A stretch of 64,000 nucleotides of DNA, taken from the NCBI RefSeq assembly GCF_002836945.1, contig NZ_NIJM01000024.1, positions 1 through 64,000 of the forward strand. The letters run 5' to 3'. The notes beneath the pieces were generated by a model. That model saw only the letters and a list, made by a program, of their open reading frames with translations, ran no database searches and was not told where the DNA came from. Made by a program: the position numbers and the translations under genes. The stretch comes from Shewanella chilikensis (GTDB lineage Bacteria > Pseudomonadota > Gammaproteobacteria > Enterobacterales > Shewanellaceae). Below are positions 1 through 64,000 of the stretch, piece after piece. Numbering within the stretch: the first letter of the stretch is position 1; every line of letters begins with the position of its first letter.

Positions 1-1
1 T

Positions 2-169
2 ATGCTCGTAACTGCGCCCCGACAGTGCATCTTCACCACACAAAAATGCCCTTCTAACGCAACGGTTAATCACGTGGTAAAAGGGCGTACTTTCAACATC
101 TATCAACTGGCGACGGGCACTGGTCATAACCAACCTCGACTGAGCTTTGATGGGTATTTCAAAGCCTAG
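2..169 (+). CDS. possible C-terminal end of a gene entering from the left edge
   Basis: A reading frame is open from the left edge of the window and stops with TAG at 167-169, giving at most 56 residues. It ends ...LSFDGYFKA. I do not recognise a family. Third codon positions are not strongly GC-biased, unlike the confident genes nearby, so coding status is uncertain. It may be the tail of a longer gene whose body lies outside the window, or chance. The sequence from about 170 to 480 holds no gene I can support, only a small hairpin near 223-243. Confidence 0.2.
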   Translation: MLVTAPRQCIFTTQKCPSNATVNHVVKGRTFNIYQLATGTGHNQPRLSFDGYFKA

Positions 170-484
170 TCAAGGCTGGGCGAAACATCAAAAAGATATG
201 GCTGTCCTGTCTTTGTTCTAGACAGGGAGGCACGGCGAGATCCGATCCGGGTTTAAGCAGTCATGATATGGCGAATGAGTACCAACTGACTGCAACAATA
301 AAGACTTGAGCGAACACGCCGACCGACCCTGCCAATCTAATAATGGAAAAGTAAAAAAGATTGGTGATCAGGTGTCAGTTGTTCATTTTGGCGTGAGCTC
401 CAATAGGCGAGGATGGCGGAATTATAACCGCCTGAGACAACAAAAATCCAGCTTGTCCCCTTTGGGGGTTGAGAGCACGAGTCA

Positions 485-510
485 AAAAAGGATGCCGCAG
501 CATCCTTTTT
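485..510 (-). terminator. rho-independent terminator of tcyP
   Basis: An 11-bp stem (left arm 485-495, right arm 500-510) encloses a CGCA loop and is flanked by A and T runs. It lies 25 bases past the stop of the leftward tcyP gene. The A/T symmetry means it could also work rightward. Confidence 0.75.
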
Positions 511-534
511 CTCAAGCCGTTAGCCGGGGCTAAC

Positions 535-1902
535 TTATTGCTGCTCGGCCGTCTGGTTTTCCGTGGTTTGCTTCAATAGCCGACTGGTCATGGTACCGGC
601 GGTCATGGAGCCGGATACGTTCAAGGCGGTACGAGCCATATCAATCAGCGGCTCGATGGAGATCAGCAGCGCCACAATGGCCACCGGCAACCCCATGGCA
701 GGCAGGACGATCAGCGCCGCAAATGTTGCACCGCCACCGACACCGGCTATCCCGAAGGAGCTGATGGTCACTATGGCAATCAAGGACAGCATGAAATGCA
801 AGTCCAGTGGATCTATGCCCATGCTGGGCGCCACCATTACAGCCAACATGGCCGGATAGATACCGGCGCAACCGTTCTGGCCGATAGTGGCACCGAAAGA
901 GGCCGCCAGGTTGGCAATGGCAGGCGGCACATTCAGCTGAGTCACCTGAGCCTCGACATTCAATGGAATAGTCGCCGCCGAACTGCGCGACGAGAAGGCA
1001 AAGGTCAGCACGGGCCAAATTTTACGGAAGTAGTCCAGTGGGCTGACGCCCACCATGGCTACAAGCATGCCGTGAACAACAAACATCAGCAGGATGGCGA
1101 CGTAAGAGGCCAGAATAAAACCCAACAGGTTGAGCATATCGGCGCCGCTGGAAGAGGCGACCACCTTGGCCATCAGCGCGGCAATACCATAAGGAGTCAG
1201 CGCCATAATCATCTTCACCAGGCGCATAACAATCGCCTGCGCACCTTCAACAAAGGTCCGTATGGGGGATTCCAGTTGCTCTTTCTCATGCATCACCTTG
1301 CGGGCTGCTATCCCGAGGAGGATACCGAAAATCACCACGGCAATGATGGAAGTGGAACGGGCACCGGCCAGATCGGCAAAAGGATTTACCGGAATAAAGC
1401 TCAGCAGCATTTGCGGTACAGTCAGATCAGCAATCGAAGCCGCCTTGGTATCCAATACCGCCATTTGCGCCGTTTCCCGGCTACCGGCTATCAGCCCCTC
1501 GGCAGAAATCCCTGAGATGGACGTGACCAGAATACCTATCAAAGCCGCCACGGCTGTGGTCGCCATCAAAATAAATATGGTCAGGGAGGAGATCTTGCCG
1601 AGCGAGCCGCCCTTATCCAACTTGACCACTGCCGCGACCATGGACACCAACACCAAGGGCATGATCACCATCTTCAGCAAGGCCACATAGCCACCACCGA
1701 CTATGGCTATCCAACTGAGCGCCTCTGCTGTGACCTGGCTGTCCACGCCAAAGTAAGACTGCATCAGGAAGCCATAGGCACTGCCGAGGATTAAACCGAT
1801 CAGCACCAGACGGGATAATTTGTGCTCTTTTTGCTGTTGGTGAAACAGAATAAACAGAACGCCGAGAAATACCGCAATGGCTGCGATAACTGCAATAGAC
1901 AT
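535..1902 (-). CDS. tcyP: L-cystine:cation symporter (DAACS family), TcyP/YdjN-type
   Basis: Inner-membrane sodium- or proton-coupled symporter of the dicarboxylate/amino acid:cation symporter family. The 455 residues are close in length to E. coli TcyP (YdjN), and long blocks recalled from that protein recur: FAFSSRSSAATIPLNVEAQ, SFGATIGQNGCAGIYPAML and the C-terminal DMARTALNVSGSMTAGT. These SSRSS and NVSGS motifs are the re-entrant-loop and substrate/cation-site signatures of the family. Hydrophobic segments run throughout, with a first helix at residues 1-20. The start is ATG at 1902 with an AAGG ribosome-binding sequence. It is monocistronic with its own terminator. Cystine is the inferred substrate, by family resemblance only. 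Confidence 0.88.
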   Translation of the reverse strand: MSIAVIAAIAVFLGVLFILFHQQQKEHKLSRLVLIGLILGSAYGFLMQSYFGVDSQVTAEALSWIAIVGGGYVALLKMVIMPLVLVSMVAAVVKLDKGGSLGKISSLTIFILMATTAVAALIGILVTSISGISAEGLIAGSRETAQMAVLDTKAASIADLTVPQMLLSFIPVNPFADLAGARSTSIIAVVIFGILLGIAARKVMHEKEQLESPIRTFVEGAQAIVMRLVKMIMALTPYGIAALMAKVVASSSGADMLNLLGFILASYVAILLMFVVHGMLVAMVGVSPLDYFRKIWPVLTFAFSSRSSAATIPLNVEAQVTQLNVPPAIANLAASFGATIGQNGCAGIYPAMLAVMVAPSMGIDPLDLHFMLSLIAIVTISSFGIAGVGGGATFAALIVLPAMGLPVAIVALLISIEPLIDMARTALNVSGSMTAGTMTSRLLKQTTENQTAEQQ

Positions 1903-2205
1903 ATGGAACCTTATACGGGAAACGGTATATGAAGAGAGAATCTACCGCATAATAGGCGCTTGTTTAAGCACGACAAAATATTAAGTTATTATTCTTTATA
2001 GCCTCTAATTATAAATGGCCTGGCTTAACCCCATAAAAAACGGCCAAATTTCGCACGATACCGTACGAGCGCTAACAGAAAGTTACACAAAATAATCCCA
2101 TCAAACCGTTCCCGGATAAGCTTGTTTTCATCATCCGGGGATATACTCCCGAGGCAGCCTCTGCTGTTAAATATAATAACTATCTGTATCTAAAGGAGAC
2201 TTTCC

Positions 2206-4233
2206 GTGAAGAAGGTTGGAATTCTGTTGCTCTGCCTCTTGATGCCACTGGCATCGGCGTGGGCAGAGCCGGGCAAGCCCTTGTCGGTTGAGCTATTGTG
2301 GCAACTCAAGCGTATCGGCAGCCCGGTAGTATCGCCGGGCGGCGAGCATATCATCGCCCCCGTGACCGAGTATGATGTCAAGGCCGACAAAGGGTCGACC
2401 CAACTTTGGTACTTTGATACCGATGGCAAACATCAACGCCCACTAACTGCCGCCGGACTCAAGGTGAGCAACCCGGTATTTTCTCCCGATGGCAACACTC
2501 TGGCCTTTGTCAGCCAGCGTAATGAAGACGATGCCGGGCAGATCTATCTGCTGCCGATGAATGGCCCGGGTGAAGCGCAGCGGCTGACCGAAGTGCCTAC
2601 CGGCGTGTACGGCATCAAATGGGTAGGTAAACATCTCTATTTCATCAGCAACATCTTCCCCGGGCAGGACTGGAAGCAGATGCAAGAGCAGCTGAAAGCC
2701 GACAAGGACAACAAGACCTCGGCCAAGCAGTGGAATGCCCTGCCCTATGCCCAGTTCGATCACTGGCTGGATGAACGTCGTCAGGCGCATGTGTTCCGAA
2801 TTCCCGCCAAGGGCGGCGAGATAGAAGCCATTACTCAAACACTGGGCCATGAGCTGCCTCGTTCGAGTCAAAGCGCCGGCAGCTATGATGTGTCTGCCGA
2901 TGAGAAACTGATCGCCTTCAACGCCTACGGCTCCGACAACCAGGTCGATCCCAAGCTGGACATCTTCCTCGGCAAGATAGGCGCAGACAAGGCAGAAAAC
3001 CTGACACCGGACAACGAAGCGCCCGATAGCCGCCCAAGCTTCAGCCCCGACGGCAAGACGCTGGCCTTCACTCGCCAGAAGATACCGGGTTTCTATGCCG
3101 ACACCTCCAGGCTGATGCTGCTGGATATCCACAGCCGTAAGCTCAAGACCCTGACCGCCAATTGGGACAGATCTGTGTCTCAGTTCAGTTGGACGCCGGA
3201 TGGCAAAGGCTTCTACGCCGCCATTGATGATGCCGCCACCAGCCGTATCTATCATATCGATGCCAAGAGCGGCAAAGTGAAGGCGATCACCAAGGACACC
3301 AACTATGGTCAGCCGCAGATAGGCAAGAAAGGCACCCTGATTGCCCTCAACGACAGCTTCCTTTATCCGGCGCGACTGCTGGCGATCAATCCCAAGAACG
3401 GCAAGGGCCAAAGGCTGGAGCAGTTCAATGACGAACTGCTCAAGAATGTGGATCTGGGCAGCTATGAATCTGTGACCTACAAGGGTTACAACAACCAGGA
3501 TATCCAGATGTGGGTGCACTACCCACCGGGTTTCGATCGCAGCAAGAAGTACCCGCTGTTTATGCTGGTACACGGCGGTCCACACAACGCCATCAGCGAT
3601 GGTTTCCACTATCGCTGGAACGCCCAGACCTTTGCCTCCTGGGGTTATGTCACCGCCTGGCCCAATTTCCACGGTTCCAGCGGCTTCGGCCAGGACTTTG
3701 CCGATGCCATCAACCCGGACTGGAAAAACAAGTCTCTGGATGATGTCCTCAAGGCAGCCGACTGGTTTGAACAAAAGAGCTGGATCGACAGCGATCGCAT
3801 GGTGGCCGGTGGTGCCAGCTACGGCGGCTATCTGACCTCCATCATCCTCGGGCAGAAACATCCGTTCAAGGCGCTGCTGATCCATGCCGCCGTGTACGAC
3901 ATGTACTCCCAGATGGCTTCCGACTTCGCCGTGCACAGCACCCGCTTCGGCCATTACTGGGAAAACCCGGAAATCTACCAGTCGATTTCGCCCCATTACT
4001 TTGCCGCAGGTTTCAATACCCCGACGCTGGTGAGCCACGGTCAGCTGGACTACCGGGTGCCCGTGGGACAAGGTTTTGAGCTGTTCCGCACCCTGCAAAG
4101 CCGTGGAGTGGAATCGCGGATGATCTATTTCCCCGATGAGAACCACTGGATCATGAAGCCCAACAACTCCATCTATTGGTATAACCAGGTCAAAGACTGG
4201 ATGACCCATTATGCCGAGCCGGGCCCACGTTAA
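2206..4233 (+). CDS. secreted S9 (prolyl oligopeptidase family) serine peptidase
   Basis: Exported acylaminoacyl-/dipeptidyl-peptidase-type enzyme of 675 residues. It starts at GTG 2206 after a strong AAAGGAG site. Residues 1-20 form a signal peptide ending ASAWA. Residues about 25-410 contain WD40/TolB-like beta-propeller repeats (repeated FSPDGNTLAF and FSPDGKTLAF). The C-terminal third is an alpha/beta-hydrolase peptidase domain: HGGPH oxyanion region, nucleophile Ser538 in GGASYGGY, Asp615 in LDYRVP and His647 in ENHWI complete a triad. It probably trims peptides in the periplasm. It is a single gene followed by a terminator. Exact substrate preference cannot be read from the sequence. 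Confidence 0.9.
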   Translation: MKKVGILLLCLLMPLASAWAEPGKPLSVELLWQLKRIGSPVVSPGGEHIIAPVTEYDVKADKGSTQLWYFDTDGKHQRPLTAAGLKVSNPVFSPDGNTLAFVSQRNEDDAGQIYLLPMNGPGEAQRLTEVPTGVYGIKWVGKHLYFISNIFPGQDWKQMQEQLKADKDNKTSAKQWNALPYAQFDHWLDERRQAHVFRIPAKGGEIEAITQTLGHELPRSSQSAGSYDVSADEKLIAFNAYGSDNQVDPKLDIFLGKIGADKAENLTPDNEAPDSRPSFSPDGKTLAFTRQKIPGFYADTSRLMLLDIHSRKLKTLTANWDRSVSQFSWTPDGKGFYAAIDDAATSRIYHIDAKSGKVKAITKDTNYGQPQIGKKGTLIALNDSFLYPARLLAINPKNGKGQRLEQFNDELLKNVDLGSYESVTYKGYNNQDIQMWVHYPPGFDRSKKYPLFMLVHGGPHNAISDGFHYRWNAQTFASWGYVTAWPNFHGSSGFGQDFADAINPDWKNKSLDDVLKAADWFEQKSWIDSDRMVAGGASYGGYLTSIILGQKHPFKALLIHAAVYDMYSQMASDFAVHSTRFGHYWENPEIYQSISPHYFAAGFNTPTLVSHGQLDYRVPVGQGFELFRTLQSRGVESRMIYFPDENHWIMKPNNSIYWYNQVKDWMTHYAEPGPR

Positions 4234-4259
4234 GCGCCGATAATCGGCATCCAAGCAAG

Positions 4260-4284
4260 AAGGCGACTCAGGGTCGCCTTCTTT
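4260..4284 (+). terminator. terminator after the S9 peptidase gene
   Basis: An 8-bp stem (4260-4267 with 4273-4280) is followed by CTTTC. It sits between the S9 gene and the convergent LysE-family gene and may serve both. Confidence 0.7.
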
Positions 4285-4310
4285 CATATTAATGCCACGA
4301 AAAGCGAACA

Positions 4311-4895
4311 TCAGAGCATGGGTACTATGGATGCCAGCAAGAGACCGCCCATCAACAAGTTAAAACCACGGGCGTAGTTGGGCGCCGTCAGCCAGCGACT
4401 CAACTGTTTGCCGATAAGGGTCCAGATACTGACAGACGGGACATTGACCAAGGCAAATATTACAGAGATCAGCAACAACTGCTGCCAACTGGCACTCGGG
4501 TTGTAAAGACTCACCGCCGCCAGCGCCATGGACCATCCCTTGGGATTGAACCACTGAAACAATGCCGCTTGAATGAAGGTCATGCTGCGATAACCTTCAT
4601 TGGTATTTCCCGGACGACTCAAGGCGATTTTCAGCGCCAGATACACCATGTAGGCAATACATAGCAAACTCAGTAACTGGTGCAACCAAGGATAGGCCTG
4701 AAACAAGCCGGTCACGCCGATACCCACCAACAACAGCATCAGGCTGAACCCCAGTACTATCCCCAGCATATGCGGTAAGGTGCGAACAAACCCCACATTG
4801 GCACCTGAAGTCATCAACATGATGTTGTTGGGCCCTGGGGTCACGGTTGAAACAAAGGCAAACATCACCAAAGGCCATAGCAGATTAGGCTCCAT
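4311..4895 (-). CDS. LysE/RhtB-family amino-acid exporter
   Basis: Inner-membrane efflux protein of 194 residues with about six hydrophobic segments. The N-terminal TPGPNNIMLM motif is the hallmark of the LysE/RhtB superfamily, and the general pattern resembles the cysteine/O-acetylserine exporter EamB. I chose ATG 4895 over the in-frame ATG 4928 because an AGGAG site precedes it at the right spacing and it begins as family members do (MEPNLLWP). It is divergent from an Lrp/AsnC-type regulator 108 bases away, the usual arrangement of an exporter with its amino-acid-responsive regulator. The substrate is not determinable here. Confidence 0.85.
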   Translation of the reverse strand: MEPNLLWPLVMFAFVSTVTPGPNNIMLMTSGANVGFVRTLPHMLGIVLGFSLMLLLVGIGVTGLFQAYPWLHQLLSLLCIAYMVYLALKIALSRPGNTNEGYRSMTFIQAALFQWFNPKGWSMALAAVSLYNPSASWQQLLLISVIFALVNVPSVSIWTLIGKQLSRWLTAPNYARGFNLLMGGLLLASIVPML

Positions 4896-5003
4896 TCTTG
4901 CTTTACTCCTGAAATAAGCAGTCAGCAAATACTAGATGGATTGGTACGCAATTTTGTGCTTATATTTGCTCTTAAAGCGGAAAGTAAGCAATAAAACATC
5001 ACC

Positions 5004-5447
5004 ATGGATAGATTTGACGAAAGAATATTGCAAGAGCTACAGAGTGATGGCCGGATCTCCAATGTCGAGCTGGCCGAGCGGGTGGGATTATCTCCCTCTG
5101 CCACCCTGAGACGGGTACAGGAACTGGAGCGAAAAAAGCTGATCACGGGCTACCGGGCCGTATTGGACAAGAGCCAGCTGAACATAGGTTTTATTGCTTA
5201 CGTCGCCATAGGCCTCAACAGTCACAGTAAACAATCCCAGTTAGGCTTTGAAGAGCATATCCGCTACGCCAGGGAAGTAGTAGAGTGCCACAATATCACA
5301 GGCGCCAACGAATACTTGTTGCGGGTCGAGACCAAAGATCTCAGCAGCTATAAACGTTTTCATGCCGAAGTCCTCGGGGAATATCCTCAAGTCAAATCCA
5401 TTACCACCATGGTGGTAATGGATTCACCGAAAGATCAACGTCAATAA
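5004..5447 (+). CDS. Lrp/AsnC-family transcriptional regulator
   Basis: DNA-binding regulator of 147 residues. Residues 1-60 form the winged helix-turn-helix (FDERILQELQSDGRISNVELAERVGLS...), and residues about 65-145 are the RAM/AsnC ligand-binding and oligomerisation domain. The length is typical of the family. It is transcribed away from the LysE-family exporter, so it probably senses an amino acid and controls that exporter and itself; this is an inference from context. The AT-rich 4896-5003 spacer would contain its operator. Confidence 0.9.
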   Translation: MDRFDERILQELQSDGRISNVELAERVGLSPSATLRRVQELERKKLITGYRAVLDKSQLNIGFIAYVAIGLNSHSKQSQLGFEEHIRYAREVVECHNITGANEYLLRVETKDLSSYKRFHAEVLGEYPQVKSITTMVVMDSPKDQRQ

Positions 5448-5565
5448 TTATCTGCGATAAACCGCATAACAAGCGGTATTGCTGGCGACACTTTTTATCC
5501 TTGGGTACCATTGAACAATAAAGAAGCGCCTGGACATGCCGGCGCCAGGGAAAATGGATACTTGA

Positions 5566-7317
5566 ATGGAATTGAGATACGCGTTGCTGTGCCTGTTTTT
5601 GCTGCTAACCAGCCTAAAACCATTTGCATTAGAGCAGGTTAAACTTCCCGTTATTAATATAGAACAAAGCAGCGTCGCGCTTGATGAATTCAAAATCGGC
5701 TATTTCATTGATGACAGCCAAAACCTTGGCTTTGAGCAGGCACGCCAGAAGCCTTTCGGCGTAACCGATAATGTCACCACCTTGGGTACCAATGCCAGGG
5801 TCACCTGGTTCAAGCTGATACTGCACAATAGGCTCTCACAGGCAAAGCCACTGTTTTTACACCTGCCCCATGCTTACCATGTGCAGCAAATCGACATCTA
5901 TGAGGAAAGCGGCCAACAACTGCAGCGACACGAGCAGTTGGACCTCGAACAGGCCGCCAACAACCCGCTCATGTATCGGGGTACAGTCGTCTACCCATTG
6001 AAGCTGGCGCCAGATCAGATAACAACCCTGTATATTCGTAGCCACGCCTACTCCCATCAATGGTTTGCCATGACACTGATGGATGGAGAAAATTCGCGGC
6101 GGGCCCTGGTGAGCACTCACTATGATATTGCACTTATGGTGGGCATGTTGCTGGCACTGGTGTTCTACAACTGCCTGCTGTATTTCGCCACCAGTAAGAA
6201 AGAGAACATCTACTATTCGCTGTATCTGATCTCGGGTCTGGTGTGGATAGCCCTGTCCTATGGTCTAGTTGCCAGCGTGTTCAACGCCTACGGCTCGAGC
6301 GTCTTCATGCTCAATCTGTCGCTGCTCACCATGCCGATTTTCCTGCTGCTGTTTATGACGGCTATTTTCGAGACCAGAAAGTTCTACCCCACAGAGCACA
6401 AGGCGCTACAGCTGATGCTGTTACTGCTGCTAGCGACCTTGTTCTGGGGCTTATTTGATATCTCAGCAGCACTCAAACCCGCCAGTAGCCTGGCAGCACT
6501 CATGATGTTGGTGACCTTCTCTGTGAGTATCTCCCTATATCGCAAGGGCAATCCACTGGTGAAGTACTTTCTGGTAGGCCACAGTTTTTTTGTTATCTTT
6601 AATGGCATAGCCGTGCTCTTCTACAAGGGATTGATCTCTCCGAGCTATCTCAGCAGCCACGGAGTCGGCATAGGCATTATGCTGGAAGCCCTGACCCTGG
6701 CGTTTATCATCTCCTACAGGATCAAAATCCTTGAGGATATCCGCGCCTCGCAGGAAGAGCTCAAGCGCCAGGCGGCCACAGACCCTCTGACCAAACTCTA
6801 TAACCGGCGCTATTTCTATTCTGAGGCCGACTATCAACTTAAGCTGGCCGGCCGCAATGGCGAGGCTATCTCTGTGCTTATTCTGGATATAGACAGTTTC
6901 AAGCAGATCAACGATAACTTTGGTCACCACTTGGGCGACAGGGTGATAGTCGCCCTGGCCAAATTATTGAAGCAACACTGCCAAGGAGCCGAGATGGCGG
7001 CCCGCTTCGGCGGTGAAGAGTTCGTGATCTTGCTGCCGGGAGCCCCACTAAACCAAGCCTTGCAGCGAGCCGAGCAGCTGCGCCTCAATGTCGAAGCGAT
7101 GCAGCTAACCGCCGACACGGGAGACAAGATAAGTTGCACCATAAGCTTGGGCATCGCCGAGGTTGAAATTGCAACAGAATCGATAGAAGCGGCCGTAAAA
7201 CGAGCCGACCACGCACTTTATCAAGCCAAAAACAGTGGCCGCAATCGGGTCGTCGCCAATTCAAGCGCTGGCGACCAAGGGGTAAATACCGACATTGAAA
7301 TCAATCCAGGTCTTTAA
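5566..7317 (+). CDS. membrane diguanylate cyclase with 7TMR-DISM sensor
   Basis: Probable c-di-GMP synthase of 583 residues. Residues 1-22 are a signal sequence, about 30-170 form a periplasmic 7TMR-DISM extracellular domain, and about 185-385 hold seven predicted membrane segments. A GGDEF domain runs from about 400 to 565 with the active-site GGEEF at 482-486; the pattern is that of a catalytically competent cyclase. The [12 protein letters not shown] motif that begins the domain is intact. The 3' end overlaps the convergent mtgA gene by 17 bases. The ligand of the periplasmic domain is unknown. Confidence 0.9.
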
Positions 7318-8017
7318 GTGTTTGCCGCCCCAATTGCCGCATCTGCTGCTGGATCCAGTCGGCGCGGCGGTTCATGTAAGCACTCGGTGGATCGATTTGA
7401 TATTGCCAGGGATTAGGCAACAAGGCGGCGAGCAAGGCGGCCTCGCGGGACGACAACTGAGCGGCGCTCTTATGAAAGTAGTGCTGCGCCGCCGCTTCGA
7501 CGCCGTAGATCCCCGGGCCGAATTCGACAATATTCAGGTACAACTCAAGGATCCTGGGCTTATCCAACACCAGCTCCAGAAGCAGAGTGAACCAGGCTTC
7601 AGCTCCCTTGCGAATAAAGCTGCGCGAAGACCACATAAACAGGTTCTTGGCGGTTTGCTGGCTCAAGGTGCTGGCGCCCCTGAGACGCTCCCCCTGAAGT
7701 TTTTCCTCTATGGCATTCTGAATCGCCTTGAGATCAAAACCGGAATGAAGGGCAAAACGCTGATCTTCACTGGCGATCACCGCCAGTTGCATATTGGCAG
7801 ATATCTGAGTCAGCGGCTGCCACTGATGCTGCACCTGGCGCTGTACCTGTGTTACCGGCGCCGGTGGAAACCAATAGCGTTCAATACGCCAGCTCCACAG
7901 CGGTGGGTTAACAAACTTAAGCGCTATCACCATCAGCAGAGACAGTACCATCAGCCCCAACAACAGTTTTATCAGCCAGCCTGTCAGTCGCCTAAACCAT
8001 CCCTTTTTCGCGGCCAA
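7301..8017 (-). CDS. mtgA: monofunctional peptidoglycan glycosyltransferase
   Basis: Polymerises lipid II into glycan strands at the outer face of the inner membrane. The GT51 domain is evident: [14 protein letters not shown] carries the catalytic glutamate, followed by [14 protein letters not shown] and [16 protein letters not shown]. One membrane helix (about residues 9-30) precedes it. There is no ATG at the proper place; the frame could open at 8161, but TTG at 8017 lies 6-7 bases after AGGAG and gives 238 residues, the usual MtgA length. The 3' end overlaps the facing diguanylate cyclase gene by 17 bases. Confidence 0.9.
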
Positions 8018-8204
8018 ATTCGCTCCTGATAAATAAGCCCACCTGAACTTGAGTGCACCTGAAACTGAGTGAGCCAGGAAACCCTCTGTGAATAATAATT
8101 GAGTATTTTGCCAGGTGCGAACCCGGCCCGGAATGACAATCTGTAAGCTTATCCGGAGCACCCGGGAGACTCAGCGGCACTTTTCTTAGCCCGTTAGTCA
8201 GCGC

Positions 8205-8876
8205 TCATTGGTCAGGGCCAAAGCGGCCGCGCTCAAGAAAGCCCTGTACTGCCGCCAGCGTATCCTGATGCCAATGTATGGCCTTATGGCACAGGGGCAA
8301 CACCATCCAATCACTGGCATCATCACAACGGGTGGACGCCAGGGGTACCCGGCCATCGGACTCGCCGTCAATCAAGGCGCCCAAGGGATCTTGAGTCCCA
8401 CTGCCGGCGATGATCCCAAGATGAGCCTGACTATCCTCGCGCCAACTTGCCCAGCGCTGCCCCGGCAGCAGAGATTGCAGCGGCTGAAATAGCCGGGAAT
8501 ATCCCGGAAGCTTATCGGCCAGGCTCGCCAGCGGTGAACCATCATGGGGCGTGGCAATAAACACACTGTGGCCCAAATTGTCGGGCGGCTGCTCTGCCAG
8601 CAGTTGCCGAACAATTAAGCCTCCCATACTGTGCGCCACAAAGTGCACCCTGGGATACTGCTGCCATTTCTGCTCATCCAGCGCCTGGCGTAAGGTCACT
8701 ACCGCTTGTTGCAGTGAGCCGAAACGGGTGGGCAATCTGGGGCACAGGATACTGTATTGCCGAGCCAAGCCTTGGGCCAGAAAGCCCATGTCACGCTCAT
8801 CTTTATTGAAGCCATGCACCAGCACCACCAGGGCTTTGCTGTTATCCAGCCTCAAATTAGCTGACTCTTGAGCCAT
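8205..8876 (-). CDS. alpha/beta-hydrolase (lipase-like)
   Basis: Cytoplasmic hydrolase of 223 residues if started at ATG 8876. Motifs are VLVHGF (oxyanion region), the nucleophile elbow AHSMGG, ATPHDGSPL typical of PGAP1/lipase-like members, and a C-terminal His in CHKAIHWH. No signal peptide is seen with this start. The frame continues upstream to 9086, but that stretch overlaps trxC and looks non-coding. The gene starts inside the last 25 bases of trxC, so the two are probably translationally coupled; no strong ribosome-binding site is seen. The substrate is unknown. Confidence 0.75.
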   Translation of the reverse strand: MAQESANLRLDNSKALVVLVHGFNKDERDMGFLAQGLARQYSILCPRLPTRFGSLQQAVVTLRQALDEQKWQQYPRVHFVAHSMGGLIVRQLLAEQPPDNLGHSVFIATPHDGSPLASLADKLPGYSRLFQPLQSLLPGQRWASWREDSQAHLGIIAGSGTQDPLGALIDGESDGRVPLASTRCDDASDWMVLPLCHKAIHWHQDTLAAVQGFLERGRFGPDQ

Positions 8877-9277
8877 TGCTGGAATGCCTGTTTGGGCATG
8901 GCACCGGCCTGCTGGGCTATCACTCGGCCATTTTTGAACAGCATTATGGTCGGAATGGAGCGGATCCCATACTGGGCCGCCAGCGCTTGCTGAGCTTCGG
9001 TATCCAGCTTGCCGAAACGAAACTCCGGCTCCAGTTCGGCAGCGCTCTGCTCGAATATAGGAGCAAACTGTTTGCAAGGGCCGCACCAGCCGGCCCAGAA
9101 ATCCACCACCAACGGCAGCTCTGACTTATGGGCATGGTTGGCAAAGTTGGCATCAGTCAGTTCTACTGGAAGGCCTAGAAACAAAGGCTGCTTGCAGTGG
9201 CCGCACTTAGGGCCTTGAGACAGCCGTTCTTCCGGCACCCGGTTCATTCCAGCGCATTGGGGACACGCAATCAACAT
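8852..9277 (-). CDS. trxC: thioredoxin 2 (TrxC)
   Basis: Cytoplasmic disulfide reductase of 141 residues. The N-terminal zinc-binding module has the CPQC and CGHC pairs, which distinguish TrxC from TrxA, and the thioredoxin fold follows with active site WCGPC and the cis-proline motif SIPT. Length matches the family. It is followed, with a 25-base overlap, by an alpha/beta-hydrolase gene. TrxC is commonly linked to oxidative stress, but I see no obvious OxyR site upstream. Confidence 0.93.
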   Translation of the reverse strand: MLIACPQCAGMNRVPEERLSQGPKCGHCKQPLFLGLPVELTDANFANHAHKSELPLVVDFWAGWCGPCKQFAPIFEQSAAELEPEFRFGKLDTEAQQALAAQYGIRSIPTIMLFKNGRVIAQQAGAMPKQAFQQWLKSQLI

Positions 9278-9342
9278 AGGACTCTCCTCTCAAGCGGCAT
9301 TATCGCCGCACACTGTGAAATAGGGGACGGCGTTAAACCGAC

Positions 9343-10083
9343 TCAAGCCAGATGAGGTCGCAACAGGGCCAGCACCTGGGGATAATCGGCCTGGTTATCC
9401 AAGGTCAGACTCAGATAGCCATCACCGCGAAAGGCCCGGTCCAGCTCCAATAGCAGATGGGTTTGCTCGCCATCGGGAACCAGGGTAAGTTCCACTTCAC
9501 GCAAAAGGCGGATCCCACGCCCTGTGGGTACAAACTCCAACTCCTGATAGCAGCCTGAACCACTGCGAAAATCAGAGGTGTTGATATAGCCTTGCTCGAC
9601 ATCGGCTTTTTTAAGGACAAAGCCCAACTCCTCCATGGCCTGCAGCAGGTGCAGCAACAGCTGGGTAGGCTGGATCTGCAGCAGATCCTGATCGCCTGGA
9701 TCTATGGCGTAATCTATCGCCAGCCCGGTTTGCAGCCAGACCCGGCATTGATTGTTACGCACCGGCAACTCGGTAAATGGGGTCTCAGGATGCAACTGAC
9801 CGATAAAAGGCAACTCTCTCACCTCTCCGGCCTGAAGTTCAAAGCCTTCGCTGATACGCCAGCTGGCCAGACAATGATTGATAAAATGACTGCTGTCGCC
9901 ATCACTGACCTTAACCCGAGTCATAAGGGCCAGCTCCAGGCCGGCAATACTCTGGCTTACCTCGCCGCCCTTGAGCACGATTCGGGCTTCGAAGGTTTGC
10001 CCAGGTTGCAGGCTGGCATTGAGCAAACGAGTATCGACACTGGCGCCGCCAACGCCAACTGCAGCAAGCAATTTCTTAAACAT
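9343..10083 (-). CDS. Spo0M (SpoOM)-family protein
   Basis: Predicted cytoplasmic protein of 246 residues resembling the Spo0M family of arrestin-like beta proteins found in sporulating and non-sporulating bacteria. It starts MFKKLLAAVGVGGASVDTRL, with alternating beta-strand patterns (EARIVLKGGEVSQSIAGLELAL) typical of the family. ATG 10083 is preferred to the upstream in-frame start at 10119 because it begins where family members begin and AGGA precedes it. The biological role in non-sporulating bacteria is unclear. Confidence 0.75.
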   Translation of the reverse strand: MFKKLLAAVGVGGASVDTRLLNASLQPGQTFEARIVLKGGEVSQSIAGLELALMTRVKVSDGDSSHFINHCLASWRISEGFELQAGEVRELPFIGQLHPETPFTELPVRNNQCRVWLQTGLAIDYAIDPGDQDLLQIQPTQLLLHLLQAMEELGFVLKKADVEQGYINTSDFRSGSGCYQELEFVPTGRGIRLLREVELTLVPDGEQTHLLLELDRAFRGDGYLSLTLDNQADYPQVLALLRPHLA

Positions 10084-10250
10084 CCTCTGTTCCTGTTTAC
10101 TTAAAAGGCCTTGCCGCATTTAAGCCCCTTTTCTTCGGCGAGTAAAGGGCGAACGCATTGGCTGTAAACTCCCAAACCCAACAAGCAGGCAGCAACAAAA
10201 CTCATTCTGAGCCAGTTAAAAACCAGAGGCCGGCAAAATCATCCTCCTAA

Positions 10251-11303
10251 TCAGGGATGGCGTAAACGGACTTCTGCCAAAATCGGTGTATGGTCGCTCG
10301 CCTGGGCATCCAGTTCAAACTGCGGCCGCAGCAGATGCCTGTCATAAACCCGGTAATCTGCCACTTCTGCCAAACTATGCTGACTGCGGGCATCAAACTC
10401 CTGACTCAACAACAGATAGTCGACCACACTGCCTTGAGAACCATGAAAATGGGTCACGGGGCGAGTCACTGTCACTTGCTCGCCACTTTGCTCAGAGGCT
10501 TCTCGCCAGAGCTGCCAGGCGTCAAACAGTTGAAAATGCGCCAGCTGCAGTTTCAGCCTTTCATCTGGCAGGCCGTGAAGGCCCGCAGCGCGAATATCCC
10601 CGTTATAGAGCTGCCCGGCACCCACCAACAGGCCCTTGAGTTCACTGGAATCTATGCCGGCGTTGAAATCCCCCATCAGCACCACAGCATTGCCGCTTTG
10701 CCGGCGCCGCTTGAGTATCGCCTGATACAACAACATGGCCTCACTGCCACGCTGCAAAGTGGCTGACCATCGGCCCAGCGCACTCTCGGCCAGCAGCCCG
10801 GCGGCACCTTGCAACTCGACCGCGCCCTTGGGCAACTTGTTGCGAGGTGATTTGAAATGCACCACGTAAGTATCACAGTGGCCTATCCCCGGCAGCATCA
10901 AGGTGGCTCGCAGTATCTGGCGACTACTTTGAAACTCTTCCTTGAGTCCAAGTGAAAATGCCAGTTCGCTATCCAGCTCCACCGCCGCCAAGGAAACAAT
11001 CGGAAAACGGCTTGCCAGTGCCACCACACTCTTGCGGGCAACAAAGCCTTCTATGACCGGCGAATCTACCAGCGCAAAGTGGGCAAGACCGGCAGCCTGA
11101 CACAATTCGCGTAGCGGCTCGGGGCTGAATAACTCCTGCCAGCCCACCAGATCTGGCTGCGCCTGCTGCAGCCAGCGGACTGTCCAGTCGCACTTTTGTT
11201 GCCACTGCCCTTGGGTATAGATGTTGTTGAACTCATGAAACGCCAGCGGCGGCATGGCAAAATTGAACAGATTCAGACTCGCGATGCGGATATTGGAAGA
11301 CAT
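10251..11303 (-). CDS. endonuclease/exonuclease/phosphatase-fold protein
   Basis: Member of the EEP superfamily (DNase I, exonuclease III and inositol-phosphatase fold), 350 residues from ATG 11303. Visible motifs are the N-terminal ASLNLFNF (metal-site Asn), WQEL (catalytic Glu), LMGDFNA (Asp/Asn pair) and the C-terminal ASDHTPI (catalytic Asp-His), all in the expected order. No signal peptide is seen with this start. Whether the substrate is DNA, RNA or a phosphodiester lipid or sugar cannot be told. The in-frame extension to 11393 is probably not used. Confidence 0.8.
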   Translation of the reverse strand: MSSNIRIASLNLFNFAMPPLAFHEFNNIYTQGQWQQKCDWTVRWLQQAQPDLVGWQELFSPEPLRELCQAAGLAHFALVDSPVIEGFVARKSVVALASRFPIVSLAAVELDSELAFSLGLKEEFQSSRQILRATLMLPGIGHCDTYVVHFKSPRNKLPKGAVELQGAAGLLAESALGRWSATLQRGSEAMLLYQAILKRRRQSGNAVVLMGDFNAGIDSSELKGLLVGAGQLYNGDIRAAGLHGLPDERLKLQLAHFQLFDAWQLWREASEQSGEQVTVTRPVTHFHGSQGSVVDYLLLSQEFDARSQHSLAEVADYRVYDRHLLRPQFELDAQASDHTPILAEVRLRHP

Positions 11304-11507
11304 GAAAAGCGCTGCGGCTCCGGTAACCCTGCTGAGTAATAGTGTTGATATTAAGCCGCTGCTGAGATTTGTCCAATAGCACACCAAAAACAACCTTCCG
11401 GCTACCCATTACCCCCCAACAGCGCCCAATAGCCCAACAAATAAGCAACATAAAGCCGCTGTTTGTGGCTAAAAAAACCTGTTTGACAGGCTTTTTCGAT
11501 CTCCCGC

Positions 11508-11535
11508 TTGACTTGTTTGGTTTCGACCATACAAT
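11508..11535 (+). promoter_or_regulatory. sigma-70-type promoter of the outer-membrane protein/mgtE operon
   Basis: A TTGACT -35 element (11508-11513) and a TACAAT -10 element (11530-11535) are 16 bases apart. The predicted start near 11542 would give a leader of about 318 nucleotides before the first structural gene. Confidence 0.6.
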
Positions 11536-11541
11536 CGCCGC

Positions 11542-11859
11542 TTAATTAACCATACGGAGACCCACTGTGGACACACACATAGGTGACAGTAGATGCCCTG
11601 TCAGTCAGACAGGATTATTTGCCCGGCACTAGTCTGCAGCTTCGCAAACTACTGCCAGGACTGGCAGTAGCGTATTAAAGAATCCCTTTTTCCGTTACTC
11701 CCCATAAAAACCTTGTTGAGCTTTACATGCATACGCATGCCGCAGTGTTCTCCTGTGGCTGCAAACTAATGCATCCATAAAGGTTTTTTACTTAGGACAG
11801 CCTTGCTGCCGCTGCCCCATCTACGACCTTGAGTGTTCCCCCACACAGGAGGAACAAGC
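11542..11859 (+). promoter_or_regulatory. long structured 5' leader upstream of outer-membrane protein and mgtE
   Basis: About 318 nucleotides between a good promoter and the first structural gene hold several hairpins. These are a 6-bp stem at 11597-11613, a 10-bp perfect stem at 11649-11670, and a long hairpin in which 11706-11714 pairs with 11780-11789, with nested ATGCAT/ATGCAT and GCAG/CTGC pairings. The last ends in a T-run, as an intrinsic terminator would. I could not match it to the M-box (ykoK), mgtA or yybP-ykoY riboswitches by eye. Because the operon encodes an MgtE magnesium channel, ion-responsive control is plausible but inferred. Confidence 0.45.
11567..11632 (+). CDS. possible 21-residue leader peptide of the mgtE operon
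   Basis: A short frame starts at GTG 11567, 25 bases after the predicted transcription start. It has ACGGAGA eight bases upstream and stops with TAG at 11630-11632. It would encode 21 residues beginning MDTHIGDSRCPV. Its end precedes a strong hairpin at 11649-11670. The position recalls leader peptides of magnesium-transporter genes (mgtL of enteric mgtA), but the sequence is unrelated to MgtL and no experimental support is available. Confidence 0.3.
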   Translation: MDTHIGDSRCPVSQTGLFARH

Positions 11860-12510
11860 ATGAAACTCAGATATACCAATACGCTGCTGCTGGGCGGCCT
11901 GCTCTGGCATGGACAACTGCATGCCGGCATTCAGTTGCTGGAAGATCCCGATATTGCCGCTGCCACAGAACTCGCTGTCGACTGGCAACGACAAGCGGGC
12001 AACAACGGCTTTGCCCTGGGGCTCAACCAAGCCGTCTTTGGCGGCGAATTGGCGCTGGAACTGCAAACAGACGACCGGGATGCCCCCTGGGACAGACATG
12101 AGAGCCGCGGCTGGCAACTCGGCTACAAACAACCGCTGGCCACAAACGGCTTATCTCAGACTCTGGCACTGGAGCTGGGGCGTCATCACAGAGATGGCTG
12201 GCAGGGTCACGCCCTGGTCAGTAGCGATCTGCCGATTGCCACCCAGGGCTTCTTTGTGCGCAACAACTTAGGGCTGAGCCTGGAGTCGGGGGAAGGTCCG
12301 GCAATGATTTTTGGCCTGGGAGCCGGCTTCAAAGTTCAGCAGCAAACTCTGCTGTTTGAAAACCAGTATCTGGGCCAAGGCGACTATGGCTACCAGCTAC
12401 TCTGGCAAAACCAACCCAACGCCCATTGGCAGTGGCAATTGGGTTATGGCAATCAGTATGGCGGTGGCGCCCGCCAATTTGGCGCCGGCATACAATTTTT
12501 CTTTTCTTGA
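11860..12510 (+). CDS. small outer-membrane beta-barrel-like protein
   Basis: Exported protein of 216 residues that starts at ATG 11860 directly after AGGAGGAACAAGC, an excellent ribosome-binding site. Residues 1-21 are a signal peptide ending LHA. The mature part has alternating polar/aromatic strands (FGGELALELQ, YGYQLLWQN, WQWQLGYGNQYGGG) and ends in FGAGIQFFFS, with a terminal aromatic cluster as in outer-membrane barrels. I recognise no named family. It lies 22 bases ahead of mgtE and shares its leader, so it may help cations reach or cross the outer membrane, or be an envelope sensor; both ideas are inference. Confidence 0.6.
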   Translation: MKLRYTNTLLLGGLLWHGQLHAGIQLLEDPDIAAATELAVDWQRQAGNNGFALGLNQAVFGGELALELQTDDRDAPWDRHESRGWQLGYKQPLATNGLSQTLALELGRHHRDGWQGHALVSSDLPIATQGFFVRNNLGLSLESGEGPAMIFGLGAGFKVQQQTLLFENQYLGQGDYGYQLLWQNQPNAHWQWQLGYGNQYGGGARQFGAGIQFFFS

Positions 12511-12532
12511 TAGCTCATTGGGAGAATGACCT

Positions 12533-13888
12533 ATGAACAGCAACAACATCATACTCAACCTGCACCTTATTCTGGCCAACAAAGACGCCAAGGCGATGCA
12601 GATGCTGGCATCCGAGCTGCATCCGGCGGACATAGCCGCCGTACTGCCGACCTTCGACAGCCAGCAAACGGCCTCAATACTGACCCTGTGCCAGCCCAAA
12701 ACCGCGGCGGCGCTGCTGCGGTATCTACCCCATCAGCAGCAAAAGCTGCTGGCGGAAGCACTGGATCATCAAACCCTTGGGAAAATTATCATGGAGATGG
12801 CGGCAGACGAGCGCGCCGACCTCTATAACGAGTTGGATGTTGAGCAGCAAGCGCTGCTGCTACCCACTCTGGCCAAGGCGGAGCGCGAGGATATGCGTAC
12901 CCTGGCGGCCTATGATGACTCCAAGGTTGGCTCCATTATGACCTCTGACTATGCCCTGCTGCGGGTCAATCACACCGCGGAAGAGGCTATAGACAGCCTG
13001 AGGAAAGTTGCCGCAGATCTGGAAACCATCTACCAGACCTATGTGGTGGATGAGCGCGGACGCCTGATAGGCAATGTGTCGCTGCGTCAGCTCATCATCG
13101 CGCCCCCCAAGGCATTGGTGAAAGACTTTATGAAAGAGCAGACCATAGCCATAGAAGCGGAAGCCTTCAAAGAAGAAGCGGCGCAGATGATAGCCCACTA
13201 TGATCTGCTGGCGCTGCCTGTGGTCAACGGCAAAGACCAACTGGTCGGCATAGTCACTTATGATGATGCCATGGATGTGGCCAGTGCCCAGGCCGATGCC
13301 GAATTCAACAAACACGGCGCCGTGGGGCAGTTGGCCTGCTCTTTCAAGGAAGCCAGTATTGGCATGCTCTATCGTAAGCGAGTCTTTTGGCTGGTGTTGC
13401 TGGTGTTCGGCAATGTGTTGTCCGGCACTGGGATCGCCTACTTTGAAGATACCATTACAGCTTATGTTGCTCTGGTATTCTTCTTGCCACTGCTCATCGG
13501 CAGCAGCGGCAACGCCGGTTCACAGTCTGCCACCTTAATGGTCAGGGCTCTGGCCACCGGGGAGGTCGTCCTCAAAGATTGGCTGTCGCTACTGGCCAAA
13601 GAGCTGCTTGTGGCCGGCTTGCTGGGTGCCACCATGGCCATTGCGGTATTTACCCTGGGTTATTGGCGCGGCGGCGATATCGCCCTGGTGGTCGCCCTGA
13701 CTATGCAACTTGTGGTGATTATCGGCAGCCTGATAGGCATGTCCCTGCCCTTCTTGCTGAGTAAGTTCAAGCTGGATCCAGCGTCGGCCAGCGCGCCGCT
13801 GGTGACTTCGATAGCCGATATCATAGGTGTCATCGTCTACTTCAATGTCGCCACCGCTATTTTGGATTTTCCGCCTGTCAGTGGTTAA
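12533..13888 (+). CDS. mgtE: MgtE-type magnesium channel/transporter (first copy)
   Basis: Magnesium channel of 451 residues. The N domain (about 1-125) is superhelical. Two CBS domains follow (about 130-250, with VGSIMTSDYALLRVN and LVGIVTYDDAMD) and act as the cytoplasmic magnesium sensor in this family. Five membrane helices occupy about 280-445, with the pore motif LIGSSGNAGSQSATLMVRALATG. It lies 22 bases after the outer-membrane protein gene and behind the long leader at 11542-11859. A second, divergent MgtE is encoded at 58790-60154. Confidence 0.92.
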   Translation: MNSNNIILNLHLILANKDAKAMQMLASELHPADIAAVLPTFDSQQTASILTLCQPKTAAALLRYLPHQQQKLLAEALDHQTLGKIIMEMAADERADLYNELDVEQQALLLPTLAKAEREDMRTLAAYDDSKVGSIMTSDYALLRVNHTAEEAIDSLRKVAADLETIYQTYVVDERGRLIGNVSLRQLIIAPPKALVKDFMKEQTIAIEAEAFKEEAAQMIAHYDLLALPVVNGKDQLVGIVTYDDAMDVASAQADAEFNKHGAVGQLACSFKEASIGMLYRKRVFWLVLLVFGNVLSGTGIAYFEDTITAYVALVFFLPLLIGSSGNAGSQSATLMVRALATGEVVLKDWLSLLAKELLVAGLLGATMAIAVFTLGYWRGGDIALVVALTMQLVVIIGSLIGMSLPFLLSKFKLDPASASAPLVTSIADIIGVIVYFNVATAILDFPPVSG

Positions 13889-14002
13889 TGAACCTTGGCA
13901 TAACCTATGGAAACCCAGGTTATGCCGGAAAACGCCTTGTCATGGCTCAACAACTTCATTCAAACTCACCAAGACTCGGCGGGTAACAATATAAGCCAAT
14001 AA

Positions 14003-15766
14003 TCAGCCAAGCAAGATCCCAGGCTTTCCATCCAAGGAGCGGGCAATGGCGCGCCGCTCCTCGGCTTCAGTGAAATCTTTGCTCAGAATGCTATCCACGT
14101 AGAACCACTCGCTGACCACCTCTTCGCTGCTGAAAGTCAGCGTCATATAACCCCGGTTCAACAGGTTGGCGTATTTAAGGTCGTCCACCAGCCCTACAAC
14201 AGCCGCCTCTGTCGCCGGGATCTGCTCTGGTGGCAGGTTGAGGTAGTACTCAAGCCCCGGGGAGGAAACCGAACTGGTGGCAAACTCAACCCCAACCATA
14301 TTGCCATCTTTGTCCTTGAGATCATTGGCCCAGGCATTGTGGGTATCACCGGCAATCACCACCAGGTTTTTACCCGAAGCCCGGGCAGTGGCCAGCACGA
14401 CTTCACGCTCATAGGCATAGCCATCCCAGGCATCCAGGTTGTAGGGGATCGACGGCAGTTGCAACAGCGCCAGCACTTCCGGCGTCAGCTTGGCCTGGTT
14501 GGCAGCCAGATAGGTCAGTTCCGCTTGGGTCAGCGTCGGATCGCCGGCCTGAGCACGAGCCGCCAGCTGCGCCAATGCCGCCAACTCGGCAAACTGCGGA
14601 ATAGGCAGCTGCTGCGTGGCTATCGCCGCCGGCAACATCATCCGCCCCATCAGTATCTGCTGCCCCAAAAGCTGCCACTTGGCGCTGGATTGCAACAGTT
14701 TTCCCTGCAACCACAGCAGTTGGGTCTGGCCCAGAAGCGTACGCTGAGTGTCGGTCACGTCGGCGAGAAACTGCTGATCGTTGAAAGCGCCGGTAGCCGA
14801 ATCCAGATAGTTGCCATAGTCCAACTGTTTGTCACGGGCCAACACCCGGGTATCCAGCATATGCAGATCCAGCAGATCGCCGAAGCTGAAACTGCGGTAG
14901 ATCTCTTCATGATTGCCCTCGCGCCATGGGCGGATAGGCAGCCATTCGAAGTAAGCCTGCAATGCCGCCTGTTTACGGGCGTCGAAGTCCCCTTCCCCTT
15001 GGTTATGGTTTTCGGCACCATCCTTCCAGGTGTCGTTGGCCACTTCGTGATCGTCCCAGACAGTAATAAACGGCAGCTTGGCGTGCAGCTTCTGCAAACT
15101 GGCATCGCCGCGATACTGGCCATAGCGGGTACGGTAATCGCTCAAGGACAGCAACTCTCCCGCGGGTAGTACCTCACGGCCCAGCTCGGCGGCATGTTCA
15201 CTGGCATAACCACCACGACCATATTCATAGATATAGTCGCCCAAGTGCAGCATGGCGTCGAGATCGTCCCGCTGCGCCGCCAATTCATAGACATTGAAGT
15301 AACCGGCCGGGAAATTGGCGCAGGACATAACCGCCAGTTTAACCGAATCGACCGCGCCCTCGGGCAGGGTCTTGGTCATACCGACCGTGGATGTCTTATC
15401 ACCCGTCATAAAACGATAGAAGTAGCGGCTGCCGCTCTCCAGCCCTATGGCATCGACTTTAACCGTGTAGTCACGTTCGGCATTGGTCACCATTTCACCT
15501 GTGGTCACCAAGTCGCTGAAGGCACCATCACGAGACACCTGCCAGGATACTCTGACATCCCCCGCCGTTTGCGGTGTGACCCGGGTCCAGATAATCACGG
15601 CATCCTGAGTGGGATCACCGCTGGCGACACCATGAAGAAAATCGGCGGCGACAGTATTGTCATCATTGTCACTGGAGCAGCCCATCAGGCCATATGAAAG
15701 TACGGCGGCGCCAACACCTTTGGCAGAGAGGGCAAGAAAGTCACGACGGGAGAAGTTACGGGTCAT
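14003..15766 (-). CDS. phoD: PhoD-type alkaline phosphatase/phosphodiesterase, Tat-exported lipoprotein-like
   Basis: Secreted phosphoesterase of 587 residues. The N terminus has the twin-arginine motif SRRDFLAL at about residues 6-13 and a hydrophobic stretch ending LMGCSS, which resembles a lipobox. The PhoD N-terminal beta domain is followed by a metallophosphatase core: MLHLGDYIYEYG, WDDHEVANDTW and AGDTHNAW bind the metal ions (calcium/iron in characterised PhoD). It scavenges phosphate from phosphomono- and diesters outside the inner membrane. A candidate PHO box lies about 70 bases upstream. Confidence 0.9.
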   Translation of the reverse strand: MTRNFSRRDFLALSAKGVGAAVLSYGLMGCSSDNDDNTVAADFLHGVASGDPTQDAVIIWTRVTPQTAGDVRVSWQVSRDGAFSDLVTTGEMVTNAERDYTVKVDAIGLESGSRYFYRFMTGDKTSTVGMTKTLPEGAVDSVKLAVMSCANFPAGYFNVYELAAQRDDLDAMLHLGDYIYEYGRGGYASEHAAELGREVLPAGELLSLSDYRTRYGQYRGDASLQKLHAKLPFITVWDDHEVANDTWKDGAENHNQGEGDFDARKQAALQAYFEWLPIRPWREGNHEEIYRSFSFGDLLDLHMLDTRVLARDKQLDYGNYLDSATGAFNDQQFLADVTDTQRTLLGQTQLLWLQGKLLQSSAKWQLLGQQILMGRMMLPAAIATQQLPIPQFAELAALAQLAARAQAGDPTLTQAELTYLAANQAKLTPEVLALLQLPSIPYNLDAWDGYAYEREVVLATARASGKNLVVIAGDTHNAWANDLKDKDGNMVGVEFATSSVSSPGLEYYLNLPPEQIPATEAAVVGLVDDLKYANLLNRGYMTLTFSSEEVVSEWFYVDSILSKDFTEAEERRAIARSLDGKPGILLG

Positions 15767-15837
15767 TGTTATTATTCCTTTAAAAACGCTTCATCATGCT
15801 GGTATGAGGTCGGATGTCCAGATTGTGAAGTTAAACT

Positions 15838-15855
15838 ATTACACAATTGTGACAA
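15838..15855 (-). promoter_or_regulatory. candidate PHO box upstream of phoD
   Basis: Read on the minus strand, two seven-base units, TTGTCAC and GTGTAAT, are four bases apart. They match CTGTCAT-N4-CTGTCAT at 10 of 14 positions. The location 70-90 bases before the phoD start fits PhoB activation, but the match is only moderate. Confidence 0.3.
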
Positions 15856-16013
15856 TTAGGTAACCATGTATTGATATTCAAATGAATTCAGTCAGTTAAA
15901 CAAAATAATGCCAGCTTTAGGCCAAGGCGCTTGCAGCCTACAGTGGCTGAGGGCAAAATGCCTTACAGGACAAATAATTAGCCCTGCCAGGGCCCTGCTG
16001 AAGGAACAAAACA

Positions 16014-16433
16014 ATGAAAGTCAAAGACATCATGAGTACCCAAGTGGTGTGTATCAGTGATGGCGCCAGCGTCAAGGACGCCCACCAACTGATGCATTCC
16101 CGCAGCGTACGCCATCTGCCGGTGATATCAGAAACCAGCGGCACTCTGGTAGGGATACTCACTCATAAAAAGATGATTGCCACAGTAGTCAATCTACTGA
16201 CTCGTTATGGCCAGGGAGCACTGGAACGAAAGGAACGTGGCACCCTGATAGCCGATCTGATTGAAACCGACTTTGAACCACTCATGGCCGATGCGCCGCT
16301 GACTCAAGTGGTGGATTATTTTATTGCCAACAAACATGGCTGTCTGCCTGTAGTGGACGAGCACAACAAGGTGCAGGGCATAGTCACCTCTTCTGACTTC
16401 GTCAAACTGTGCCGGGAATTGCTCAAGGCCTGA
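16014..16433 (+). CDS. tandem CBS-domain protein
   Basis: Cytoplasmic protein of 139 residues made of two CBS motifs: residues about 1-60 (VKDIMSTQVVCISDGASVKDA...SGTLVGILTHKKM) and about 78-135 (IADLIETDFEPLMADAPLTQV...VQGIVTSSDFVKL). Such stand-alone Bateman modules bind adenine nucleotides and regulate partner proteins. AAGGAAC precedes the ATG. It is monocistronic, with a terminator 10 bases past its stop. Its partner cannot be inferred. Confidence 0.85.
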   Translation: MKVKDIMSTQVVCISDGASVKDAHQLMHSRSVRHLPVISETSGTLVGILTHKKMIATVVNLLTRYGQGALERKERGTLIADLIETDFEPLMADAPLTQVVDYFIANKHGCLPVVDEHNKVQGIVTSSDFVKLCRELLKA

Positions 16434-16441
16434 ACCCATCA

Positions 16442-16471
16442 AAAAAGCGTGCTTAGAGCACGCTTTATTGG
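16442..16471 (+). terminator. terminator after the CBS-domain gene
   Basis: A 9-bp stem (AAAGCGTGC with GCACGCTTT) encloses a TTAGA loop just past the CBS gene and is preceded by A residues. It may also act on the leftward transcript of the merP-like gene. Confidence 0.75.
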
Positions 16472-16528
16472 ACAGAGCTTTTGCTTTTGGCGCAAGCTGA
16501 ACCTATTGAATGAACCGGGTCTTAGAGC

Positions 16529-16813
16529 TTAGGCCTCTGGCTCTATCTTATTGATACTGCCCTTATAGCCGGTTTCATCCACCGCCTTTATCAGCGCATC
16601 CATATCAAAGCCTTCAGGCACTATCACTCTGGCCTGCTGGGTCTTGAGCGAGGACTTGGCCTTAATAACGCCCTCTGTCTTGCGCAGCGCCTTGTTGATT
16701 ACCGTGACACACAAAGGGCAGGTCATGCCTTTAACATCCAGGGTAACCACCTGATTGCCCGCCCAGGCAAACGGCGTACACAGCAGCAGTAAAACCAGTA
16801 ACAAGCTTCTCAT
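16529..16813 (-). CDS. MerP-like periplasmic heavy-metal-binding protein
   Basis: Exported HMA-domain protein of 94 residues. Residues 1-18 are a signal peptide ending AWA. The ferredoxin-like metal-binding domain carries GMTCPLC, the conserved two-cysteine metal site of MerP and copper chaperones. The gene overlaps the MerT-like gene by four bases (ATGA). In mer operons MerP passes Hg(II) to MerT. Here no mercuric reductase or MerR is present, so the metal could be mercury or another soft metal such as copper. Confidence 0.82.
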   Translation of the reverse strand: MRSLLLVLLLLCTPFAWAGNQVVTLDVKGMTCPLCVTVINKALRKTEGVIKAKSSLKTQQARVIVPEGFDMDALIKAVDETGYKGSINKIEPEA

Positions 16814-17172
16814 TCAAACACCTCTAACAGCCAAGGTAATACAAAAGGGTAAAGCTGAAACGCCAAGACCACAGGCACGGCCAGCCAATAGAGCAGCAAC
16901 ATTCTGGTGCGGCTCATGGTCGCGGTGCACAGAGGCTTTTTGGAGAAATACAAACGCCAAAAGCCCAGCAGGATCAACAGAGTCGACAACGCCAGCATGG
17001 GTATTTGCAGCCAGCCCAGCTGTTCAATGCCCGACAGCGAGGCTGCCGATACCCCAAAAACCAGATAGATCAGCGGCCCAATACAGCACAGGCTGGAGGC
17101 GACGGCGGCAACAACGGCTGCTGCCAGTGTCGCCAAAAACCCCTTAGAGCTGTTCTGTTGACTGGAAATCAT
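16810..17172 (-). CDS. MerT-like inner-membrane metal transporter
   Basis: Small membrane protein of about 120 residues with three hydrophobic segments. The motif SLCCIGPLIYLVFGVSAASL in the first helix is the cysteine-pair signature of MerT. A further cysteine, in KPLCTATMSR, sits after helix two. It starts inside the 3' end of the transglutaminase gene: ATG 17172 is my choice, with an alternative at 17193, and neither has a clear ribosome-binding site, which suggests translational coupling. Together with the following MerP-like gene it forms a metal-uptake pair without other mer genes nearby. Confidence 0.8.
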   Translation of the reverse strand: MISSQQNSSKGFLATLAAAVVAAVASSLCCIGPLIYLVFGVSAASLSGIEQLGWLQIPMLALSTLLILLGFWRLYFSKKPLCTATMSRTRMLLLYWLAVPVVLAFQLYPFVLPWLLEVFE

Positions 17173-18286
17173 AGGCGAAAACTTTAGGGTCATAGTAGTT
17201 CACAGGGTCGCCATCCACTTCGGCATAAGGGTAGCCAAAGTTGTTCAGCGGCGTCTGCTCGGCCATAGGCGCCAGATCGAAGTCGCGACCGAAGTTGAAA
17301 CCAACCCAGTTCATCTCCCAGTTACCGAACAGATAGTCGTTGACCGCCTGCACATCGGGATCCTGGTGTTGCTTGTTCTCGGTCAAACGCATCTTGGTCA
17401 CATCCGCAGGGTCGGCCGGCAACCAGCCGTAACCCGCCAGATAGAACATGGCGCGGCAGTGCTGACCACCACTGACCTTGGCCAGGCCATAGGCATCACT
17501 GCTGCCGAAGGCTTTCTTGGAGTATTTGCCCATCTTAATAGCCTGTCCTACCCGGATCCCGAACATCTCCCGCGCCGGAATACCGGCGGCACGAGCCAAG
17601 GCCACAAATACCGAGTTGATATCAGTACACTTGCCCCCCAGTTTGCCGCTCTCGAGAATAGTGGCCACATCACCCGTACCGCAACCGATAACGTCGTTGT
17701 CGCGGAACATATTGGCGCTGACCCAGTTGTAGATGAGACGGGCCTTTTGCAGCGGATCGGTTTCCTTGCCAACAATCTTGTCTGCAGTCTGCTTCACTAT
17801 GCCATCAATGGGCATATGCTTGGTGGGCAGCAGATAGTGTTCCACATCCACCGGGTACTGGATAGTTTCGGGGGCGCGATAATGTTCGAGTTCACCGTTT
17901 TTCAGCGGTTCCCAGTCGAGGGTTTCCAGCTCCATCACCAACTGCAGTTCCATCTTGCCTTTGGCATCAGGCCAAGTGGCAAATAGTGTCTTGGCGCCAT
18001 AGCTGTTAGCGGCAGTGATGTAAGCGTCCTGGAAATTGCCTTTGAAATTCAGCTTACGAACTTGCTGAAACTGGGTGTCTTCCACCAGCGGGATCCACAA
18101 CTTGACCACGCCCTCTGAGCCCTCGGGTGCAATCAGTTGGTAATCTTGAGTCAGGGTGAAGTGTCTGCGGCCGTCGGCGGAATAATGCTCGACGGCCTTG
18201 GTCTTCGATGTGGCCGCCATCACAGGGCTGATGATACCGGCCGTCGACAAAATAGCCGCAGTTTTTAAAAAATTGCGTCTTTGCAT
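17144..18286 (-). CDS. Tat-exported transglutaminase-like cysteine protein
   Basis: Predicted exported protein of 380 residues. The N terminus MQRRNFLKTAA carries a twin-arginine motif, followed by a hydrophobic region ending PVMAA. The transglutaminase core spans about residues 170-300 with Cys220 in GGKCTDINSVFVALARAAGIPAR, His276 in GGQHCRAMF and Asp292 in GWLPADPAD, a complete Cys-His-Asp triad. A transglutaminase-like protein may act as a protease, amidase or crosslinker, and the substrate is unknown. It is the first gene of an operon with MerT- and MerP-like genes; that linkage is unusual. Confidence 0.85.
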   Translation of the reverse strand: MQRRNFLKTAAILSTAGIISPVMAATSKTKAVEHYSADGRRHFTLTQDYQLIAPEGSEGVVKLWIPLVEDTQFQQVRKLNFKGNFQDAYITAANSYGAKTLFATWPDAKGKMELQLVMELETLDWEPLKNGELEHYRAPETIQYPVDVEHYLLPTKHMPIDGIVKQTADKIVGKETDPLQKARLIYNWVSANMFRDNDVIGCGTGDVATILESGKLGGKCTDINSVFVALARAAGIPAREMFGIRVGQAIKMGKYSKKAFGSSDAYGLAKVSGGQHCRAMFYLAGYGWLPADPADVTKMRLTENKQHQDPDVQAVNDYLFGNWEMNWVGFNFGRDFDLAPMAEQTPLNNFGYPYAEVDGDPVNYYDPKVFAYDFQSTEQL

Positions 18287-18349
18287 TATTCGATTCCTTA
18301 CGTTTGATTAACAGACGAGTCAATGAGGTGCCCGCTGGCGGGCAGAAGC

Positions 18350-18378
18350 ATTATAAGTGGCGGCCCCTGGCACCGCAA
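18350..18378 (-). promoter_or_regulatory. promoter of the transglutaminase-merT-merP operon
   Basis: On the minus strand a perfect TATAAT -10 (18350-18355) lies 17 bases after TTGCGG (18373-18378). The start would be near 18343, about 57 bases before the ATG at 18286. The -35 matches only three of six bases. Confidence 0.5.
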
Positions 18379-18559
18379 CAAAGCCGCAGACACAGGGTTA
18401 GTGTAGCCAGAGTCATCAGTAAGGTGGAATAATAAGAAAAATTAACAAGTTTGCGAGACAAAACAACCATATTGGTCATCTTGTCTCGCCTTACGTTTAC
18501 CAATGTAAAGCCGGTATTGCAGACGGAAAACCGGCGCCGGATCACATTCTTACCTGGGC

Positions 18560-19780
18560 TTATCTCAGCCCCACTTCCACGTCGCGGATAATGAAGTTAC
18601 CCGAATAAAGCGGATGGGGTTCACCCAAAGGCTCCAGGGCAAAGAAGCGCTTGTGCTCTTCACTGAGCCCCTCGAAGCCGCCTATCACCTGATAGAGCCA
18701 GCTTTCCGGATCCCAGGACAGCTGTTGCTGCTGCAGATATTCCAGCGCCGAAGTGTTGCGGCCCGAGTCAATGACGGCGCAGAAGTACTCATCTACCGCC
18801 TCTTTGAGCGGGTTATCCGGCATATCAAAGTCTTCCTGAGGATTAACCGCAACCGGCACGTCGTGCTCCTGCAACCTCTTGGGCAGATGGTCACGACTGA
18901 TAGCCTTGATACGGGCCACCATCTCCATCAGTTGCAGTTCCTGGCCGCTGTTATTCACATCCACAGATGCCGGTGCCAGCAAGGCCTCGGCATGATTGAA
19001 CAACACAGGCACCTGCTTGTGCGCCACATGGTCGGCTACCTGATAGTCGGGGTGCAAATCTGTATACAGCAACCAGCCTTTGAGCAAACGGGTACGACCG
19101 CGGATCTGCCTGAAGCGTCCCAGCAATTCCAGCAGACGCCCCTGCACCACGCTCAGCTCCTGGGTGCAATCGCTGAGGGTCTCCTGCAACATGGTCACCA
19201 GCAGGCGGCGCAGTTCACGGATATCACCGGCAATTTCGCCAAGCTCGGTAAACTCAAACAGCTCCAGGCCGTTAAGCAGTTCCGATACCTGGCTCTGGGC
19301 CAGCTCGTTTTCACGGATCTTGGCGTTAATTGAACCCACATAACCGAACTCATTATTGATCCGGCCCCAGAGCACACGAATGGAGTAACGCAGGCTCTCG
19401 GTGAAGCTGAATACGTGTTCGGTCAAGTCCGCCAGATAGGCCTCGGCGGCGCTGTAATCCACACTGGCGCGCGCCTCACGGTAGTGATTGGCCAAGGTCT
19501 TGATGGTGGCCAGGGCCGAACCGACGTTGGCGTTGATCTGGCGGTTACGCTCATCCTTGAGGCCCTCTTCCAGCAGGGCCCTGACATTACGCGACAATCT
19601 GAGCGGTTCGTCCGGCTCGGGACGCCAAAGAATACCGTTGTCGGTAAGCTTCTTCAGCAGCGCGGGTTCCTGCCGGGTCTCGTCCAAGCTACCGGAGAGA
19701 TAGGCGTCCATCACCAGTTCGGCGTTACGCCCAAGCAGCCTCAGCAGCTTGACCCCGGCCTGATGCAGGTTGCTGCTCAT
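18560..19780 (-). CDS. MksF/kleisin-like subunit of a condensin-like complex
   Basis: Cytoplasmic protein of 406 residues, third gene of a three-gene operon. It is largely helical with long amphipathic stretches (ANVGSALATIKTLANHYREARASVDYSAAEAYLADL; SELLNGLELFEFTELGEIAGDIRELRRLLVTML), as expected for a winged-helix and coiled kleisin that bridges an SMC dimer. Assignment rests on length, helicity and the preceding MksE-like and SMC-like genes. I do not see a motif that proves the family. Its ATG overlaps the stop of the MksE-like gene (ATGA), indicating coupled translation. Confidence 0.6.
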   Translation of the reverse strand: MSSNLHQAGVKLLRLLGRNAELVMDAYLSGSLDETRQEPALLKKLTDNGILWRPEPDEPLRLSRNVRALLEEGLKDERNRQINANVGSALATIKTLANHYREARASVDYSAAEAYLADLTEHVFSFTESLRYSIRVLWGRINNEFGYVGSINAKIRENELAQSQVSELLNGLELFEFTELGEIAGDIRELRRLLVTMLQETLSDCTQELSVVQGRLLELLGRFRQIRGRTRLLKGWLLYTDLHPDYQVADHVAHKQVPVLFNHAEALLAPASVDVNNSGQELQLMEMVARIKAISRDHLPKRLQEHDVPVAVNPQEDFDMPDNPLKEAVDEYFCAVIDSGRNTSALEYLQQQQLSWDPESWLYQVIGGFEGLSEEHKRFFALEPLGEPHPLYSGNFIIRDVEVGLR

Positions 19781-20427
19781 ATCAGATCCCTCTGGGTGGC
19801 AGTTTCAGCCTGAGCCTCCAGACTGAGGCCCTCGGTTTCATCGATAAAGCGGATCACTTCGTAGAGGTAATCCAGCTTGCCGGTGGCGATATAGATCTGT
19901 TTTTCCGGATTCGGCCGCACCAGATAACCCAGCTCCTGCAAGCGCTTGAAAACCAGTTTAATCTGGCCATCGACACTGCTTGAGCTGGAGCCGAACAAGC
20001 GATACTGGCTCAGCTTGGCCAGTTGCTCGCGAAACGCCGGCGTATCCTCAATGCGGCTCTGCAATTCGGTAAGCCGCACCGCCGCGCCTTCAGTCAGGGG
20101 CGCGTCCTGGCCGCTGGCTTCCTGCACCAATACCAGCCATTCCACCATGGGGATCAACGCCTGGCAGATATCGCGAAACTGCGCCGAAATCACTTTGCGC
20201 TCGTCCTCCCCCAACTGCAGATAACCACAGAAAAAGACTTCGCCCTCGGCGGCCTGGGCCACAGTGCGGTTGATTTGGTTGAGATAGGCCTCGACTCTGT
20301 CACGGGTGGCCGGACTCTTGAGTGAACGCCAACCTTCCTCATCCGTGGTGCGGCAGATAAATTCACCCTTGAGCAGACGTTCAATCAGGGCGCCTGAGCC
20401 GACGATGGTACTTTGCAATTCGCTCAT
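19777..20427 (-). CDS. MksE-like subunit of a condensin-like complex
   Basis: Cytoplasmic protein of 216 residues, second gene of the operon. Its C-terminal part, from YRLFGSS through VFKRLQELGYLVRPNPEKQIYIATGKLDYLYEVIRFIDE, has the helix-helix-wing pattern of MksE/MukE winged-helix proteins that bind the kleisin. The N-terminal LLKGEFICRTTDEEGWRSL also suits that group. The gene begins at ATG 20427, sharing one base with the stop of the SMC-like gene (TAATG). It ends in a four-base overlap with the MksF-like gene. The tight spacing argues for a stoichiometric complex. Confidence 0.65.
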   Translation of the reverse strand: MSELQSTIVGSGALIERLLKGEFICRTTDEEGWRSLKSPATRDRVEAYLNQINRTVAQAAEGEVFFCGYLQLGEDERKVISAQFRDICQALIPMVEWLVLVQEASGQDAPLTEGAAVRLTELQSRIEDTPAFREQLAKLSQYRLFGSSSSSVDGQIKLVFKRLQELGYLVRPNPEKQIYIATGKLDYLYEVIRFIDETEGLSLEAQAETATQRDLI

Positions 20428-23400
20428 TACACCGCCTCCTTGGCCAAGCGCTCAGAGAGCTTTTGCGCTATGGGATCGACCTTGGGTTTAACCACCTGCA
20501 GTCGCTTGGTCTGCTTGTTGATGATGTAGCGATTGGCAAACAAATTCAGTACCTCGGACTCAGGGTTGGGGAAAGCACCCAACACGCTGATATTGTTGTT
20601 TTCACAGGCATCGAAGATCTTCTTCACGTTAGCGTGGTGCAAGGTGCCCAGCTCATCAATCGGCCAGTGCACAGTGACATCCGCCTTGCCCCGCAGCAAA
20701 CGGGTAAAGGCCAGCAGGAACTTACAGAGGATCAGATAAGCCATACCATGACTGGATGACTCGTTGAGCTGACGGTCGGTGCGGATCACCAGATCCGAAT
20801 TGCCTTCCTTGAGGCGCAGCTCAATCTCCAGCAGCTTGGCGATGCCGCCGGTCAGGGCCGAGCGGCCTATGATATCCAGCGCCCGGCGCATGCTGTTGGT
20901 ATAGTGCTCATCCGGCAGGCCGGTGAAGCCTTCGGCCTTCCAGGCGCGGAACGCCTTAACGAACTGCTCCAGCTCAGGCCAGAACTCCAGCTCACTGATC
21001 CGCGAGCGGATCCTGACCGCAGATTCAGAGACGCCTTCAAGAAACAGCTCCTCCCCGACTTCGCGGGTAATACGGGCACTTTGGGAGGCAATACGGCGGT
21101 CGATATCGGCCAATACATCGTAAAAGGCAGTCAGGTCGACACCGAAGATCCGGCCCTGTTCACGCAGCGCGGTAATCGACTGCGGCACCATCACATTGAG
21201 CAACTGGGCCAGATGCGGCACCAACTTGCGGTAATCCAGCAGGCGTATGCCCTTGTCATTGACAGAGCTGGACTCTTCACGGGCCTTTTCCCAGAACTCG
21301 GATAGGCTGGAGCCTGACTTGCTGGCAATCACCTGATCGAAATGATCCACATACTGCCTGACCGAACCCAGCAGATGCTCGCGCTTGAGCAGCAGCTCCT
21401 CGCCCTGACGCAGACGTTCACCCAGGCTACCCTGAGGCTCTTCATCGTTGCGCGGCAATTTCAGCTCGGCCAGCTTACGCAGCAAGGCGCGCAACTTGGT
21501 GAGGTTTTCCGAGGCCTCTACCTGAGCGGCATCAGACTGGCGCCTTTGTAGCTCCAGTTGCTGGCGGGCATGTTTGACTTCGTTGGCCTTGGTTTTCAGC
21601 TGCTGATCCAGCTCGGAGGCGGCGCGCTTGACTTCGCCCAGGTCGGTCACCAACTTGGGTTTACGCACCAGCCAGGTATGCTGATACCAGTCGTCATAGC
21701 GCAGCACTTCACTGCGACGCTGCTCGGCAGCGGCAATGGCACCTTCCAGCTCACGGATCTCCCGCTTGAGGGCGAGAATTTTGTCTTCATCCACCCCGCG
21801 GGACTTAAGCTCATTCTTGTACCACAGCTCGCAGGCTTTTTGTTCCTCTTTGGCACGACTGCGGCGCTGATTGATGCTCTCTTTGAGCTGCTCCAGATGC
21901 TGCTCCAGCGCGCCAACCACTTCCTGCCAGTAGGCGTTCTTTTCCATTCTGGCATCCAGCGCCTGCTCTTTGAGCTCCTCCAGCCATTCCAGGTGCTGGT
22001 TACGCAGCTGTTTCATCTCCTGATCCAGCAGCGTCAGGCGTTTACCGGCCTGTGCCTTACGCTCAGCCAACGCCTTGTTGATCTGCTCCTGCACAGTGCG
22101 GCGCTCCTCGAACAGACGCCGCAAATCGTCACGCAAATTCTTGTATGCCGTGCGGGCAAAGGTCAGCTCACGGTTCAGTTTATCCAGTGCTTCGTTGGCC
22201 TGCACCAGGCGCTCTTCCGCTTCTTCCTGCAGCCCATAGGCGTTTTGCAGGGCATCTTCGGCCTTGGCCAGCTTTGCCCTCAGCTCAGGCTCTGAACTGG
22301 CGTATTCGGGGATTTCCAGCGCCTTGAGATCCAATGAGATCCCAAAAAGGCTGTCACTTTCGGCGCCGACATTGGGGTGCAAGTCGGTGCGGTGCAGCAA
22401 GTCGGGATGTACCACCTTGCCCAGGTGCTGCTCCCAACCCGGCACTTCTTTTCGCAGGAACTCCAGCAAGGTGTGGGACTGAGGGAACAGCATGTGTTTG
22501 AGATCGTCCAGATCGCCCTGGCGCTCCGTGACTCTGAGCGCGGCAATTCTGAGTGATTCGCTGGCCTGATCCCTGAGTGAGCGCTGTTTGCGCTCTTCGC
22601 TCATCAGCCGCTCCACCTTGGCGTTGGCAGCCTCCTGCTCGGCATCGGCACGGTCGATACGCTCGTCGAATACCGCCAGGCTGAGCTTCTCCTCCTCGGT
22701 ATAAGTCACACTGTCGACCTGCAGCTTGAGCTCGGCCGCATTGAGCTTGAGTTGGTACTCCTGCTCCTGGAATTTGGCCTTGCCGTTTTCCTGCTGCTCA
22801 CGGAATTCGGCATCGAGGCGCGCCAAGTCTTCCCGGGCCACTTCACGCTGCTTGTCGCGGGCCTCGCGTTGCTTATCCAACTCTTGTTGCAGCTTTTCCA
22901 GCTCCTTGTTGAGCTGTTCGCCAATCTTGCTGCGGCGGGCGTTATAGGCGGCTTCTATATCCTGATGCTTCTCTGTTTGCAGCTTGTGTCTTTCGCTGAG
23001 GTTCTCAAGATCGCTACGCCACAACGGCAGCTGTTCCAGATTGGCCTTGGCCTGTTCGATATCGGCATCGAGAAACGCCGCATGTTGGTTTTCGATGGCG
23101 TCGAGTTCATATTCCAGCTTGGCGACATCGCCCTTGGCGGCAGACAGCTCCTGGTTAAGCTCATCGCGCTGCTCTTTCCACTCATCGTCCAATGCCTTGA
23201 GACGGAAGTTCAGCTCCCGCGACAGGGTCTGATTTTGCTCCTGACGCTGGGCCTCCAGCACTTCGTCATTGCGATAGCCCTTGGCCAGGCTGCCAAGACG
23301 CAGTTCGGCCGACAGCAGCTCGTTGAACTCCTGCTCCAGCTTGTCAAATTCGGGACGGATCTGCTCGAACCCGGCGATCAGCTGGCTCTCGCGGATCCAG

Positions 23401-24098
23401 GCCTCGACGCGTTGTGGATTAAGCCTTGATGCCGGCGGGTTAACGCCATCCTCTTCCAAAATGGCGGCGATCATCGACTTGACCGTTTCCATTTTGCCTT
23501 CTTTGGAATGCACCGCCTTGGCCAGTTTTTCGATATGGCGCAGTGAATGGTCGGCCTCGCACAGAGAGAACAAACGGGCATAGCTGCGCAGCTCTGTGCG
23601 GCTGGAACCTGTGTTCAGCAAGGTACGGTCATTCTGGATGATGGCGCGAAACTCTCGGGTATTCAAAAGCTTGGTATGGTTCACTCCGGCGCGTTTCATC
23701 TCGCTGCCCAGTTTAGCCATGGTATGGCACAAAATAGTGTCGCCGTTTTGGGACTTGATATAGTCTTCCAGTTCAAATCCCTTGGCGATAAAGCGATAGT
23801 TGACCCCTTTGCCATCGCCGGCCGAGGCCAGCACCGCCTGATACAGCAAGCCATCACTCTTTTGGTATTCGTAAATGATATAGCTGGATTCTCTGGGCAG
23901 ATACCAGCGCTCGAAGCTGTCACGGGTCGAAGGCACGACCCGGCTGGGGTATTCACCATAAAACACAGGCACCAGACGCTGCAGCGTGGTCTTGCCCGAG
24001 GCGTTGGTACCACAGATATTGGTATGACCATCGAGCTTCAGTTCCACCACGCCCGGCAGATGGGTGTCGATCAGCACTATTCGAATCAAGCTTGGCAT
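20427..24098 (-). CDS. SMC/MksB-like coiled-coil ATPase (DUF3584 type)
   Basis: Large ATPase of 1223 residues, first gene of the trio. The Walker A GTNASGKTT is at residues 30-38, and WYLP (65-68) follows; GKT and YLP are the two motifs I recall for DUF3584. Two long charged coiled-coil arms (about 255-530 and 660-900) flank a hinge-like region. The C-terminal head has the ABC signature-like NESSSHGMAYLILCKFL and Walker B VTVHWPIDELG. I chose ATG 24098, with AAGGA seven bases upstream, over the in-frame ATG 24128. By analogy with MukB/MksB it would entrap or extrude DNA. No JetD-like nuclease gene is adjacent. Confidence 0.8.
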   Translation of the reverse strand: MPSLIRIVLIDTHLPGVVELKLDGHTNICGTNASGKTTLQRLVPVFYGEYPSRVVPSTRDSFERWYLPRESSYIIYEYQKSDGLLYQAVLASAGDGKGVNYRFIAKGFELEDYIKSQNGDTILCHTMAKLGSEMKRAGVNHTKLLNTREFRAIIQNDRTLLNTGSSRTELRSYARLFSLCEADHSLRHIEKLAKAVHSKEGKMETVKSMIAAILEEDGVNPPASRLNPQRVEAWIRESQLIAGFEQIRPEFDKLEQEFNELLSAELRLGSLAKGYRNDEVLEAQRQEQNQTLSRELNFRLKALDDEWKEQRDELNQELSAAKGDVAKLEYELDAIENQHAAFLDADIEQAKANLEQLPLWRSDLENLSERHKLQTEKHQDIEAAYNARRSKIGEQLNKELEKLQQELDKQREARDKQREVAREDLARLDAEFREQQENGKAKFQEQEYQLKLNAAELKLQVDSVTYTEEEKLSLAVFDERIDRADAEQEAANAKVERLMSEERKQRSLRDQASESLRIAALRVTERQGDLDDLKHMLFPQSHTLLEFLRKEVPGWEQHLGKVVHPDLLHRTDLHPNVGAESDSLFGISLDLKALEIPEYASSEPELRAKLAKAEDALQNAYGLQEEAEERLVQANEALDKLNRELTFARTAYKNLRDDLRRLFEERRTVQEQINKALAERKAQAGKRLTLLDQEMKQLRNQHLEWLEELKEQALDARMEKNAYWQEVVGALEQHLEQLKESINQRRSRAKEEQKACELWYKNELKSRGVDEDKILALKREIRELEGAIAAAEQRRSEVLRYDDWYQHTWLVRKPKLVTDLGEVKRAASELDQQLKTKANEVKHARQQLELQRRQSDAAQVEASENLTKLRALLRKLAELKLPRNDEEPQGSLGERLRQGEELLLKREHLLGSVRQYVDHFDQVIASKSGSSLSEFWEKAREESSSVNDKGIRLLDYRKLVPHLAQLLNVMVPQSITALREQGRIFGVDLTAFYDVLADIDRRIASQSARITREVGEELFLEGVSESAVRIRSRISELEFWPELEQFVKAFRAWKAEGFTGLPDEHYTNSMRRALDIIGRSALTGGIAKLLEIELRLKEGNSDLVIRTDRQLNESSSHGMAYLILCKFLLAFTRLLRGKADVTVHWPIDELGTLHHANVKKIFDACENNNISVLGAFPNPESEVLNLFANRYIINKQTKRLQVVKPKVDPIAQKLSERLAKEAV

Positions 24099-24271
24099 AT
24101 AAATCCTTATGCAGACAGCAAGCGCCAAATAGCCAGAGGCCCCGGCACTCGCGGCAACAGGCGGGCAAACCGCCTCAATACAGCAAAACCCTTAAATTAA
24201 TGGAAAGCCCCACCCTTGGCAATTGAAGGGCCGGTAAAGAAAGCGGGATCCGCTGCGGGTATCAAAGAATA

Positions 24272-24469
24272 TTATTCAGGTTTGAACAGGCCTATCACTT
24301 CACCGGTCGCCTTGTCGCTGACCTTATCATCGGTCTGCTGCTCGCGGTAATCACACTCGACACACTCGACCGTTTCTATGCCGTTCTCCTTGAACAGCAC
24401 TATGCTGTCCTGGGCCTGACATTTGGGGCATTTGGCTCCAGCCACAAAGCGTTTCTTGATCCTGTTCAT
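24272..24469 (-). CDS. yheV: YheV-family zinc-ribbon protein
   Basis: Small cytoplasmic protein of 65 residues. It opens with RKRF-type basic residues (MNRIKKRFVAGAKCPKCQAQDS), has two CxxC pairs (CPKC, CVEC) forming a putative zinc ribbon, and ends in EVIGLFKP. This agrees with E. coli YheV as I recall it. Function is unknown. It is a separate unit 174 bases upstream of the SMC-like gene on the same strand and could be cotranscribed with it. The 285 bases between it and the next gene (24470-24754) hold nothing I can name. Confidence 0.88.
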   Translation of the reverse strand: MNRIKKRFVAGAKCPKCQAQDSIVLFKENGIETVECVECDYREQQTDDKVSDKATGEVIGLFKPE

Positions 24470-24754
24470 CTTCTGAGTCTAGTTGATAAGCAATGGCATT
24501 ATTTTGCCATATCTGTGGCCGCTGTGGCGCATTTTAAGCAGCGTTAGGACAATGTTTGTGCCATTAAGAAATAACCCATATAAAACCAGAAGGTTACAGC
24601 TGAATGTTGAAGGAAATATGTAGCAGATTATTTGGGATTGAGTCCAGACAAGGAATGGTATCGCGCAATTCCAATACCATTCCACCAGGAAGTTCACTTA
24701 ACCCAATGAGCCGGCATCATTGAGTGGCAACACAAACTTTTATGCGGAGTACTA

Positions 24755-25102
24755 TCAAGACAATCTGGCCAGGGTCTCCTGCACCTTGCGCAACCAATTG
24801 CAGTTATCACATTGACACTTGCGCCGTGACAAATGGTGCGGGCTCAGGCTGGAATCGACAAAGTCGACCGCTATCAATAACTGCTGCTTCAATTCTTCGA
24901 GTGATTTCTGCTCCAGATCCACCAGTTCATCATTCTGATTCATCCAGATACATTCCATTCCCTGATGACAAAAGTTACAGCGCTCATCCACCGGATTATA
25001 GAAACCCGCATGGGGACAATGACGCAATTCCATCGACTGTATCACCCTGGGACGGGCATACTCGAACAATTCGATCAGCTCCTGCTTATCTGGCACTGAC
25101 AT
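24755..25102 (-). CDS. cysteine-rich hypothetical protein
   Basis: Unrecognised cytoplasmic protein of 115 residues. It carries two cysteine clusters, RCNFC followed by MEC (about residues 40-50) and KCQCDNC (about 95-100), plus nearby histidines (HCPHAGF, SPHHLS). Zinc or iron-sulfur binding is plausible. There is no signal peptide. It is divergent from the protein kinase gene across a 228-base spacer that contains an FNR-like palindrome at 25173-25186, so redox-responsive expression is conceivable. No known family could be assigned. Confidence 0.65.
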   Translation of the reverse strand: MSVPDKQELIELFEYARPRVIQSMELRHCPHAGFYNPVDERCNFCHQGMECIWMNQNDELVDLEQKSLEELKQQLLIAVDFVDSSLSPHHLSRRKCQCDNCNWLRKVQETLARLS

Positions 25103-25172
25103 AAGGCCTCCAAATCTCTTCTGCCACTGCGGCTTGTTGCAAACAGGTTACTCTGGGGAGGGCGCAATGAAA

Positions 25173-25186
25173 TTGATATAGGTCAA
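25173..25186. promoter_or_regulatory. candidate FNR/EtrA box
   Basis: TTGATATAGGTCAA matches TTGAT-N4-ATCAA at nine of ten conserved positions. It lies 70 bases from the start of the leftward cysteine-rich gene and about 145 bases before the kinase start. Which gene it would control is not clear. Confidence 0.4.
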
Positions 25187-25330
25187 AGTGCCGCCCAAAA
25201 GGATACGCTAGGAAGCCTGGTTCTGAGCTGGATCCCAGAGTCACAACTTGCCGCTGTTATCCCTTGCTGTTTTAATGAGCTTCTGCTTGTTGTTATTTTG
25301 TATCCTTGCTTCTGCCAATGGAGAAATCGC

Positions 25331-27139
25331 TTGCAAACACCTGAGCTGCAGCACTTTTATATTTCGGAAGAGCAGTCTGTCTATCTGCTCAAGGCCGATG
25401 ACGCTCGCAAACACAGAGCCTGGATCCGCCTCTGCCGCCAGCAACTGATCAAGTTGGGCTATGACGATCCGCAACTGATAGGCAAAGGTGCCTATGGTTT
25501 TGTGTTCGCCGGACGAAACCGCCATGGCCAGGAACATGTATTCAAGTTCTCCCGTATTACCCTGCCTCAGCAGGTGCAGGACAGACTGGAAGAAGAAGCC
25601 TTCATGCTGTCTCAGGTCAATCATCCCAATGTGCCGCCACTGATAAAGTTCGACAGAGTCGGGCGCCAGGGGATCTTGGTGATGGCCAGAGCTCAGGGCC
25701 AGGATCTGGATCAACGCTGCCGCCGCCAAGGCGCCTTGCCTGTGGCGGAAATCATGAGCATTGCCAGGCAGTTGGCGGATCTGCTGCAGTATCTGCGCAG
25801 TGGCAGACCCTTGGTACACGGGGATATCAAACCTTCCAACCTGGTTTATGACCCAGAGGAAGATAAGCTGTCTTTGATTGACTGGGGCTCGGCAGTATTT
25901 GCCCAGCGCGATGCCGACAACCGCCCGGTTGGCGGCAATGTGATGGAGTTAATGTCGAGCGATCAGCAGCATACCAACGCCCGCATGGGCGATGTTTACT
26001 TTATCGGCGATGAGCAACTCTCGGGGGCGCTTTCCAGCCCCAGGTTTGATGAACAGGGGGTTGCCGCCACCCTCTATGCGCTGGCGTCCGGCCAGGCCAG
26101 CCGCTTCGGTTCCCAGGTGATCCCGCCCACCAGCATAGGTCTGCCGCTAGAATTGGCCAGGATCCTCGAGGGGATGTTGGGCTCGGATCCTCTCACCCGT
26201 CTCAAGGCCGGCGACTACTTCCTGCGTAGCATGAGATACAGCCAGCATCTTTTACTGCCGCCGCTGCCACAGGAGCTGAATGCCGAGATCCCCGTCTGGG
26301 TACAGAAGCGGGCCCGGGACGTGGAAACCGTCAGCTACAGTTCGCGTAAGTCGTTTCTGCGCAGCCATCATCCGGACGCCGATGCCGAGGCTATTCGCGC
26401 AGAAGATATTCAACTGGAGAAGTACTACCGCAACTTCCTCGCCGGTATGGGAGACACAGAGAAGGGCTTTATCGCTGCCGTCGGCCGCCTAGGGCAGTAT
26501 CCGATTGTGGGTGGCTTGGCGATTCATTGGCAGGAGACAGGCGTCTATATCGACTCCAACCTGGCGCTTTATGATGAAGAGCTCAGGCCGGCATTGATTC
26601 AGGCGGTCAACAACATGGTGACCCTGGCCCGGGGCATTCATCGCATAGGTATCTTCAAGGCCTGTTTCTTCAACGCCAAAGATACCCTGCACCTGGAGCG
26701 CAGCGCCCCTGCAGAGCAGTTCAAGGCCAAAGCAGATCAGCTGCTGCCCTTTGAGGTGGGCGATGTGCCGACACTCGAAGATCAATCCCGGCTGCACTCC
26801 TACTTTGAAGATGGCCGGGATCCGGATGAAAACCTGGAGCTGCCTGCGGAAATCATGACAGAGCTGGGCTGGCTCAACCAGATACACCACACAGGCTGTA
26901 TCATCTTCGAAGCCCTGCCAACCCATATGAAGATCCACAGTTATCTGAGACTGCTCAACCCTAGAAAACAGGCGCAGTTTCGCGCCTGTCTGGACAGGAT
27001 CCTCAGTCATGTCGACAAGATCCAGGGCCAGGGGGTCTCGGGGTTTATGAAGCTACCCTATAAAAATACCCGCAGGTTCGAGCACCTGCAGCGCAAGCCG
27101 GAGCGCTTCTATCCGAGAAACCCCAAGAGCGGTGGTTAG
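25331..27139 (+). CDS. eukaryotic-like protein kinase with unknown C-terminal domain
   Basis: Predicted cytoplasmic kinase of 602 residues. The kinase domain (about 45-330) has the glycine loop IGKGAYGFVFAG, Lys72 in VFKFS, HGDIKPSN with the catalytic Asp165, and DWG in place of DFG (Asp184). About 270 further residues form a C-terminal region I do not recognise. The frame opens at TTG 25298, but TTG 25331 has GGAG seven bases upstream and is preferred; no ATG is available near the start. The 3' end overlaps the facing M16 gene by four bases. Targets are unknown. Confidence 0.75.
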   Translation: MQTPELQHFYISEEQSVYLLKADDARKHRAWIRLCRQQLIKLGYDDPQLIGKGAYGFVFAGRNRHGQEHVFKFSRITLPQQVQDRLEEEAFMLSQVNHPNVPPLIKFDRVGRQGILVMARAQGQDLDQRCRRQGALPVAEIMSIARQLADLLQYLRSGRPLVHGDIKPSNLVYDPEEDKLSLIDWGSAVFAQRDADNRPVGGNVMELMSSDQQHTNARMGDVYFIGDEQLSGALSSPRFDEQGVAATLYALASGQASRFGSQVIPPTSIGLPLELARILEGMLGSDPLTRLKAGDYFLRSMRYSQHLLLPPLPQELNAEIPVWVQKRARDVETVSYSSRKSFLRSHHPDADAEAIRAEDIQLEKYYRNFLAGMGDTEKGFIAAVGRLGQYPIVGGLAIHWQETGVYIDSNLALYDEELRPALIQAVNNMVTLARGIHRIGIFKACFFNAKDTLHLERSAPAEQFKAKADQLLPFEVGDVPTLEDQSRLHSYFEDGRDPDENLELPAEIMTELGWLNQIHHTGCIIFEALPTHMKIHSYLRLLNPRKQAQFRACLDRILSHVDKIQGQGVSGFMKLPYKNTRRFEHLQRKPERFYPRNPKSGG

Positions 27140-29919
27140 TCGCCGTAAGTAGTGGTCACACTCAAGCGGCGCTCATTTTCAAGATACTCACGGGCCACGG
27201 CTTCCAGGGCTTCACTATCCAGTTGCCCCAGCATTTGCCTGCGCTGTTGCCAACTCAGCCAACGGCCCGGTCGGCTCTGGGCCGTTGCCGCCAGATCCAA
27301 CCAGAAACCGTTGCTGGCAGGTGCACTATCCAACCACTGCAACAAGGGCTGGCGCGCCCGCTCCAATAGATCGCTATCTATGCCGCCCTTGGCCTTGACT
27401 CTGGCCTCGACTGCGGCAAAGCCCTGTTCGGCCGCCTTCAGCTTGGCTGCATCTGTGACGGTAAACAGTCCCAGATAACCGTAACCTGTTGGATGCCAAT
27501 CGAAATGATTGAAGGTATAAGGCGAATATCCGGCACCAGCTTTTTCCCTGACCTCTTCATTCAACAAAATGCCCATCACCTGTTCGAGTAACATCAGTTC
27601 ACTGTGGCGTCGAACATCCTGCATGTCGGTTGTCGGCCACAGCCAGGCCAATGCCGCCGAGTTCTCGGCGCCTCTATGGAAAATCTGTCTCTGAGCCGGC
27701 ACCTTGGGAAATACCGGCCGCTCGAAGGCCGGGGCCTTGGCAGGATGCCGCTTGATGGCACCGAATGTCTCGGCAACCGCTTTTATCCCCTGAGCCTCAT
27801 CGAAATCACCTACCAGCGCGATTTCCAGCATTCCCTTATCCAGTGCCGATGCCAACACCTTGGCAATTTCAGAAAAGTCCCGCTGCAATACCTGTTCTTC
27901 CCGGCCGTAACCATAACGGTGATCGCCTGGGTGCAGGAGTCCACTCAAACCATCCCAGAAAGCGCTATTCGGGTTGGCATTACGGCTCTGGCTCTCTGCC
28001 TTGACTTGTTGCCGAAAGAGGGTAATGGCTTCCTGGCGCCAGCCCGGTGCGGTTAAAAAGGCGGCCTGTAACCCCAGCTGGGTTCTGAGTTCAGCGGCAT
28101 TGGTATGGGTGACGCCGCCAAAGCCTTCAGTACTGACTCCTATATTTGCCGAAATGTCCTGCCCGGCAAAGATATCCGCCAACTGTTGCCAGGAGTGCTG
28201 CTCAAGCCCGCCGAGCAGAAAGGCGCTGTTAAATAGGGTGCCCAAACCCTCTTGGCGCGGAAATGGCAAATCACCGAATCCCAATGACAAGCTGACGGCC
28301 ACATTGCTCTGCTCAAATTCGGTAGGCTTGAGGTTGAGCAGAGTCCCATTGGCAAAACGCAACTGGCGTATTCCGGTATCGGGATCCCTGTTGTCGGCGA
28401 CAATTTTGCCCGGTTCCCCAAAGCTTTGATAAGCAAACTCGCTGGCTTTTGTGCTTGTATAGGGGGCAACGGGCTGCAGCTGACTCTGCTCATATGCCTT
28501 CAGCAATTGTGTTTCTACATCGACGGGGATCTTGGCAGCGGAGAGATAGATACCGGGTTGCCCCTGCCAAAGCTCTGCCAATGTCTGTTGGATAAGAGCC
28601 GGGGTAATCTGCGGCGCCAAGGCCTCAAAAATGGCCAGTTGATCTGAGGGGGCCAACATCAGCATGTCGTTGGCATCTAATGATACCAAGACTTCTGCCA
28701 AGTCGAAGCTATGAATGGTATTGCTACCGGCCAGATTGCGCTGGTAGTGCTTGTGTTCGCTCTTCAGCGCTTGCTGCAGCTCGTCGCTGCTAAAGCCGTA
28801 TTGTAGGGCCTGACGTATAGTCTGCTCCAGCAGAGCCACGGCTTGCGGCCAGTTGTCTTCCTGGGTCTCCAGCGCCAGTTCCACCCTTACCGCAGTGCCA
28901 AACTCTGTGCCCAACTCAACAGAAGCATGGCTTACACCTTCCTCGGCAAACAGGTGTGACTGCAATCTCTGATAGAGCATACTCCCCAGCAGCGACTCGA
29001 GTATCATCTGTTGACGGAGCTCAATACTGTCAGGCTTTGGTGTTCTGGGAGTCAGTACCCCCAGAGAGACTTGAGTCGACAAACGAGGATTGAAGAAAGC
29101 GTCCGCCTGAGGCTGCTTTCTGACCACAGGCGGTGAAAGCTTCACCCGTGCCGGGGCAACCGCCTGAGGGTGCGGCTTCCAATCGGCAAACAACTGCTTG
29201 ATTTGAGCCTCGGTACGGGCGATATCAAAGTCGCCTACCAGGATCAGTGTTGTTCGCTCAGGAGTATAGAAACGCTGGTATAAAGAGCGCAACTTGGCTA
29301 CATCTGCAGCCTTGATGATATCAGCCTCACCGATAGGTAAACGTCTTGGCAGCAGGCTCGATGGATACCAAAAGTGCAGCTGATTACGATAATTTTCAAA
29401 CTCAGCCGACTGATGCTCCTTGAGCTCGGCCAACACCACGGCTTTTTCCTGGGCAAGTGCCTTGGGATCCAGAGTGAGTCTGTCGGCAATCTCCCGCATC
29501 AGCATCAGCCCGGTATCCAACTTCTGCTCATCCCCTTGGGTGATGTTGAACTCATAGACCGTCTGTTCGAAATCAGTCACTGCATTGGTATCGGCGCCAA
29601 AACTTAAACCAAGACGTTGCAATCTTGGGATCATATCCCCTTCCGGGACAGCTGCCGAGCCTTTGAACGCCATATGCTCCAGCAAGTGCATCAGCCCCTG
29701 CTCATTTTCCGCCTCAAGCAGTGAGCCGGAGGCGATCCGCATCCGCATCACTATGGCGTTGGCCGGCGTCTTATTGTCCACCAATTGATATTTAAGACCA
29801 TTGTCCAGTTGGCCCTGATGAATGCGAGGGCTAACGCTTAGCCCTTCGGCCTTGGCAACGAAGCAGAACAGCAGCAACAAGCTGCCGAGCCAGGCTCTGA
29901 GAAACAGGATTTTTGGCAT
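27136..29919 (-). CDS. M16-family (pitrilysin-type) zinc peptidase, exported
   Basis: Periplasmic or membrane-associated metallopeptidase of 927 residues. Residues 1-25 are a signal sequence (LLLLFCFVAKA). The N-terminal M16 domain has the inverted zinc motif HLLEH (His78, Glu81, His82) and a downstream Glu in QEKAVVLAELKEHQ, so it is catalytically intact. The second half is an inactive-type M16 repeat. The start is ATG 29919 behind GAGGG; an in-frame ATG at 30000 would run through a terminator hairpin and is unlikely. Expression appears to depend on reading through the terminator at 29933-29972. Confidence 0.88.
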   Translation of the reverse strand: MPKILFLRAWLGSLLLLFCFVAKAEGLSVSPRIHQGQLDNGLKYQLVDNKTPANAIVMRMRIASGSLLEAENEQGLMHLLEHMAFKGSAAVPEGDMIPRLQRLGLSFGADTNAVTDFEQTVYEFNITQGDEQKLDTGLMLMREIADRLTLDPKALAQEKAVVLAELKEHQSAEFENYRNQLHFWYPSSLLPRRLPIGEADIIKAADVAKLRSLYQRFYTPERTTLILVGDFDIARTEAQIKQLFADWKPHPQAVAPARVKLSPPVVRKQPQADAFFNPRLSTQVSLGVLTPRTPKPDSIELRQQMILESLLGSMLYQRLQSHLFAEEGVSHASVELGTEFGTAVRVELALETQEDNWPQAVALLEQTIRQALQYGFSSDELQQALKSEHKHYQRNLAGSNTIHSFDLAEVLVSLDANDMLMLAPSDQLAIFEALAPQITPALIQQTLAELWQGQPGIYLSAAKIPVDVETQLLKAYEQSQLQPVAPYTSTKASEFAYQSFGEPGKIVADNRDPDTGIRQLRFANGTLLNLKPTEFEQSNVAVSLSLGFGDLPFPRQEGLGTLFNSAFLLGGLEQHSWQQLADIFAGQDISANIGVSTEGFGGVTHTNAAELRTQLGLQAAFLTAPGWRQEAITLFRQQVKAESQSRNANPNSAFWDGLSGLLHPGDHRYGYGREEQVLQRDFSEIAKVLASALDKGMLEIALVGDFDEAQGIKAVAETFGAIKRHPAKAPAFERPVFPKVPAQRQIFHRGAENSAALAWLWPTTDMQDVRRHSELMLLEQVMGILLNEEVREKAGAGYSPYTFNHFDWHPTGYGYLGLFTVTDAAKLKAAEQGFAAVEARVKAKGGIDSDLLERARQPLLQWLDSAPASNGFWLDLAATAQSRPGRWLSWQQRRQMLGQLDSEALEAVAREYLENERRLSVTTTYGD

Positions 29920-29932
29920 AACGAATTCCCTC

Positions 29933-29972
29933 AAAAAAACAGAGGTTCGGTGCAAAAGGGCCCGAACCTCTG
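29933..29972 (-). terminator. intrinsic terminator in the leader of the M16 peptidase gene (candidate attenuator)
   Basis: An 11-bp perfect GC-rich stem (29940-29950 with 29962-29972) is followed on the minus strand by seven T residues (29939-29933). The T-run ends 13 bases before the ATG at 29919 and adjoins its ribosome-binding site. With the promoter at 29989-30017 it lies wholly within the leader. It also would end transcripts of the metalloprotease gene upstream. Confidence 0.75.
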
Positions 29973-29988
29973 GAACATGAAAGATGCC

Positions 29989-30017
29989 AATATAAGACAA
30001 GAAATTAATTGTGTCAC
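29989..30017 (-). promoter_or_regulatory. sigma-70-type promoter of the M16 peptidase gene
   Basis: On the minus strand GTGACA (30012-30017) and TATATT (29989-29994) are exactly 17 bases apart, each matching five of six consensus bases. The start would be near 29982, immediately upstream of the terminator hairpin at 29940-29972. Confidence 0.6.
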
Positions 30018-30039
30018 ATAATCAATACCTTACAACGTA

Positions 30040-32445
30040 CTAAATCGGTGAGCCCGGTGGCATTTTCGCAGGCTTGCTGATCACTCTGCCCCCGGCTTGT
30101 TTCAGTGCCTGTTCAAGCACTGTTTGCAGTTGTCCATAGTGGGCAGCCTTGTAACCTGAACTTCTTTTTTCTTTTCTGGGCAACTGCTTAAGCAGATAAT
30201 CCAGCTTCATCCTCAACATGGCTTTGACTTCCGGGGCGCTGGCGTCACTCTCCAGACTCTGCAACATACCGTCCAAAACTACCGCATTTACCCTCATCGC
30301 AATACTGGTCTGATCTCCCGAAGGCAGTGATTTCAGCAGTGTCTTAGCCAGCAATCTATCCAGCAAATCCTCTACCGACAACTGCTCTGTGTCTCTGGCA
30401 AAGGCCTGATCCACTCGATTGAGCCGCTCAGGGTTCAACAGCGTCGACACTGTGTGACGACTGAGCACTTCTGCCATGGCCAATTGATCCACGGCAACCC
30501 CCAAAGATGAGTCGAAACTCTCGCGGCTACGGTAATAGTTGCCAGCCTTGGGCACCAGTTGCTCCAAAAGCTCAGTTGGCAGATATAGCTCTCTGGGATC
30601 CAGAGTCGCCAGCACAGTCTCCAATGCCCGCTTCTGCAATTCCGGTGCAATAAAGTGCCAGTTACCGCTACCGGCATCAGCCAGGTAATTGTAGTCAATG
30701 CCGCCAACAAACTTGGCCGCGGCGCTGATCTGGTAGCGATTCAACAGATAGATGGGCACCAGGGCATCACTGAGTTCGCCCAAGGGTTGCTCCGGCAACA
30801 GCGCCTTGGCGGAGAAGGTCTCCAGCGCCTGGCGCCTGACCAGCTGCATTCTTGCCAACTCCTTAACCGGATCCTCGCCTCTGTCCCAAAGGCTGGCATA
30901 GGCATGGGCGGCTGAAGTCGCCCTCGAATCACCCTCGCCTATGTATCTCAGCCCCTGCTGCTGCACCTCTTTGAGCAGCGACTTGAGCGCGGCCTGGGTT
31001 TGGGCTTCATCACCAAAGTCACCATAACCGTACTTGATGGCAAACTTATCCCAGGCCCCCAGCCCTTCGGCGTAAGGCTGGCTGATATCCACCCGCTTGC
31101 CATCGAGGCGCACATAGGGATGGGGGTAATCCATCACAGAAGCGTTGTTATTGGTGGAAGCAGCAAAGTTATGATCCAGCCCCAGGGTATGACCGATTTC
31201 ATGAGCCGATAACTGGCGAATACGCGCCAGAGACAAGGCCATGGCGGCTTCATCGGCCGCTTGCCTGTCTTCCCAACCTGCGGTAAGGCCACGGGCAATC
31301 AGGTGATCCTGACGTACCCGCAGACTTCCCAGAGTGACCTGGCCCTTGATGATTTCACCACTGCGGGGATCTGTCACTGCTGCACCATAGGACCAGCCAC
31401 GGCTGGCCCTGTGCACCCACTGGATCACGTTGTAGCGCACATCCTGAGGGTCGGCGCCTTCCGGCAATAGCTCCAACTTGAAGCCGTTGATAAACCCCGC
31501 CTCATTGAAAGCCTGCTCCCACCAGCGGCCGCCTTCGAGCAAGGCACCGCGGATAGGCTCGGGGACACCGGGATCCAGATAATAGGTAATGGGCTCAACC
31601 ACTTCGCTTGGCTCAGGGCCAGGATTAACCTTCTGCAGCCGGTGGCGCAGCAAGAAGCGCTGGTTGATATCCTGATCTATGGCGGTGGCATAGTCCTTGT
31701 ATTCATCGGACAGATAACCACTCATGGGGTGATAGAGGCGCGCCTGATAACCCGGCTCGGGCAAGGCGATAAAGGAGTAGCGCAGTCTCAGAGACAGGGC
31801 CTGGCCATCCGGGGTCACCTCGGCGACTCTGGCGCCGGCCTTATCACTGGCGAAAGTCAGCTGCACATCCACATCCGAGTTACGCTCGAACGACTTGACC
31901 GAGGCTGGCAACACCACAGAGCGGCTGGTGTCCAGACGATAATGCCCTTGGCCCCTGGCCGCCAACTGTTGGCTGATGCCGTGCAGGTCCTGCAACATCA
32001 AGTCGTTGACCGGCACCAGCAGACGTTTTCCCGGCAGGAGTTTGCCGCGCCAGAGCACTGATTCGGCAAAGGCTTCATGCACGGCTCTTTGCTCGGCTTG
32101 GTCGTCGGTATCGGCGCGAAAACGGGTATTGAGCTGTTTGAGCAGAATATAGGGGCCCTGGCGCTCAAACTGCACCATGCGGGTATACCCAAGTTGCCCA
32201 CGGTCGAGCCCAATGTCATTGGATCCGGCGCCGTGGGGCAAGCTGGAGAGCAGCAACATAGGCTGGTTGAGTTTGCTCGGTTCCAGATACAGCTGCCCGG
32301 CTTTGGCATCATAAAAGAGATTGATAAAACCTTCGGCCTGAGTGCTTTCGCTGATGACGTCGGCGGCCTCCCTCTCCTGTGCCGCCTGCGCCAATCCGGG
32401 TACCGCGATCAGCGCCAACAACAAGGTCCAACTTTGAGGTTTCAT
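30040..32445 (-). CDS. secreted zinc-dependent metalloprotease (DUF5117/DUF4953 type)
   Basis: Exported metalloprotease of 801 residues. Residues 1-21 are a signal peptide ending AQA. The metzincin zinc signature HEIGHTLGLDH starts at His415, with catalytic Glu416, zinc ligands His415, His419 and His425, and DHNFAAS following. The large N-terminal region (FINLFYDAKAGQLYLE...) fits DUF5117, and the domain around the active site fits DUF4953. It is the gene upstream of the M16 peptidase on the same strand, separated from it by a promoter and terminator, so the two extracytoplasmic peptidases are neighbours but probably separately controlled. Confidence 0.85.
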   Translation of the reverse strand: MKPQSWTLLLALIAVPGLAQAAQEREAADVISESTQAEGFINLFYDAKAGQLYLEPSKLNQPMLLLSSLPHGAGSNDIGLDRGQLGYTRMVQFERQGPYILLKQLNTRFRADTDDQAEQRAVHEAFAESVLWRGKLLPGKRLLVPVNDLMLQDLHGISQQLAARGQGHYRLDTSRSVVLPASVKSFERNSDVDVQLTFASDKAGARVAEVTPDGQALSLRLRYSFIALPEPGYQARLYHPMSGYLSDEYKDYATAIDQDINQRFLLRHRLQKVNPGPEPSEVVEPITYYLDPGVPEPIRGALLEGGRWWEQAFNEAGFINGFKLELLPEGADPQDVRYNVIQWVHRASRGWSYGAAVTDPRSGEIIKGQVTLGSLRVRQDHLIARGLTAGWEDRQAADEAAMALSLARIRQLSAHEIGHTLGLDHNFAASTNNNASVMDYPHPYVRLDGKRVDISQPYAEGLGAWDKFAIKYGYGDFGDEAQTQAALKSLLKEVQQQGLRYIGEGDSRATSAAHAYASLWDRGEDPVKELARMQLVRRQALETFSAKALLPEQPLGELSDALVPIYLLNRYQISAAAKFVGGIDYNYLADAGSGNWHFIAPELQKRALETVLATLDPRELYLPTELLEQLVPKAGNYYRSRESFDSSLGVAVDQLAMAEVLSRHTVSTLLNPERLNRVDQAFARDTEQLSVEDLLDRLLAKTLLKSLPSGDQTSIAMRVNAVVLDGMLQSLESDASAPEVKAMLRMKLDYLLKQLPRKEKRSSGYKAAHYGQLQTVLEQALKQAGGRVISKPAKMPPGSPI

Positions 32446-32505
32446 CCCATCTCCTGATTGTTATCTGTAAGTTGCCATTCAAGTTAAGGGATCGGCCGGT
32501 TTATC

Positions 32506-35500
32506 TCAAGTCCTGCCCACCCATTCACTCAAGGTATCAAAGAGTTCATTGAGCATAATAGGCTTGGTGATATGAGCGTTCATTCCCGCCGCCAGGCTCT
32601 TCTCACGATCGCCTGACATGGCATGGGCCGTCATGGCGATAATCGGCAAGGTCTCCCTGTCGTATTTCTTGCGCAGTTCCCGGGTCGCCGTCAGGCCATC
32701 CATCACAGGCATCTGAATATCCATCAATACCGCATCGTATTGGCGCTGCTCCACCATATCGAGGGCAATTTGACCATTGTCGGCCAGATCTACCTCATAA
32801 CCGGCGCTGCGCAGCAGTTCGGAGGCCACCTGCTGGTTGATCAGGTTGTCTTCCACCAGCAGTACCAGGCCTTTATGACCACCGCTCTGGTTGTCGGTAA
32901 TTTCAGCCACAGTCGCCGAATGAGGTTTCTCGGCAAAGGCTGAGATTATCTCATCAAACAGAGTCGAGGCCTTGAAGGGCTTTTGCAGCAGCGCAAACAC
33001 ATTGGCATCTTCCACTTCCTGGGCCAATGGACCGGCGGCATAGGCCGTCATCATGATCACCACGGGGCGCTTGCTTATTCTGCCATTGGCCACCATTTCA
33101 TCCAGGGTACGGATCACCTCACGGCCATCCATTTCCGGCATCATCCAGTCGATTAGCAGTAGGTCGGTTTCCTGTTTTTCCAACTTATAAAGGGCTTCGG
33201 CACCGCTGGCAGCAGTGTCCACCTCGAAGTGGAAATCGCGCATCAGGGTCGAATATATCTGCAGCGCCGTAGAGTTATCGTCCACCACCAGCGCCCGCAG
33301 GCTGTTGAGTTGCTCCGGCATCACCAGAGGTTCAATCTTGGCCTCTTCGGCGATTTCAAAGCTGATGGTAAAGCTGAATACACTGCCGACACCCGGCTCA
33401 CTCTGCACCTGCATCTTGCCGCCCATCATGGACACCAGATGCTTGCTGATGGACAAGCCAAGGCCGGTGCCACCATATTTACGGGTGGTGGAACCATCCG
33501 CCTGGGCAAAGGCATCAAACAGTATCTCCTGCTGCTCCTTGCTGATCCCTATGCCTGTGTCGCGAACCCAGAATTTGAGGGTTATACGATGATCGCGTTC
33601 GCCGACATCTTCACAGCCGAGTTCAATCTCCCCTTCAGAGGTAAACTTGACCGCGTTGGACAAGAGATTCACCAGCACCTGGCCGAGACGCAGCGGATCA
33701 CCCTTGAGCATAAGTCCGGCGGTCACAGGGGCATACAGTAACAGCTCAACCCCTTTCTCCTGCGCCTTGAGTGAGTTGATATCCAAGGCGTGCTCCAGCA
33801 CCTTGTCCAACGGGAAGGAGACCCGCTCCAGCTCCAGCTTCCCGGCTTCAATCTTGGAGAAGTCGAGAATGTCATTGATGATCCGCAGCAATGATTGGGC
33901 CGAGAAGCCGGCCTTCTCCAGATAATCTTTCTGCTGCACCGTCAGGTTGGTGCGCTGCGCCAGTTGCAGCATGCCTATGATGGCATTCATCGGCGTGCGG
34001 ATCTCATGGCTCATATTGGCCAAGAATTCACTCTTGTAGAGGTTGGCCAGTTCGGCATCTTTCTTGGCCTCCAGCAAGGCCACCTCGTTGCTCTTGCTGC
34101 GGGTAATGTCCTTGTGGGTACCCAGCATACGCCTGGGCTCATTGTTGGCGGTAAATTCCACCACCCGGCCACGGGACAGCACCCAGTGATACTGCCCGCT
34201 CTTGCCGCGCATTCGGAACTCTATCTCATAGGCGCCTATGGGATCGGCCAGATACTGCTCGCGATACTCTTCAACCCGGATCCTGTCGTCCGGATGGATC
34301 AGCTCGTCTATGGTCGACAGCAGCGCCGGAAACTCATTGGTCTTGTAGCCCAGCATGGTGTAGTAGGCCGGGTTGCAGATGATCTGCTCCGAATCCAGAT
34401 ACCAGTCCCACAGGCCATCTTCCACCGCATCCATCGCCAGGTGATAACGTTCTTCCGACAAACGCAACTGCTCGGCGGCTTCATATTCGCGGGTCACATC
34501 ACGCCAAACGGCAATCAAGCCCAGCATCTCGCCGCGGCGGTTATAAAACGGCAGCTTGAGGGTATCGAGCAGCACGGGCTTGCCCGCCAGCTCGACCTTT
34601 TCCTGATAGCGCAGCGGCGCCCTGTCCTTGAGCACCTGTTCATCCTCGGCGCGAATTCTGGCGGCCTGCTCCGGGGTGGTCAAAGTATCTGAATTCAGGC
34701 CGATCATCTCGGCCTCGGTATAGCCAAGTACCCGCTCGGCTGACTTGTTGCAGCCGAGGTACTTGCCTTCTTTGTCTTTGAAGACAATGGCTTCAGGAAT
34801 CGAGTCCAACAAAGAGCGCAGCAGGGCGTATTCCCGCTCCCGCTTTTCTGTGGTTTCCTTCAGCCGCTCGGTGCGCCGGGCCACCAGTTTATCCAGCCGC
34901 TTGTTCTGCTCTGCCAGGTGACGGGTATATTGCTGGTTTTCTTCAAAAATGCGGCTGACCAACTGGAACCAGGGCTCCCAGCCCTGGGTGATCTTCGCCG
35001 GCGGCCGGATCGGCTCACGGGAACAGTCTTCCAGGTGTGACAGCAAGCGCGAGGCCGGGCTGACGAAAGAGCGGCGAGTCTGCCAGTGCACTATGGTCAC
35101 CAGCACAGACAAGGCCAGTACCACTAAAATAAAGCTCAGCTGCAGCTTCTCGAACGAGTCCAGAAACAGATCGTCAACATCCTGCAGATAGAGCAAGCGC
35201 CAAGGGGCGTTGTGCAGCGCCACTGAGTGGATGTAATAGCCGTTACGGATCATCCCCTCGTGGGCATCGAACAGCTCGGACTCAGGCAATGAATGCAGCT
35301 CGGATGGGATCCGCTGACTGATGTGGTAGACCCGGTTAATGCTGGAGGTATCAAAATCGCTGTGGGAAAGAATATTATTGCCCTGATCCAGCAAAATCAC
35401 AGTGCCCGGCATTTTGAAATAGAGACGTATCTGTTTGGCGAGCGATGCCAGTGTCATATCCAGATTAATTGAGCCGATAAACTCATCTTCGAGATAGATG

Positions 35501-36198
35501 GGCACCCCGAGGGTGGTCAACAGGCCATTACCGGCCGAGTCCACATAGGCCTCACTCCAGAACACACTGCGCTGGGGGTTCATCGCCGGAGTCGCCAGTT
35601 GAAACTGTTTCTTGTTCAGCAGTTCATCGCGAAAACGCTGCTCGTCCGAGGGCCAGGGGTAATAGGACATCATCCGCCGCTTGGACAGATAATAGATGGC
35701 CGAGGCCTTGGGCGCAGCCTCCTTGGCGACCGGGAACGACAATGACAGCTCAAACAGCATCTCCAGTTCCTGATAGAACTTGTCGCCGCGGCCATCGAGA
35801 GTACCTGAGCCGGTTATCCGCCCCATGTTGGTGAAGGGTTCACCACTCCTGGCGTAATTAGGCTCCAGGGTAAAGAACTGCCCACTTTCGTTGAATTTCT
35901 CGTACTGAGGCAGCCTGTCCTTGCGCACCTGCTCGGCCAGGCGCAAGTGGTCCACGGCCACATTACGCAGGCTCTTGACCGCACGGATACTGGATTCCAG
36001 CAAGAGGTCAATCTGCATCACATGGCGATCGACCTGTTCTTCCCTGAGCTCCATCTGCTGGGTCTTCTGGCGTTCAAAAAACACCCAGGCGGTGAGCAAC
36101 GCCAGTACAATCACCCCCATATAGGTGTAAAACACTGCACGGTTGTAATTTTTCTGGATCGGAGATTTCAGCTGCAGATCCGGCTCACTCAATTTCAT
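32506..36198 (-). CDS. hybrid sensor histidine kinase (Cache, two PAS, HisKA, HATPase, two receivers)
   Basis: Membrane signalling kinase of 1230 residues. The first membrane helix (about 18-40) and a second (about 350-370) bracket a periplasmic Cache-type sensor. Two PAS domains follow (about 465-580 and 590-715). His731 in ANMSHEIRTPMNA is the phosphoacceptor. The ATPase domain has NLLSNAVKF, DTGIGI and GTGLGLSI. Two receiver domains end the protein, with acceptor aspartates in LLIDWMMPEMDG and VLMDIQMPVMDG. No C-terminal Hpt domain is seen, so a separate phosphotransfer protein is likely. The signal is unknown. It is transcribed alone. Confidence 0.9.
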   Translation of the reverse strand: MKLSEPDLQLKSPIQKNYNRAVFYTYMGVIVLALLTAWVFFERQKTQQMELREEQVDRHVMQIDLLLESSIRAVKSLRNVAVDHLRLAEQVRKDRLPQYEKFNESGQFFTLEPNYARSGEPFTNMGRITGSGTLDGRGDKFYQELEMLFELSLSFPVAKEAAPKASAIYYLSKRRMMSYYPWPSDEQRFRDELLNKKQFQLATPAMNPQRSVFWSEAYVDSAGNGLLTTLGVPIYLEDEFIGSINLDMTLASLAKQIRLYFKMPGTVILLDQGNNILSHSDFDTSSINRVYHISQRIPSELHSLPESELFDAHEGMIRNGYYIHSVALHNAPWRLLYLQDVDDLFLDSFEKLQLSFILVVLALSVLVTIVHWQTRRSFVSPASRLLSHLEDCSREPIRPPAKITQGWEPWFQLVSRIFEENQQYTRHLAEQNKRLDKLVARRTERLKETTEKREREYALLRSLLDSIPEAIVFKDKEGKYLGCNKSAERVLGYTEAEMIGLNSDTLTTPEQAARIRAEDEQVLKDRAPLRYQEKVELAGKPVLLDTLKLPFYNRRGEMLGLIAVWRDVTREYEAAEQLRLSEERYHLAMDAVEDGLWDWYLDSEQIICNPAYYTMLGYKTNEFPALLSTIDELIHPDDRIRVEEYREQYLADPIGAYEIEFRMRGKSGQYHWVLSRGRVVEFTANNEPRRMLGTHKDITRSKSNEVALLEAKKDAELANLYKSEFLANMSHEIRTPMNAIIGMLQLAQRTNLTVQQKDYLEKAGFSAQSLLRIINDILDFSKIEAGKLELERVSFPLDKVLEHALDINSLKAQEKGVELLLYAPVTAGLMLKGDPLRLGQVLVNLLSNAVKFTSEGEIELGCEDVGERDHRITLKFWVRDTGIGISKEQQEILFDAFAQADGSTTRKYGGTGLGLSISKHLVSMMGGKMQVQSEPGVGSVFSFTISFEIAEEAKIEPLVMPEQLNSLRALVVDDNSTALQIYSTLMRDFHFEVDTAASGAEALYKLEKQETDLLLIDWMMPEMDGREVIRTLDEMVANGRISKRPVVIMMTAYAAGPLAQEVEDANVFALLQKPFKASTLFDEIISAFAEKPHSATVAEITDNQSGGHKGLVLLVEDNLINQQVASELLRSAGYEVDLADNGQIALDMVEQRQYDAVLMDIQMPVMDGLTATRELRKKYDRETLPIIAMTAHAMSGDREKSLAAGMNAHITKPIMLNELFDTLSEWVGRT

Positions 36199-36292
36199 CC
36201 ATTACCCTTGCATCACGGCCCATCCCCAAGCGGTGGGGAAGAAAGATATCATATACTTAATTTGGCTGCATATGCAGTACCCCGCACAAAGC

Positions 36293-36320
36293 AAAGGCCC
36301 CGAAATGGGGCCTTTTTCAG
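36293..36320 (-). terminator. terminator of the phoH-type gene
   Basis: A 9-bp stem (36293-36301 with 36307-36315) has a short loop and T residues on both sides. It lies 18-40 bases past the stop of the leftward phoH-type gene and upstream of the hybrid kinase gene. Confidence 0.75.
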
Positions 36321-36332
36321 TAGCAGGGTTTA

Positions 36333-37727
36333 TCAGAGCTGCTCTTCGGCAAACTCTGCCAGCCGTGAGCGCACTACGCCGTTGAGATAAATGTTGGCAC
36401 TACCCTCAAAATTTTTAAAGCGTTCAACCATATAGGTTAAACCCGAGGTGACCGCGGTCAGATAGTTGGAGTCTATCTGCGCCAGGTTACCGCAACAGAT
36501 AAGCTTGGTGCCTTCTCCCATACGGGTGATCATGGTTTTCAGCTGTGAGGCCGTCAGGTTTTGACACTCATCCAGCAATACCACCGAGTTCTGAATCGAA
36601 CGCCCACGCATAAAGTTAATCGACTTAAACTGGATATTGGCCTTTTCCATTATGTAGTTGAGTGAACCACTGGGGTTAACATCATGCTTGTGCAGCACCT
36701 CCAGGGTATCGGTAATTGCCGCCAGCCAAGGAGCCATTTTTTCCTCTTCCGTGCCCGGCAGGAAGCCTATCGATTCGGCAATTTCCGGGGTGTTACGGGT
36801 GACTATCACCTTGTCGTAGAGATTTCGCTCCACCACCAGCTCCAATGCTGCCGCCATCGCCAACAGTGTTTTGCCGCATCCTGCTGGGCCGGTGAGAATA
36901 ACCAGATCGATATCGGGATCCATCAAGGCCTGCAGCGCCATGCCCTGATAGATGTTCTTCGGTCTCACGCCCCAGGCCTCCATATTCATCAGGCGATCGC
37001 GACCGAGATCCAGCACATTGAGACTGGTTTCACTGCGGCCGACCACCCGGCCACAAAATTCGGACTCATCGTCCAGTAGATATTGGTTGATATAAAACAG
37101 ATCGTCGCCCAGGTCCTTGAGCGGCACATCGTGCACAGTATGACGGCCATGACGCTCGGTGGCCACTTTGTGCAGATGCTCCCAGAAGTTGCCTTCAAAT
37201 TGATGAAAACCCTTGGACAGAAAACGTATGTCATCGATCAGCTGATCTGTGCGGTAGTCTTCTACCAGGAGTATCCCGGCACCTTTGGCCTTGAGACGCA
37301 TATTGATGTCTTTGGTGACCAGCACCACGGTACGGGGCTCGTATTGATTTTGCAGATGCAGGGCTGTGTTGATGATGCGGTTGTCGTTGTTGTCGCCGGG
37401 CAGCGAGCCTATGGTGAATTCAATCTGGTGGTCGGGGAAGATGGCCAGAGTACCTGTGGCATCTGTGTGCCCTTCGCGGCTTGGAAGGGGAACCCCTTTG
37501 ATTATCTGTTCCGGAGTGGTCTTGCCGCCGAGGATATCTTCCAGCGCCCGAATGGCGACCCTGGCATCGCGGCTGACATCCCGCTTTCTGTCTTTTATCT
37601 GGTCCAATTCCTCCAGTACCGTCATTGGGACCACAACATCATGTTCTTTAAAGGAGTAAATCGCTAAGGGTTCATGTAATAACACATTGGTATCAAGTAC
37701 AAACAACTTTCTGTCGTCTTGTTCCAT
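36333..37727 (-). CDS. PIN-domain PhoH-family ATPase
   Basis: Cytoplasmic protein of 464 residues in the PhoH2/YlaK-type arrangement. The N-terminal PIN nuclease-like domain (about 8-140) has the acidic residues of FVLDTNVLLHEP and LEELDQIKDRKRD. A C-terminal PhoH ATPase domain contains Walker A TGPAGCGKTLLA and Walker B SVVLLDECQNLT. Such fusions act as ATP-driven RNA helicase/nucleases in characterised homologues. It is divergent from rapA across 345 bases and has its own terminator. Confidence 0.9.
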   Translation of the reverse strand: MEQDDRKLFVLDTNVLLHEPLAIYSFKEHDVVVPMTVLEELDQIKDRKRDVSRDARVAIRALEDILGGKTTPEQIIKGVPLPSREGHTDATGTLAIFPDHQIEFTIGSLPGDNNDNRIINTALHLQNQYEPRTVVLVTKDINMRLKAKGAGILLVEDYRTDQLIDDIRFLSKGFHQFEGNFWEHLHKVATERHGRHTVHDVPLKDLGDDLFYINQYLLDDESEFCGRVVGRSETSLNVLDLGRDRLMNMEAWGVRPKNIYQGMALQALMDPDIDLVILTGPAGCGKTLLAMAAALELVVERNLYDKVIVTRNTPEIAESIGFLPGTEEEKMAPWLAAITDTLEVLHKHDVNPSGSLNYIMEKANIQFKSINFMRGRSIQNSVVLLDECQNLTASQLKTMITRMGEGTKLICCGNLAQIDSNYLTAVTSGLTYMVERFKNFEGSANIYLNGVVRSRLAEFAEEQL

Positions 37728-38003
37728 GGCGCCTCCATTTGCGTCAATGAGCTACTCACAGCTTTGTTGTCATGGGCCAGCGCAGGCCTGGGGTTGGGGT
37801 ATATGTCACTCCTGTTTCTAACTGATTGCGGGTAGGTTTCACCACTGTGACATGGCTTAAACTAATACTGGCACCTTTAGCAACGGATGACAAATACCCT
37901 TTGCAGTCTCTTTAATGGCCACTGCGCGGTATCCGTTTTTGAGTGTAGGATGCTAAAGATGACGATTGGATGACAAGCGGACGAAAAGGCCTGCTGGGCA
38001 GGA

Positions 38004-38030
38004 TTGGTATTATACTCGGATTGGTATAAC
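38004..38030 (+). promoter_or_regulatory. candidate rapA promoter with a 17-base-period direct repeat
   Basis: GGATTGGTAT occurs at 38001-38010 and again at 38018-38027. The two copies offer TTGGTA (38004-38009) and TATAAC (38025-38030), 15 bases apart; TATACT at 38011-38016 is an alternative -10. The rest of the 37728-38072 spacer holds nothing else I can identify. Confidence 0.35.
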
Positions 38031-38072
38031 ATACGCGCCCTTTGTGAATCCGCCCGAAGATGAGAGTTAAAG

Positions 38073-40979
38073 ATGCCCTTCGCCTTAGGTCAACGCTGGA
38101 TCAGTGATACCGAATCAGAGCTTGGTTTGGGTACAGTAGTACAACTGGAAGGCCGCATGGTCTCACTGCTGTTCCCCGCCACCGGAGAGAACCGCATGTT
38201 CTCCCGCAACGACGCCCCGTTAACCCGGGTGATTTATAACCCAGGTGATCAGGTCAAGAGCCATGAAAACTGGACACTGACCATCAACTCTTTGGATGAA
38301 AAAGACGGGCTGGTGATCTACACCGGCATTCACAGCGAAACCGGCGAAGAAGTGCAGCTGAGGGAAACCTTGCTGGATCACAATATTCGTTTCAACAAAC
38401 CGCAAGACAGGCTCTTTGCCGGCCAGATAGACAGACTGGACAGATTCGGAGTGCGCTACGCCGCCCAGCAGCTGCGCCACAATCTGGCCACCTCAGATCT
38501 GCTGGGGCTGCAAGGTCCCAGAGTCGGCCTTATTCCGCATCAGCTGTGGATTGCCCATGAGGTCGGGCGCCGCTACGCGCCACGGGTGCTGCTGGCCGAT
38601 GAAGTGGGTCTGGGCAAGACCATAGAAGCCGGCCTCATCATTCATCAACAGTTGATGACAGGCCGCGCCGAGCGGGTACTTGTGATAGTACCAGATACCT
38701 TGCGCCACCAATGGCTGGTGGAGATGCTGCGCCGCTTTAACCTGCGATTTGCCGTATTCGATGAAGATCGCTGCATCGAAGCCTTTGCCGACCATGACAA
38801 CCCCTTCTACACCGAACAGTTGGTGATCTGCTCACTGGAACTGCTGCGCAAGAAGCGCCGTCTCGACCAGGCGCTGGATGCCGACTGGGATCTTATGGTG
38901 GTCGATGAGGCCCATCACCTGGAGTGGACCGAAGAGGCTCCGAGCCGGGCCTATCAGGTGGTTGAAGCTCTGGCGGAAGTGGTGCCCGGCGTACTGCTGC
39001 TGACCGCGACCCCGGATCAGTTGGGCCATGAGAGCCACTTTGCCCGACTGCGACTGCTGGATCCGGATCGTTTCTACGACTATCAAGCCTTTATCAAAGA
39101 GGAACAAGGCTACAAAGAGGTGGCCCTCGCCGCCGAGGCGCTGGCAAGTGGCAACAAGCTGCCCGACAATGCCATCAACAGCCTGACCGAACTCTTGTCC
39201 GAGAAAGATATCGCCCCCGCTATTCGCCTTATCCAGGCTGACGGCGTCGATGCCGAGCAGCAGCAAGCCGCCCGTGACGAGCTGCTGCAAGAGCTGCTCG
39301 ATAGGCACGGCACGGGTCGGGTGCTGTACCGCAACAGCCGCGCCTCGGTCAAAGGCTTCCCGAAACGCATTTTCAACGCCTATCCACAGGCCATGCCGGA
39401 GCAGTACCTCACTGCGGCCCGAGTCAGTGCCATGATGAATGGTCACCGCACCCTGGAAATGAAGGCCGCCTACGCGCTGGCGCCGGAAAAAATGTATCAG
39501 GAGTTTGATGAAAACTCCGCCGCCTGGTGGAAGTTCGACCCCAGGGTCGACTGGCTCATCGATTTCCTCAAGCAAAACCGCAGCAAGAAAGTGCTGATCA
39601 TCGCCAGTCAGGCCGCCACGGCGCTGAGTCTGGAAGAAGCGCTGCGCACCCGTGAAGGGATCCTCGCCACTGTGTTCCATGAGGGCATGTCCATCATAGA
39701 ACGGGACAAAGCCGGTGCCTTCTTCGCCCAGGAAGAGGGTGGTGCCCAGGCGCTGATCTGCTCGGAAATCGGTTCCGAAGGGCGTAACTTCCAGTTCGCC
39801 AGCCAGTTGGTGCTGTTTGATCTGCCATTGAACCCGGATCTGCTGGAACAGCGCATAGGTCGCCTGGATCGCATAGGTCAGAACCATGATGTAGAGATCC
39901 ACCTGCCCTTCCTCACCGACACGGCGCAGGAGCGTCTGTTGGCCTGGTACCATGAAGGCCTCAACGCCTTCGAACTCACCTGCCCCGGCGGTCATATTCT
40001 GTTCAAGGAGTTTGGCGCCCAGTTGCTGCCACTGCTGGTAGAAGAAAACGAAGAAGAGATGGCTAAGCTGCTGCGCGACACCCGCAGCCGTTATAAAGAG
40101 CTAAAGCAGGCAATGGAGCAGGGCCGCGACAAGCTGCTGGAACTCAACTCCCACGGCGGCGACAGGTCATTGGCATTGGCCGAGAGACTGGCGCAGATGG
40201 ATAACGACACCCAGCTTATCGGCTCAGTGATCCGTCTGTGGGACATCATAGGTCTGGATCAGGACGATAGAGGCGAAAACACCATAGTGCTGCGCCCGAG
40301 TGAGCACATGATGTATCCCACTTATCCTGGCCTGCCGGAAGATGGCATTACCGTGACTTTCGACCGGGAAACCGCCCTGTCCCGCGACGATATCGCCCTG
40401 ATAACCCAGGAGCATCCTCTGGTGCAAACCGGGTTGGATCTGATCACAGGTTCTGAGACAGGCACCACAAGTGTTGCCATCCTCAAGAACAAGGCGTTGC
40501 CGGCAGGTACCGTGTTCCTGGAGCTTATCTATCTGGCACAGGCCTCGGCGCCCAAGTCCAGCCAGCTGTATCGCTATCTGCCGCCGACACCACTGCGTAT
40601 TCTGCTGGATAAAGACGGCAACAATCTGTCTGACAAGGTGAGCTACGAGCATTTTGATCGCCAGCTCAGCGCGGTTAACCGCCATATCGGCAGCAAACTG
40701 GTCAACGCCTCGCAGGCGATATTGCATCCACTGCTGGCCAAGGGCGAAGCCCACGCTATGGAGGCTATGTCCAACCTGCAGGCCGAAGCGCAGCAGCAGA
40801 TGGAGCGCCAATTGGGCGCCGAGCTGGAACGTCTGGAAGCCCTCAAGGCGGTGAACCCCAATATCCGCGATGCCGAGCTTGAGTATCTGCAAAATCAGAT
40901 AGCCGAACTACGCGGCTATTTGGATCAATGCCAGCTGCAGCTCGATGCCGTGCGCCTGGTGCTGGTCAGCCACGCCTGA
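38073..40979 (+). CDS. rapA: RNA polymerase-associated ATPase RapA
   Basis: SWI2/SNF2-family ATPase of 968 residues that recycles stalled RNA polymerase after termination. The N-terminal Tudor-like region ([18 protein letters not shown]) contacts polymerase. The helicase core has motif [14 protein letters not shown], motif [18 protein letters not shown] and the C-terminal-lobe motifs SEGRNFQFA and [11 protein letters not shown]. Length equals that of E. coli RapA. The start at ATG 38073 follows GAAGATGAGAG. A strong terminator closes the gene, so it is monocistronic. Confidence 0.96.
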
Positions 40980-41003
40980 TAATCCACTCAAATATCATCC
41001 CCC

Positions 41004-41033
41004 AAGACCCGCTAACTGCGGGTCTTGTTTTTT
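41004..41033 (+). terminator. terminator of rapA
   Basis: A 9-bp stem (41004-41012 with 41018-41026) and a TAACT loop are followed by G and six T residues. It lies 24 bases past the rapA stop. Confidence 0.85.
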
Positions 41034-41206
41034 GCGCTAAATTTCAGAAGCCCTGGTGCACCACGCCTTCAAGCATTGGATCGACACACAAACTTTCGAT
41101 ACAACAGCTACTAGTGCACAAATTTGCGGCTTATAATTTTGGCATTGAGTCAATAAAGGCTGCAGAATCATGCTATTCCAGCCTATGAAAAGTTTAAGGA
41201 GTTCCC

Positions 41207-42187
41207 TTGGCGCTGATATCCAGGACGATAGCTATGCTGTGCTTTTTCCCCTTGATGGCACTGGCAGCCGACGAACCAGCCAACAAAGACATGGCCAACC
41301 AGGCGCAGACTCAACCAGAGCCAGCGAGTCAAACGCCTGAAACAGCCCCTATGAAACCCAGAGACAATAGCCGGGCGTTGGAGCATGTCGCCGCCTCAGA
41401 ACTGCAAAAGATCCAAGTAGATGGCGAGGAGCAAGCCGTTCTGATACGCCCCTGGAGTGGCCCGAAACAATTGGGCGCGGCGCTGTTACTGCCGCCTCCC
41501 GGCACCCACGCCGATGCCCCCGGGCTCAACGCCTTCTTGCGCCGCAACATCAATCCCGCAGGCTGGGCCAGTCTCAGCATCACACCACCGCCCTTTCCTG
41601 AGCAGCCCAACTTCACCACAGAGGCCCAGGAAATAAGCAAGGCAGGCGATGGCAAAATGCCGGGGAAACGCAACCAGGCAACGAGCCGCCGAGAGGCAGA
41701 GGAATGGCAGAAACTCAGGAAACAGCAACAGAGCTTTATCCAACAGAGTCTGGCGCAATTGGACACCTTGGGAGCCCCCTTTCCAGGCAAGCGCTTGCTG
41801 ATAGCCCAGGATCAGTCCGCCGCCTTGGTAATTGAGTTGTTGGCAGCGCAGAAGTTGGCCAAACCGGACTTGCTGGTGGTGATCAATCCCTACCTTGACG
41901 ATCCCGATGCCAATCTGGCCTTGCCAAAGCAGCTGGCCGGATTGGAGTTGGCGGTACTCGATATCCAATCCCCCGACGGTCATCAAGCCTCGCAGGCCAC
42001 GGTAAAAAGTCGTAAATCGCTGGCAATGAGCCAGCCGGACAATCAATACCGGCAGCAATTACTGGCGCTGGATCTGCGTCAGGATGTAGCCTTTGAAAAC
42101 ACCTTGATGATGATAGAAGGCATGGCCAGAAAGGTGCTGAAACAGCTGGCAGCAAACGAAAAAACGGCCACTGAAGCCAATCAGTGA
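41207..42187 (+). CDS. DUF3530-family exported protein
   Basis: Predicted secreted protein of 326 residues. It starts at TTG 41207 behind TAAGGAG. A signal peptide (about 1-20, ending LALAA) leads into a low-complexity Gln/Pro/Thr-rich linker (about 21-55). The remainder has an alpha/beta-hydrolase-like order: GAALLLPPPGTHADAPG, then RLLIAQDQSAALVIELLAAQ near the expected nucleophile elbow, though the elbow lacks a canonical GxSxG. This is characteristic of DUF3530. Function is unknown. It is followed at 76 bases by the convergent YqhA-type gene. Confidence 0.75.
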   Translation: MALISRTIAMLCFFPLMALAADEPANKDMANQAQTQPEPASQTPETAPMKPRDNSRALEHVAASELQKIQVDGEEQAVLIRPWSGPKQLGAALLLPPPGTHADAPGLNAFLRRNINPAGWASLSITPPPFPEQPNFTTEAQEISKAGDGKMPGKRNQATSRREAEEWQKLRKQQQSFIQQSLAQLDTLGAPFPGKRLLIAQDQSAALVIELLAAQKLAKPDLLVVINPYLDDPDANLALPKQLAGLELAVLDIQSPDGHQASQATVKSRKSLAMSQPDNQYRQQLLALDLRQDVAFENTLMMIEGMARKVLKQLAANEKTATEANQ

Positions 42188-42262
42188 CCGTCTAATACAG
42201 AAGTTGCTGCCGAAATCGGCTCCCAGGCCAAGCTTTCCGTAGAGTAAATGTCGGGAATGCGA

Positions 42263-42766
42263 TTACTCTTTCTTGCCGCCATTGGAGAACATTAATGCCA
42301 GGGAGATGAGCACCACTGTGCCGCCCATGAACAGCAAGTCCAGTGCCGAGCTGGGTTTGATATCGGCAAAGAAGGAAAACACCTTGATGATCAACATCAT
42401 CAATATCACTTTGCCCAGCTTGCTCTTGAGCGCATCTATGCTGGAGATGATCAATATCTTGCCGCCGGTATCCGAGTTACTGGCCGGTTCCAGGTTACGG
42501 ATAAAGAGTTCATAGAGGCCGAAAGCGAAGATCAGCAGCACGGCCCCGAGCAGGAAGGTATCCAGTATCTCCACCAATACCATCACAAGATCATTGCGCA
42601 CATCATAGCTGCCACTGAGCAGGTATTCCCACAGTAGGGCAAACATATGCAGCACGTCCTTGACTCCCATGACAAAAGTGACCAAGGCCGCCAACACACA
42701 GGAGAAGACTCCAACCATGACAGACAAGCGACTGCCCCAGAGCAAGCGTTCAAAAAAAATCCGCAT
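42263..42766 (-). CDS. YqhA-type UPF0114 inner-membrane protein
   Basis: Integral membrane protein of 167 residues with four hydrophobic segments (about 13-35, 52-85, 108-130, 142-162). The starting RIFFERLLWGSRL and the later SSIDALKSKLGKVILMMLIIKVFS agree with the YqhA/UPF0114 family as I recall it. Function is unknown. The upstream spacer contains TATAGGTCAA near 42821, a half-match to an FNR site and similar to the one at 25173. It is monocistronic. Confidence 0.8.
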   Translation of the reverse strand: MRIFFERLLWGSRLSVMVGVFSCVLAALVTFVMGVKDVLHMFALLWEYLLSGSYDVRNDLVMVLVEILDTFLLGAVLLIFAFGLYELFIRNLEPASNSDTGGKILIISSIDALKSKLGKVILMMLIIKVFSFFADIKPSSALDLLFMGGTVVLISLALMFSNGGKKE

Positions 42767-42856
42767 CCCAATTCCTATTTATAAATAAAGTGACGGATTT
42801 TCAGGCGCTTCTGTCATATAGGTCAAGTTAATATTTATTTAGCCGTGAAGGATATC

Positions 42857-43660
42857 TCACCAGTTTCGCCGCGGTTCAAAGGCCCGCTCGGGGTCCTTGC
42901 CCTGCCGCACGGCGGCAATGGTTCTGTTACGCCCCAAGAGCAAACGTACCTGACTCCAGGACTCCCGCGCCAGCAGGCGCCTGCGGGAACCTTTCCAGCT
43001 GCGGTTGATACTCAGCTTTATCGCCGCCAACGCATCCGGAGAGCGCTCATTGAGCCCACATGCCAGTTCTTGTGCCCGGGCCAGAGGATCACTGCAGCAC
43101 TCGGTCACCAGCCCAAGTTCCAACGCCTTGGGAGCCGGGATTAATTCCGCCGTCATACTGAGTTTCAATGCCTGATCTTTTGCCAGAATTTCCCGCAAAC
43201 TCACCAGGCCACCCATGTCGGGAACCAAGCCCCACTTGGCCTCCATTATTGACAACTCGGCGTCATTGGCGGCAATACGAAAATCGGCGCCGAGCGCAAT
43301 TTGCAAGCCGCCGCCATAGCAGCGGCCATCCAAGACGGCAATGACAGGAACCGGTAGCTCTCGCCAGGCGACAGACACCTGCTGCGCCAAATTGGCATTG
43401 CCCGGTAGCCACTTGAACAGCAGCTTCAGCGCTTGCCAGGGAGAGTTAGCCACACTCTTGATATCCAAGCCCGAGCTGAATTGGCCGCCCTCGCCTCTAA
43501 GGATCACCGCCCGCAAATGCCGTTGACGGCGCAAATGACGCGCCATCGCCTTGAGCTCGCTGAACATGGTGTAATTAATGGCGTTGAGCTTATCCGGCCG
43601 GTTCAAGCTAACGATAGCCAACTGTTGCTGCCATTCCAGGCTGAGAGTCTGCCACTGCAT
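42857..43660 (-). CDS. enoyl-CoA hydratase/isomerase (crotonase) family protein
   Basis: Cytoplasmic crotonase-fold enzyme of 267 residues from ATG 43660, which has AAGGA eight bases upstream; an upstream in-frame start at 43726 lacks such support. Family motifs are LNRPDKLNAIN, RGEGGQFSSGLDIKSV (oxyanion hole) and LDGRCYGGGLQIALGADFRIA. The glutamate expected in the second active-site region appears as MEAKWGLVPDMGG, which suits a hydratase/isomerase that acts on an acyl-CoA. No other fatty-acid degradation genes are adjacent, so the specific substrate is unknown. Confidence 0.85.
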   Translation of the reverse strand: MQWQTLSLEWQQQLAIVSLNRPDKLNAINYTMFSELKAMARHLRRQRHLRAVILRGEGGQFSSGLDIKSVANSPWQALKLLFKWLPGNANLAQQVSVAWRELPVPVIAVLDGRCYGGGLQIALGADFRIAANDAELSIMEAKWGLVPDMGGLVSLREILAKDQALKLSMTAELIPAPKALELGLVTECCSDPLARAQELACGLNERSPDALAAIKLSINRSWKGSRRRLLARESWSQVRLLLGRNRTIAAVRQGKDPERAFEPRRNW

Positions 43661-44023
43661 CTGCAGGTCCTTGAAAGTTGAAGTTATGTTAACGGTATCA
43701 CCATCAAACAGGTCAGGCCAGATCAAAAATCTCTCTATTTCAATATCACAGCACAGTTTAAATTTTGGCTTACGTCAATAAACTGACATTGGTTTTGACT
43801 TAGTGGCGACAAGTGTTCACAATATCGACCCTCAACAGGCAAGCCATTGCACTAAATAAGATTTTATCCTGCCAAATATGAGAAACGGGCATAAAGTCCG
43901 TATCCGCCGGTATATTGCTATCGGCCCTGTCCTCACTGATCCAGCGGCATAGTCAGAGGATAATCACAAAAAATGCCGCTGTAGGTGTTATCTTCAAGTA
44001 ATGCGGTAGAACAGGAAATCTCT

Positions 44024-45019
44024 ATGGCGATTCCGGTACTCATATGCGACGACTCTGCACTGGCGCGAAAGCAGATGGCCCGTACTCTTCCCAAAGAATG
44101 GGAAGTCGACATCAACTTTGCTGCCAATGGCGCCGAAGGACTTGAGGCTATCCGCGCCGGCAAGGGTGAGATTGTCTTTTTGGATCTCAATATGCCGGTC
44201 ATGGACGGTTATGAAGTGTTGCAAGCCATTCAACAACAAGATCTGCCGGCCATGGTGATAGTCGTCTCGGGCGATATCCAAATTAAAGCCCATCAAAGAG
44301 TCAAAGCCTTGGGCGCGCTGGATTTTATTCAAAAGCCCGTCAGTGCAGATGCCATTCGCAACATACTACAGGAATATGGCATTTTACAGTTGGCCGAAGG
44401 CGGCGACGGCAACGAAGAGCCAATGATCCAGGTGGATATGCGTGATGCCTGCCAGGAAGTCGCCAACGTTGCCATGGGTCGCGCCGCCGATCTGCTGGCC
44501 AAGTTGCTGGATGTATTTGTGCTCCTGCCCATTCCCAACGTCAATGTGCTGGAGGTCAGTGAGTTGACCATGGCACTCAAAGCCACAGAGCAAAGCCCCA
44601 AGATATCGGCGCTGTGTCAGGGTTTTATCGGTGCCGGCATTGCCGGTGAGGCGCTACTGCTGTTTCACGACTCCAGCTTCAAGGATATGGCCAAATTGAT
44701 GGGCCTGTCAGACCCCGAAGACACCAACACGGAAATCGAGGTGATGATCGACACAGCCAACGTGTTGATCGGCGCCTTCCTCAGCGGCATCTCGGAGCAG
44801 CTGGATATGCAATTCAGCCAGGCACACCCTGTGGTGCTCGGACGGCATTGCACAGTGAACGATCTGATCCACGATAACTCAGATCGCTGGCAGCGCACGC
44901 TGGCGATGGAGATCAACTATCGCATCGAAGATCACAATGTGCAGTGTGATCTGCTACTGCTCTTTACCGAAGACTCCTTGCCGACGCTGAATTTCAAGCT
45001 CGGCTATCTGATGAACTGA
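44024..45019 (+). CDS. response regulator with CheC/CheX-like output domain
   Basis: Two-component protein of 331 residues from ATG 44024, which has AGGAAA upstream. The receiver domain (about 1-120) has the phosphoacceptor in FLDLNMPVMDGYEV and the KP motif. The C-terminal domain (about 140-325) resembles CheC-type phosphatases: the DACQEVANVAMG motif matches the Asp-x3-Glu-x2-Asn signature, and IDTANVLIGAF forms a second copy in which Asp replaces Glu. Sixteen bases separate it from a PAS-GGDEF cyclase, implying one operon and a shared signalling role. Confidence 0.8.
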   Translation: MAIPVLICDDSALARKQMARTLPKEWEVDINFAANGAEGLEAIRAGKGEIVFLDLNMPVMDGYEVLQAIQQQDLPAMVIVVSGDIQIKAHQRVKALGALDFIQKPVSADAIRNILQEYGILQLAEGGDGNEEPMIQVDMRDACQEVANVAMGRAADLLAKLLDVFVLLPIPNVNVLEVSELTMALKATEQSPKISALCQGFIGAGIAGEALLLFHDSSFKDMAKLMGLSDPEDTNTEIEVMIDTANVLIGAFLSGISEQLDMQFSQAHPVVLGRHCTVNDLIHDNSDRWQRTLAMEINYRIEDHNVQCDLLLLFTEDSLPTLNFKLGYLMN

Positions 45020-45034
45020 CAAAACAGGTTTGCC

Positions 45035-45994
45035 ATGGCAAAGGATTTGAATGCAATAAATGAACTGCACTGGCTGATCGACATGGTGCAAACCATAGAG
45101 GTTGGCCTGGTGGTGCTGGACAGAGAATACAATATTCAGCTGTGGAATGGCTTTATGGAAAACCACAGTGGCGTCTCTCCCAACGATATCAAGGGCAACA
45201 ACCTGTTTGAACGTTTTCCGGATCTGCCGGCCAGTTGGCTCAAGCAGAAGATGGAATCTGTGTTTCTGCTGAAAAACCGCGCCTTCATCAGTTGGGAGCA
45301 GAGGCCCTATGTATTCAAATTCAAGAACTATCGGCCCATCACAGGCCGCGCCGAATTCATGTTCCAGAATGTCACCCTGCTGCCGCTGGCCTCTCTGACC
45401 GGGCAGATCTCCCATATCAGCATTATTATCTATGATGTGACGGATATCGCCATCAACAAGCTACAGCTCAAAAGCGCCAACGAACGCCTGGAACACCTGA
45501 GTCAAACCGATGGCCTGACCCAACTGCACAATCGCAGACACTGGCAATTTTGCATGCAGCGGGAGTTTGATCGCCACACCCGCTATGGCGAGCCAGCCAG
45601 CCTGGTGATGTTCGATATAGATCACTTCAAACGGATTAACGACAGCCTGGGGCATATCGCCGGAGACAGGGTTATTCAGCATCTGTCCCATATTCTCAGC
45701 CAAAACCTCAGGGAAACCGACTGCGCCGGGCGCTATGGCGGCGAAGAGTTTGCCGTGGTCTTGTCCCACACCAGCGCCGAAGATGCCCGCTCCTTTGCCG
45801 AGCGGCTACGCACTCAGATAGAAAGTAGCCGCTTCAGCTTCAATGGTCAGCCGGTACCTTTTACTATCAGTTTGGGGATCTGCGATCTGAGTGACGAGGT
45901 GGAAAACAGCGACCAATGGTTGGCCAATGCCGATCAAGCCCTATATCAGGCCAAGGTTTCCGGCCGCAACTGCGTCAGTATTTTCAGCGATTGA
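45035..45994 (+). CDS. PAS-GGDEF diguanylate cyclase
   Basis: Cytoplasmic c-di-GMP synthase of 319 residues. A PAS-like sensor (about 10-135) begins with LDREYNIQLWNGFMENHSG. A GGDEF domain (about 150-318) follows with DGLTQLHNRRHWQF and the active motif YGGEEFAVVL. No membrane segment is visible. It follows the CheC-like response regulator by 16 bases and ends in a bidirectional terminator shared with murA. The PAS signal, probably heme, flavin or a small ligand, cannot be told. Confidence 0.88.
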   Translation: MAKDLNAINELHWLIDMVQTIEVGLVVLDREYNIQLWNGFMENHSGVSPNDIKGNNLFERFPDLPASWLKQKMESVFLLKNRAFISWEQRPYVFKFKNYRPITGRAEFMFQNVTLLPLASLTGQISHISIIIYDVTDIAINKLQLKSANERLEHLSQTDGLTQLHNRRHWQFCMQREFDRHTRYGEPASLVMFDIDHFKRINDSLGHIAGDRVIQHLSHILSQNLRETDCAGRYGGEEFAVVLSHTSAEDARSFAERLRTQIESSRFSFNGQPVPFTISLGICDLSDEVENSDQWLANADQALYQAKVSGRNCVSIFSD

Positions 45995-46010
45995 TTTGCC
46001 GGGAAGACAC

Positions 46011-46045
46011 CAATAAAAAACCACTCTGAGAGTGGTTTTTTATTG
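46011..46045. terminator. bidirectional terminator between the diguanylate cyclase and murA
   Basis: A perfect 15-bp stem (46011-46025 with 46031-46045) with a CTGAG loop is A-rich on one arm and T-rich on the other. It separates two convergent genes and would stop both. Confidence 0.88.
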
Positions 46046-46059
46046 GTCGTGCAACCGGG

Positions 46060-47328
<1,269 letters not shown>

Positions 47329-47586
47329 CTAGGCTGGCATGTTGAAGATTTTTTCACGCTGCCACTGGGTAGGCGTAAAAGTCTTAATACTGAGCGCATG
47401 CATCTCACCACTGGTGATCTTATCCATCAGGGGCGCATAGATAGCCTGCTGCTGCTTGATACGGCTCATGCCATCGAAACATTCACCCACGGCCACTATC
47501 TTGAAATGACTGCCTTCGGCGCTGACATAAACTTCCGTCAACGAGAGTGAGTCCTTTAATATTTGTTCTATCTCTGTGGTATTCAT
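47329..47586 (-). CDS. ibaG: BolA-family protein IbaG
   Basis: Small BolA-fold protein of 85 residues from ATG 47586; the longer in-frame start at 47637 overlaps mlaB and is unlikely. It has the conserved EVYVSAEGSHFKIVAVG and the GEMHALSIKTFTP motif that contains the histidine used with monothiol glutaredoxins for iron-sulfur cluster binding. It lies 8 bases after mlaB and 9 before murA. In E. coli the protein (YrbA) is linked to acid stress. Confidence 0.92.
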   Translation of the reverse strand: MNTTEIEQILKDSLSLTEVYVSAEGSHFKIVAVGECFDGMSRIKQQQAIYAPLMDKITSGEMHALSIKTFTPTQWQREKIFNMPA

Positions 47587-47593
47587 AGGAAAC

Positions 47594-47881
47594 TTACCTA
47601 GTTTGGCCCTCTTTGGTAAAGAAGGCATCCAAATCATACAGGGCGATCAACTTACGCACCTGTGGCGAGGGAGAAGCCAGGGTCAGCTCCCCCTTTCTGA
47701 GACTGACAAGCTCCATTAGAAACGCCATGCCGGCACTGTCCGAGTATGTCAGCTCGCTGAGATCCAACCGGCGCACATCGGCCGGCAGCAGTGTCTTGCG
47801 CGTTTTCCACAAGCGGGTGACTTCTTCTTGAGTCAAACGCCCGCTCAACTTGCAGCTATCGCCCTGTGGCTCAAGCTTCAT
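47594..47881 (-). CDS. mlaB: MlaB, STAS-domain subunit of the MlaFEDB transporter
   Basis: Cytoplasmic STAS-domain protein of 95 residues that stabilises the MlaFE ATPase complex. The VRRLDLSELTYSDSAGMAFL core is the STAS signature. Its ATG overlaps the mlaC stop by four bases. Fitting its place in the conserved order, it needs no other assignment. Confidence 0.92.
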   Translation of the reverse strand: MKLEPQGDSCKLSGRLTQEEVTRLWKTRKTLLPADVRRLDLSELTYSDSAGMAFLMELVSLRKGELTLASPSPQVRKLIALYDLDAFFTKEGQTR

Positions 47882-48534
47882 AGCGCATCCTTGCCTTTGG
47901 GGCCATCGGGATCCACGTGAGCCTGAGTGCGCTCTTTAAGCATCTCAATCACGGCATCTATGCCTTTTTGGCGAATGAGTGTAGTGACTTCCGATTGCTT
48001 GGAGGCCAGCAAGCTGACACCTTCGGCAACCAGGTCAAAGGCCTTCCAGGTATCGTCCTTCAAACGACGTGCCTTGAACTGCAACTTGATGGGCGGACGA
48101 CCCGCTTCAATGATCTGTACATTCACCTCGACTATCTTTTCCTGGCTGAAGTCGATGGCGCGGCCAAATTCCACCTTCTGATTGGTGTACTCGGTAAAAG
48201 CCTGGGCATAGGTGGAAACCAGATAGCCCTCAAACGCATCGACAAAGGCATCACGCTGCTCTCTGGTGGTCTGCTGCAGGTATTGGCCCATCACCTTGTA
48301 AGCGGCGTACTTGTAATCCACATAAGGCATCAGCTCCTCTTTAACGATCACCTTGAGGTGATCCGGATTGCTGTCGATAATGCTCTTATCCTGGTGAAAA
48401 CGGTTAAATGTCTTGTCGGCAACCTGCTCCACCATGACATAAGGGTTGCTGGTATCGATATCGGCCGCCTGTGCCACCGATGCAGACGCCAGGCAGGCGA
48501 CGGCCAACAGATTACGGATTATCCCTTTAAACAT
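47878..48534 (-). CDS. mlaC: MlaC, periplasmic phospholipid-binding protein
   Basis: Periplasmic lipid carrier of 218 residues between the outer-membrane MlaA and the inner-membrane MlaFEDB complex. Residues 1-23 are a signal peptide (AVACLASASVAQAA). The NTF2-like/Tol-Ttg2-type domain is visible in VEQVADKTFNRF and YRLxxD-like blocks. It lies 10 bases after mlaD and overlaps mlaB by four bases. Confidence 0.93.
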   Translation of the reverse strand: MFKGIIRNLLAVACLASASVAQAADIDTSNPYVMVEQVADKTFNRFHQDKSIIDSNPDHLKVIVKEELMPYVDYKYAAYKVMGQYLQQTTREQRDAFVDAFEGYLVSTYAQAFTEYTNQKVEFGRAIDFSQEKIVEVNVQIIEAGRPPIKLQFKARRLKDDTWKAFDLVAEGVSLLASKQSEVTTLIRQKGIDAVIEMLKERTQAHVDPDGPKGKDAL

Positions 48535-48544
48535 CTCAGTGCTC

Positions 48545-49018
48545 CTAGTTGTCCTTTGAACCCATGCTATATAAAAACTGTCCGATCAACTCCTCCAGCA
48601 CCAGTGCCGAACGGGTATCGTCAATGCGATCGCCATCTTGCAAAATCGCGATATCGTCATCCATAAACCCGGGCGTCAAGCCGAGAAACTGTTCACCCAG
48701 CAAGCCAGAGGTCAAGATAGCCAGGCTGCTAGTTTCAGGAAACTGGTCGTAACGCTTATCCATAGTCAGAGTCACCACTGGCACCATCTGCTTGGGATCC
48801 AGGGTGATCTGACTGACCCGGCCGACAACCACACCGCCCACTTTGACCGGCGAGCGTACTTTAAGGCCGCCAATATTACTGAACTTAGCTGTCAGAGTGT
48901 AAGTATTGCTAGCGGACTGCACCTCCACATTGGCCACCTTGTATACCAGCAGCAAAAAAGCCACCAGTCCCGCCAACAGGAAGAGTCCCACCATAAATTC
49001 AATTTTTCGTGTCAACAT
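48545..49018 (-). CDS. mlaD: MlaD, MCE-domain inner-membrane subunit
   Basis: MCE protein of 157 residues that forms the hexameric ring of the transporter. It has an N-terminal membrane helix (about 9-28) and a single MCE domain with the FSNIGGLKVRSPVKVGGVVVGRV signature. The start is ATG 49018 (MLTRKIEFMVG, aligning with E. coli MlaD); an in-frame ATG at 49039 is possible. The C-terminal tail is shorter than in E. coli. Confidence 0.94.
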   Translation of the reverse strand: MLTRKIEFMVGLFLLAGLVAFLLLVYKVANVEVQSASNTYTLTAKFSNIGGLKVRSPVKVGGVVVGRVSQITLDPKQMVPVVTLTMDKRYDQFPETSSLAILTSGLLGEQFLGLTPGFMDDDIAILQDGDRIDDTRSALVLEELIGQFLYSMGSKDN

Positions 49019-49061
49019 AGAGTCACCAGAGTTAATCATCCATTATGCGCCGGCGCCAAAA

Positions 49062-49847
49062 TCAGCGGGCAAACATCAGCGCCGTCAATAAGAAGTCCAG
49101 CGCCAATACCGCCAGGCTGGACTGCACCACAGTCTGAGTGGTCGCGCGGCTAATCCCTTCCGGATTAGGCACCACCTGATAACCTCGATAGAGGGCTATC
49201 CAGGTCACCACTATGGCAAAAACAAAACTTTTAATCAGACAGTTGACTATGTCCTGCCGCCACTCCACCGCGGCCTGCAGAATCGACCAGAAGGCGCCAT
49301 TGTCTATACCTTTCCATTCAACCCCAACCAGATAACCGCCATAGATACCCACAGTGGTAAACATCAAGGCCAGCAACGGCATGCTGATCACCCCGGCCCA
49401 GAAGCGCGGCGCAATCACCTGCCGTAGCGGATCTATCGCCATCATCTCCAAACTGGAGAGCTGCTCTGTGGATTTCATCAACCCCAGTTCAGCAGTCAGG
49501 GCTGAACCGGCGCGGCCGGCAAACAGCAGGGCTGTGACCACTGGCCCAAGCTCCCTGAGCAAGCTCAGCGCCACCATGGGGCCCAGGCTCTCTTCGGTGC
49601 CAAAATCCACCAAAATGTTGTAGCCCTGCAGCGCCAGCACCATGCCAATAAACAGCCCGGAAACCAAAATGATCACCATGGACTGCACGCCGACGACGTA
49701 AACCTGCTTTATCAGCAGTGGCAAGCCTTTGCGTGGCCGTGGCAGCTGCACCAGGGCGCCCCAAAGCATCACTCCGGCCTTGCCGAGACCTGTTATCAGA
49801 CCCAGGGCATTGCGGCCAAGGTTGGCTATCGAATCAGTCAAGCTCAC
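49062..49847 (-). CDS. mlaE: MlaE, permease subunit
   Basis: Inner-membrane permease of 261 residues with several hydrophobic segments and the signature [31 protein letters not shown]. The start is GTG 49847, which has AAGGAG eight bases upstream and lies within the last 14 bases of mlaF, so translation is coupled. The in-frame start at 49901 would cover more of mlaF and is unlikely. Confidence 0.94.
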
Positions 49848-50661
49848 CGAGCAACTCCTTCTGATAATCCTGCGCCGGATAGTGAAAAGGCACAGGGCCA
49901 TCCGGCATACCGTCGATAAACTGCCTCAGCTGTGGATTGTCGGCCTGCTTGAGCTCGGCCGGTGTGCCATGGGCTATGATGCGCTTGTCGGCAATCACAT
50001 ACACATAGTCGGCAATGCTCAGCACTTCGCCAACGTCATGGGAAACCACCACTGAGGTGAGATTCAAGGCATCGGACAGCTCTTTAATCAGCTTCACCAG
50101 CACTCCCATGGAGATGGGGTCCTGACCGGCAAACGGCTCGTCATACAGCACCATTTCCGGCTCGAGTGCTATGGCACGAGCCAAGGCTGCCCGGCGCTGC
50201 ATACCGCCGGAAAGTTCGCTCGGCATCAACTGCGCCGCCCCGCGAAGTCCTACGGCTTCAAGCTTCATCAACACTATGCGGCGGATGATAGCTTCCGGCA
50301 GCCCTGAGTGCTCCCTGAGTGCAAACGCCACGTTATCGAACACATTCATATCGGTAAACAGGGCGCCGCTCTGGAACAACATGCTCATCCGCTTACGAGC
50401 TTCAAACAGCTCGTGGCGGCTCAGCTTGTGAAGATCCTGACCATCGAACAGCACCTCGCCATGATCCGGAGTCAGTTGCCCACCAATGAGCTTCAGCAGC
50501 GTAGTCTTGCCTATGCCGCTGGGTCCCATGATGGCAGTGACTTTACCTCTGGGAATCGTGAGGCTTATCTGCTCAAAAATCACCCTCGAGCCACGACTGA
50601 AGCCGAGGTTGTTGACCTCGACCAGGGGAGAAGGATTTTGCTGCTTGTTGGATTCCGGCAT
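49834..50661 (-). CDS. mlaF: MlaF, ATPase subunit
   Basis: ABC ATPase of 275 residues. Walker A is GPSGIGKTT, the signature ELSGGMQRR and Walker [10 protein letters not shown], with the H-loop in VVSHDVGEV. It powers retrograde phospholipid transport with MlaEDBC. It is the first gene of the operon, started at ATG 50661, and faces yrbG across 284 bases. That spacer includes AGTATC-N7-GATACT at 50868-50886, a possible operator for either side. Confidence 0.95.
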
Positions 50662-50945
50662 CAAAATGAAATGGAGACCTTGTCTAGTGGAATTCAAGTT
50701 ACGGCGCGGCTGTAGCACCACGGCACATAAGGCCCGCCGTTATAAGGCTTGATACTGCCGCAGGCTTACTGAATTGACGCTGAATGGCGCCCGGTAACCC
50801 GTCTGGCCAAGCCAAAGATAAGCGATAAATTGTACGCAATTGAGGATAAGCGCACAACTGAATCAATAGTATCGCGCCGTGATACTTTCAATTTGTAGCA
50901 AATACGGCGAAAATGCACGCCAGAATCCGTAGCTTTATTTACTGC

Positions 50946-51908
50946 ATGTTATTCAATATTTTCTTGCTGCTCGCCGGCTTATCCGTCCTGGTCTGGAGTG
51001 CCGATAAATTCGTTTATGGCGCCGGGGCTTTTGCCCGTAACCTGGGATTGCCTCCCATGTTGATAGGACTGACCATAGTCGCCATGGGCAGTTCGGCCCC
51101 GGAGATGTTCGTTGCCGCCAGCGCCTCTATGGCCGGCATGCCGGATACGGCCGTGGGAAATGTGCTGGGTTCCAATGTCGCCAATGTCAGCTTGATCCTG
51201 GGTTTAACCGCCCTGCTCGGAGCTATTGCCGTCAGCTCCAAGACCCTGAAGCGGGAGATCCCCATGATGCTGGGCGCCACTGTGCTGGCAGGCTACTTCC
51301 TGCACGATCAGTATCTGAGCCGCAGCGAAGGGGTTACTTTGCTGGCGCTGTTCTTCGGCTTAATGGGCTATCTTATCTGGCATGCACTGACCAACAAGAA
51401 CAAGGATCCGCTCGCCGACGAAGCCGATGCCGAGATCCCCAAAGATGTGCCCACTGCCAAAGCGGTACTCTGGTTGATCATAGGCTTGGTACTCTTGCCG
51501 CTGTCGGCAGACTGGATGGTCGAAGGTGCTGTAGGTATTGCCAAGTCTTTTGGACTGTCTGATCTGGTTATCGGCCTGACCATCATTGCCGTAGGCACCA
51601 GCCTGCCGGAACTGGCGGCCTGCGTGGCCGGAGTACTCAAGAAAGAGGACGACTTGGCCATAGGTAATATTGTCGGCTCCAACCTGTTTAATATTTTGGC
51701 GGTACTGGCTATACCTGGTCTTATCGCCCCGGGCGTAATCGATGCCGCGGCAGCCGGACGCGACTTTTATATGGTTTTGGGCACCAGTTGTGCCCTGGCA
51801 CTCCTGGTGCTGAGCACAGGCAAACAACGTGAACTCAAGCGCTGGCACGGTGCCTTACTACTGATAAGCTTCATTGGCTATCAATACAGCCTGTTTCAAT
51901 CCCACTAG
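50946..51908 (+). CDS. yrbG: calcium/sodium antiporter YrbG
   Basis: Inner-membrane CaCA-family exchanger of 320 residues. Two internal repeats carry the conserved acidic helices: MGSSAPEMFVA and VGTSLPELAAC. About ten membrane segments are visible. Start choice is by comparison with E. coli YrbG, which begins MLLATALL; ATG 50946 gives MLFNIFLL, whereas ATG 50913 would add eleven residues. Neither has a clear ribosome-binding site. It heads the kdsD-kdsC-lpt cluster. Confidence 0.9.
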   Translation: MLFNIFLLLAGLSVLVWSADKFVYGAGAFARNLGLPPMLIGLTIVAMGSSAPEMFVAASASMAGMPDTAVGNVLGSNVANVSLILGLTALLGAIAVSSKTLKREIPMMLGATVLAGYFLHDQYLSRSEGVTLLALFFGLMGYLIWHALTNKNKDPLADEADAEIPKDVPTAKAVLWLIIGLVLLPLSADWMVEGAVGIAKSFGLSDLVIGLTIIAVGTSLPELAACVAGVLKKEDDLAIGNIVGSNLFNILAVLAIPGLIAPGVIDAAAAGRDFYMVLGTSCALALLVLSTGKQRELKRWHGALLLISFIGYQYSLFQSH

Positions 51909-51938
51909 CGATGAAGGGCAAAAAGACGAGAGACAACT

Positions 51939-52916
51939 ATGGCAGAAGCTAAGCAACTGCGCCAATGGGGCCGCAGAGTAATAGATATCGAGAAACAAGC
52001 ACTGGACAACCTGTACCAGTTTGTTGATTCCCCCGAATTCGCCCAAGCCTGCGAACTGATCCTCAACTGCAGCGGCAAGGTGATAGTGATGGGGATGGGG
52101 AAATCGGGCCATATAGGCAACAAGATTTCTGCCACCCTCGCCAGCACAGGCACCCCGGCATTCTTCGTTCACCCGGGCGAAGCCAGCCACGGCGACCTGG
52201 GGGTGTTGAGTGAAAACGATATCGTATTGGCTATCTCCAACTCGGGCGAGTCCAGCGAAATTCTGACCCTGATACCCGTCATCAAGCGCCAGGGGATCCC
52301 TATGATCTCCATGACAGGCAAGCCAGAATCCACCATGGCTAAGCTGGCGCAGTTGCATCTGTGCATCAAGGTGCAGGAAGAAGCCTGCCCGCTGGGCTTG
52401 GCACCCACCTCCAGCACCACGGCTACCCTGGTGATGGGAGACGCCCTGGCGGTCGCGCTGTTGCAGGCCAAGGGCTTTACCAAAGATGACTTTGCCCTGT
52501 CGCATCCCGGCGGCGCTTTAGGACGCAAGCTACTGCTCAAGGTCAGTGATGTGATGCACAAAGGCGAAGAGCTGCCGTTGGTCACAGAAGATATCTGTAT
52601 CACCGACGCCCTCTATGAAATCTCCAAAAAGGGCCTGGGTATGACCTCAGTGGTCAATCAACAGAAACAACTGGTGGGTATTTTCACCGATGGTGATTTG
52701 AGACGTGTCATAGACGCCGGAGTCAACCTGCGTACCACAAAAATCAGCGACGTCATGACCCGGAATTGCATCACCAGTGGTGACAATATCCTCGCAGCTC
52801 AGGCGCTCAAGGTGATGGACGAGAATGACATCAACGGTCTTATTGTCATCAATGGCGCCAATGAGCCAATTGGGGCACTCAATATGCTGGATATGGTCAA
52901 GGCGGGGGTTATCTGA
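51939..52916 (+). CDS. kdsD: D-arabinose 5-phosphate isomerase KdsD
   Basis: Converts ribulose 5-phosphate to arabinose 5-phosphate, the first step of Kdo synthesis for lipopolysaccharide. The 325 residues comprise a SIS domain (about 35-170) with GMGKSGHIGNKI and SNSGESSE, then two CBS domains (about 200-320). Its stop overlaps the kdsC start (TGATG). Length and order match E. coli. Confidence 0.95.
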   Translation: MAEAKQLRQWGRRVIDIEKQALDNLYQFVDSPEFAQACELILNCSGKVIVMGMGKSGHIGNKISATLASTGTPAFFVHPGEASHGDLGVLSENDIVLAISNSGESSEILTLIPVIKRQGIPMISMTGKPESTMAKLAQLHLCIKVQEEACPLGLAPTSSTTATLVMGDALAVALLQAKGFTKDDFALSHPGGALGRKLLLKVSDVMHKGEELPLVTEDICITDALYEISKKGLGMTSVVNQQKQLVGIFTDGDLRRVIDAGVNLRTTKISDVMTRNCITSGDNILAAQALKVMDENDINGLIVINGANEPIGALNMLDMVKAGVI

Positions 52917-53467
52917 TGAGTCATCAAGGTTTCTACGGCCCCATAAGCGAAGATAACTGGCAAAGAGCCGCCAAAATCAAACTGCTTATCTGTGATGTCG
53001 ACGGTGTCTTCTCCGATGGCCGCATCTATATGAGCAACAGCGGTGAAGAGCTGAAAGCCTTCCATACCCGCGATGGCTATGGGGTGCGCTCGCTGCTGTC
53101 CTGCGGTATCCAGGTGGCGGTGATCACCGGCCGCAAGTCCCAGATAGTCGAAAACCGTATGACGGCCCTGGGGGTAGACAAGATTTATCAAGGCATAGAC
53201 AACAAGCTGGAGCCCTATGAGGCGCTGCTGAAACATTATGATCTCAAGCCTGAACAAGTGGCCTATATAGGTGACGACATTGTCGACTTGCCGGTGATGA
53301 AGCAAGTTGGACTGGCGGTTTGCGTGGCCGATGGTCATCCTTGGGTAAGGCAGCACTGCCACATGGTCACTCAGATTGCCGGCGGCCATGGTGCACTCCG
53401 GGAGCTGGCGGATCTTATCCTGCTCAGTCAGGACAAATTTGAAAATGCCCACGGAATGAGTATATGA
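52916..53467 (+). CDS. kdsC: Kdo-8-phosphate phosphatase KdsC
   Basis: HAD-superfamily phosphatase of 183 residues that releases Kdo from its phosphate. The motifs are LLICDVDGVFSDGRI (catalytic Asp pair), VAVITGRKS, and the later GDDIVDLPVM. Length is as in other gammaproteobacteria. It overlaps lptC by four bases. Confidence 0.95.
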   Translation: MSHQGFYGPISEDNWQRAAKIKLLICDVDGVFSDGRIYMSNSGEELKAFHTRDGYGVRSLLSCGIQVAVITGRKSQIVENRMTALGVDKIYQGIDNKLEPYEALLKHYDLKPEQVAYIGDDIVDLPVMKQVGLAVCVADGHPWVRQHCHMVTQIAGGHGALRELADLILLSQDKFENAHGMSI

Positions 53468-54024
53468 ATAGGGTCACCCTGGCCATTATTTTGTTTTTCT
53501 CCACTGCACTTATCCTTTACTGGCAGGTGCAGAACAAGCGCAACGCTCAACAGAGTGAGGCGCCTGTGGATGTGGTTAGGCCTGACTTTGTCGCCGATGA
53601 CCTGCGCTCGGTCAACTTTGACGAGCAGGGCAATGTCGCCAGTAGGGTCGCCGCGGCGCACATGGAACATTATGAAGCCAGTGAAAAGACCTTCTTCAAC
53701 CAACCGGTTTATCTGGTCTATCCGGACAAGGGCGAGGCACAGTGGCGTCTGTCTGCCAACGAGGGCAGGCTCAATCGCAAGAGTAACCGAGTGGTACTTG
53801 AAAATAATGTTATCATCGACGCCATTAGCCCCAATGAACCGATCCAGAGCCTGAAAACCAGTTATGTGGAGCTGGATCTGGACACCATGATCATGACCTC
53901 AGATCGCGAGATCCTGATCGAAGGCAAAGACTTTAATATCAAGGGATCCGGCCTGTACGCCGATCTCAATGCTCAGCAAGTGAAGCTGACCAGTCAGGTG
54001 AAAGGAACCTATGAAACCAAGTAA
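53464..54024 (+). CDS. lptC: LptC, LPS-export bitopic protein
   Basis: Inner-membrane protein of 186 residues with one N-terminal anchor (about 6-24) and a periplasmic LptC jellyroll domain. It transfers LPS from the LptBFG extractor to LptA. Its 3' end overlaps lptA by 14 bases. The domain is recognised by EPIQSLKTSYVELDLDTMIMTSDREI-type strands and by position. Confidence 0.92.
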   Translation: MNRVTLAIILFFSTALILYWQVQNKRNAQQSEAPVDVVRPDFVADDLRSVNFDEQGNVASRVAAAHMEHYEASEKTFFNQPVYLVYPDKGEAQWRLSANEGRLNRKSNRVVLENNVIIDAISPNEPIQSLKTSYVELDLDTMIMTSDREILIEGKDFNIKGSGLYADLNAQQVKLTSQVKGTYETK

Positions 54025-54544
54025 GCTTTTTATCGGTGCCCTCTTGTGCATCACAAGCCTGTCGGCAGTGGCCATTGAAGAAGATCTGCGGCAAAAAGTA
54101 CAGATCAGAGCCGCCAATCAGTTTGCCGATATCAAAAACAAGCGTGTGGTATACGGCGGGCCTGTCACAGTCACCCAGGGCAGTTTGAAACTGCTGGCCG
54201 ATGAACTCACGGCTTACACAGAAGACAAGAGTGGCGAGCGGATCCTGGTGGCCAAGGGCTCACCCGCTACCTATACCCAGAAACTGGAAGACGGCCGTCT
54301 GGCCAGTGCCAAGGCCAAAGAGATCCACTACAACATAGACAGTCGTATCATGACCCTGCTGGGCCAGGCCAAAGTGGAACAGGACGGCAGCGAAGTGACC
54401 GCCGAGAAGATAGTCTACGACATCAACAAGCAACAGCTTGAAGCGGAAAGCAGCGGCAAAGGCCAAGACAGGGTAACCACTGTTATCCAGCCGGAAAACT
54501 ATCAGGATCTCAACAAGAAAGAACAGCAGCAGGAACCGCAATGA
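54011..54544 (+). CDS. lptA: LptA, periplasmic LPS-transport bridge
   Basis: Periplasmic beta-jellyroll protein of 177 residues with a signal peptide (about 1-21, [10 protein letters not shown]). It oligomerises between LptC and LptD to carry LPS across the periplasm. It contains the [23 protein letters not shown] strand pattern of LptA. AAAGGAACCT precedes the ATG inside lptC. A four-base overlap leads into lptB. Confidence 0.93.
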
Positions 54545-55269
54545 CCAGCACCCTGACGGCACAAAACCTGGCAAAGAGTTACAAGAAGCGCAACGTAGTC
54601 AAAGACGTCAGCCTATCGGTCAACACCGGCCAAATCGTCGGGCTGCTGGGCCCCAACGGAGCTGGCAAGACCACCACCTTCTATATGGTGGTTGGGCTGG
54701 TACAAAGTGACAAGGGTCGTATCTTCATTGACGACGACGAGTTGACCTTGGATCCCATGCACCTGCGTGCCCGTAAAGGCATAGGCTATCTGCCACAGGA
54801 AGCCAGTATTTTCCGCAAGCTGTCGGTGCATGACAACATCATGGCCGTGCTGCAAACCCGCAAAGAACTCAACAGCGACGAGCGCGAGGAACAACTCGAA
54901 CAGCTGCTGGAAGAATTCCACATTACCCACATACGTGACAGCCTGGGGATGTCCCTCTCCGGCGGTGAACGCCGCCGGGTGGAAATCGCCCGGGCATTGG
55001 CCGCCAATCCACAGTTCATTCTGCTGGATGAGCCGTTCGCCGGTGTGGATCCCATCTCAGTTATCGATATCAAGAAAATCATCGAACAGCTTAAGTCCCG
55101 CGGTTTGGGGGTGCTGATCACAGACCACAATGTTCGCGAAACGCTCGACGTTTGTGAGCGAGCCTACATTGTCAGCCATGGGCAGTTGATCGCCGAGGGC
55201 ACACCCGCTGAAATCTTGGACAACCAGCAAGTGCGTGCTGTGTACTTAGGCGAACAATTCAGGCTATAG
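54541..55269 (+). CDS. lptB: LptB, LPS-export ABC ATPase
   Basis: Cytoplasmic ATPase of 242 residues that drives LPS extraction with LptF and LptG (not in this window). Walker A is GPNGAGKTT, the Q-loop [10 protein letters not shown], the signature [17 protein letters not shown] and Walker [10 protein letters not shown]. Complete and of standard length. It is followed by rpoN after 95 bases. Confidence 0.96.
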
Positions 55270-55364
55270 TTAGGATCATGTCATCCGGCGGCAATTCCGG
55301 GTATTATAGTTTGTTATTATTGAATTTTTTCCTTGAAAAATAACGAGTAGGGATTAGCGGTATA

Positions 55365-56828
55365 ATGAAAGCGTCACTCCAGCTCAAACTAGGTCAACAG
55401 TTGACCATGACACCTCAGTTGCAGCAGGCCATTCGCCTACTGCAACTGTCGTCCCTTGAGCTGCAGCAGGAAATCCAGGAAGCCTTGGAAGCCAACCCTC
55501 TGTTGGAGATGGCCGAGGACAGCCAGGAGGAACAGATTGACGACAATCACAAGGAAAACGACGCCGGCGAACTGAGCGCCAAGCAGGAAGATGGTTCCAC
55601 AGTAGAAACCTCAGAGGCATTGAACAATGAGTCTATGCCGGATGAATTGCCTATGGATACCACCTGGGATGAAGTCTTTACCGCCGCCAGCGCCTCAGGG
55701 CCAGCCATGGGCCGTGAAGATGATATGCCCTTTCAGGGGGAAACCAGCGAAGGTCTCTATGAACACCTGGAATGGCAGAAGAACCTGACCCCGTTTTCCG
55801 ATACCGACGACGCTATTGCCACCGCCATCATAGATGCCATCGACGAGCAGGGCTATCTGACCCAGAGCACAGAGGAGATCCTCGAAGCCATGGGTAACCC
55901 TGAGATTGAGCTCGATGAAGTCGAAGCGGTACTCAAGCGGATCCAGCACTTCGACCCTGTCGGCATCGCCTCCAGAGATCTGCGCGAATGTCTGCTGATC
56001 CAGTTGCAACAGTTCAACGCCGACACCCCGCATCTGGCCGATGCCCGCTTGTTGATCGACGAGCATCTGGATCTCATCGCTACCCGCGACTTTCGCACCC
56101 TGATGCGCAAGACCAAGCTCAAGGAAGATCAACTGCGTGACGCCATCAACCTTATTCAGAGCCTCAATCCCCGCCCCGGTTTGCTGGTGCAGCCGATGGA
56201 CGAGGAATATGTGATCCCGGATGTCAGCGTCTGGAAGAAGAACGGTCGCTGGGTGGTAGAGCTCAATCCGGACTGTATGCCCAAACTCGGGATCAACCAA
56301 CAGTATGCTGCCATGGCCCGCAGCGCCCGCAGTCAATCAGACAGCCAGTTTATTCGTGGTCATCTTCAGGAAGCCAAATGGTTTATCAAGAGCCTGGAGA
56401 GCCGCAACGACACCCTGCTCAAGGTGGCCAACTGCATAGTGCAGTTCCAGCAGGGATTTTTCGAATATGGTGAAGAGGCCATGAAACCCATGGTACTCAA
56501 CGATATCGCCGAGGCGGTCGAGATGCATGAATCGACCATCTCCAGGGTCACCACTCAAAAGTATATGCATACCCCCAGGGGAATATTTGAATTGAAGTAC
56601 TTCTTCTCCAGCCATGTCGGTACCGAAGATGGCGGAGAATGCTCTTCCACGGCGATCAGGGCTTTTATCAAGAAGCTCGTGGCGGCGGAAAACCAGAAGA
56701 AACCTTTGAGCGACAGCAAAATGGCACAACTTCTGGCAGAACAGGGAATCAACGTTGCAAGACGCACCATAGCCAAGTATCGCGAGGCTATGATGATACC
56801 ACCGTCGAACCAGCGTAAGAGTTTATAA
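55365..56828 (+). CDS. rpoN: RNA polymerase sigma-54 factor
   Basis: Alternative sigma factor of 487 residues that needs an enhancer-binding ATPase. Region I is the Gln/Leu-rich start ([27 protein letters not shown]), an acidic region II follows, and the C-terminal RpoN box [10 protein letters not shown] recognises the -24 element, with ARVT-type helix-turn-helix before it. Full length. It precedes hpf, ptsN, rapZ and ptsO, the classical sigma-54-linked nitrogen-PTS cluster. Confidence 0.96.
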
Positions 56829-56859
56829 ATCCACAGTTGGAAATTGGAGGAATCTTTCT

Positions 56860-57147
56860 ATGCAAATCAACCTGACAGGACATCATATCGAGATCACCGA
56901 CTCACTGCGTGACTATGTGGAAAGTAAGTTTTCGAAACTTGAACGCCATTTCGAACAGATCAATAATGTGCACGTTGTGCTCAATGTACAAAAACTGCAA
57001 CAGATTGCCGAAGCCAAGATCAACCTCACAGGCGGCGAAGTCTATGCAACTTCTGAACATGCCGACATGTATGCCGCCATCGACGTTCTGATTGATAAAT
57101 TGGATCGTCAGGTCATTAAACACAAAGAAAAGCTGACAAAACACTAA
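56860..57147 (+). CDS. hpf: ribosome hibernation promoting factor HPF
   Basis: Short-form HPF of 95 residues. It has the beta-alpha fold with NLTGHHIEITDSLRDYVESKFSKLERHF and a basic surface that places it in the 30S decoding channel, where it supports 100S ribosome dimers in stationary phase. GGAGGAATCTTTCT precedes the ATG. It is 31 bases after rpoN and two bases before ptsN. Confidence 0.95.
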   Translation: MQINLTGHHIEITDSLRDYVESKFSKLERHFEQINNVHVVLNVQKLQQIAEAKINLTGGEVYATSEHADMYAAIDVLIDKLDRQVIKHKEKLTKH

Positions 57148-57149
57148 CG

Positions 57150-57593
57150 ATGGAACTGAGTACCATCCTGCGGCCGGAGTGCACTACCTGTGCCACTCCG
57201 GGCAGTAAGAAAAAGGTACTGGAGCTAATTAGCGATCTCGCCAGCGCCCAGTACCCCACCCTTTCCTCTCAAGCGATTTTTGAAAGCCTTTTGGCCCGCG
57301 AAAAGATGGGGAGCACAGGTATAGGTAATGGTATTGCGATTCCGCATGGCCGGCTGCCTGATATCACAGAGCCGATTGCCGTGCTGGTCAAATGCGAAGA
57401 GCCTATCGCCTTCGATGCCATAGACAACCAACCGGTGGACATACTATTCGCTCTTCTGGTGCCCGCAGATCAATGCCAGCAACATCTGAGTACCCTGTCT
57501 GCCATGGCTGAAAAGCTCAGCGATAAGGCAATACTCAAGCAGTTGCGTAAATCCCGCGATGAAACAGAACTCTATCAGGTGATCACAGGATGA
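57150..57593 (+). CDS. ptsN: nitrogen-PTS EIIA component PtsN
   Basis: EIIA-Ntr protein of 147 residues. The phosphoacceptor His66 lies in GIAIPHGRL. It relays phosphate from NPr and regulates potassium and nitrogen-related processes without transporting sugar. It overlaps rapZ by four bases (ATGA). Length agrees with the family. Confidence 0.95.
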
Positions 57594-58444
57594 AACTCGC
57601 GATAGTCTCAGGCCGCTCCGGTTCCGGAAAATCCGTTGCCCTCAGGGTACTCGAAGACCTGGGTTACTACTGTGTGGATAATCTGCCCCTGCCCATGATA
57701 GGCAGCCTGCTGGAAAACCTCCGCGGCAGCAATGATCTGGTCGCCATCAGCATAGATGTGCGCAACATGCCGGATCAGGAAAAGGTGCTGGAAAAACAGT
57801 TGGCGGCGCTGCCGGAAAACACCCAACTGACCAGCTTCTTCCTCAACGCCTCCGATAAAGTACTCCTAAAACGCTACAGCGAAACCCGCAGACTACACCC
57901 TCTATCCAAAAGCACTGTCTCGCTGCAGGATGCCATCAAGCACGAAGGTAAACTGCTGGAGCCCATGTCGAAACTGGTGGATCACTACATAGATACTTCG
58001 GCACTGAATATCTATGAACTCAGTGACAAAGTGCGAGAAATTCTGCTGGGCAGCGTCGACAAAGAGTTGGTGATCAACTTCGAATCATTCGGCTTCAAGC
58101 ACGGCATGCCCCAGGAAGCCGACTTCATGTTTGATGTGCGCTTTCTGCCCAACCCCCACTGGGAACCGGCGCTCAGGCCGCTGACCGGGCTGGATGAACC
58201 GGTGCAGGAATTCCTTATCCGTCAGCCATTGGTGAACAAGTTTATCTGGCAGATAGAAAATCTGCTGGAAACCTGGCTACCACACCTTGAGCGCAACAAC
58301 CGCAGCTACCTCACCATAGCCATAGGCTGCACCGGCGGCCAGCATAGATCTGTCTATGTCGCCGACCAGCTGGCCAAGCGTTTTGGCAACAGCAAACACA
58401 AGGTACAGGCCCGTCATAGAGAGCTGGGCAATGGCAAAGGTTGA
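57590..58444 (+). CDS. rapZ: RNase adapter protein RapZ
   Basis: P-loop protein of 284 residues. Walker A GRSGSGKS is at residues 8-15; the C-terminal domain retains [19 protein letters not shown]. In enteric bacteria RapZ presents the sRNA GlmZ to RNase E and so sets glucosamine-6-phosphate synthase levels. Whether GlmYZ exists here is not visible. It overlaps ptsO by 14 bases. Confidence 0.94.
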
Positions 58445-58706
58445 ACGGGAAGTCACCATAGTCAATAAACTGGGCCTGCATGCCCGCGCCGCCACTAAGC
58501 TGGCGGTGCTGGCCAGCGAGTTCGAAGCCGATATCACTCTGATCCAAGGCGAGAAAAAGGCCTCGGCCGCCAGCGTGCTTGGGCTCTTGATGCTGGAAAC
58601 CGGTCAAGGCAAAACCATACGCCTTATTGCCGAAGGCCCGGATGCCGAACCGGCGATGGATGCCATCTGCGCCCTGATCAACGCCCGTTTCGACGAAGCC
58701 AGCTAA
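58431..58706 (+). CDS. ptsO: phosphocarrier protein NPr
   Basis: HPr-like carrier of 91 residues that passes phosphate from EI-Ntr to PtsN. The active His17 is in [13 protein letters not shown], and the conserved serine region [14 protein letters not shown] is present. The start at ATG 58431 lies inside rapZ; an earlier in-frame ATG at 58356 is too far upstream for the family. It ends the nitrogen-PTS set. Confidence 0.93.
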
Positions 58707-58789
58707 AGCCTTAGCGCTGCACTCTTTGTTTCTATAACTCCCCTGTCTTGAGGTAACATATCCTCGCTTTGCATCACAGGGGGAACTGC

Positions 58790-60154
58790 ATGCCAATAGA
58801 AGCGCTCGACCAAGAGCTGACAGAACAACGTCTTACTCAACTAAACCAAGCTCTTGGCAGTGGTATGTTCGTGCATGTGCGCGACATGCTGCAGCGAATG
58901 ACGGCTTCGGATATCGCCTTTATTCTCGAATCTTCACCGCCACGTACCCGTCAGGTACTCTGGCAACTGGTGGATCAGGAACAGAGCGGTGAGATCCTCG
59001 AAGAGCTGGGTGAAGATATGAAAGACCAGCTGATCAGCCTGATGAGTCCTGAGCGTTTGGCACGAGCGACCGCGGGTATGGATACCGATGATCTGGCCTA
59101 CGTGCTGCGAAGCCTGCCGGATACACTCTACAAACAGGTACTGCACTCCATGAGTGCCCAAGACAGGGCCAGGGTCGAACAGGCGCTCTCCTATCCGGAA
59201 GACAGCGCCGGTAGTCTGATGAATACAGATACCGTGACCCTGAGGCCGGACGTCAACGTCGATGTGGTGCTGCGTTATCTGCGCCAAAGGGGCGAGCTGC
59301 CCGAAGCCACTGATACCCTCTATGTGGTGGACAGGCGCGATATTTTGCTCGGTGGCGTTAAGCTCTCCACCCTACTGACCTGTAACCCCACCGCCGGGAT
59401 CCGCAGCATAATGGATCCCGAGCTTGAGAGCATTCCCGTCACCATGCCGGACAATGAAGTGGCCCAGCTGTTTGAGCGTCACGACTGGGTTTCGGCGCCA
59501 GTGGTCGACAGTGAAGGCCATCTGCTTGGGCGGATCACCATTGATGATGTGGTGGACGTTATCCGAGAAGACGCCGAACACTCCATGATGGGTATGGCGG
59601 GGATGGACGATGATGAAGACACCTTCGGCCCTGTGTTCAAGAGTGCCTTTCGCCGCTCTTTGTGGCTGACCTTCAACCTGTTTGCCGCCTTGTTGGCCGC
59701 CTCGGTCAGCAATATGTTTGAAGGCACGTTGGAAAAATTTGCCACCATAGCGATTCTGATGACCATAGTGCCCAGCATGGGCGGCGTTGCCGGTAACCAG
59801 ACTCTGGCGCTGGTGATCCGCGGTATCGCCCTCGGCCACATAGGTCAGAGCAACTCCCGCTGGCTTATCGGCAAGGAGTTGGCCATCGGCTTTCTCAATG
59901 GCCTGTTGTGGTCGGCGCTGGTATTCACTGCCGTGTGGATCTGGAAAGGCGATCTGGCACTCGGCGCCCTTATTGGCGGTGCCATGTTAATCAATATGAC
60001 GGTAGCCGGTCTCGCCGGAGCCAGCATCCCTTTAATACTGAAAAAGCTCAATGTGGATCCTGCATTGGCCGGTGGCATGGTGCTGACCACAGTGACAGAT
60101 GTAATAGGCCTGTTCGCCTTCCTGGGGTTGGCGACTCTAGTATTAATGGGCTGA
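58790..60154 (+). CDS. mgtE: MgtE-type magnesium channel/transporter (second copy)
   Basis: Magnesium channel of 454 residues from ATG 58790, preceded by CAGGGGGA. N domain (about 1-130), two CBS domains (about 140-265, with DSAGSLMNTDTVTL and LLGRITIDDVVD), and five membrane helices (about 285-450) with the pore motif PSMGGVAGNQTLALVIRGIALG. The linkage to ptsO is common in related genera. It differs from the first copy in sequence and has no long structured leader. The 3' end carries a tandem duplication (60140-60181). Confidence 0.93.
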   Translation: MPIEALDQELTEQRLTQLNQALGSGMFVHVRDMLQRMTASDIAFILESSPPRTRQVLWQLVDQEQSGEILEELGEDMKDQLISLMSPERLARATAGMDTDDLAYVLRSLPDTLYKQVLHSMSAQDRARVEQALSYPEDSAGSLMNTDTVTLRPDVNVDVVLRYLRQRGELPEATDTLYVVDRRDILLGGVKLSTLLTCNPTAGIRSIMDPELESIPVTMPDNEVAQLFERHDWVSAPVVDSEGHLLGRITIDDVVDVIREDAEHSMMGMAGMDDDEDTFGPVFKSAFRRSLWLTFNLFAALLAASVSNMFEGTLEKFATIAILMTIVPSMGGVAGNQTLALVIRGIALGHIGQSNSRWLIGKELAIGFLNGLLWSALVFTAVWIWKGDLALGALIGGAMLINMTVAGLAGASIPLILKKLNVDPALAGGMVLTTVTDVIGLFAFLGLATLVLMG

Positions 60155-60181
60155 GGCTCAGGTATTAATGGGCTGAGGCTC
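60140..60181 (+). repeat. tandem 22-base duplication over the mgtE stop codon
   Basis: GTATTAATGGGCTGAGGCTC occurs at 60140-60159 and again at 60162-60181, period 22. The first copy includes the last codons and TGA stop of the second mgtE; the second copy is downstream non-coding. Confidence 0.9.
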
Positions 60182-60273
60182 TGGTTTTAGTGAGCAAAAG
60201 TCTGCTTTTGAGGGTAGAAGAACGGGGGCCGAGAGCATCAAGCTCTGACCTTGATGAATAGAATAAATAACAG

Positions 60274-60293
60274 AGGGCGACCAAGCTCGCCCT
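60274..60293 (-). terminator. hairpin past the hypothetical gene at 60315
   Basis: A 7-bp stem (60274-60280 with 60287-60293) is followed on the minus strand by a T-rich tract. It lies 22 bases past the stop of the leftward hypothetical gene. Confidence 0.5.
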
Positions 60294-60314
60294 TGGGCTG
60301 TGAAAGAAAGCGAG

Positions 60315-60698
60315 TCAGTCTTTAAGCCAATACACCTTGGGTTCATCCTGCTCACAGAAGACGGAGACACACTCGCCACGGCTCACCAACAGAAATTCCT
60401 GCAACTTGAGGTTGGCGCTGGCCATAAAGCCGCTGCGCTTGGCCTCCTGGCGGTACCAGCCGCCGTTGGAGATCTGAAATAACCAGCCATTGGAGAGGCT
60501 GCATTCGGTCCAGAACTCCATCAGATCGCCCTCATCCAACATTCGAAAGCCAACCACAGAGTCAAAATGAACCTGCGCCCTGCAGCCTTCGACACTTACC
60601 TCGATATCCAAGCCCTGACTGTCATAGCAAAGGCGAATAAACCTCACCTCATCACCGAGATAATCTGTCGCTATCGGTAAGCCTTTGGTTTCGAGCAT
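60315..60698 (-). CDS. hypothetical cytoplasmic protein
   Basis: Unrecognised soluble protein of 127 residues without signal peptide or membrane segment. It has many aromatic and acidic residues (FWTECSLSNGWLFQISNGGWY) and a mixed alpha/beta composition that I cannot assign. It starts at ATG 60698 and stands alone between the second mgtE and the ModA-like gene. The size is consistent with a small regulatory or immunity-type protein, but nothing in the neighbourhood supports either reading. Confidence 0.65.
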   Translation of the reverse strand: MLETKGLPIATDYLGDEVRFIRLCYDSQGLDIEVSVEGCRAQVHFDSVVGFRMLDEGDLMEFWTECSLSNGWLFQISNGGWYRQEAKRSGFMASANLKLQEFLLVSRGECVSVFCEQDEPKVYWLKD

Positions 60699-60793
60699 GC
60701 TCCCCCCTGGTAAGGATATAATGCCTTACTTTAGAAGGATAATAATTGCCGGTGCAAGCTGATTTGGCCAAAAAGTAGCTATATACCCATAAA

Positions 60794-60833
60794 GAGAGTG
60801 TGCTTCAGTTCCGGGGAACTGAAGCACACTCTC
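60794..60833 (-). terminator. 19-bp perfect inverted repeat downstream of the ModA-like gene
   Basis: Two 19-base arms (60794-60812 and 60815-60833) separated by GG form a perfect palindrome. It lies 22 bases past the stop of the leftward ModA-like gene and is followed in that direction by TTTATGGG, so it could be a strong terminator. The T-run is short. Confidence 0.6.
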
Positions 60834-60855
60834 CAAATATTTTCAGTTATAGCGC

Positions 60856-61647
60856 TTAAGGTTTAAGCGGCGCTTCAAAGCCGTAAGAGGCCAGAATGGA
60901 TTGCCCCTTGGGAGAAAGAATATACATGGCCAGCGGCCAAGCGGCAGGGTCGGCCTTATCCAGCACCAGCATGCCATAGTTGGCACCTACTGCCAGCGAC
61001 TCAGGCAACGCCACTATCTTGAGATCAGGCACTTCTTTCTTGGCCAATACGGCATTGGTGCAATAAGTTAAAAATACATCCGCCTGTTTATTGGCCATCA
61101 CCCAGCCATAGGGGTTTTTGCCTTTAGGGGGTTTGGCACTGTCGGCACCACCGGTCAGCTTGAGCGCCTTGGCCGCCAATTTGGCCTGGCTACCGGGCTT
61201 GATAACTTCGGCGCGGTCAAACACCTTGAAAGCATAGTCACCGGCAGGGTCGGCCTTGGGAGTGGAGGTGCCCAGCTTGATTTTGCTGTCCAGCAGAGTA
61301 TCCAGCATGTTTTCTGTCGTCAGCGGGACATTATCTTGCGCCAAGGCGCACAGGCGGTTACGGGCAAACATCACCACAGGCGCGCCCTTGCCTTCCTGCA
61401 TCAGCTTCTGTGGGTGCTTCATATTGGCCGAAGCAAACAAGTCGACCTTCTCGCCCTCTTCAATTCGGCCTCTGAGCAAGCCTGAAGGGGCAAACTGGGC
61501 ATTGACCTTAACGCCGCCATCGGCCTGATAACTGGCGATAACATCCGTCATGGCGGTCTTCAAACTTCCCGCAGCCCTGAACTCAAGATCCGCCGCCTGA
61601 GAGAAGGCGGGCAGTAACAGGGCGAGTAAGCAGACACTCTTTTTCAT
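60856..61647 (-). CDS. orphan molybdate-type (ModA-like) periplasmic binding protein
   Basis: Secreted substrate-binding protein of 263 residues. The signal peptide is about 1-18 (LLLPAFSQA). The opening AAGSLKTAMTDVIASYQ and the VDLFASANMKHP motif are those of ModA-type oxyanion-binding proteins. No ModB permease or ModC ATPase is next to it, so it is either an orphan or works with a transporter elsewhere. Oxyanion specificity (molybdate, tungstate or another) cannot be told. Confidence 0.8.
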   Translation of the reverse strand: MKKSVCLLALLLPAFSQAADLEFRAAGSLKTAMTDVIASYQADGGVKVNAQFAPSGLLRGRIEEGEKVDLFASANMKHPQKLMQEGKGAPVVMFARNRLCALAQDNVPLTTENMLDTLLDSKIKLGTSTPKADPAGDYAFKVFDRAEVIKPGSQAKLAAKALKLTGGADSAKPPKGKNPYGWVMANKQADVFLTYCTNAVLAKKEVPDLKIVALPESLAVGANYGMLVLDKADPAAWPLAMYILSPKGQSILASYGFEAPLKP

Positions 61648-61800
61648 TTATTTTTCTCCGGTGTATAAGATACAGATGCCGCTAAACTCAACCAAACCGC
61701 ATCACAAATCAACGCACCACGGCAAAACTTGTCATAAATTCCCCTCAAGATCACGCCATCTGACAGGGAAAACCGGAGAAAGGGACAATTTGACCCAATA

Positions 61801-61827
61801 AAAAGGGCCGCCGCAGCGACCCTTAAA
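61801..61827 (-). terminator. terminator of the OmpA-family lipoprotein gene
   Basis: A 9-bp stem with one G-T pair (AAGGGTCGC with GCGGCCCTT on the minus strand) is followed by TTTATT. It lies about 10 bases past the stop at 61837. Confidence 0.7.
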
Positions 61828-61836
61828 CTTAAAATC

Positions 61837-62499
61837 TTAGCCGAGAGGACTAAGAATAATCTCTACCCGACGGTTCTGTGCCCGCCCCTGAGGGGTGGCA
61901 TTTGAGGCGATTGGGCTGGCCTCACCTCGGCCTTGGGTCAATACTCGCTGTCCGGATACACCTTTACGGATCAAGTAATTACCTACTTCGCTGGCACGAA
62001 CCTGTGACAATCTCAGGTTGTAGGACTCAGAGCCGCTACTGTCGGTATAACCCACCACATTCAGTTGAGTCTTGTCATATTCCTTGGCCACCAGCACTAC
62101 GCTGTCCAATACCCGCATGGCGCCGCTACTGAGATCTGTCTTGTCGACCTGGAAAGTCACTTCATTGGGCATATTGAGCACTATGGTATCGCCCACCCGG
62201 GTTACGCTGACGCCGGTTGAAGCCAGTTGCTGACGCAATTTGGTTTCCTGTACATCCATGTAATAGCCGATACCACCGCCTACGGCAGCGCCGGATGCTG
62301 CCCCGATCAGGGCGCCCTTGCCCCTGTCGCTCTTACTGGAAGAGGCCACACCTATGGCCGCGCCGGCTACGGCACCGATCAGTGCTCCGTTGGTCGCCTT
62401 GGCAGTCTGTTGTTCATTGGTATAAGGATTCACTGTGGTACAGCCAGTTGCCAGCAATGCCAGCAACAGAGGAGCTGTCAGAAAAGCGCGCTTTTTCAT
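61837..62499 (-). CDS. yiaD: YiaD-like OmpA-domain lipoprotein
   Basis: Outer-membrane lipoprotein of 220 residues. A signal peptide ends in LLATGC, a lipobox with Cys20. Glycine-zipper-like segments (GALIGAVAGAAIGVASS, GALIGAASGAAVGGGIGYY) follow at about 38-80. The C-terminal OmpA-like domain has NVVGYTDSSGSESYNLRLSQVRA and NRRVEIILSP and anchors to peptidoglycan. This order matches YiaD/Pal-type proteins. The 360 bases upstream (62500-62859) hold no gene I can support. Confidence 0.85.
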   Translation of the reverse strand: MKKRAFLTAPLLLALLATGCTTVNPYTNEQQTAKATNGALIGAVAGAAIGVASSSKSDRGKGALIGAASGAAVGGGIGYYMDVQETKLRQQLASTGVSVTRVGDTIVLNMPNEVTFQVDKTDLSSGAMRVLDSVVLVAKEYDKTQLNVVGYTDSSGSESYNLRLSQVRASEVGNYLIRKGVSGQRVLTQGRGEASPIASNATPQGRAQNRRVEIILSPLG

Positions 62500-62859
62500 G
62501 TTATTTTTCCTTCGTCTGCTTGTTCCAACCTAAGCGGAACCTATCTGGCGCCAAAGTATATAGCAGCGCTTCAAGCAGACAATCCCCCGGAGGTCATAGA
62601 GGTGGCAAATCCGCACGGCATTCAGCATAGATTCAGTCAAATCCGACTTTTCCATCCCGGATTGTCAACCAAGTGTCATGGCGTTGACATCAAGTAAAAC
62701 CCCAAAATAGAGCAGACTGCACTCTATTGGGTAGCGCCCGGCAGGCTCTATCGACAAGGAAATGAGTTAATTCACTTTTATATCAATGCATTAAAGTAAA
62801 TATAAAAACTGGCATGTTTCTTACATACCTATAAAGCAGTATTCCACTGTTCAGGAGTC

Positions 62860-62964
62860 ATGATGAAAACACTGATGAAAATACGCGACAGTTGGCATTC
62901 GCTCTGGCATTCACTCTGGCATTGCCTCAAGCACTTGGGCTACAGCCAATGGGATGTGGAATAA
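62860..62964 (+). CDS. 34-residue Trp/His-rich microprotein
   Basis: A short frame starts at ATG 62860 (or ATG 62863) directly after CAGGAGTC, a good ribosome-binding sequence, and stops with TAA at 62962-62964. The middle is a WHSLWHSLWHC repeat, giving a short amphipathic Trp/His-rich helix, and the protein begins MMKTLMKIRDS. It lies 54 bases ahead of the HTH protein gene on the same strand and may be cotranscribed. The repeated WHSL unit is unlikely to arise by chance in a non-coding stretch, but I recognise no family. A TATAAA at 62830-62835 may serve as -10. Confidence 0.5.
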   Translation: MMKTLMKIRDSWHSLWHSLWHCLKHLGYSQWDVE

Positions 62965-63018
62965 CAGAGGTGGAATCACAGCTCTGGAAAACCATTCTTG
63001 GAGCATCAAGGAGGCAGT

Positions 63019-63252
63019 ATGGAAATTAACGAGCAGAAGCTGCGACAGCAAGCCATTAAGGAAGTGACTCAAAACGGCAGGCTCATGTTTGACGTTGCCC
63101 GTCAGCATGGGATCTCCACCAAACTGGTTTATCAATGGCTGGCGCAGGATGAAGCGGCAGGCAGACCCAGACAATCCCGGCTGATGGGGGAACTGCAGCA
63201 ACTGCAGCAGCGCATTCGTCAGTTGAGCCAGGAGTTCAGCTTAATCCGTTAA
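63019..63252 (+). CDS. small helix-turn-helix protein (transposase-like HTH)
   Basis: Protein of 77 residues with GGAGGCAGT directly before ATG 63019. The N-terminal part (QKLRQQAIKEVTQNGRLMFDVARQHGISTKLVYQWLAQDE) is the helix-turn-helix found in IS3-type OrfA transposase subunits and in some small regulators; residues about 52-76 form a Gln-rich coiled coil (GELQQLQQRIRQLSQ). No OrfB integrase follows, so it is a stand-alone DNA-binding protein or an IS remnant. It follows the microprotein gene. Confidence 0.65.
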   Translation: MEINEQKLRQQAIKEVTQNGRLMFDVARQHGISTKLVYQWLAQDEAAGRPRQSRLMGELQQLQQRIRQLSQEFSLIR

Positions 63253-63258
63253 AGTTTC

Positions 63259-63355
63259 GACAGGAGCGAACCTGACACACAGTTATCGCCCCCAACGATA
63301 AAAAATGTACATATAACAATGATAAAGCGCTACATTTTTTAGGTTCGTTCCTGTC
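63259..63355. repeat. long imperfect inverted repeat after the HTH gene
   Basis: A 15-base outer arm (63259-63273 with 63341-63355, one G-T mismatch) encloses a second, 11-bp arm (63299-63309 with 63331-63341). The right arm is continuous while the left has a 25-base insertion. It separates the HTH gene from the convergent peroxidase gene and may be a terminator for both or a small mobile-element end. Confidence 0.7.
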
Positions 63356-63367
63356 ATTTTATTACCG

Positions 63368-64000
63368 TTACCGGCCGCTTAAGCGCTTGCCAAAAGAGAT
63401 GGCATAGGCCGCGGATCTCAGCCGCAGCACAGGGTCGTCACTGGCGGCGATCCCTTTACTGAGCACATTGGGATCAAAGTTCAGCTTGTCACAGGCTGAA
63501 GTCGCAACCGAGTCTATGCTCAGGCGCCCGAGGGCGACTCTGGGCCGGTTATCCGGCCACTGCTGTGAAGGGTCCAGCAAGGGATCCCCCTCCTCGGCCA
63601 GGACCAGCTTAAGCTCAAACTGAGCCGGTCCAGTTTTCAGCCTCTGCATCAACCTGTCCTGCAGAAAATCATCCGGCAATTGTGCCAACTCGGCATCCGT
63701 CAGTGGTTGCTCCCCGTCCACAGGCCAAAGCTCCCAACGGCCAAAGCGCTTTTGCTGGCCTTGGTTACCAAAAATAAAACTGTGAATGCCAAAGTAGCTG
63801 ACCGAGGTATAGGCCGCCGGTGGATTGTGCTGCTTGAGCCACAGCCCCTGGCGGGCAGCATCCGGATGCTGCTGTAGATAGCGTGCAACCGCGCCGGTTT
63901 CCCCCTCACGCTGAGCCAATGACGCGCGCAGCAAACCAAGAAAACTGTCGGGATCTTTACCCGGAAACACAGGCGTACTCAGCCCGGCCAACTGATGCAC
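63368..64000 (-). CDS. catalase-family heme peroxidase, 5' part beyond the right edge
   Basis: The C-terminal 210 residues of a catalase-related peroxidase (SrpA-like). Catalase-fold blocks are AYTSVSYFGIHSFIF and the WELWPVDGE region, and the proximal heme tyrosine is expected in RLRSAAYAISFGKRL near the end. The protein starts outside the window, so its signal peptide and the distal histidine are not visible. It is shorter-type than true catalases. The stop is at 63368. Confidence 0.8.
   Translation of the reverse strand: MHQLAGLSTPVFPGKDPDSFLGLLRASLAQREGETGAVARYLQQHPDAARQGLWLKQHNPPAAYTSVSYFGIHSFIFGNQGQQKRFGRWELWPVDGEQPLTDAELAQLPDDFLQDRLMQRLKTGPAQFELKLVLAEEGDPLLDPSQQWPDNRPRVALGRLSIDSVATSACDKLNFDPNVLSKGIAASDDPVLRLRSAAYAISFGKRLSGR

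Follow-up and report, generated by a model that had tools for sequence, protein, structure and literature searches.

What does a long, structured leader RNA do in front of a magnesium channel operon? The window – the whole 64,000-nucleotide stretch of the Shewanella chilikensis contig NZ_NIJM01000024.1 analyzed here – contains an untranslated leader of ~320 bases ahead of a gene for a 216 amino acid protein, which is followed by mgtE. An original prediction, made from these letters, proposed that the leader might be a new cation- or translation-responsive element and pointed to a strong promoter, a magnesium channel gene, a small frame, and two hairpins. We examined the leader, its operon, and its relatives in other genomes.

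A structured leader precedes an omp–mgtE operon

The operon is organized as follows:

11508–11535, + strand: sigma-70-type promoter, TTGACT-16-TACAAT, agreeing with the consensus at 10 of 12 positions
11860–12510, + strand: first gene (omp), 216 amino acids, outer-membrane-protein-like, no Pfam family
12533–13888, + strand: mgtE, divalent cation channel, with Pfam MgtE, MgtE_N, and CBS matches

The promoter and the channel gene were both as predicted: the -35 sequence TTGACTT is unchanged in all 18 aligned leaders, with a -10 sequence of the same type, and the three Pfam matches identify mgtE. The MgtE family consists chiefly of Mg2+ channels. The 216 amino acid protein begins with what reads as a signal-peptide-like sequence, and its structure model was too poor for use (mean pLDDT 33.5). 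The leader folds better than expected from its composition, with a z score of -3.9 and none of 100 shuffled sequences folding as well.

The leader matches no Rfam family

To our knowledge, Rfam holds only two classes of Mg2+-sensing leader. Neither was detected: the M-box (RF00380) and Magnesium-II (RF01056) models found nothing in the window or elsewhere in the genome, with controls from Bacillus subtilis and Lactococcus lactis for the former and from Escherichia coli for the latter all being recovered. Searching the 64,000 bases of the window with Rfam 15 returned 0 matches at the gathering score, including for yybP-ykoY (RF00080) and the other ion riboswitches, and relaxing the threshold to E values up to 10 added nothing meaningful, for these or any other family, between 11300 and 12000. 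The suggestion that the leader fits no known riboswitch class thus held at the gathering score, and the covariance-model check proposed with it (M-box, mgtA leader, yybP-ykoY) gave no match to any of the three. Judged by titles and the openings of abstracts, we found no literature description of a Shewanella leader before mgtE.

An 86-nucleotide core is under RNA-level constraint

Aligning the leader with its relatives delimited a conserved core, from which we built a covariance model (R1). The core and its helices are:

11553–11638, + strand: conserved RNA core, 86 nt, model R1
11566–11572, + strand: P1 5' strand, TGTGGAC, pairing with 11632–11638
11632–11638, + strand: P1 3' strand, GTCTGCA, pairing with 11566–11572
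11583–11585, + strand: P2 5' strand, GTG, pairing with 11620–11622
11620–11622, + strand: P2 3' strand, pairing with 11583–11585
11597–11613, + strand: P3 hairpin, CCTGTC-loop-GACAGG, with an invariant stem and a variable loop

Between the window and the other clades, identity is 80–81% in the core, 64–66% in mgtE DNA, 23–30% in the first gene's protein, and 46–50% in the rest of the leader after P4, a hairpin described below. Because the core is kept better than the channel gene's DNA, the first protein, and the remaining leader, these comparisons argue strongly for constraint on the core at the level of RNA.

P1 closes the core and P2 is its inner helix. All 16 pairs of P1, P2, and P3 are kept across all eight distinct cores, and slid versions of the helices, used as a control for the 16-pair fold, pair in only 27–50%. 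Covariation among the Shewanella homologues was seen at one P1 pair, where G-C is doubly replaced by A-U, and at one P2 pair, where C-G, U-G, and U-A occur; the resulting score was reached by only 6 of 500 shuffles. Covariation support consists of these two doubly changed pairs, and the small number of independent changes is its main limit. All eight cores also accommodate a rival 3-bp pairing for P2, without double changes, and the invariance of the P3 stem makes it uninformative either way. As in a riboswitch, a conserved aptamer-like fold with covariation, at the two doubly changed pairs, lies upstream of a gene, and many unpaired bases of the core are invariant, in short stretches. We conclude that the leader is very probably a conserved cis-regulatory RNA.

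Other pairings within the core were also observed. Two GACAG copies (11585–11589 and 11608–11612) can each pair with CTGTC at 11598–11602 in all eight cores; a toggle of GACAG and CUGUC against P3 is possible on these complementarities, which are nearly invariant. A pseudoknot between UAG-A-UGC and GCACUA pairs in 95.8% of cells, breaks in two of the eight cores, and shows no covariation.

A small open frame overlaps the core

The predicted 21-codon frame with its own ribosome-binding sequence is present and lies within the core:

11556–11559, + strand: GGAG ribosome-binding sequence, invariant in all copies
11567–11632, + strand: small frame, GTG start at 11567, 21 codons and a TAG stop (11630–11632); 19 codons in other clades

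The GGAG, its 7-nt spacer, and the GTG are all invariant, none of the 21 loci examined interrupts the frame, and the position of the stop varies by no more than 6 nt, staying adjacent to a strand of the alternative hairpin described below. The expected conservation of a leader peptide was not found. Across seven haplotypes, the encoded amino acid differs in 8 of 19 codon columns, and codon positions 1, 2, and 3 contain 6, 4, and 6 variable bases; because residues change in so many columns and variation is spread evenly over the codon positions, the peptide is not conserved as such, and the pattern of substitution fits constraint on the RNA rather than on the peptide. The small peptides contain one proline and one or two acidic residues.

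Translation of a frame that is open in every copy may nonetheless matter. P1 contains the start codon, and the stop codon falls in or next to the strand that P1 shares with the alternative hairpin, so that ribosomes on the frame would be expected to disturb the fold. We rejected a second small frame, starting at ATG 11728, that is His/Cys-rich and ends at the terminator-like hairpin: even close relatives fail to preserve its codons and stop.

Two mutually exclusive predicted folds follow from the core

Downstream of the core, two hairpins compete for the same sequence:

11649–11670, + strand: P4 hairpin, CTACTGCCA-GGAC-TGGCAGTAG, 9 bp, with arms at 11649–11657 and 11662–11670
11625–11656, + strand: alternative hairpin (ALT), in which the core 3' side (11625–11637) pairs with 11644–11656, including the P4 5' arm

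P4 corresponds to a predicted 10-bp perfect hairpin. The inverted repeat is indeed 10 bp long; as RNA it forms 9 bp closed by a GGAC loop, because a tenth pair would leave a loop of 2 nt. P4 follows the core in all clades, with at most 0.2% of shuffles as good. Because ALT recruits the P4 5' arm as well as the core's 3' side, it excludes P1 and P4. Shuffled arms matched ALT in at most 1.3% of cases for nine of 10 distinct sequences and in 5.2% for the remaining one. In all four clades, ALT is also present when the full leader is folded as a consensus. Computed energies of P1 plus P4 and of ALT lie within about 1–6 kcal/mol of each other in all 20 leaders compared; when folding stops at the C-rich tract, ALT is favored in the window clade and P1 plus P4 in the other clades. 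The two mutually exclusive folds that mark Magnesium-II leaders thus have a computed analogue here.

A C-rich stretch and a terminator-like hairpin precede the first gene

Two candidate termination elements follow P4:

11682–11742, + strand: C-rich, G-poor stretch, candidate Rho loading site by composition, not localized relative to shuffles
11721–11789, + strand: terminator-like branched hairpin (11721–11783) followed by TTTTTT (11784–11789); the weakest element

After P4, all 20 leaders contain 15–23 C versus 5–8 G per 60 nt. Such an excess is found in 0.02–0.2% of background 60-nt windows for the other clades and in 1.2% for the window's own leader. It is not localized relative to dinucleotide shuffles in five of six leaders, the exception being L051 of clade B (1%). 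A hairpin that would mask the C-rich stretch was found for the window clade only (1.7–3.9% of shuffles as good) and is not supported in other clades (20–50%).

The predicted terminator-like hairpin fared less well than the promoter and the small frame. A branched hairpin followed by a T run is present, but it is weak: a simple terminator scan missed it, and among 60 dinucleotide shuffles of the window leader 5% did equally well. Scoring the hairpin together with the T run against 60 shuffles gave 5%, 1.7%, and 0% for L054, L111, and L116, which represent the window clade and the C clades; 15% of shuffles matched the hairpin of L122, also from the window's clade. Under a strict test in clade B, L108 had no such hairpin and 13% of shuffles were as good as that of L051. 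Intrinsic termination downstream is therefore possible in the window and C clades and less so in clade B.

The leader co-occurs with one type of mgtE within Shewanella

DNA searches recovered the leader from 6 of 60 relatives and from 18 of 117 genomes of the genus, and the R1 model found it in 19 of 129 Shewanella genomes, with one copy per genome. Named carriers include Shewanella sp. ANA-3, S. decolorationis, and S. xiamenensis. R1 matched 19 of 152 genomes in the family (two further weak matches, with E about 0.9 and 19.7 bits, were not counted), 4 of 394 in the order, all four Shewanella, and 1 of 369 in the class, the window's own; the large searches used stricter filters that may lose weak matches, including those of any distant relatives. 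A pattern scan over a collection with one genome for each of 84,980 species returned 14 loci, 10 of which match R1 strongly; all 10 are Shewanella. One further match, in Anaerospora (L059, 24.6 bits), was rejected as chance, as it lies antisense inside a gene for a 646 amino acid protein – which reads as a sigma-54-type regulator – and was brought in by the same pattern. No convincing copy of the core was found outside Shewanella in the family, order, and class searches or the pattern scan, and restriction to the genus is the best reading of these sequence searches.

Of the 117 genus genomes, exactly the 18 leader carriers encode an MgtE at 67–100% identity to that of the leader-linked operon in the window, one of them (G134) being counted by a 75% match over 183 residues only; the next MgtE proteins listed in these genomes share 33% identity or less. 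MgtE relatives at 45–59% identity occur in other genera and families of the order. At the loci examined they have no convincing core, no recognizable relative of the first gene (tblastn, none below E 0.1), and, at the 20 loci searched, no Rfam match. The window also encodes a second MgtE-type gene (58895–60145, + strand; 26% identity to the leader-linked mgtE), and no R1 core precedes it; R1 has one match in the genome.

The leader as a possible magnesium-responsive attenuator

These features can be compared with enterobacterial leaders. One report describes the mgtA and corA leaders as having a small frame in stem A, pyrimidine-rich rut sequence flanking stem B, and a competing third stem, C; Rho ends transcription at high Mg2+ (PMC11552253). 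Both they and the Shewanella leader stand before a magnesium transporter and carry a small frame inside the first stem domain; in both, a second stem (here P4) is followed by pyrimidine-rich sequence, and an alternative hairpin excludes both stems. The Shewanella leader differs from RF01056 in having no sequence match and a different transporter family, and its Mg2+ and Rho responses are predicted ones; MgtL is rich in proline and acidic residues, and the Shewanella peptide has no such richness. We therefore propose that the Shewanella leader works like the mgtA and corA leaders yet lies outside their family, given the absence of both a sequence match and a proline-rich peptide.

M-box riboswitches occur before mgtE genes in other bacteria. 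The Shewanella leader has no match to RF00380, and its length and helices differ. Leaders of the yybP-ykoY class (RF00080) and other ion riboswitches likewise precede ion-transport genes, and the Shewanella leader matches none of them. Combinations of sensor, small frame, and Rho do occur: an M-box of Mycobacterium tuberculosis is reported to function together with a small frame and Rho (PMC12810186).

Our preferred reading, put forward tentatively, is a cis-acting attenuator for the omp–mgtE operon that operates on the pattern of mgtA and corA. An abundance of the ion – most likely Mg2+ – would let the core fold and P1 and P4 form; the C-rich stretch would then stay exposed and transcription would stop short of the first gene. 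Rho is a more likely agent of this stop than the weak hairpin downstream. If the ion ran short, or if something interfered with ribosomes on the small frame, ALT would form instead and polymerase would continue into omp–mgtE. Mg2+ is probably the signal, a reading drawn only from the downstream channel gene; like the ligand, we infer the role of Rho and the direction of control. Supporting the attenuator are the identity of the core, its 16 kept pairs, the co-occurrence of leader and mgtE, the competition of ALT with P1 plus P4, and the C-rich tract. It is weakened by the C excess not being localized in five of six leaders, by a masking helix confined to one clade, by a small peptide unlike MgtL, by the few independent changes in P1 and P2 and the rival P2 pairing, and by the clades differing in whether ALT or P1 is energetically favored.

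An unlikely alternative is a riboswitch whose core serves as an aptamer for a different divalent ion or for a small molecule and whose output is intrinsic termination at the downstream hairpin. An aptamer-like core closed by P1 with many invariant unpaired bases would suit it, as would a hairpin and T run that shuffles rarely equal in the window and C clades (5%, 1.7%, 0%), but the terminator is weak or absent in clade B (L108, L051) and poorly distinguished in L122, and MgtE is chiefly a Mg2+ channel family. It is more doubtful that a ribosome on the 19–21-codon frame, rather than an ion, chooses between P1/P4 and ALT, with the peptide or its codons being sensed. The invariant GGAG and GTG, the frame's openness in 21 of 21 loci, and its stably placed stop next to the ALT strand point that way; the amino acid changes in 8 of 19 columns and the even 6/4/6 spread speak against it, as do invariant bases between ribosome site and start that a plain start site would not need.

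Slightly less credence still goes to an mRNA operator that is bound by a regulatory protein or a small RNA and has no switch of its own: very highly conserved short unpaired stretches and a single copy per genome beside one operon are what such a site would show, yet it leaves unexplained why competing hairpins are kept in every clade. That the resemblance reflects chance, or mere shared ancestry and recent divergence without function, is very improbable. Restriction to one genus agrees with it, but it is contradicted by a core more conserved than its own operon's coding DNA and by a 3' flank that falls to 46–50%.

Returning to the attenuator, a broader proposition, which we regard as rather unlikely though worth stating, is that the leader represents a third natural class of Mg2+- or divalent-cation-sensing leader RNA, with no sequence relationship to the M-box or the mgtA leader, its stem-swap logic having evolved independently before an MgtE channel. 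The locus pairs a small frame with a stem swap in an 86-nt RNA kept better than its channel gene; if the attenuator reading is true, it would be a third case of a Mg2+-sensing leader and would independently test how magnesium is sensed by RNA and the decision passed on to Rho or a terminator. Carriers include ordinary laboratory strains, which leaves the leader open to testing.

The divergent neighbor (10251–11393, - strand) encodes an NLFNF...GQWQ-KC protein that is alike in every clade in which it can be seen, including loci L003–L020, which suggests that the omp–mgtE operon sits in an old, fixed place. Two carriers show altered genes behind the leader. In G030 (loci L120 and L002) a full-length first gene was not found; the long open frame begins late and spans 147 amino acids, which may reflect a broken gene or an assembly error. 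In G134 (L038) the mgtE match covers only residues 265–447, in a frame of 197 amino acids, possibly a broken gene, and the leader is intact.

Follow-up and report, generated by a model that had tools for sequence, protein, structure and literature searches.

A DUF3584 condensin-like operon conserved across Shewanella and lacking a nuclease gene in about half of the genomes

The stretch of Shewanella chilikensis DNA analysed here (64,000 nucleotides; hereafter the window) carries three tightly coupled genes on the - strand between positions 18560 and 24098, joined by TAATG and ATGA junctions. The first encodes an SMC-like ATPase of the DUF3584 (PF12128) family (20427-24098; 1,223 residues from its ATG), which matches the family profile at full length (residues 8-1195; 1651.9 bits). 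Its ATPase motifs lie at both ends of the protein, as in SMC proteins: a Walker A motif (GTNASGKTT, residues 30-38; 23985-24011), an SMC/ABC signature-like motif (NESSSHGMAY, residues 1112-1121; 20736-20765) and a Walker B motif ((W)PIDELG, residues 1146-1151; 20646-20663). In an 18-member ATPase alignment, the G, K and T of Walker A, the S-S-x-G of the signature-like motif and the P, D, E and G of Walker B were invariant. The second gene (19777-20427) encodes a KITE subunit of the MksE/MukE/JetB type (216 residues), identified by its predicted fold and by a match to PF21980 (MksE; E 6e-5) that falls under the curated cut-off, and the third (18560-19780) encodes a kleisin subunit of the MksF/MukF/JetA type (406 residues), for which a Pfam search returned no match and which was assigned from an AlphaFold model compared by Foldseek and VIA-align. 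All three genes have open frames in nearly every relative.

The trio is flanked upstream by yheV (24272-24469, - strand; recognised from its sequence and a conserved neighbour in the window clade) and downstream by a gene for a transglutaminase-fold protein with a Tat-like signal (17144-18286, - strand; PF01841, E 6.5e-23). Between the latter and the kleisin gene is an intergenic stretch (18287-18559, - strand) corresponding to the slot that in relatives holds a gene for a DUF7281 nuclease; it is empty here, as neither open reading frames nor tblastn revealed a nuclease gene or remnant. A sequence-only reading of the window had described a three-gene condensin-like operon with a DUF3584 ATPase and no adjacent JetD-type gene, and each of these features was borne out. 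That reading had also remarked on the gene order ATPase-MksE-MksF as the reverse of the usual MksFEB/JetABC order; the order is indeed present, but it is not peculiar to this locus, being the rule in almost every locus of the family that was read.

Profile searches of the PDB with the three subunits yielded no true match (that with the SMC retrieved no SMC structure), so the assignments had to come from folds, and AlphaFold models of the KITE and kleisin were built from 24-member alignments. For the MksE model (pLDDT 86.7), Foldseek ranks 1-16 were JetB or MukE without exception, the best being 8as8_C (E 1.4e-4; VIA-align Z 9.6, rmsd 6.1 over 174 residues). For the MksF model (pLDDT 80, with a low pTM of 0.42), ranks 1-8 were MukF or JetA, led by MukF 7nz2_C1 (E 3.7e-4). 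VIA-align placed this model on MukF with Z 13.1 over residues 1-406, a score tied with those of STAT helical bundles; the latter cover only the middle of the model (approximately residues 67-221), and MukF alone among the top rows spans the full chain. The two smaller proteins were thus predicted to fold as MukE-like and kleisin subunits, as the sequence-only reading had supposed. With an ATPase, a KITE and a kleisin, the locus has all three parts of a condensin of the MukBEF/MksBEF superfamily, and on the strength of predicted structure, gene order and partners, the trio is placed in the wider MukBEF/MksBEF/Wadjet superfamily.

Within the genus, the core ATPase was present in all 117 sampled Shewanella genomes, and it was intact in all except two (in one the frame is split, in the other the gene sits at a contig edge). 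Only two of the 117, the window genome and G112, had a further, lower-scoring ATPase copy. This core status is unlike that of defence systems, which are patchy. In six Shewanella species (G004, G021, G027, G074, G101 and G112), a divergent trio replaces the native one at the usual slot, and four of these six were placed on a wider ATPase tree, where they group with a Psychromonas-like clade (family f11, below); the content of the slot has been swapped in these species, and the complex has been lost in none. In most of the genus, the trio lies upstream of a dicarboxylate-symporter-like gene, with a gap of roughly 400-600 nt where a locus in this position has no nuclease. In seven genomes (the window genome, G005, G030, G055, G065, G073 and G085), it is flanked instead by yheV and the transglutaminase gene, and none of the seven has a nuclease there. 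Because the window clade nests within the genus on a tree of the trio, the genes have been relocated but not lost.

Many relatives carry a nuclease gene directly after the trio, an observation missing from the sequence-only reading. A DUF7281 (PF23947) gene, often overlapping the end of the kleisin gene by 12 nt, occupies this position in 54 of the 117 Shewanella genomes and also in other families. The only PDB matches of the DUF7281 profile with E values up to 1 were Spo11 (0.044) and TopoVI-A (0.059), both marginal and both on the Toprim motif, of which the E...DxD residues (E144, D197 and D199) are invariant. JetD/MksG belongs to the Toprim proteins of TopoVI-A type (PMC10123090), which makes DUF7281 very likely the counterpart of JetD. 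Since about half of the genus, along with other families, has such a gene immediately behind the kleisin, its absence from the window locus represents a derived loss. The need for a JetD homologue encoded elsewhere in the genome, which the sequence-only reading had named as fatal to a stand-alone complex if it always held, does not always hold: DUF7281 was found nowhere in the genome for 60 of the 117 Shewanella, and JetD_C was not found in 54 of the 56 nuclease-less genomes tested (51 Shewanella and five from family f6), absence calls that rest on draft genomes, most of them at least 99% complete.

Loss of the nuclease has been repeated, with 51 loci lacking it. On a tree of 101 concatenated trios, the nuclease state changes at least seven times, and a losses-only count starting from a nuclease-bearing sister genus gives 13 losses. 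Some nuclease-less clades are large and persist, including one of 13 loci. In G015 (locus L084), the kleisin gene is still followed by a stump encoding 41-50 residues of the nuclease C-terminus, where the closely related G024 (L083) has an intact nuclease gene; no remnant was detectable at any other nuclease-less locus. Frameshifts in MksF and the nuclease of G099 (L100) were set aside as signs of decay, as they look like assembly errors in a draft that is 90% complete. Median omega of the trio genes (Nei-Gojobori dN/dS, approximate, with dS up to 1.2) was 0.004-0.08, with most values at 0.01-0.08, in nuclease-bearing and nuclease-less clades alike, compared with 0.14-0.19 for the nuclease. 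Purifying selection on the trio is therefore strong whether the nuclease is present or absent, the nuclease itself evolves faster, and the trio is needed for a task independent of DUF7281.

We also assessed how the family is distributed across the order relative to other condensins. PF12128 was above cut-off in 105 of 296 genomes and the MukB hinge (PF16330) in 119 of 296, with no hinge match in the window genome or in the Shewanella genomes listed. None of the 93 genomes with a core-type PF12128 copy (at least 600 bits; counted from the table) had MukB, a non-overlap among related genomes whose counts are not independent, such that both this exclusion and the f11 case below may reflect few independent events. 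The four genomes in which PF12128 and MukB did overlap above cut-off had PF12128 scores of 130-490, and three of them (G225, G325 and G361) had DUF7281 beside the trio. Canonical SMC, scored by the SMC protein, TIGR02168 and ScpB, was present in sampled core-type genomes of families f1, f2, f6, f9, f15, f16 and f20, and the window genome likewise has a separate SMC (C33, 1,146 residues) and ScpB (C83); the trio itself had no match to TIGR02168 above cut-off. SMC_hinge (PF06470) was rejected as a marker of canonical SMC, being too insensitive in this order (it missed the genome's own SMC). Family f11 is very probably the Psychromonadaceae, because Psychromonas sp. CD1 nests within it on the ATPase tree. 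All 22 of its listed genomes have the trio; neither ScpB nor SMC was found in any of the 22, and none is among the MukB genomes. This pattern suggests that the trio serves as the sole condensin in f11, most genomes of which keep the nuclease (G295 and G386 are absent from the DUF7281 list).

The trio resembles several characterised complexes and coincides with none. The nearest precedent, MksBEF of Pseudomonas aeruginosa, which acts on the chromosome (PMC7485682), likewise combines a MukBEF-like SMC with a KITE and a kleisin, is encoded without a nuclease and coexists with SMC-ScpAB. It differs in gene order (F-E-B, against SMC-E-F here), in that the trio's SMC is of the 1,223-residue DUF3584 type, and in distribution, MksBEF having been described as sporadic and the trio being present throughout one genus. 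MksBEF has been proposed to descend from JetABCD through loss of JetD (PMC10586767). With Wadjet JetABCD/MksBEFG (types I-III), the trio shares the JetA and JetB folds and, in many relatives, a gene for a Toprim, TopoVI-A/Spo11-like nuclease beside the kleisin gene; however, the window locus has no nuclease, that of the relatives is DUF7281 rather than JetD_C, and the order is C-B-A-D. PADLOC Jet profiles were marginal on the trio (JetC1, E 1.2e-4 over 42 residues; JetB1, E 0.029; JetA, no match). Having no nuclease in its operon, no significant match to Jet types I-III and no patchy distribution, the core trio falls outside Wadjet. From Escherichia coli MukBEF and its relatives, with which it shares the KITE and kleisin folds and a long SMC, the trio differs in having no MukB hinge, a kleisin and KITE undetectable by sequence, another gene order and coexistence with SMC-ScpAB. 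In our sample, the core trio and MukB have distributions without overlap. The trio is neither MukBEF proper nor SMC-ScpAB. In the literature searched, DUF7281 went unmentioned, and DUF3584 was listed only for an unrelated algal paper.

The window genome also contains another DUF3584 operon, one that includes a Toprim gene and that the sequence-only reading had missed. This island system (L003, 4022-12401) has the SMC-KITE-kleisin order and the same protein families as the core trio, followed by a DUF7281 nuclease, a WYL regulator and a 363-residue protein, with an IS3-type transposase nearby. Its kleisin and KITE are only ~18-23% identical to those of the core trio. The island system is patchy (2 of the 117 Shewanella), and related copies occur in the MukB-bearing genomes G225, G325 and G361. 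The idea that its nuclease might serve the core trio was dropped as unlikely, given the 60 genomes devoid of any DUF7281 and the divergence of the subunits.

We consider it probable that the trio is an MksBEF-like chromosome condensin that arose from a four-gene Wadjet-like system and for which the nuclease is dispensable, the chromosomal role being read from conservation and distribution. In such a complex, two DUF3584 SMC ATPases would be bridged by the MksF kleisin, with MksE as KITE dimers, and the assembly would engage DNA and use cycles of ATP hydrolysis to extrude loops. The ancestral system would have comprised SMC, KITE, kleisin and the Toprim nuclease DUF7281; its core may then have become fixed as a cellular component in Shewanella and related marine gammaproteobacteria, where it would contribute, next to SMC-ScpAB, to chromosome organisation and segregation. 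DUF7281 would be a fast-evolving effector, optional and deleted many times over, and the core copy of the window genome would be among those that lost it. The sequence-only reading had proposed a chromosome-organising or plasmid-control complex of its own; the folds and the dispensability of the nuclease support a complex that stands alone, but as a derived state. Several observations count against the condensin reading. SMC and ScpB are also present in Shewanella, which means that a chromosomal target for the trio is not a necessity, and a nuclease-bearing relative in Corynebacterium glutamicum, MksBEFG, acts on plasmids only and not on the chromosome (PMC7083940). The low pTM of the MksF model, the lack of SMC structures among the PDB matches of the SMC profile and the possibly few independent events behind the MukB and f11 patterns weigh in the same direction.

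Alternatively, the trio could be a JetABC-like anti-plasmid sensor with no nuclease of its own, which silences or compacts circular DNA or recruits a nuclease in trans. For nuclease-free silencing of circular DNA there is a model in Smc5/6, which restricts episomes. In its favour, a Toprim nuclease is still encoded in the operon of half the relatives, the island system of the window genome includes DUF7281, and the characterised nuclease-bearing relatives target plasmids (PMC10123090, PMC7083940). We nonetheless regard this alternative as unlikely: it would be atypical of defence genes to be present everywhere and to show omega near 0.02-0.04, DUF7281 is missing altogether from 60 genomes and JetD_C from nearly all of the nuclease-less genomes tested, the low identity between island and core subunits makes one shared nuclease improbable, and every listed f11 genome has the trio, although neither SMC nor ScpB nor MukB was found there. 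A more restricted housekeeping role for this SMC complex than general chromosome folding (DNA repair, fork restart or terminus handling) would fit the coexistence with SMC-ScpAB in Shewanella, and universality by itself does not specify which housekeeping job is done, but the MukB non-overlap and the state of f11 point to a condensin and leave this alternative with a slim chance. That the trio is a decaying remnant of a Wadjet-like system after loss of its effector, as the missing nuclease of the window lineage and the stump in G015 might suggest, was rejected as scarcely credible, since nuclease-less loci have intact trios with omega as low as in nuclease-bearing clades and form large clades that persist.

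Building on the condensin reading, we tentatively raise the wider possibility that a Wadjet-like, nuclease-bearing DUF3584 complex became the chromosomal condensin of one group of marine gammaproteobacteria, serving as the only one in Psychromonas-like bacteria, where it would have displaced SMC-ScpAB, and that Shewanella shed the nuclease approximately ten times while keeping the motor. If so, the transition from defence to condensin that has been proposed for MukBEF may be visible in progress. Whether MukBEF and MksBEF originated from plasmid-defence complexes by loss of the nuclease is a question raised previously (PMC10586767); what is new here is the scale, in that the complex is fixed across a genus, has lost its nuclease about ten times, has been exchanged in place and occurs in a family with no other known condensin. 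That question becomes testable by genetics and chromosome contact maps, because the nuclease differs between close species (G015 and G024) in which the trio is nearly unchanged and, likewise, because one family apparently relies on the trio as its only condensin. The analysis also assigns a likely function to the DUF3584 family, fixed across Shewanella without a functional name. DUF7281-bearing relatives of the trio further occur in Halomonas, Stutzerimonas, Azotobacter, Methylobacter, Ferrimonas and others, and plasmid-borne relatives are distant (about 22-32% identity).

The genome that carries the window trio also encodes a second DUF3584 operon (positions 4022-12401 of locus L003, G000:C26:88000-107000), comprising genes for a 1,243-residue SMC ATPase, an MksE protein, a kleisin, a DUF7281 Toprim protein, a WYL regulator and a 363-residue protein of unknown function, with an IS3-type transposase adjoining it. 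The operon was not recognized as a defence system by PADLOC; by its appearance, it resembles a Wadjet-like defence island. Downstream of the window trio itself lie a gene for a Tat-signal transglutaminase and then one for a MerT-like membrane protein (window 16810-18286), a pair found at this position in all seven genomes of the window clade.

At the slot usually occupied by the native Shewanella trio, a Psychromonas-type trio with a nuclease stands in its stead at six loci (L162 and L164-L168, in G112, G101, G004, G021, G027 and G074). Within the Psychromonas-like family f11, approximately 5 kb of additional genes separate the kleisin gene from the DUF7281 gene at two loci (L192 and L193, in G221 and G313).

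Downstream of the kleisin gene in L084 (G015), only a C-terminal stump of 41-50 residues remains of the DUF7281 nuclease, the rest having been deleted, while the gene is complete in L083 of a close relative (G024). Frameshifts in both the kleisin and nuclease genes of L100, from a draft genome (G099), are probably assembly errors rather than decay.

In two family f3 genomes of 2.2-2.3 Mb (G118 and G143), searches for DUF3584, the MukB hinge, canonical SMC and ScpB were all without a match, and these genomes may therefore be devoid of every known condensin. Finally, locus L239, from a record titled Endozoicomonas sp. G2_1, is identical to that of G121 (family f6) and clusters with the Alteromonadaceae in the ATPase tree; the Endozoicomonas name is probably wrong.
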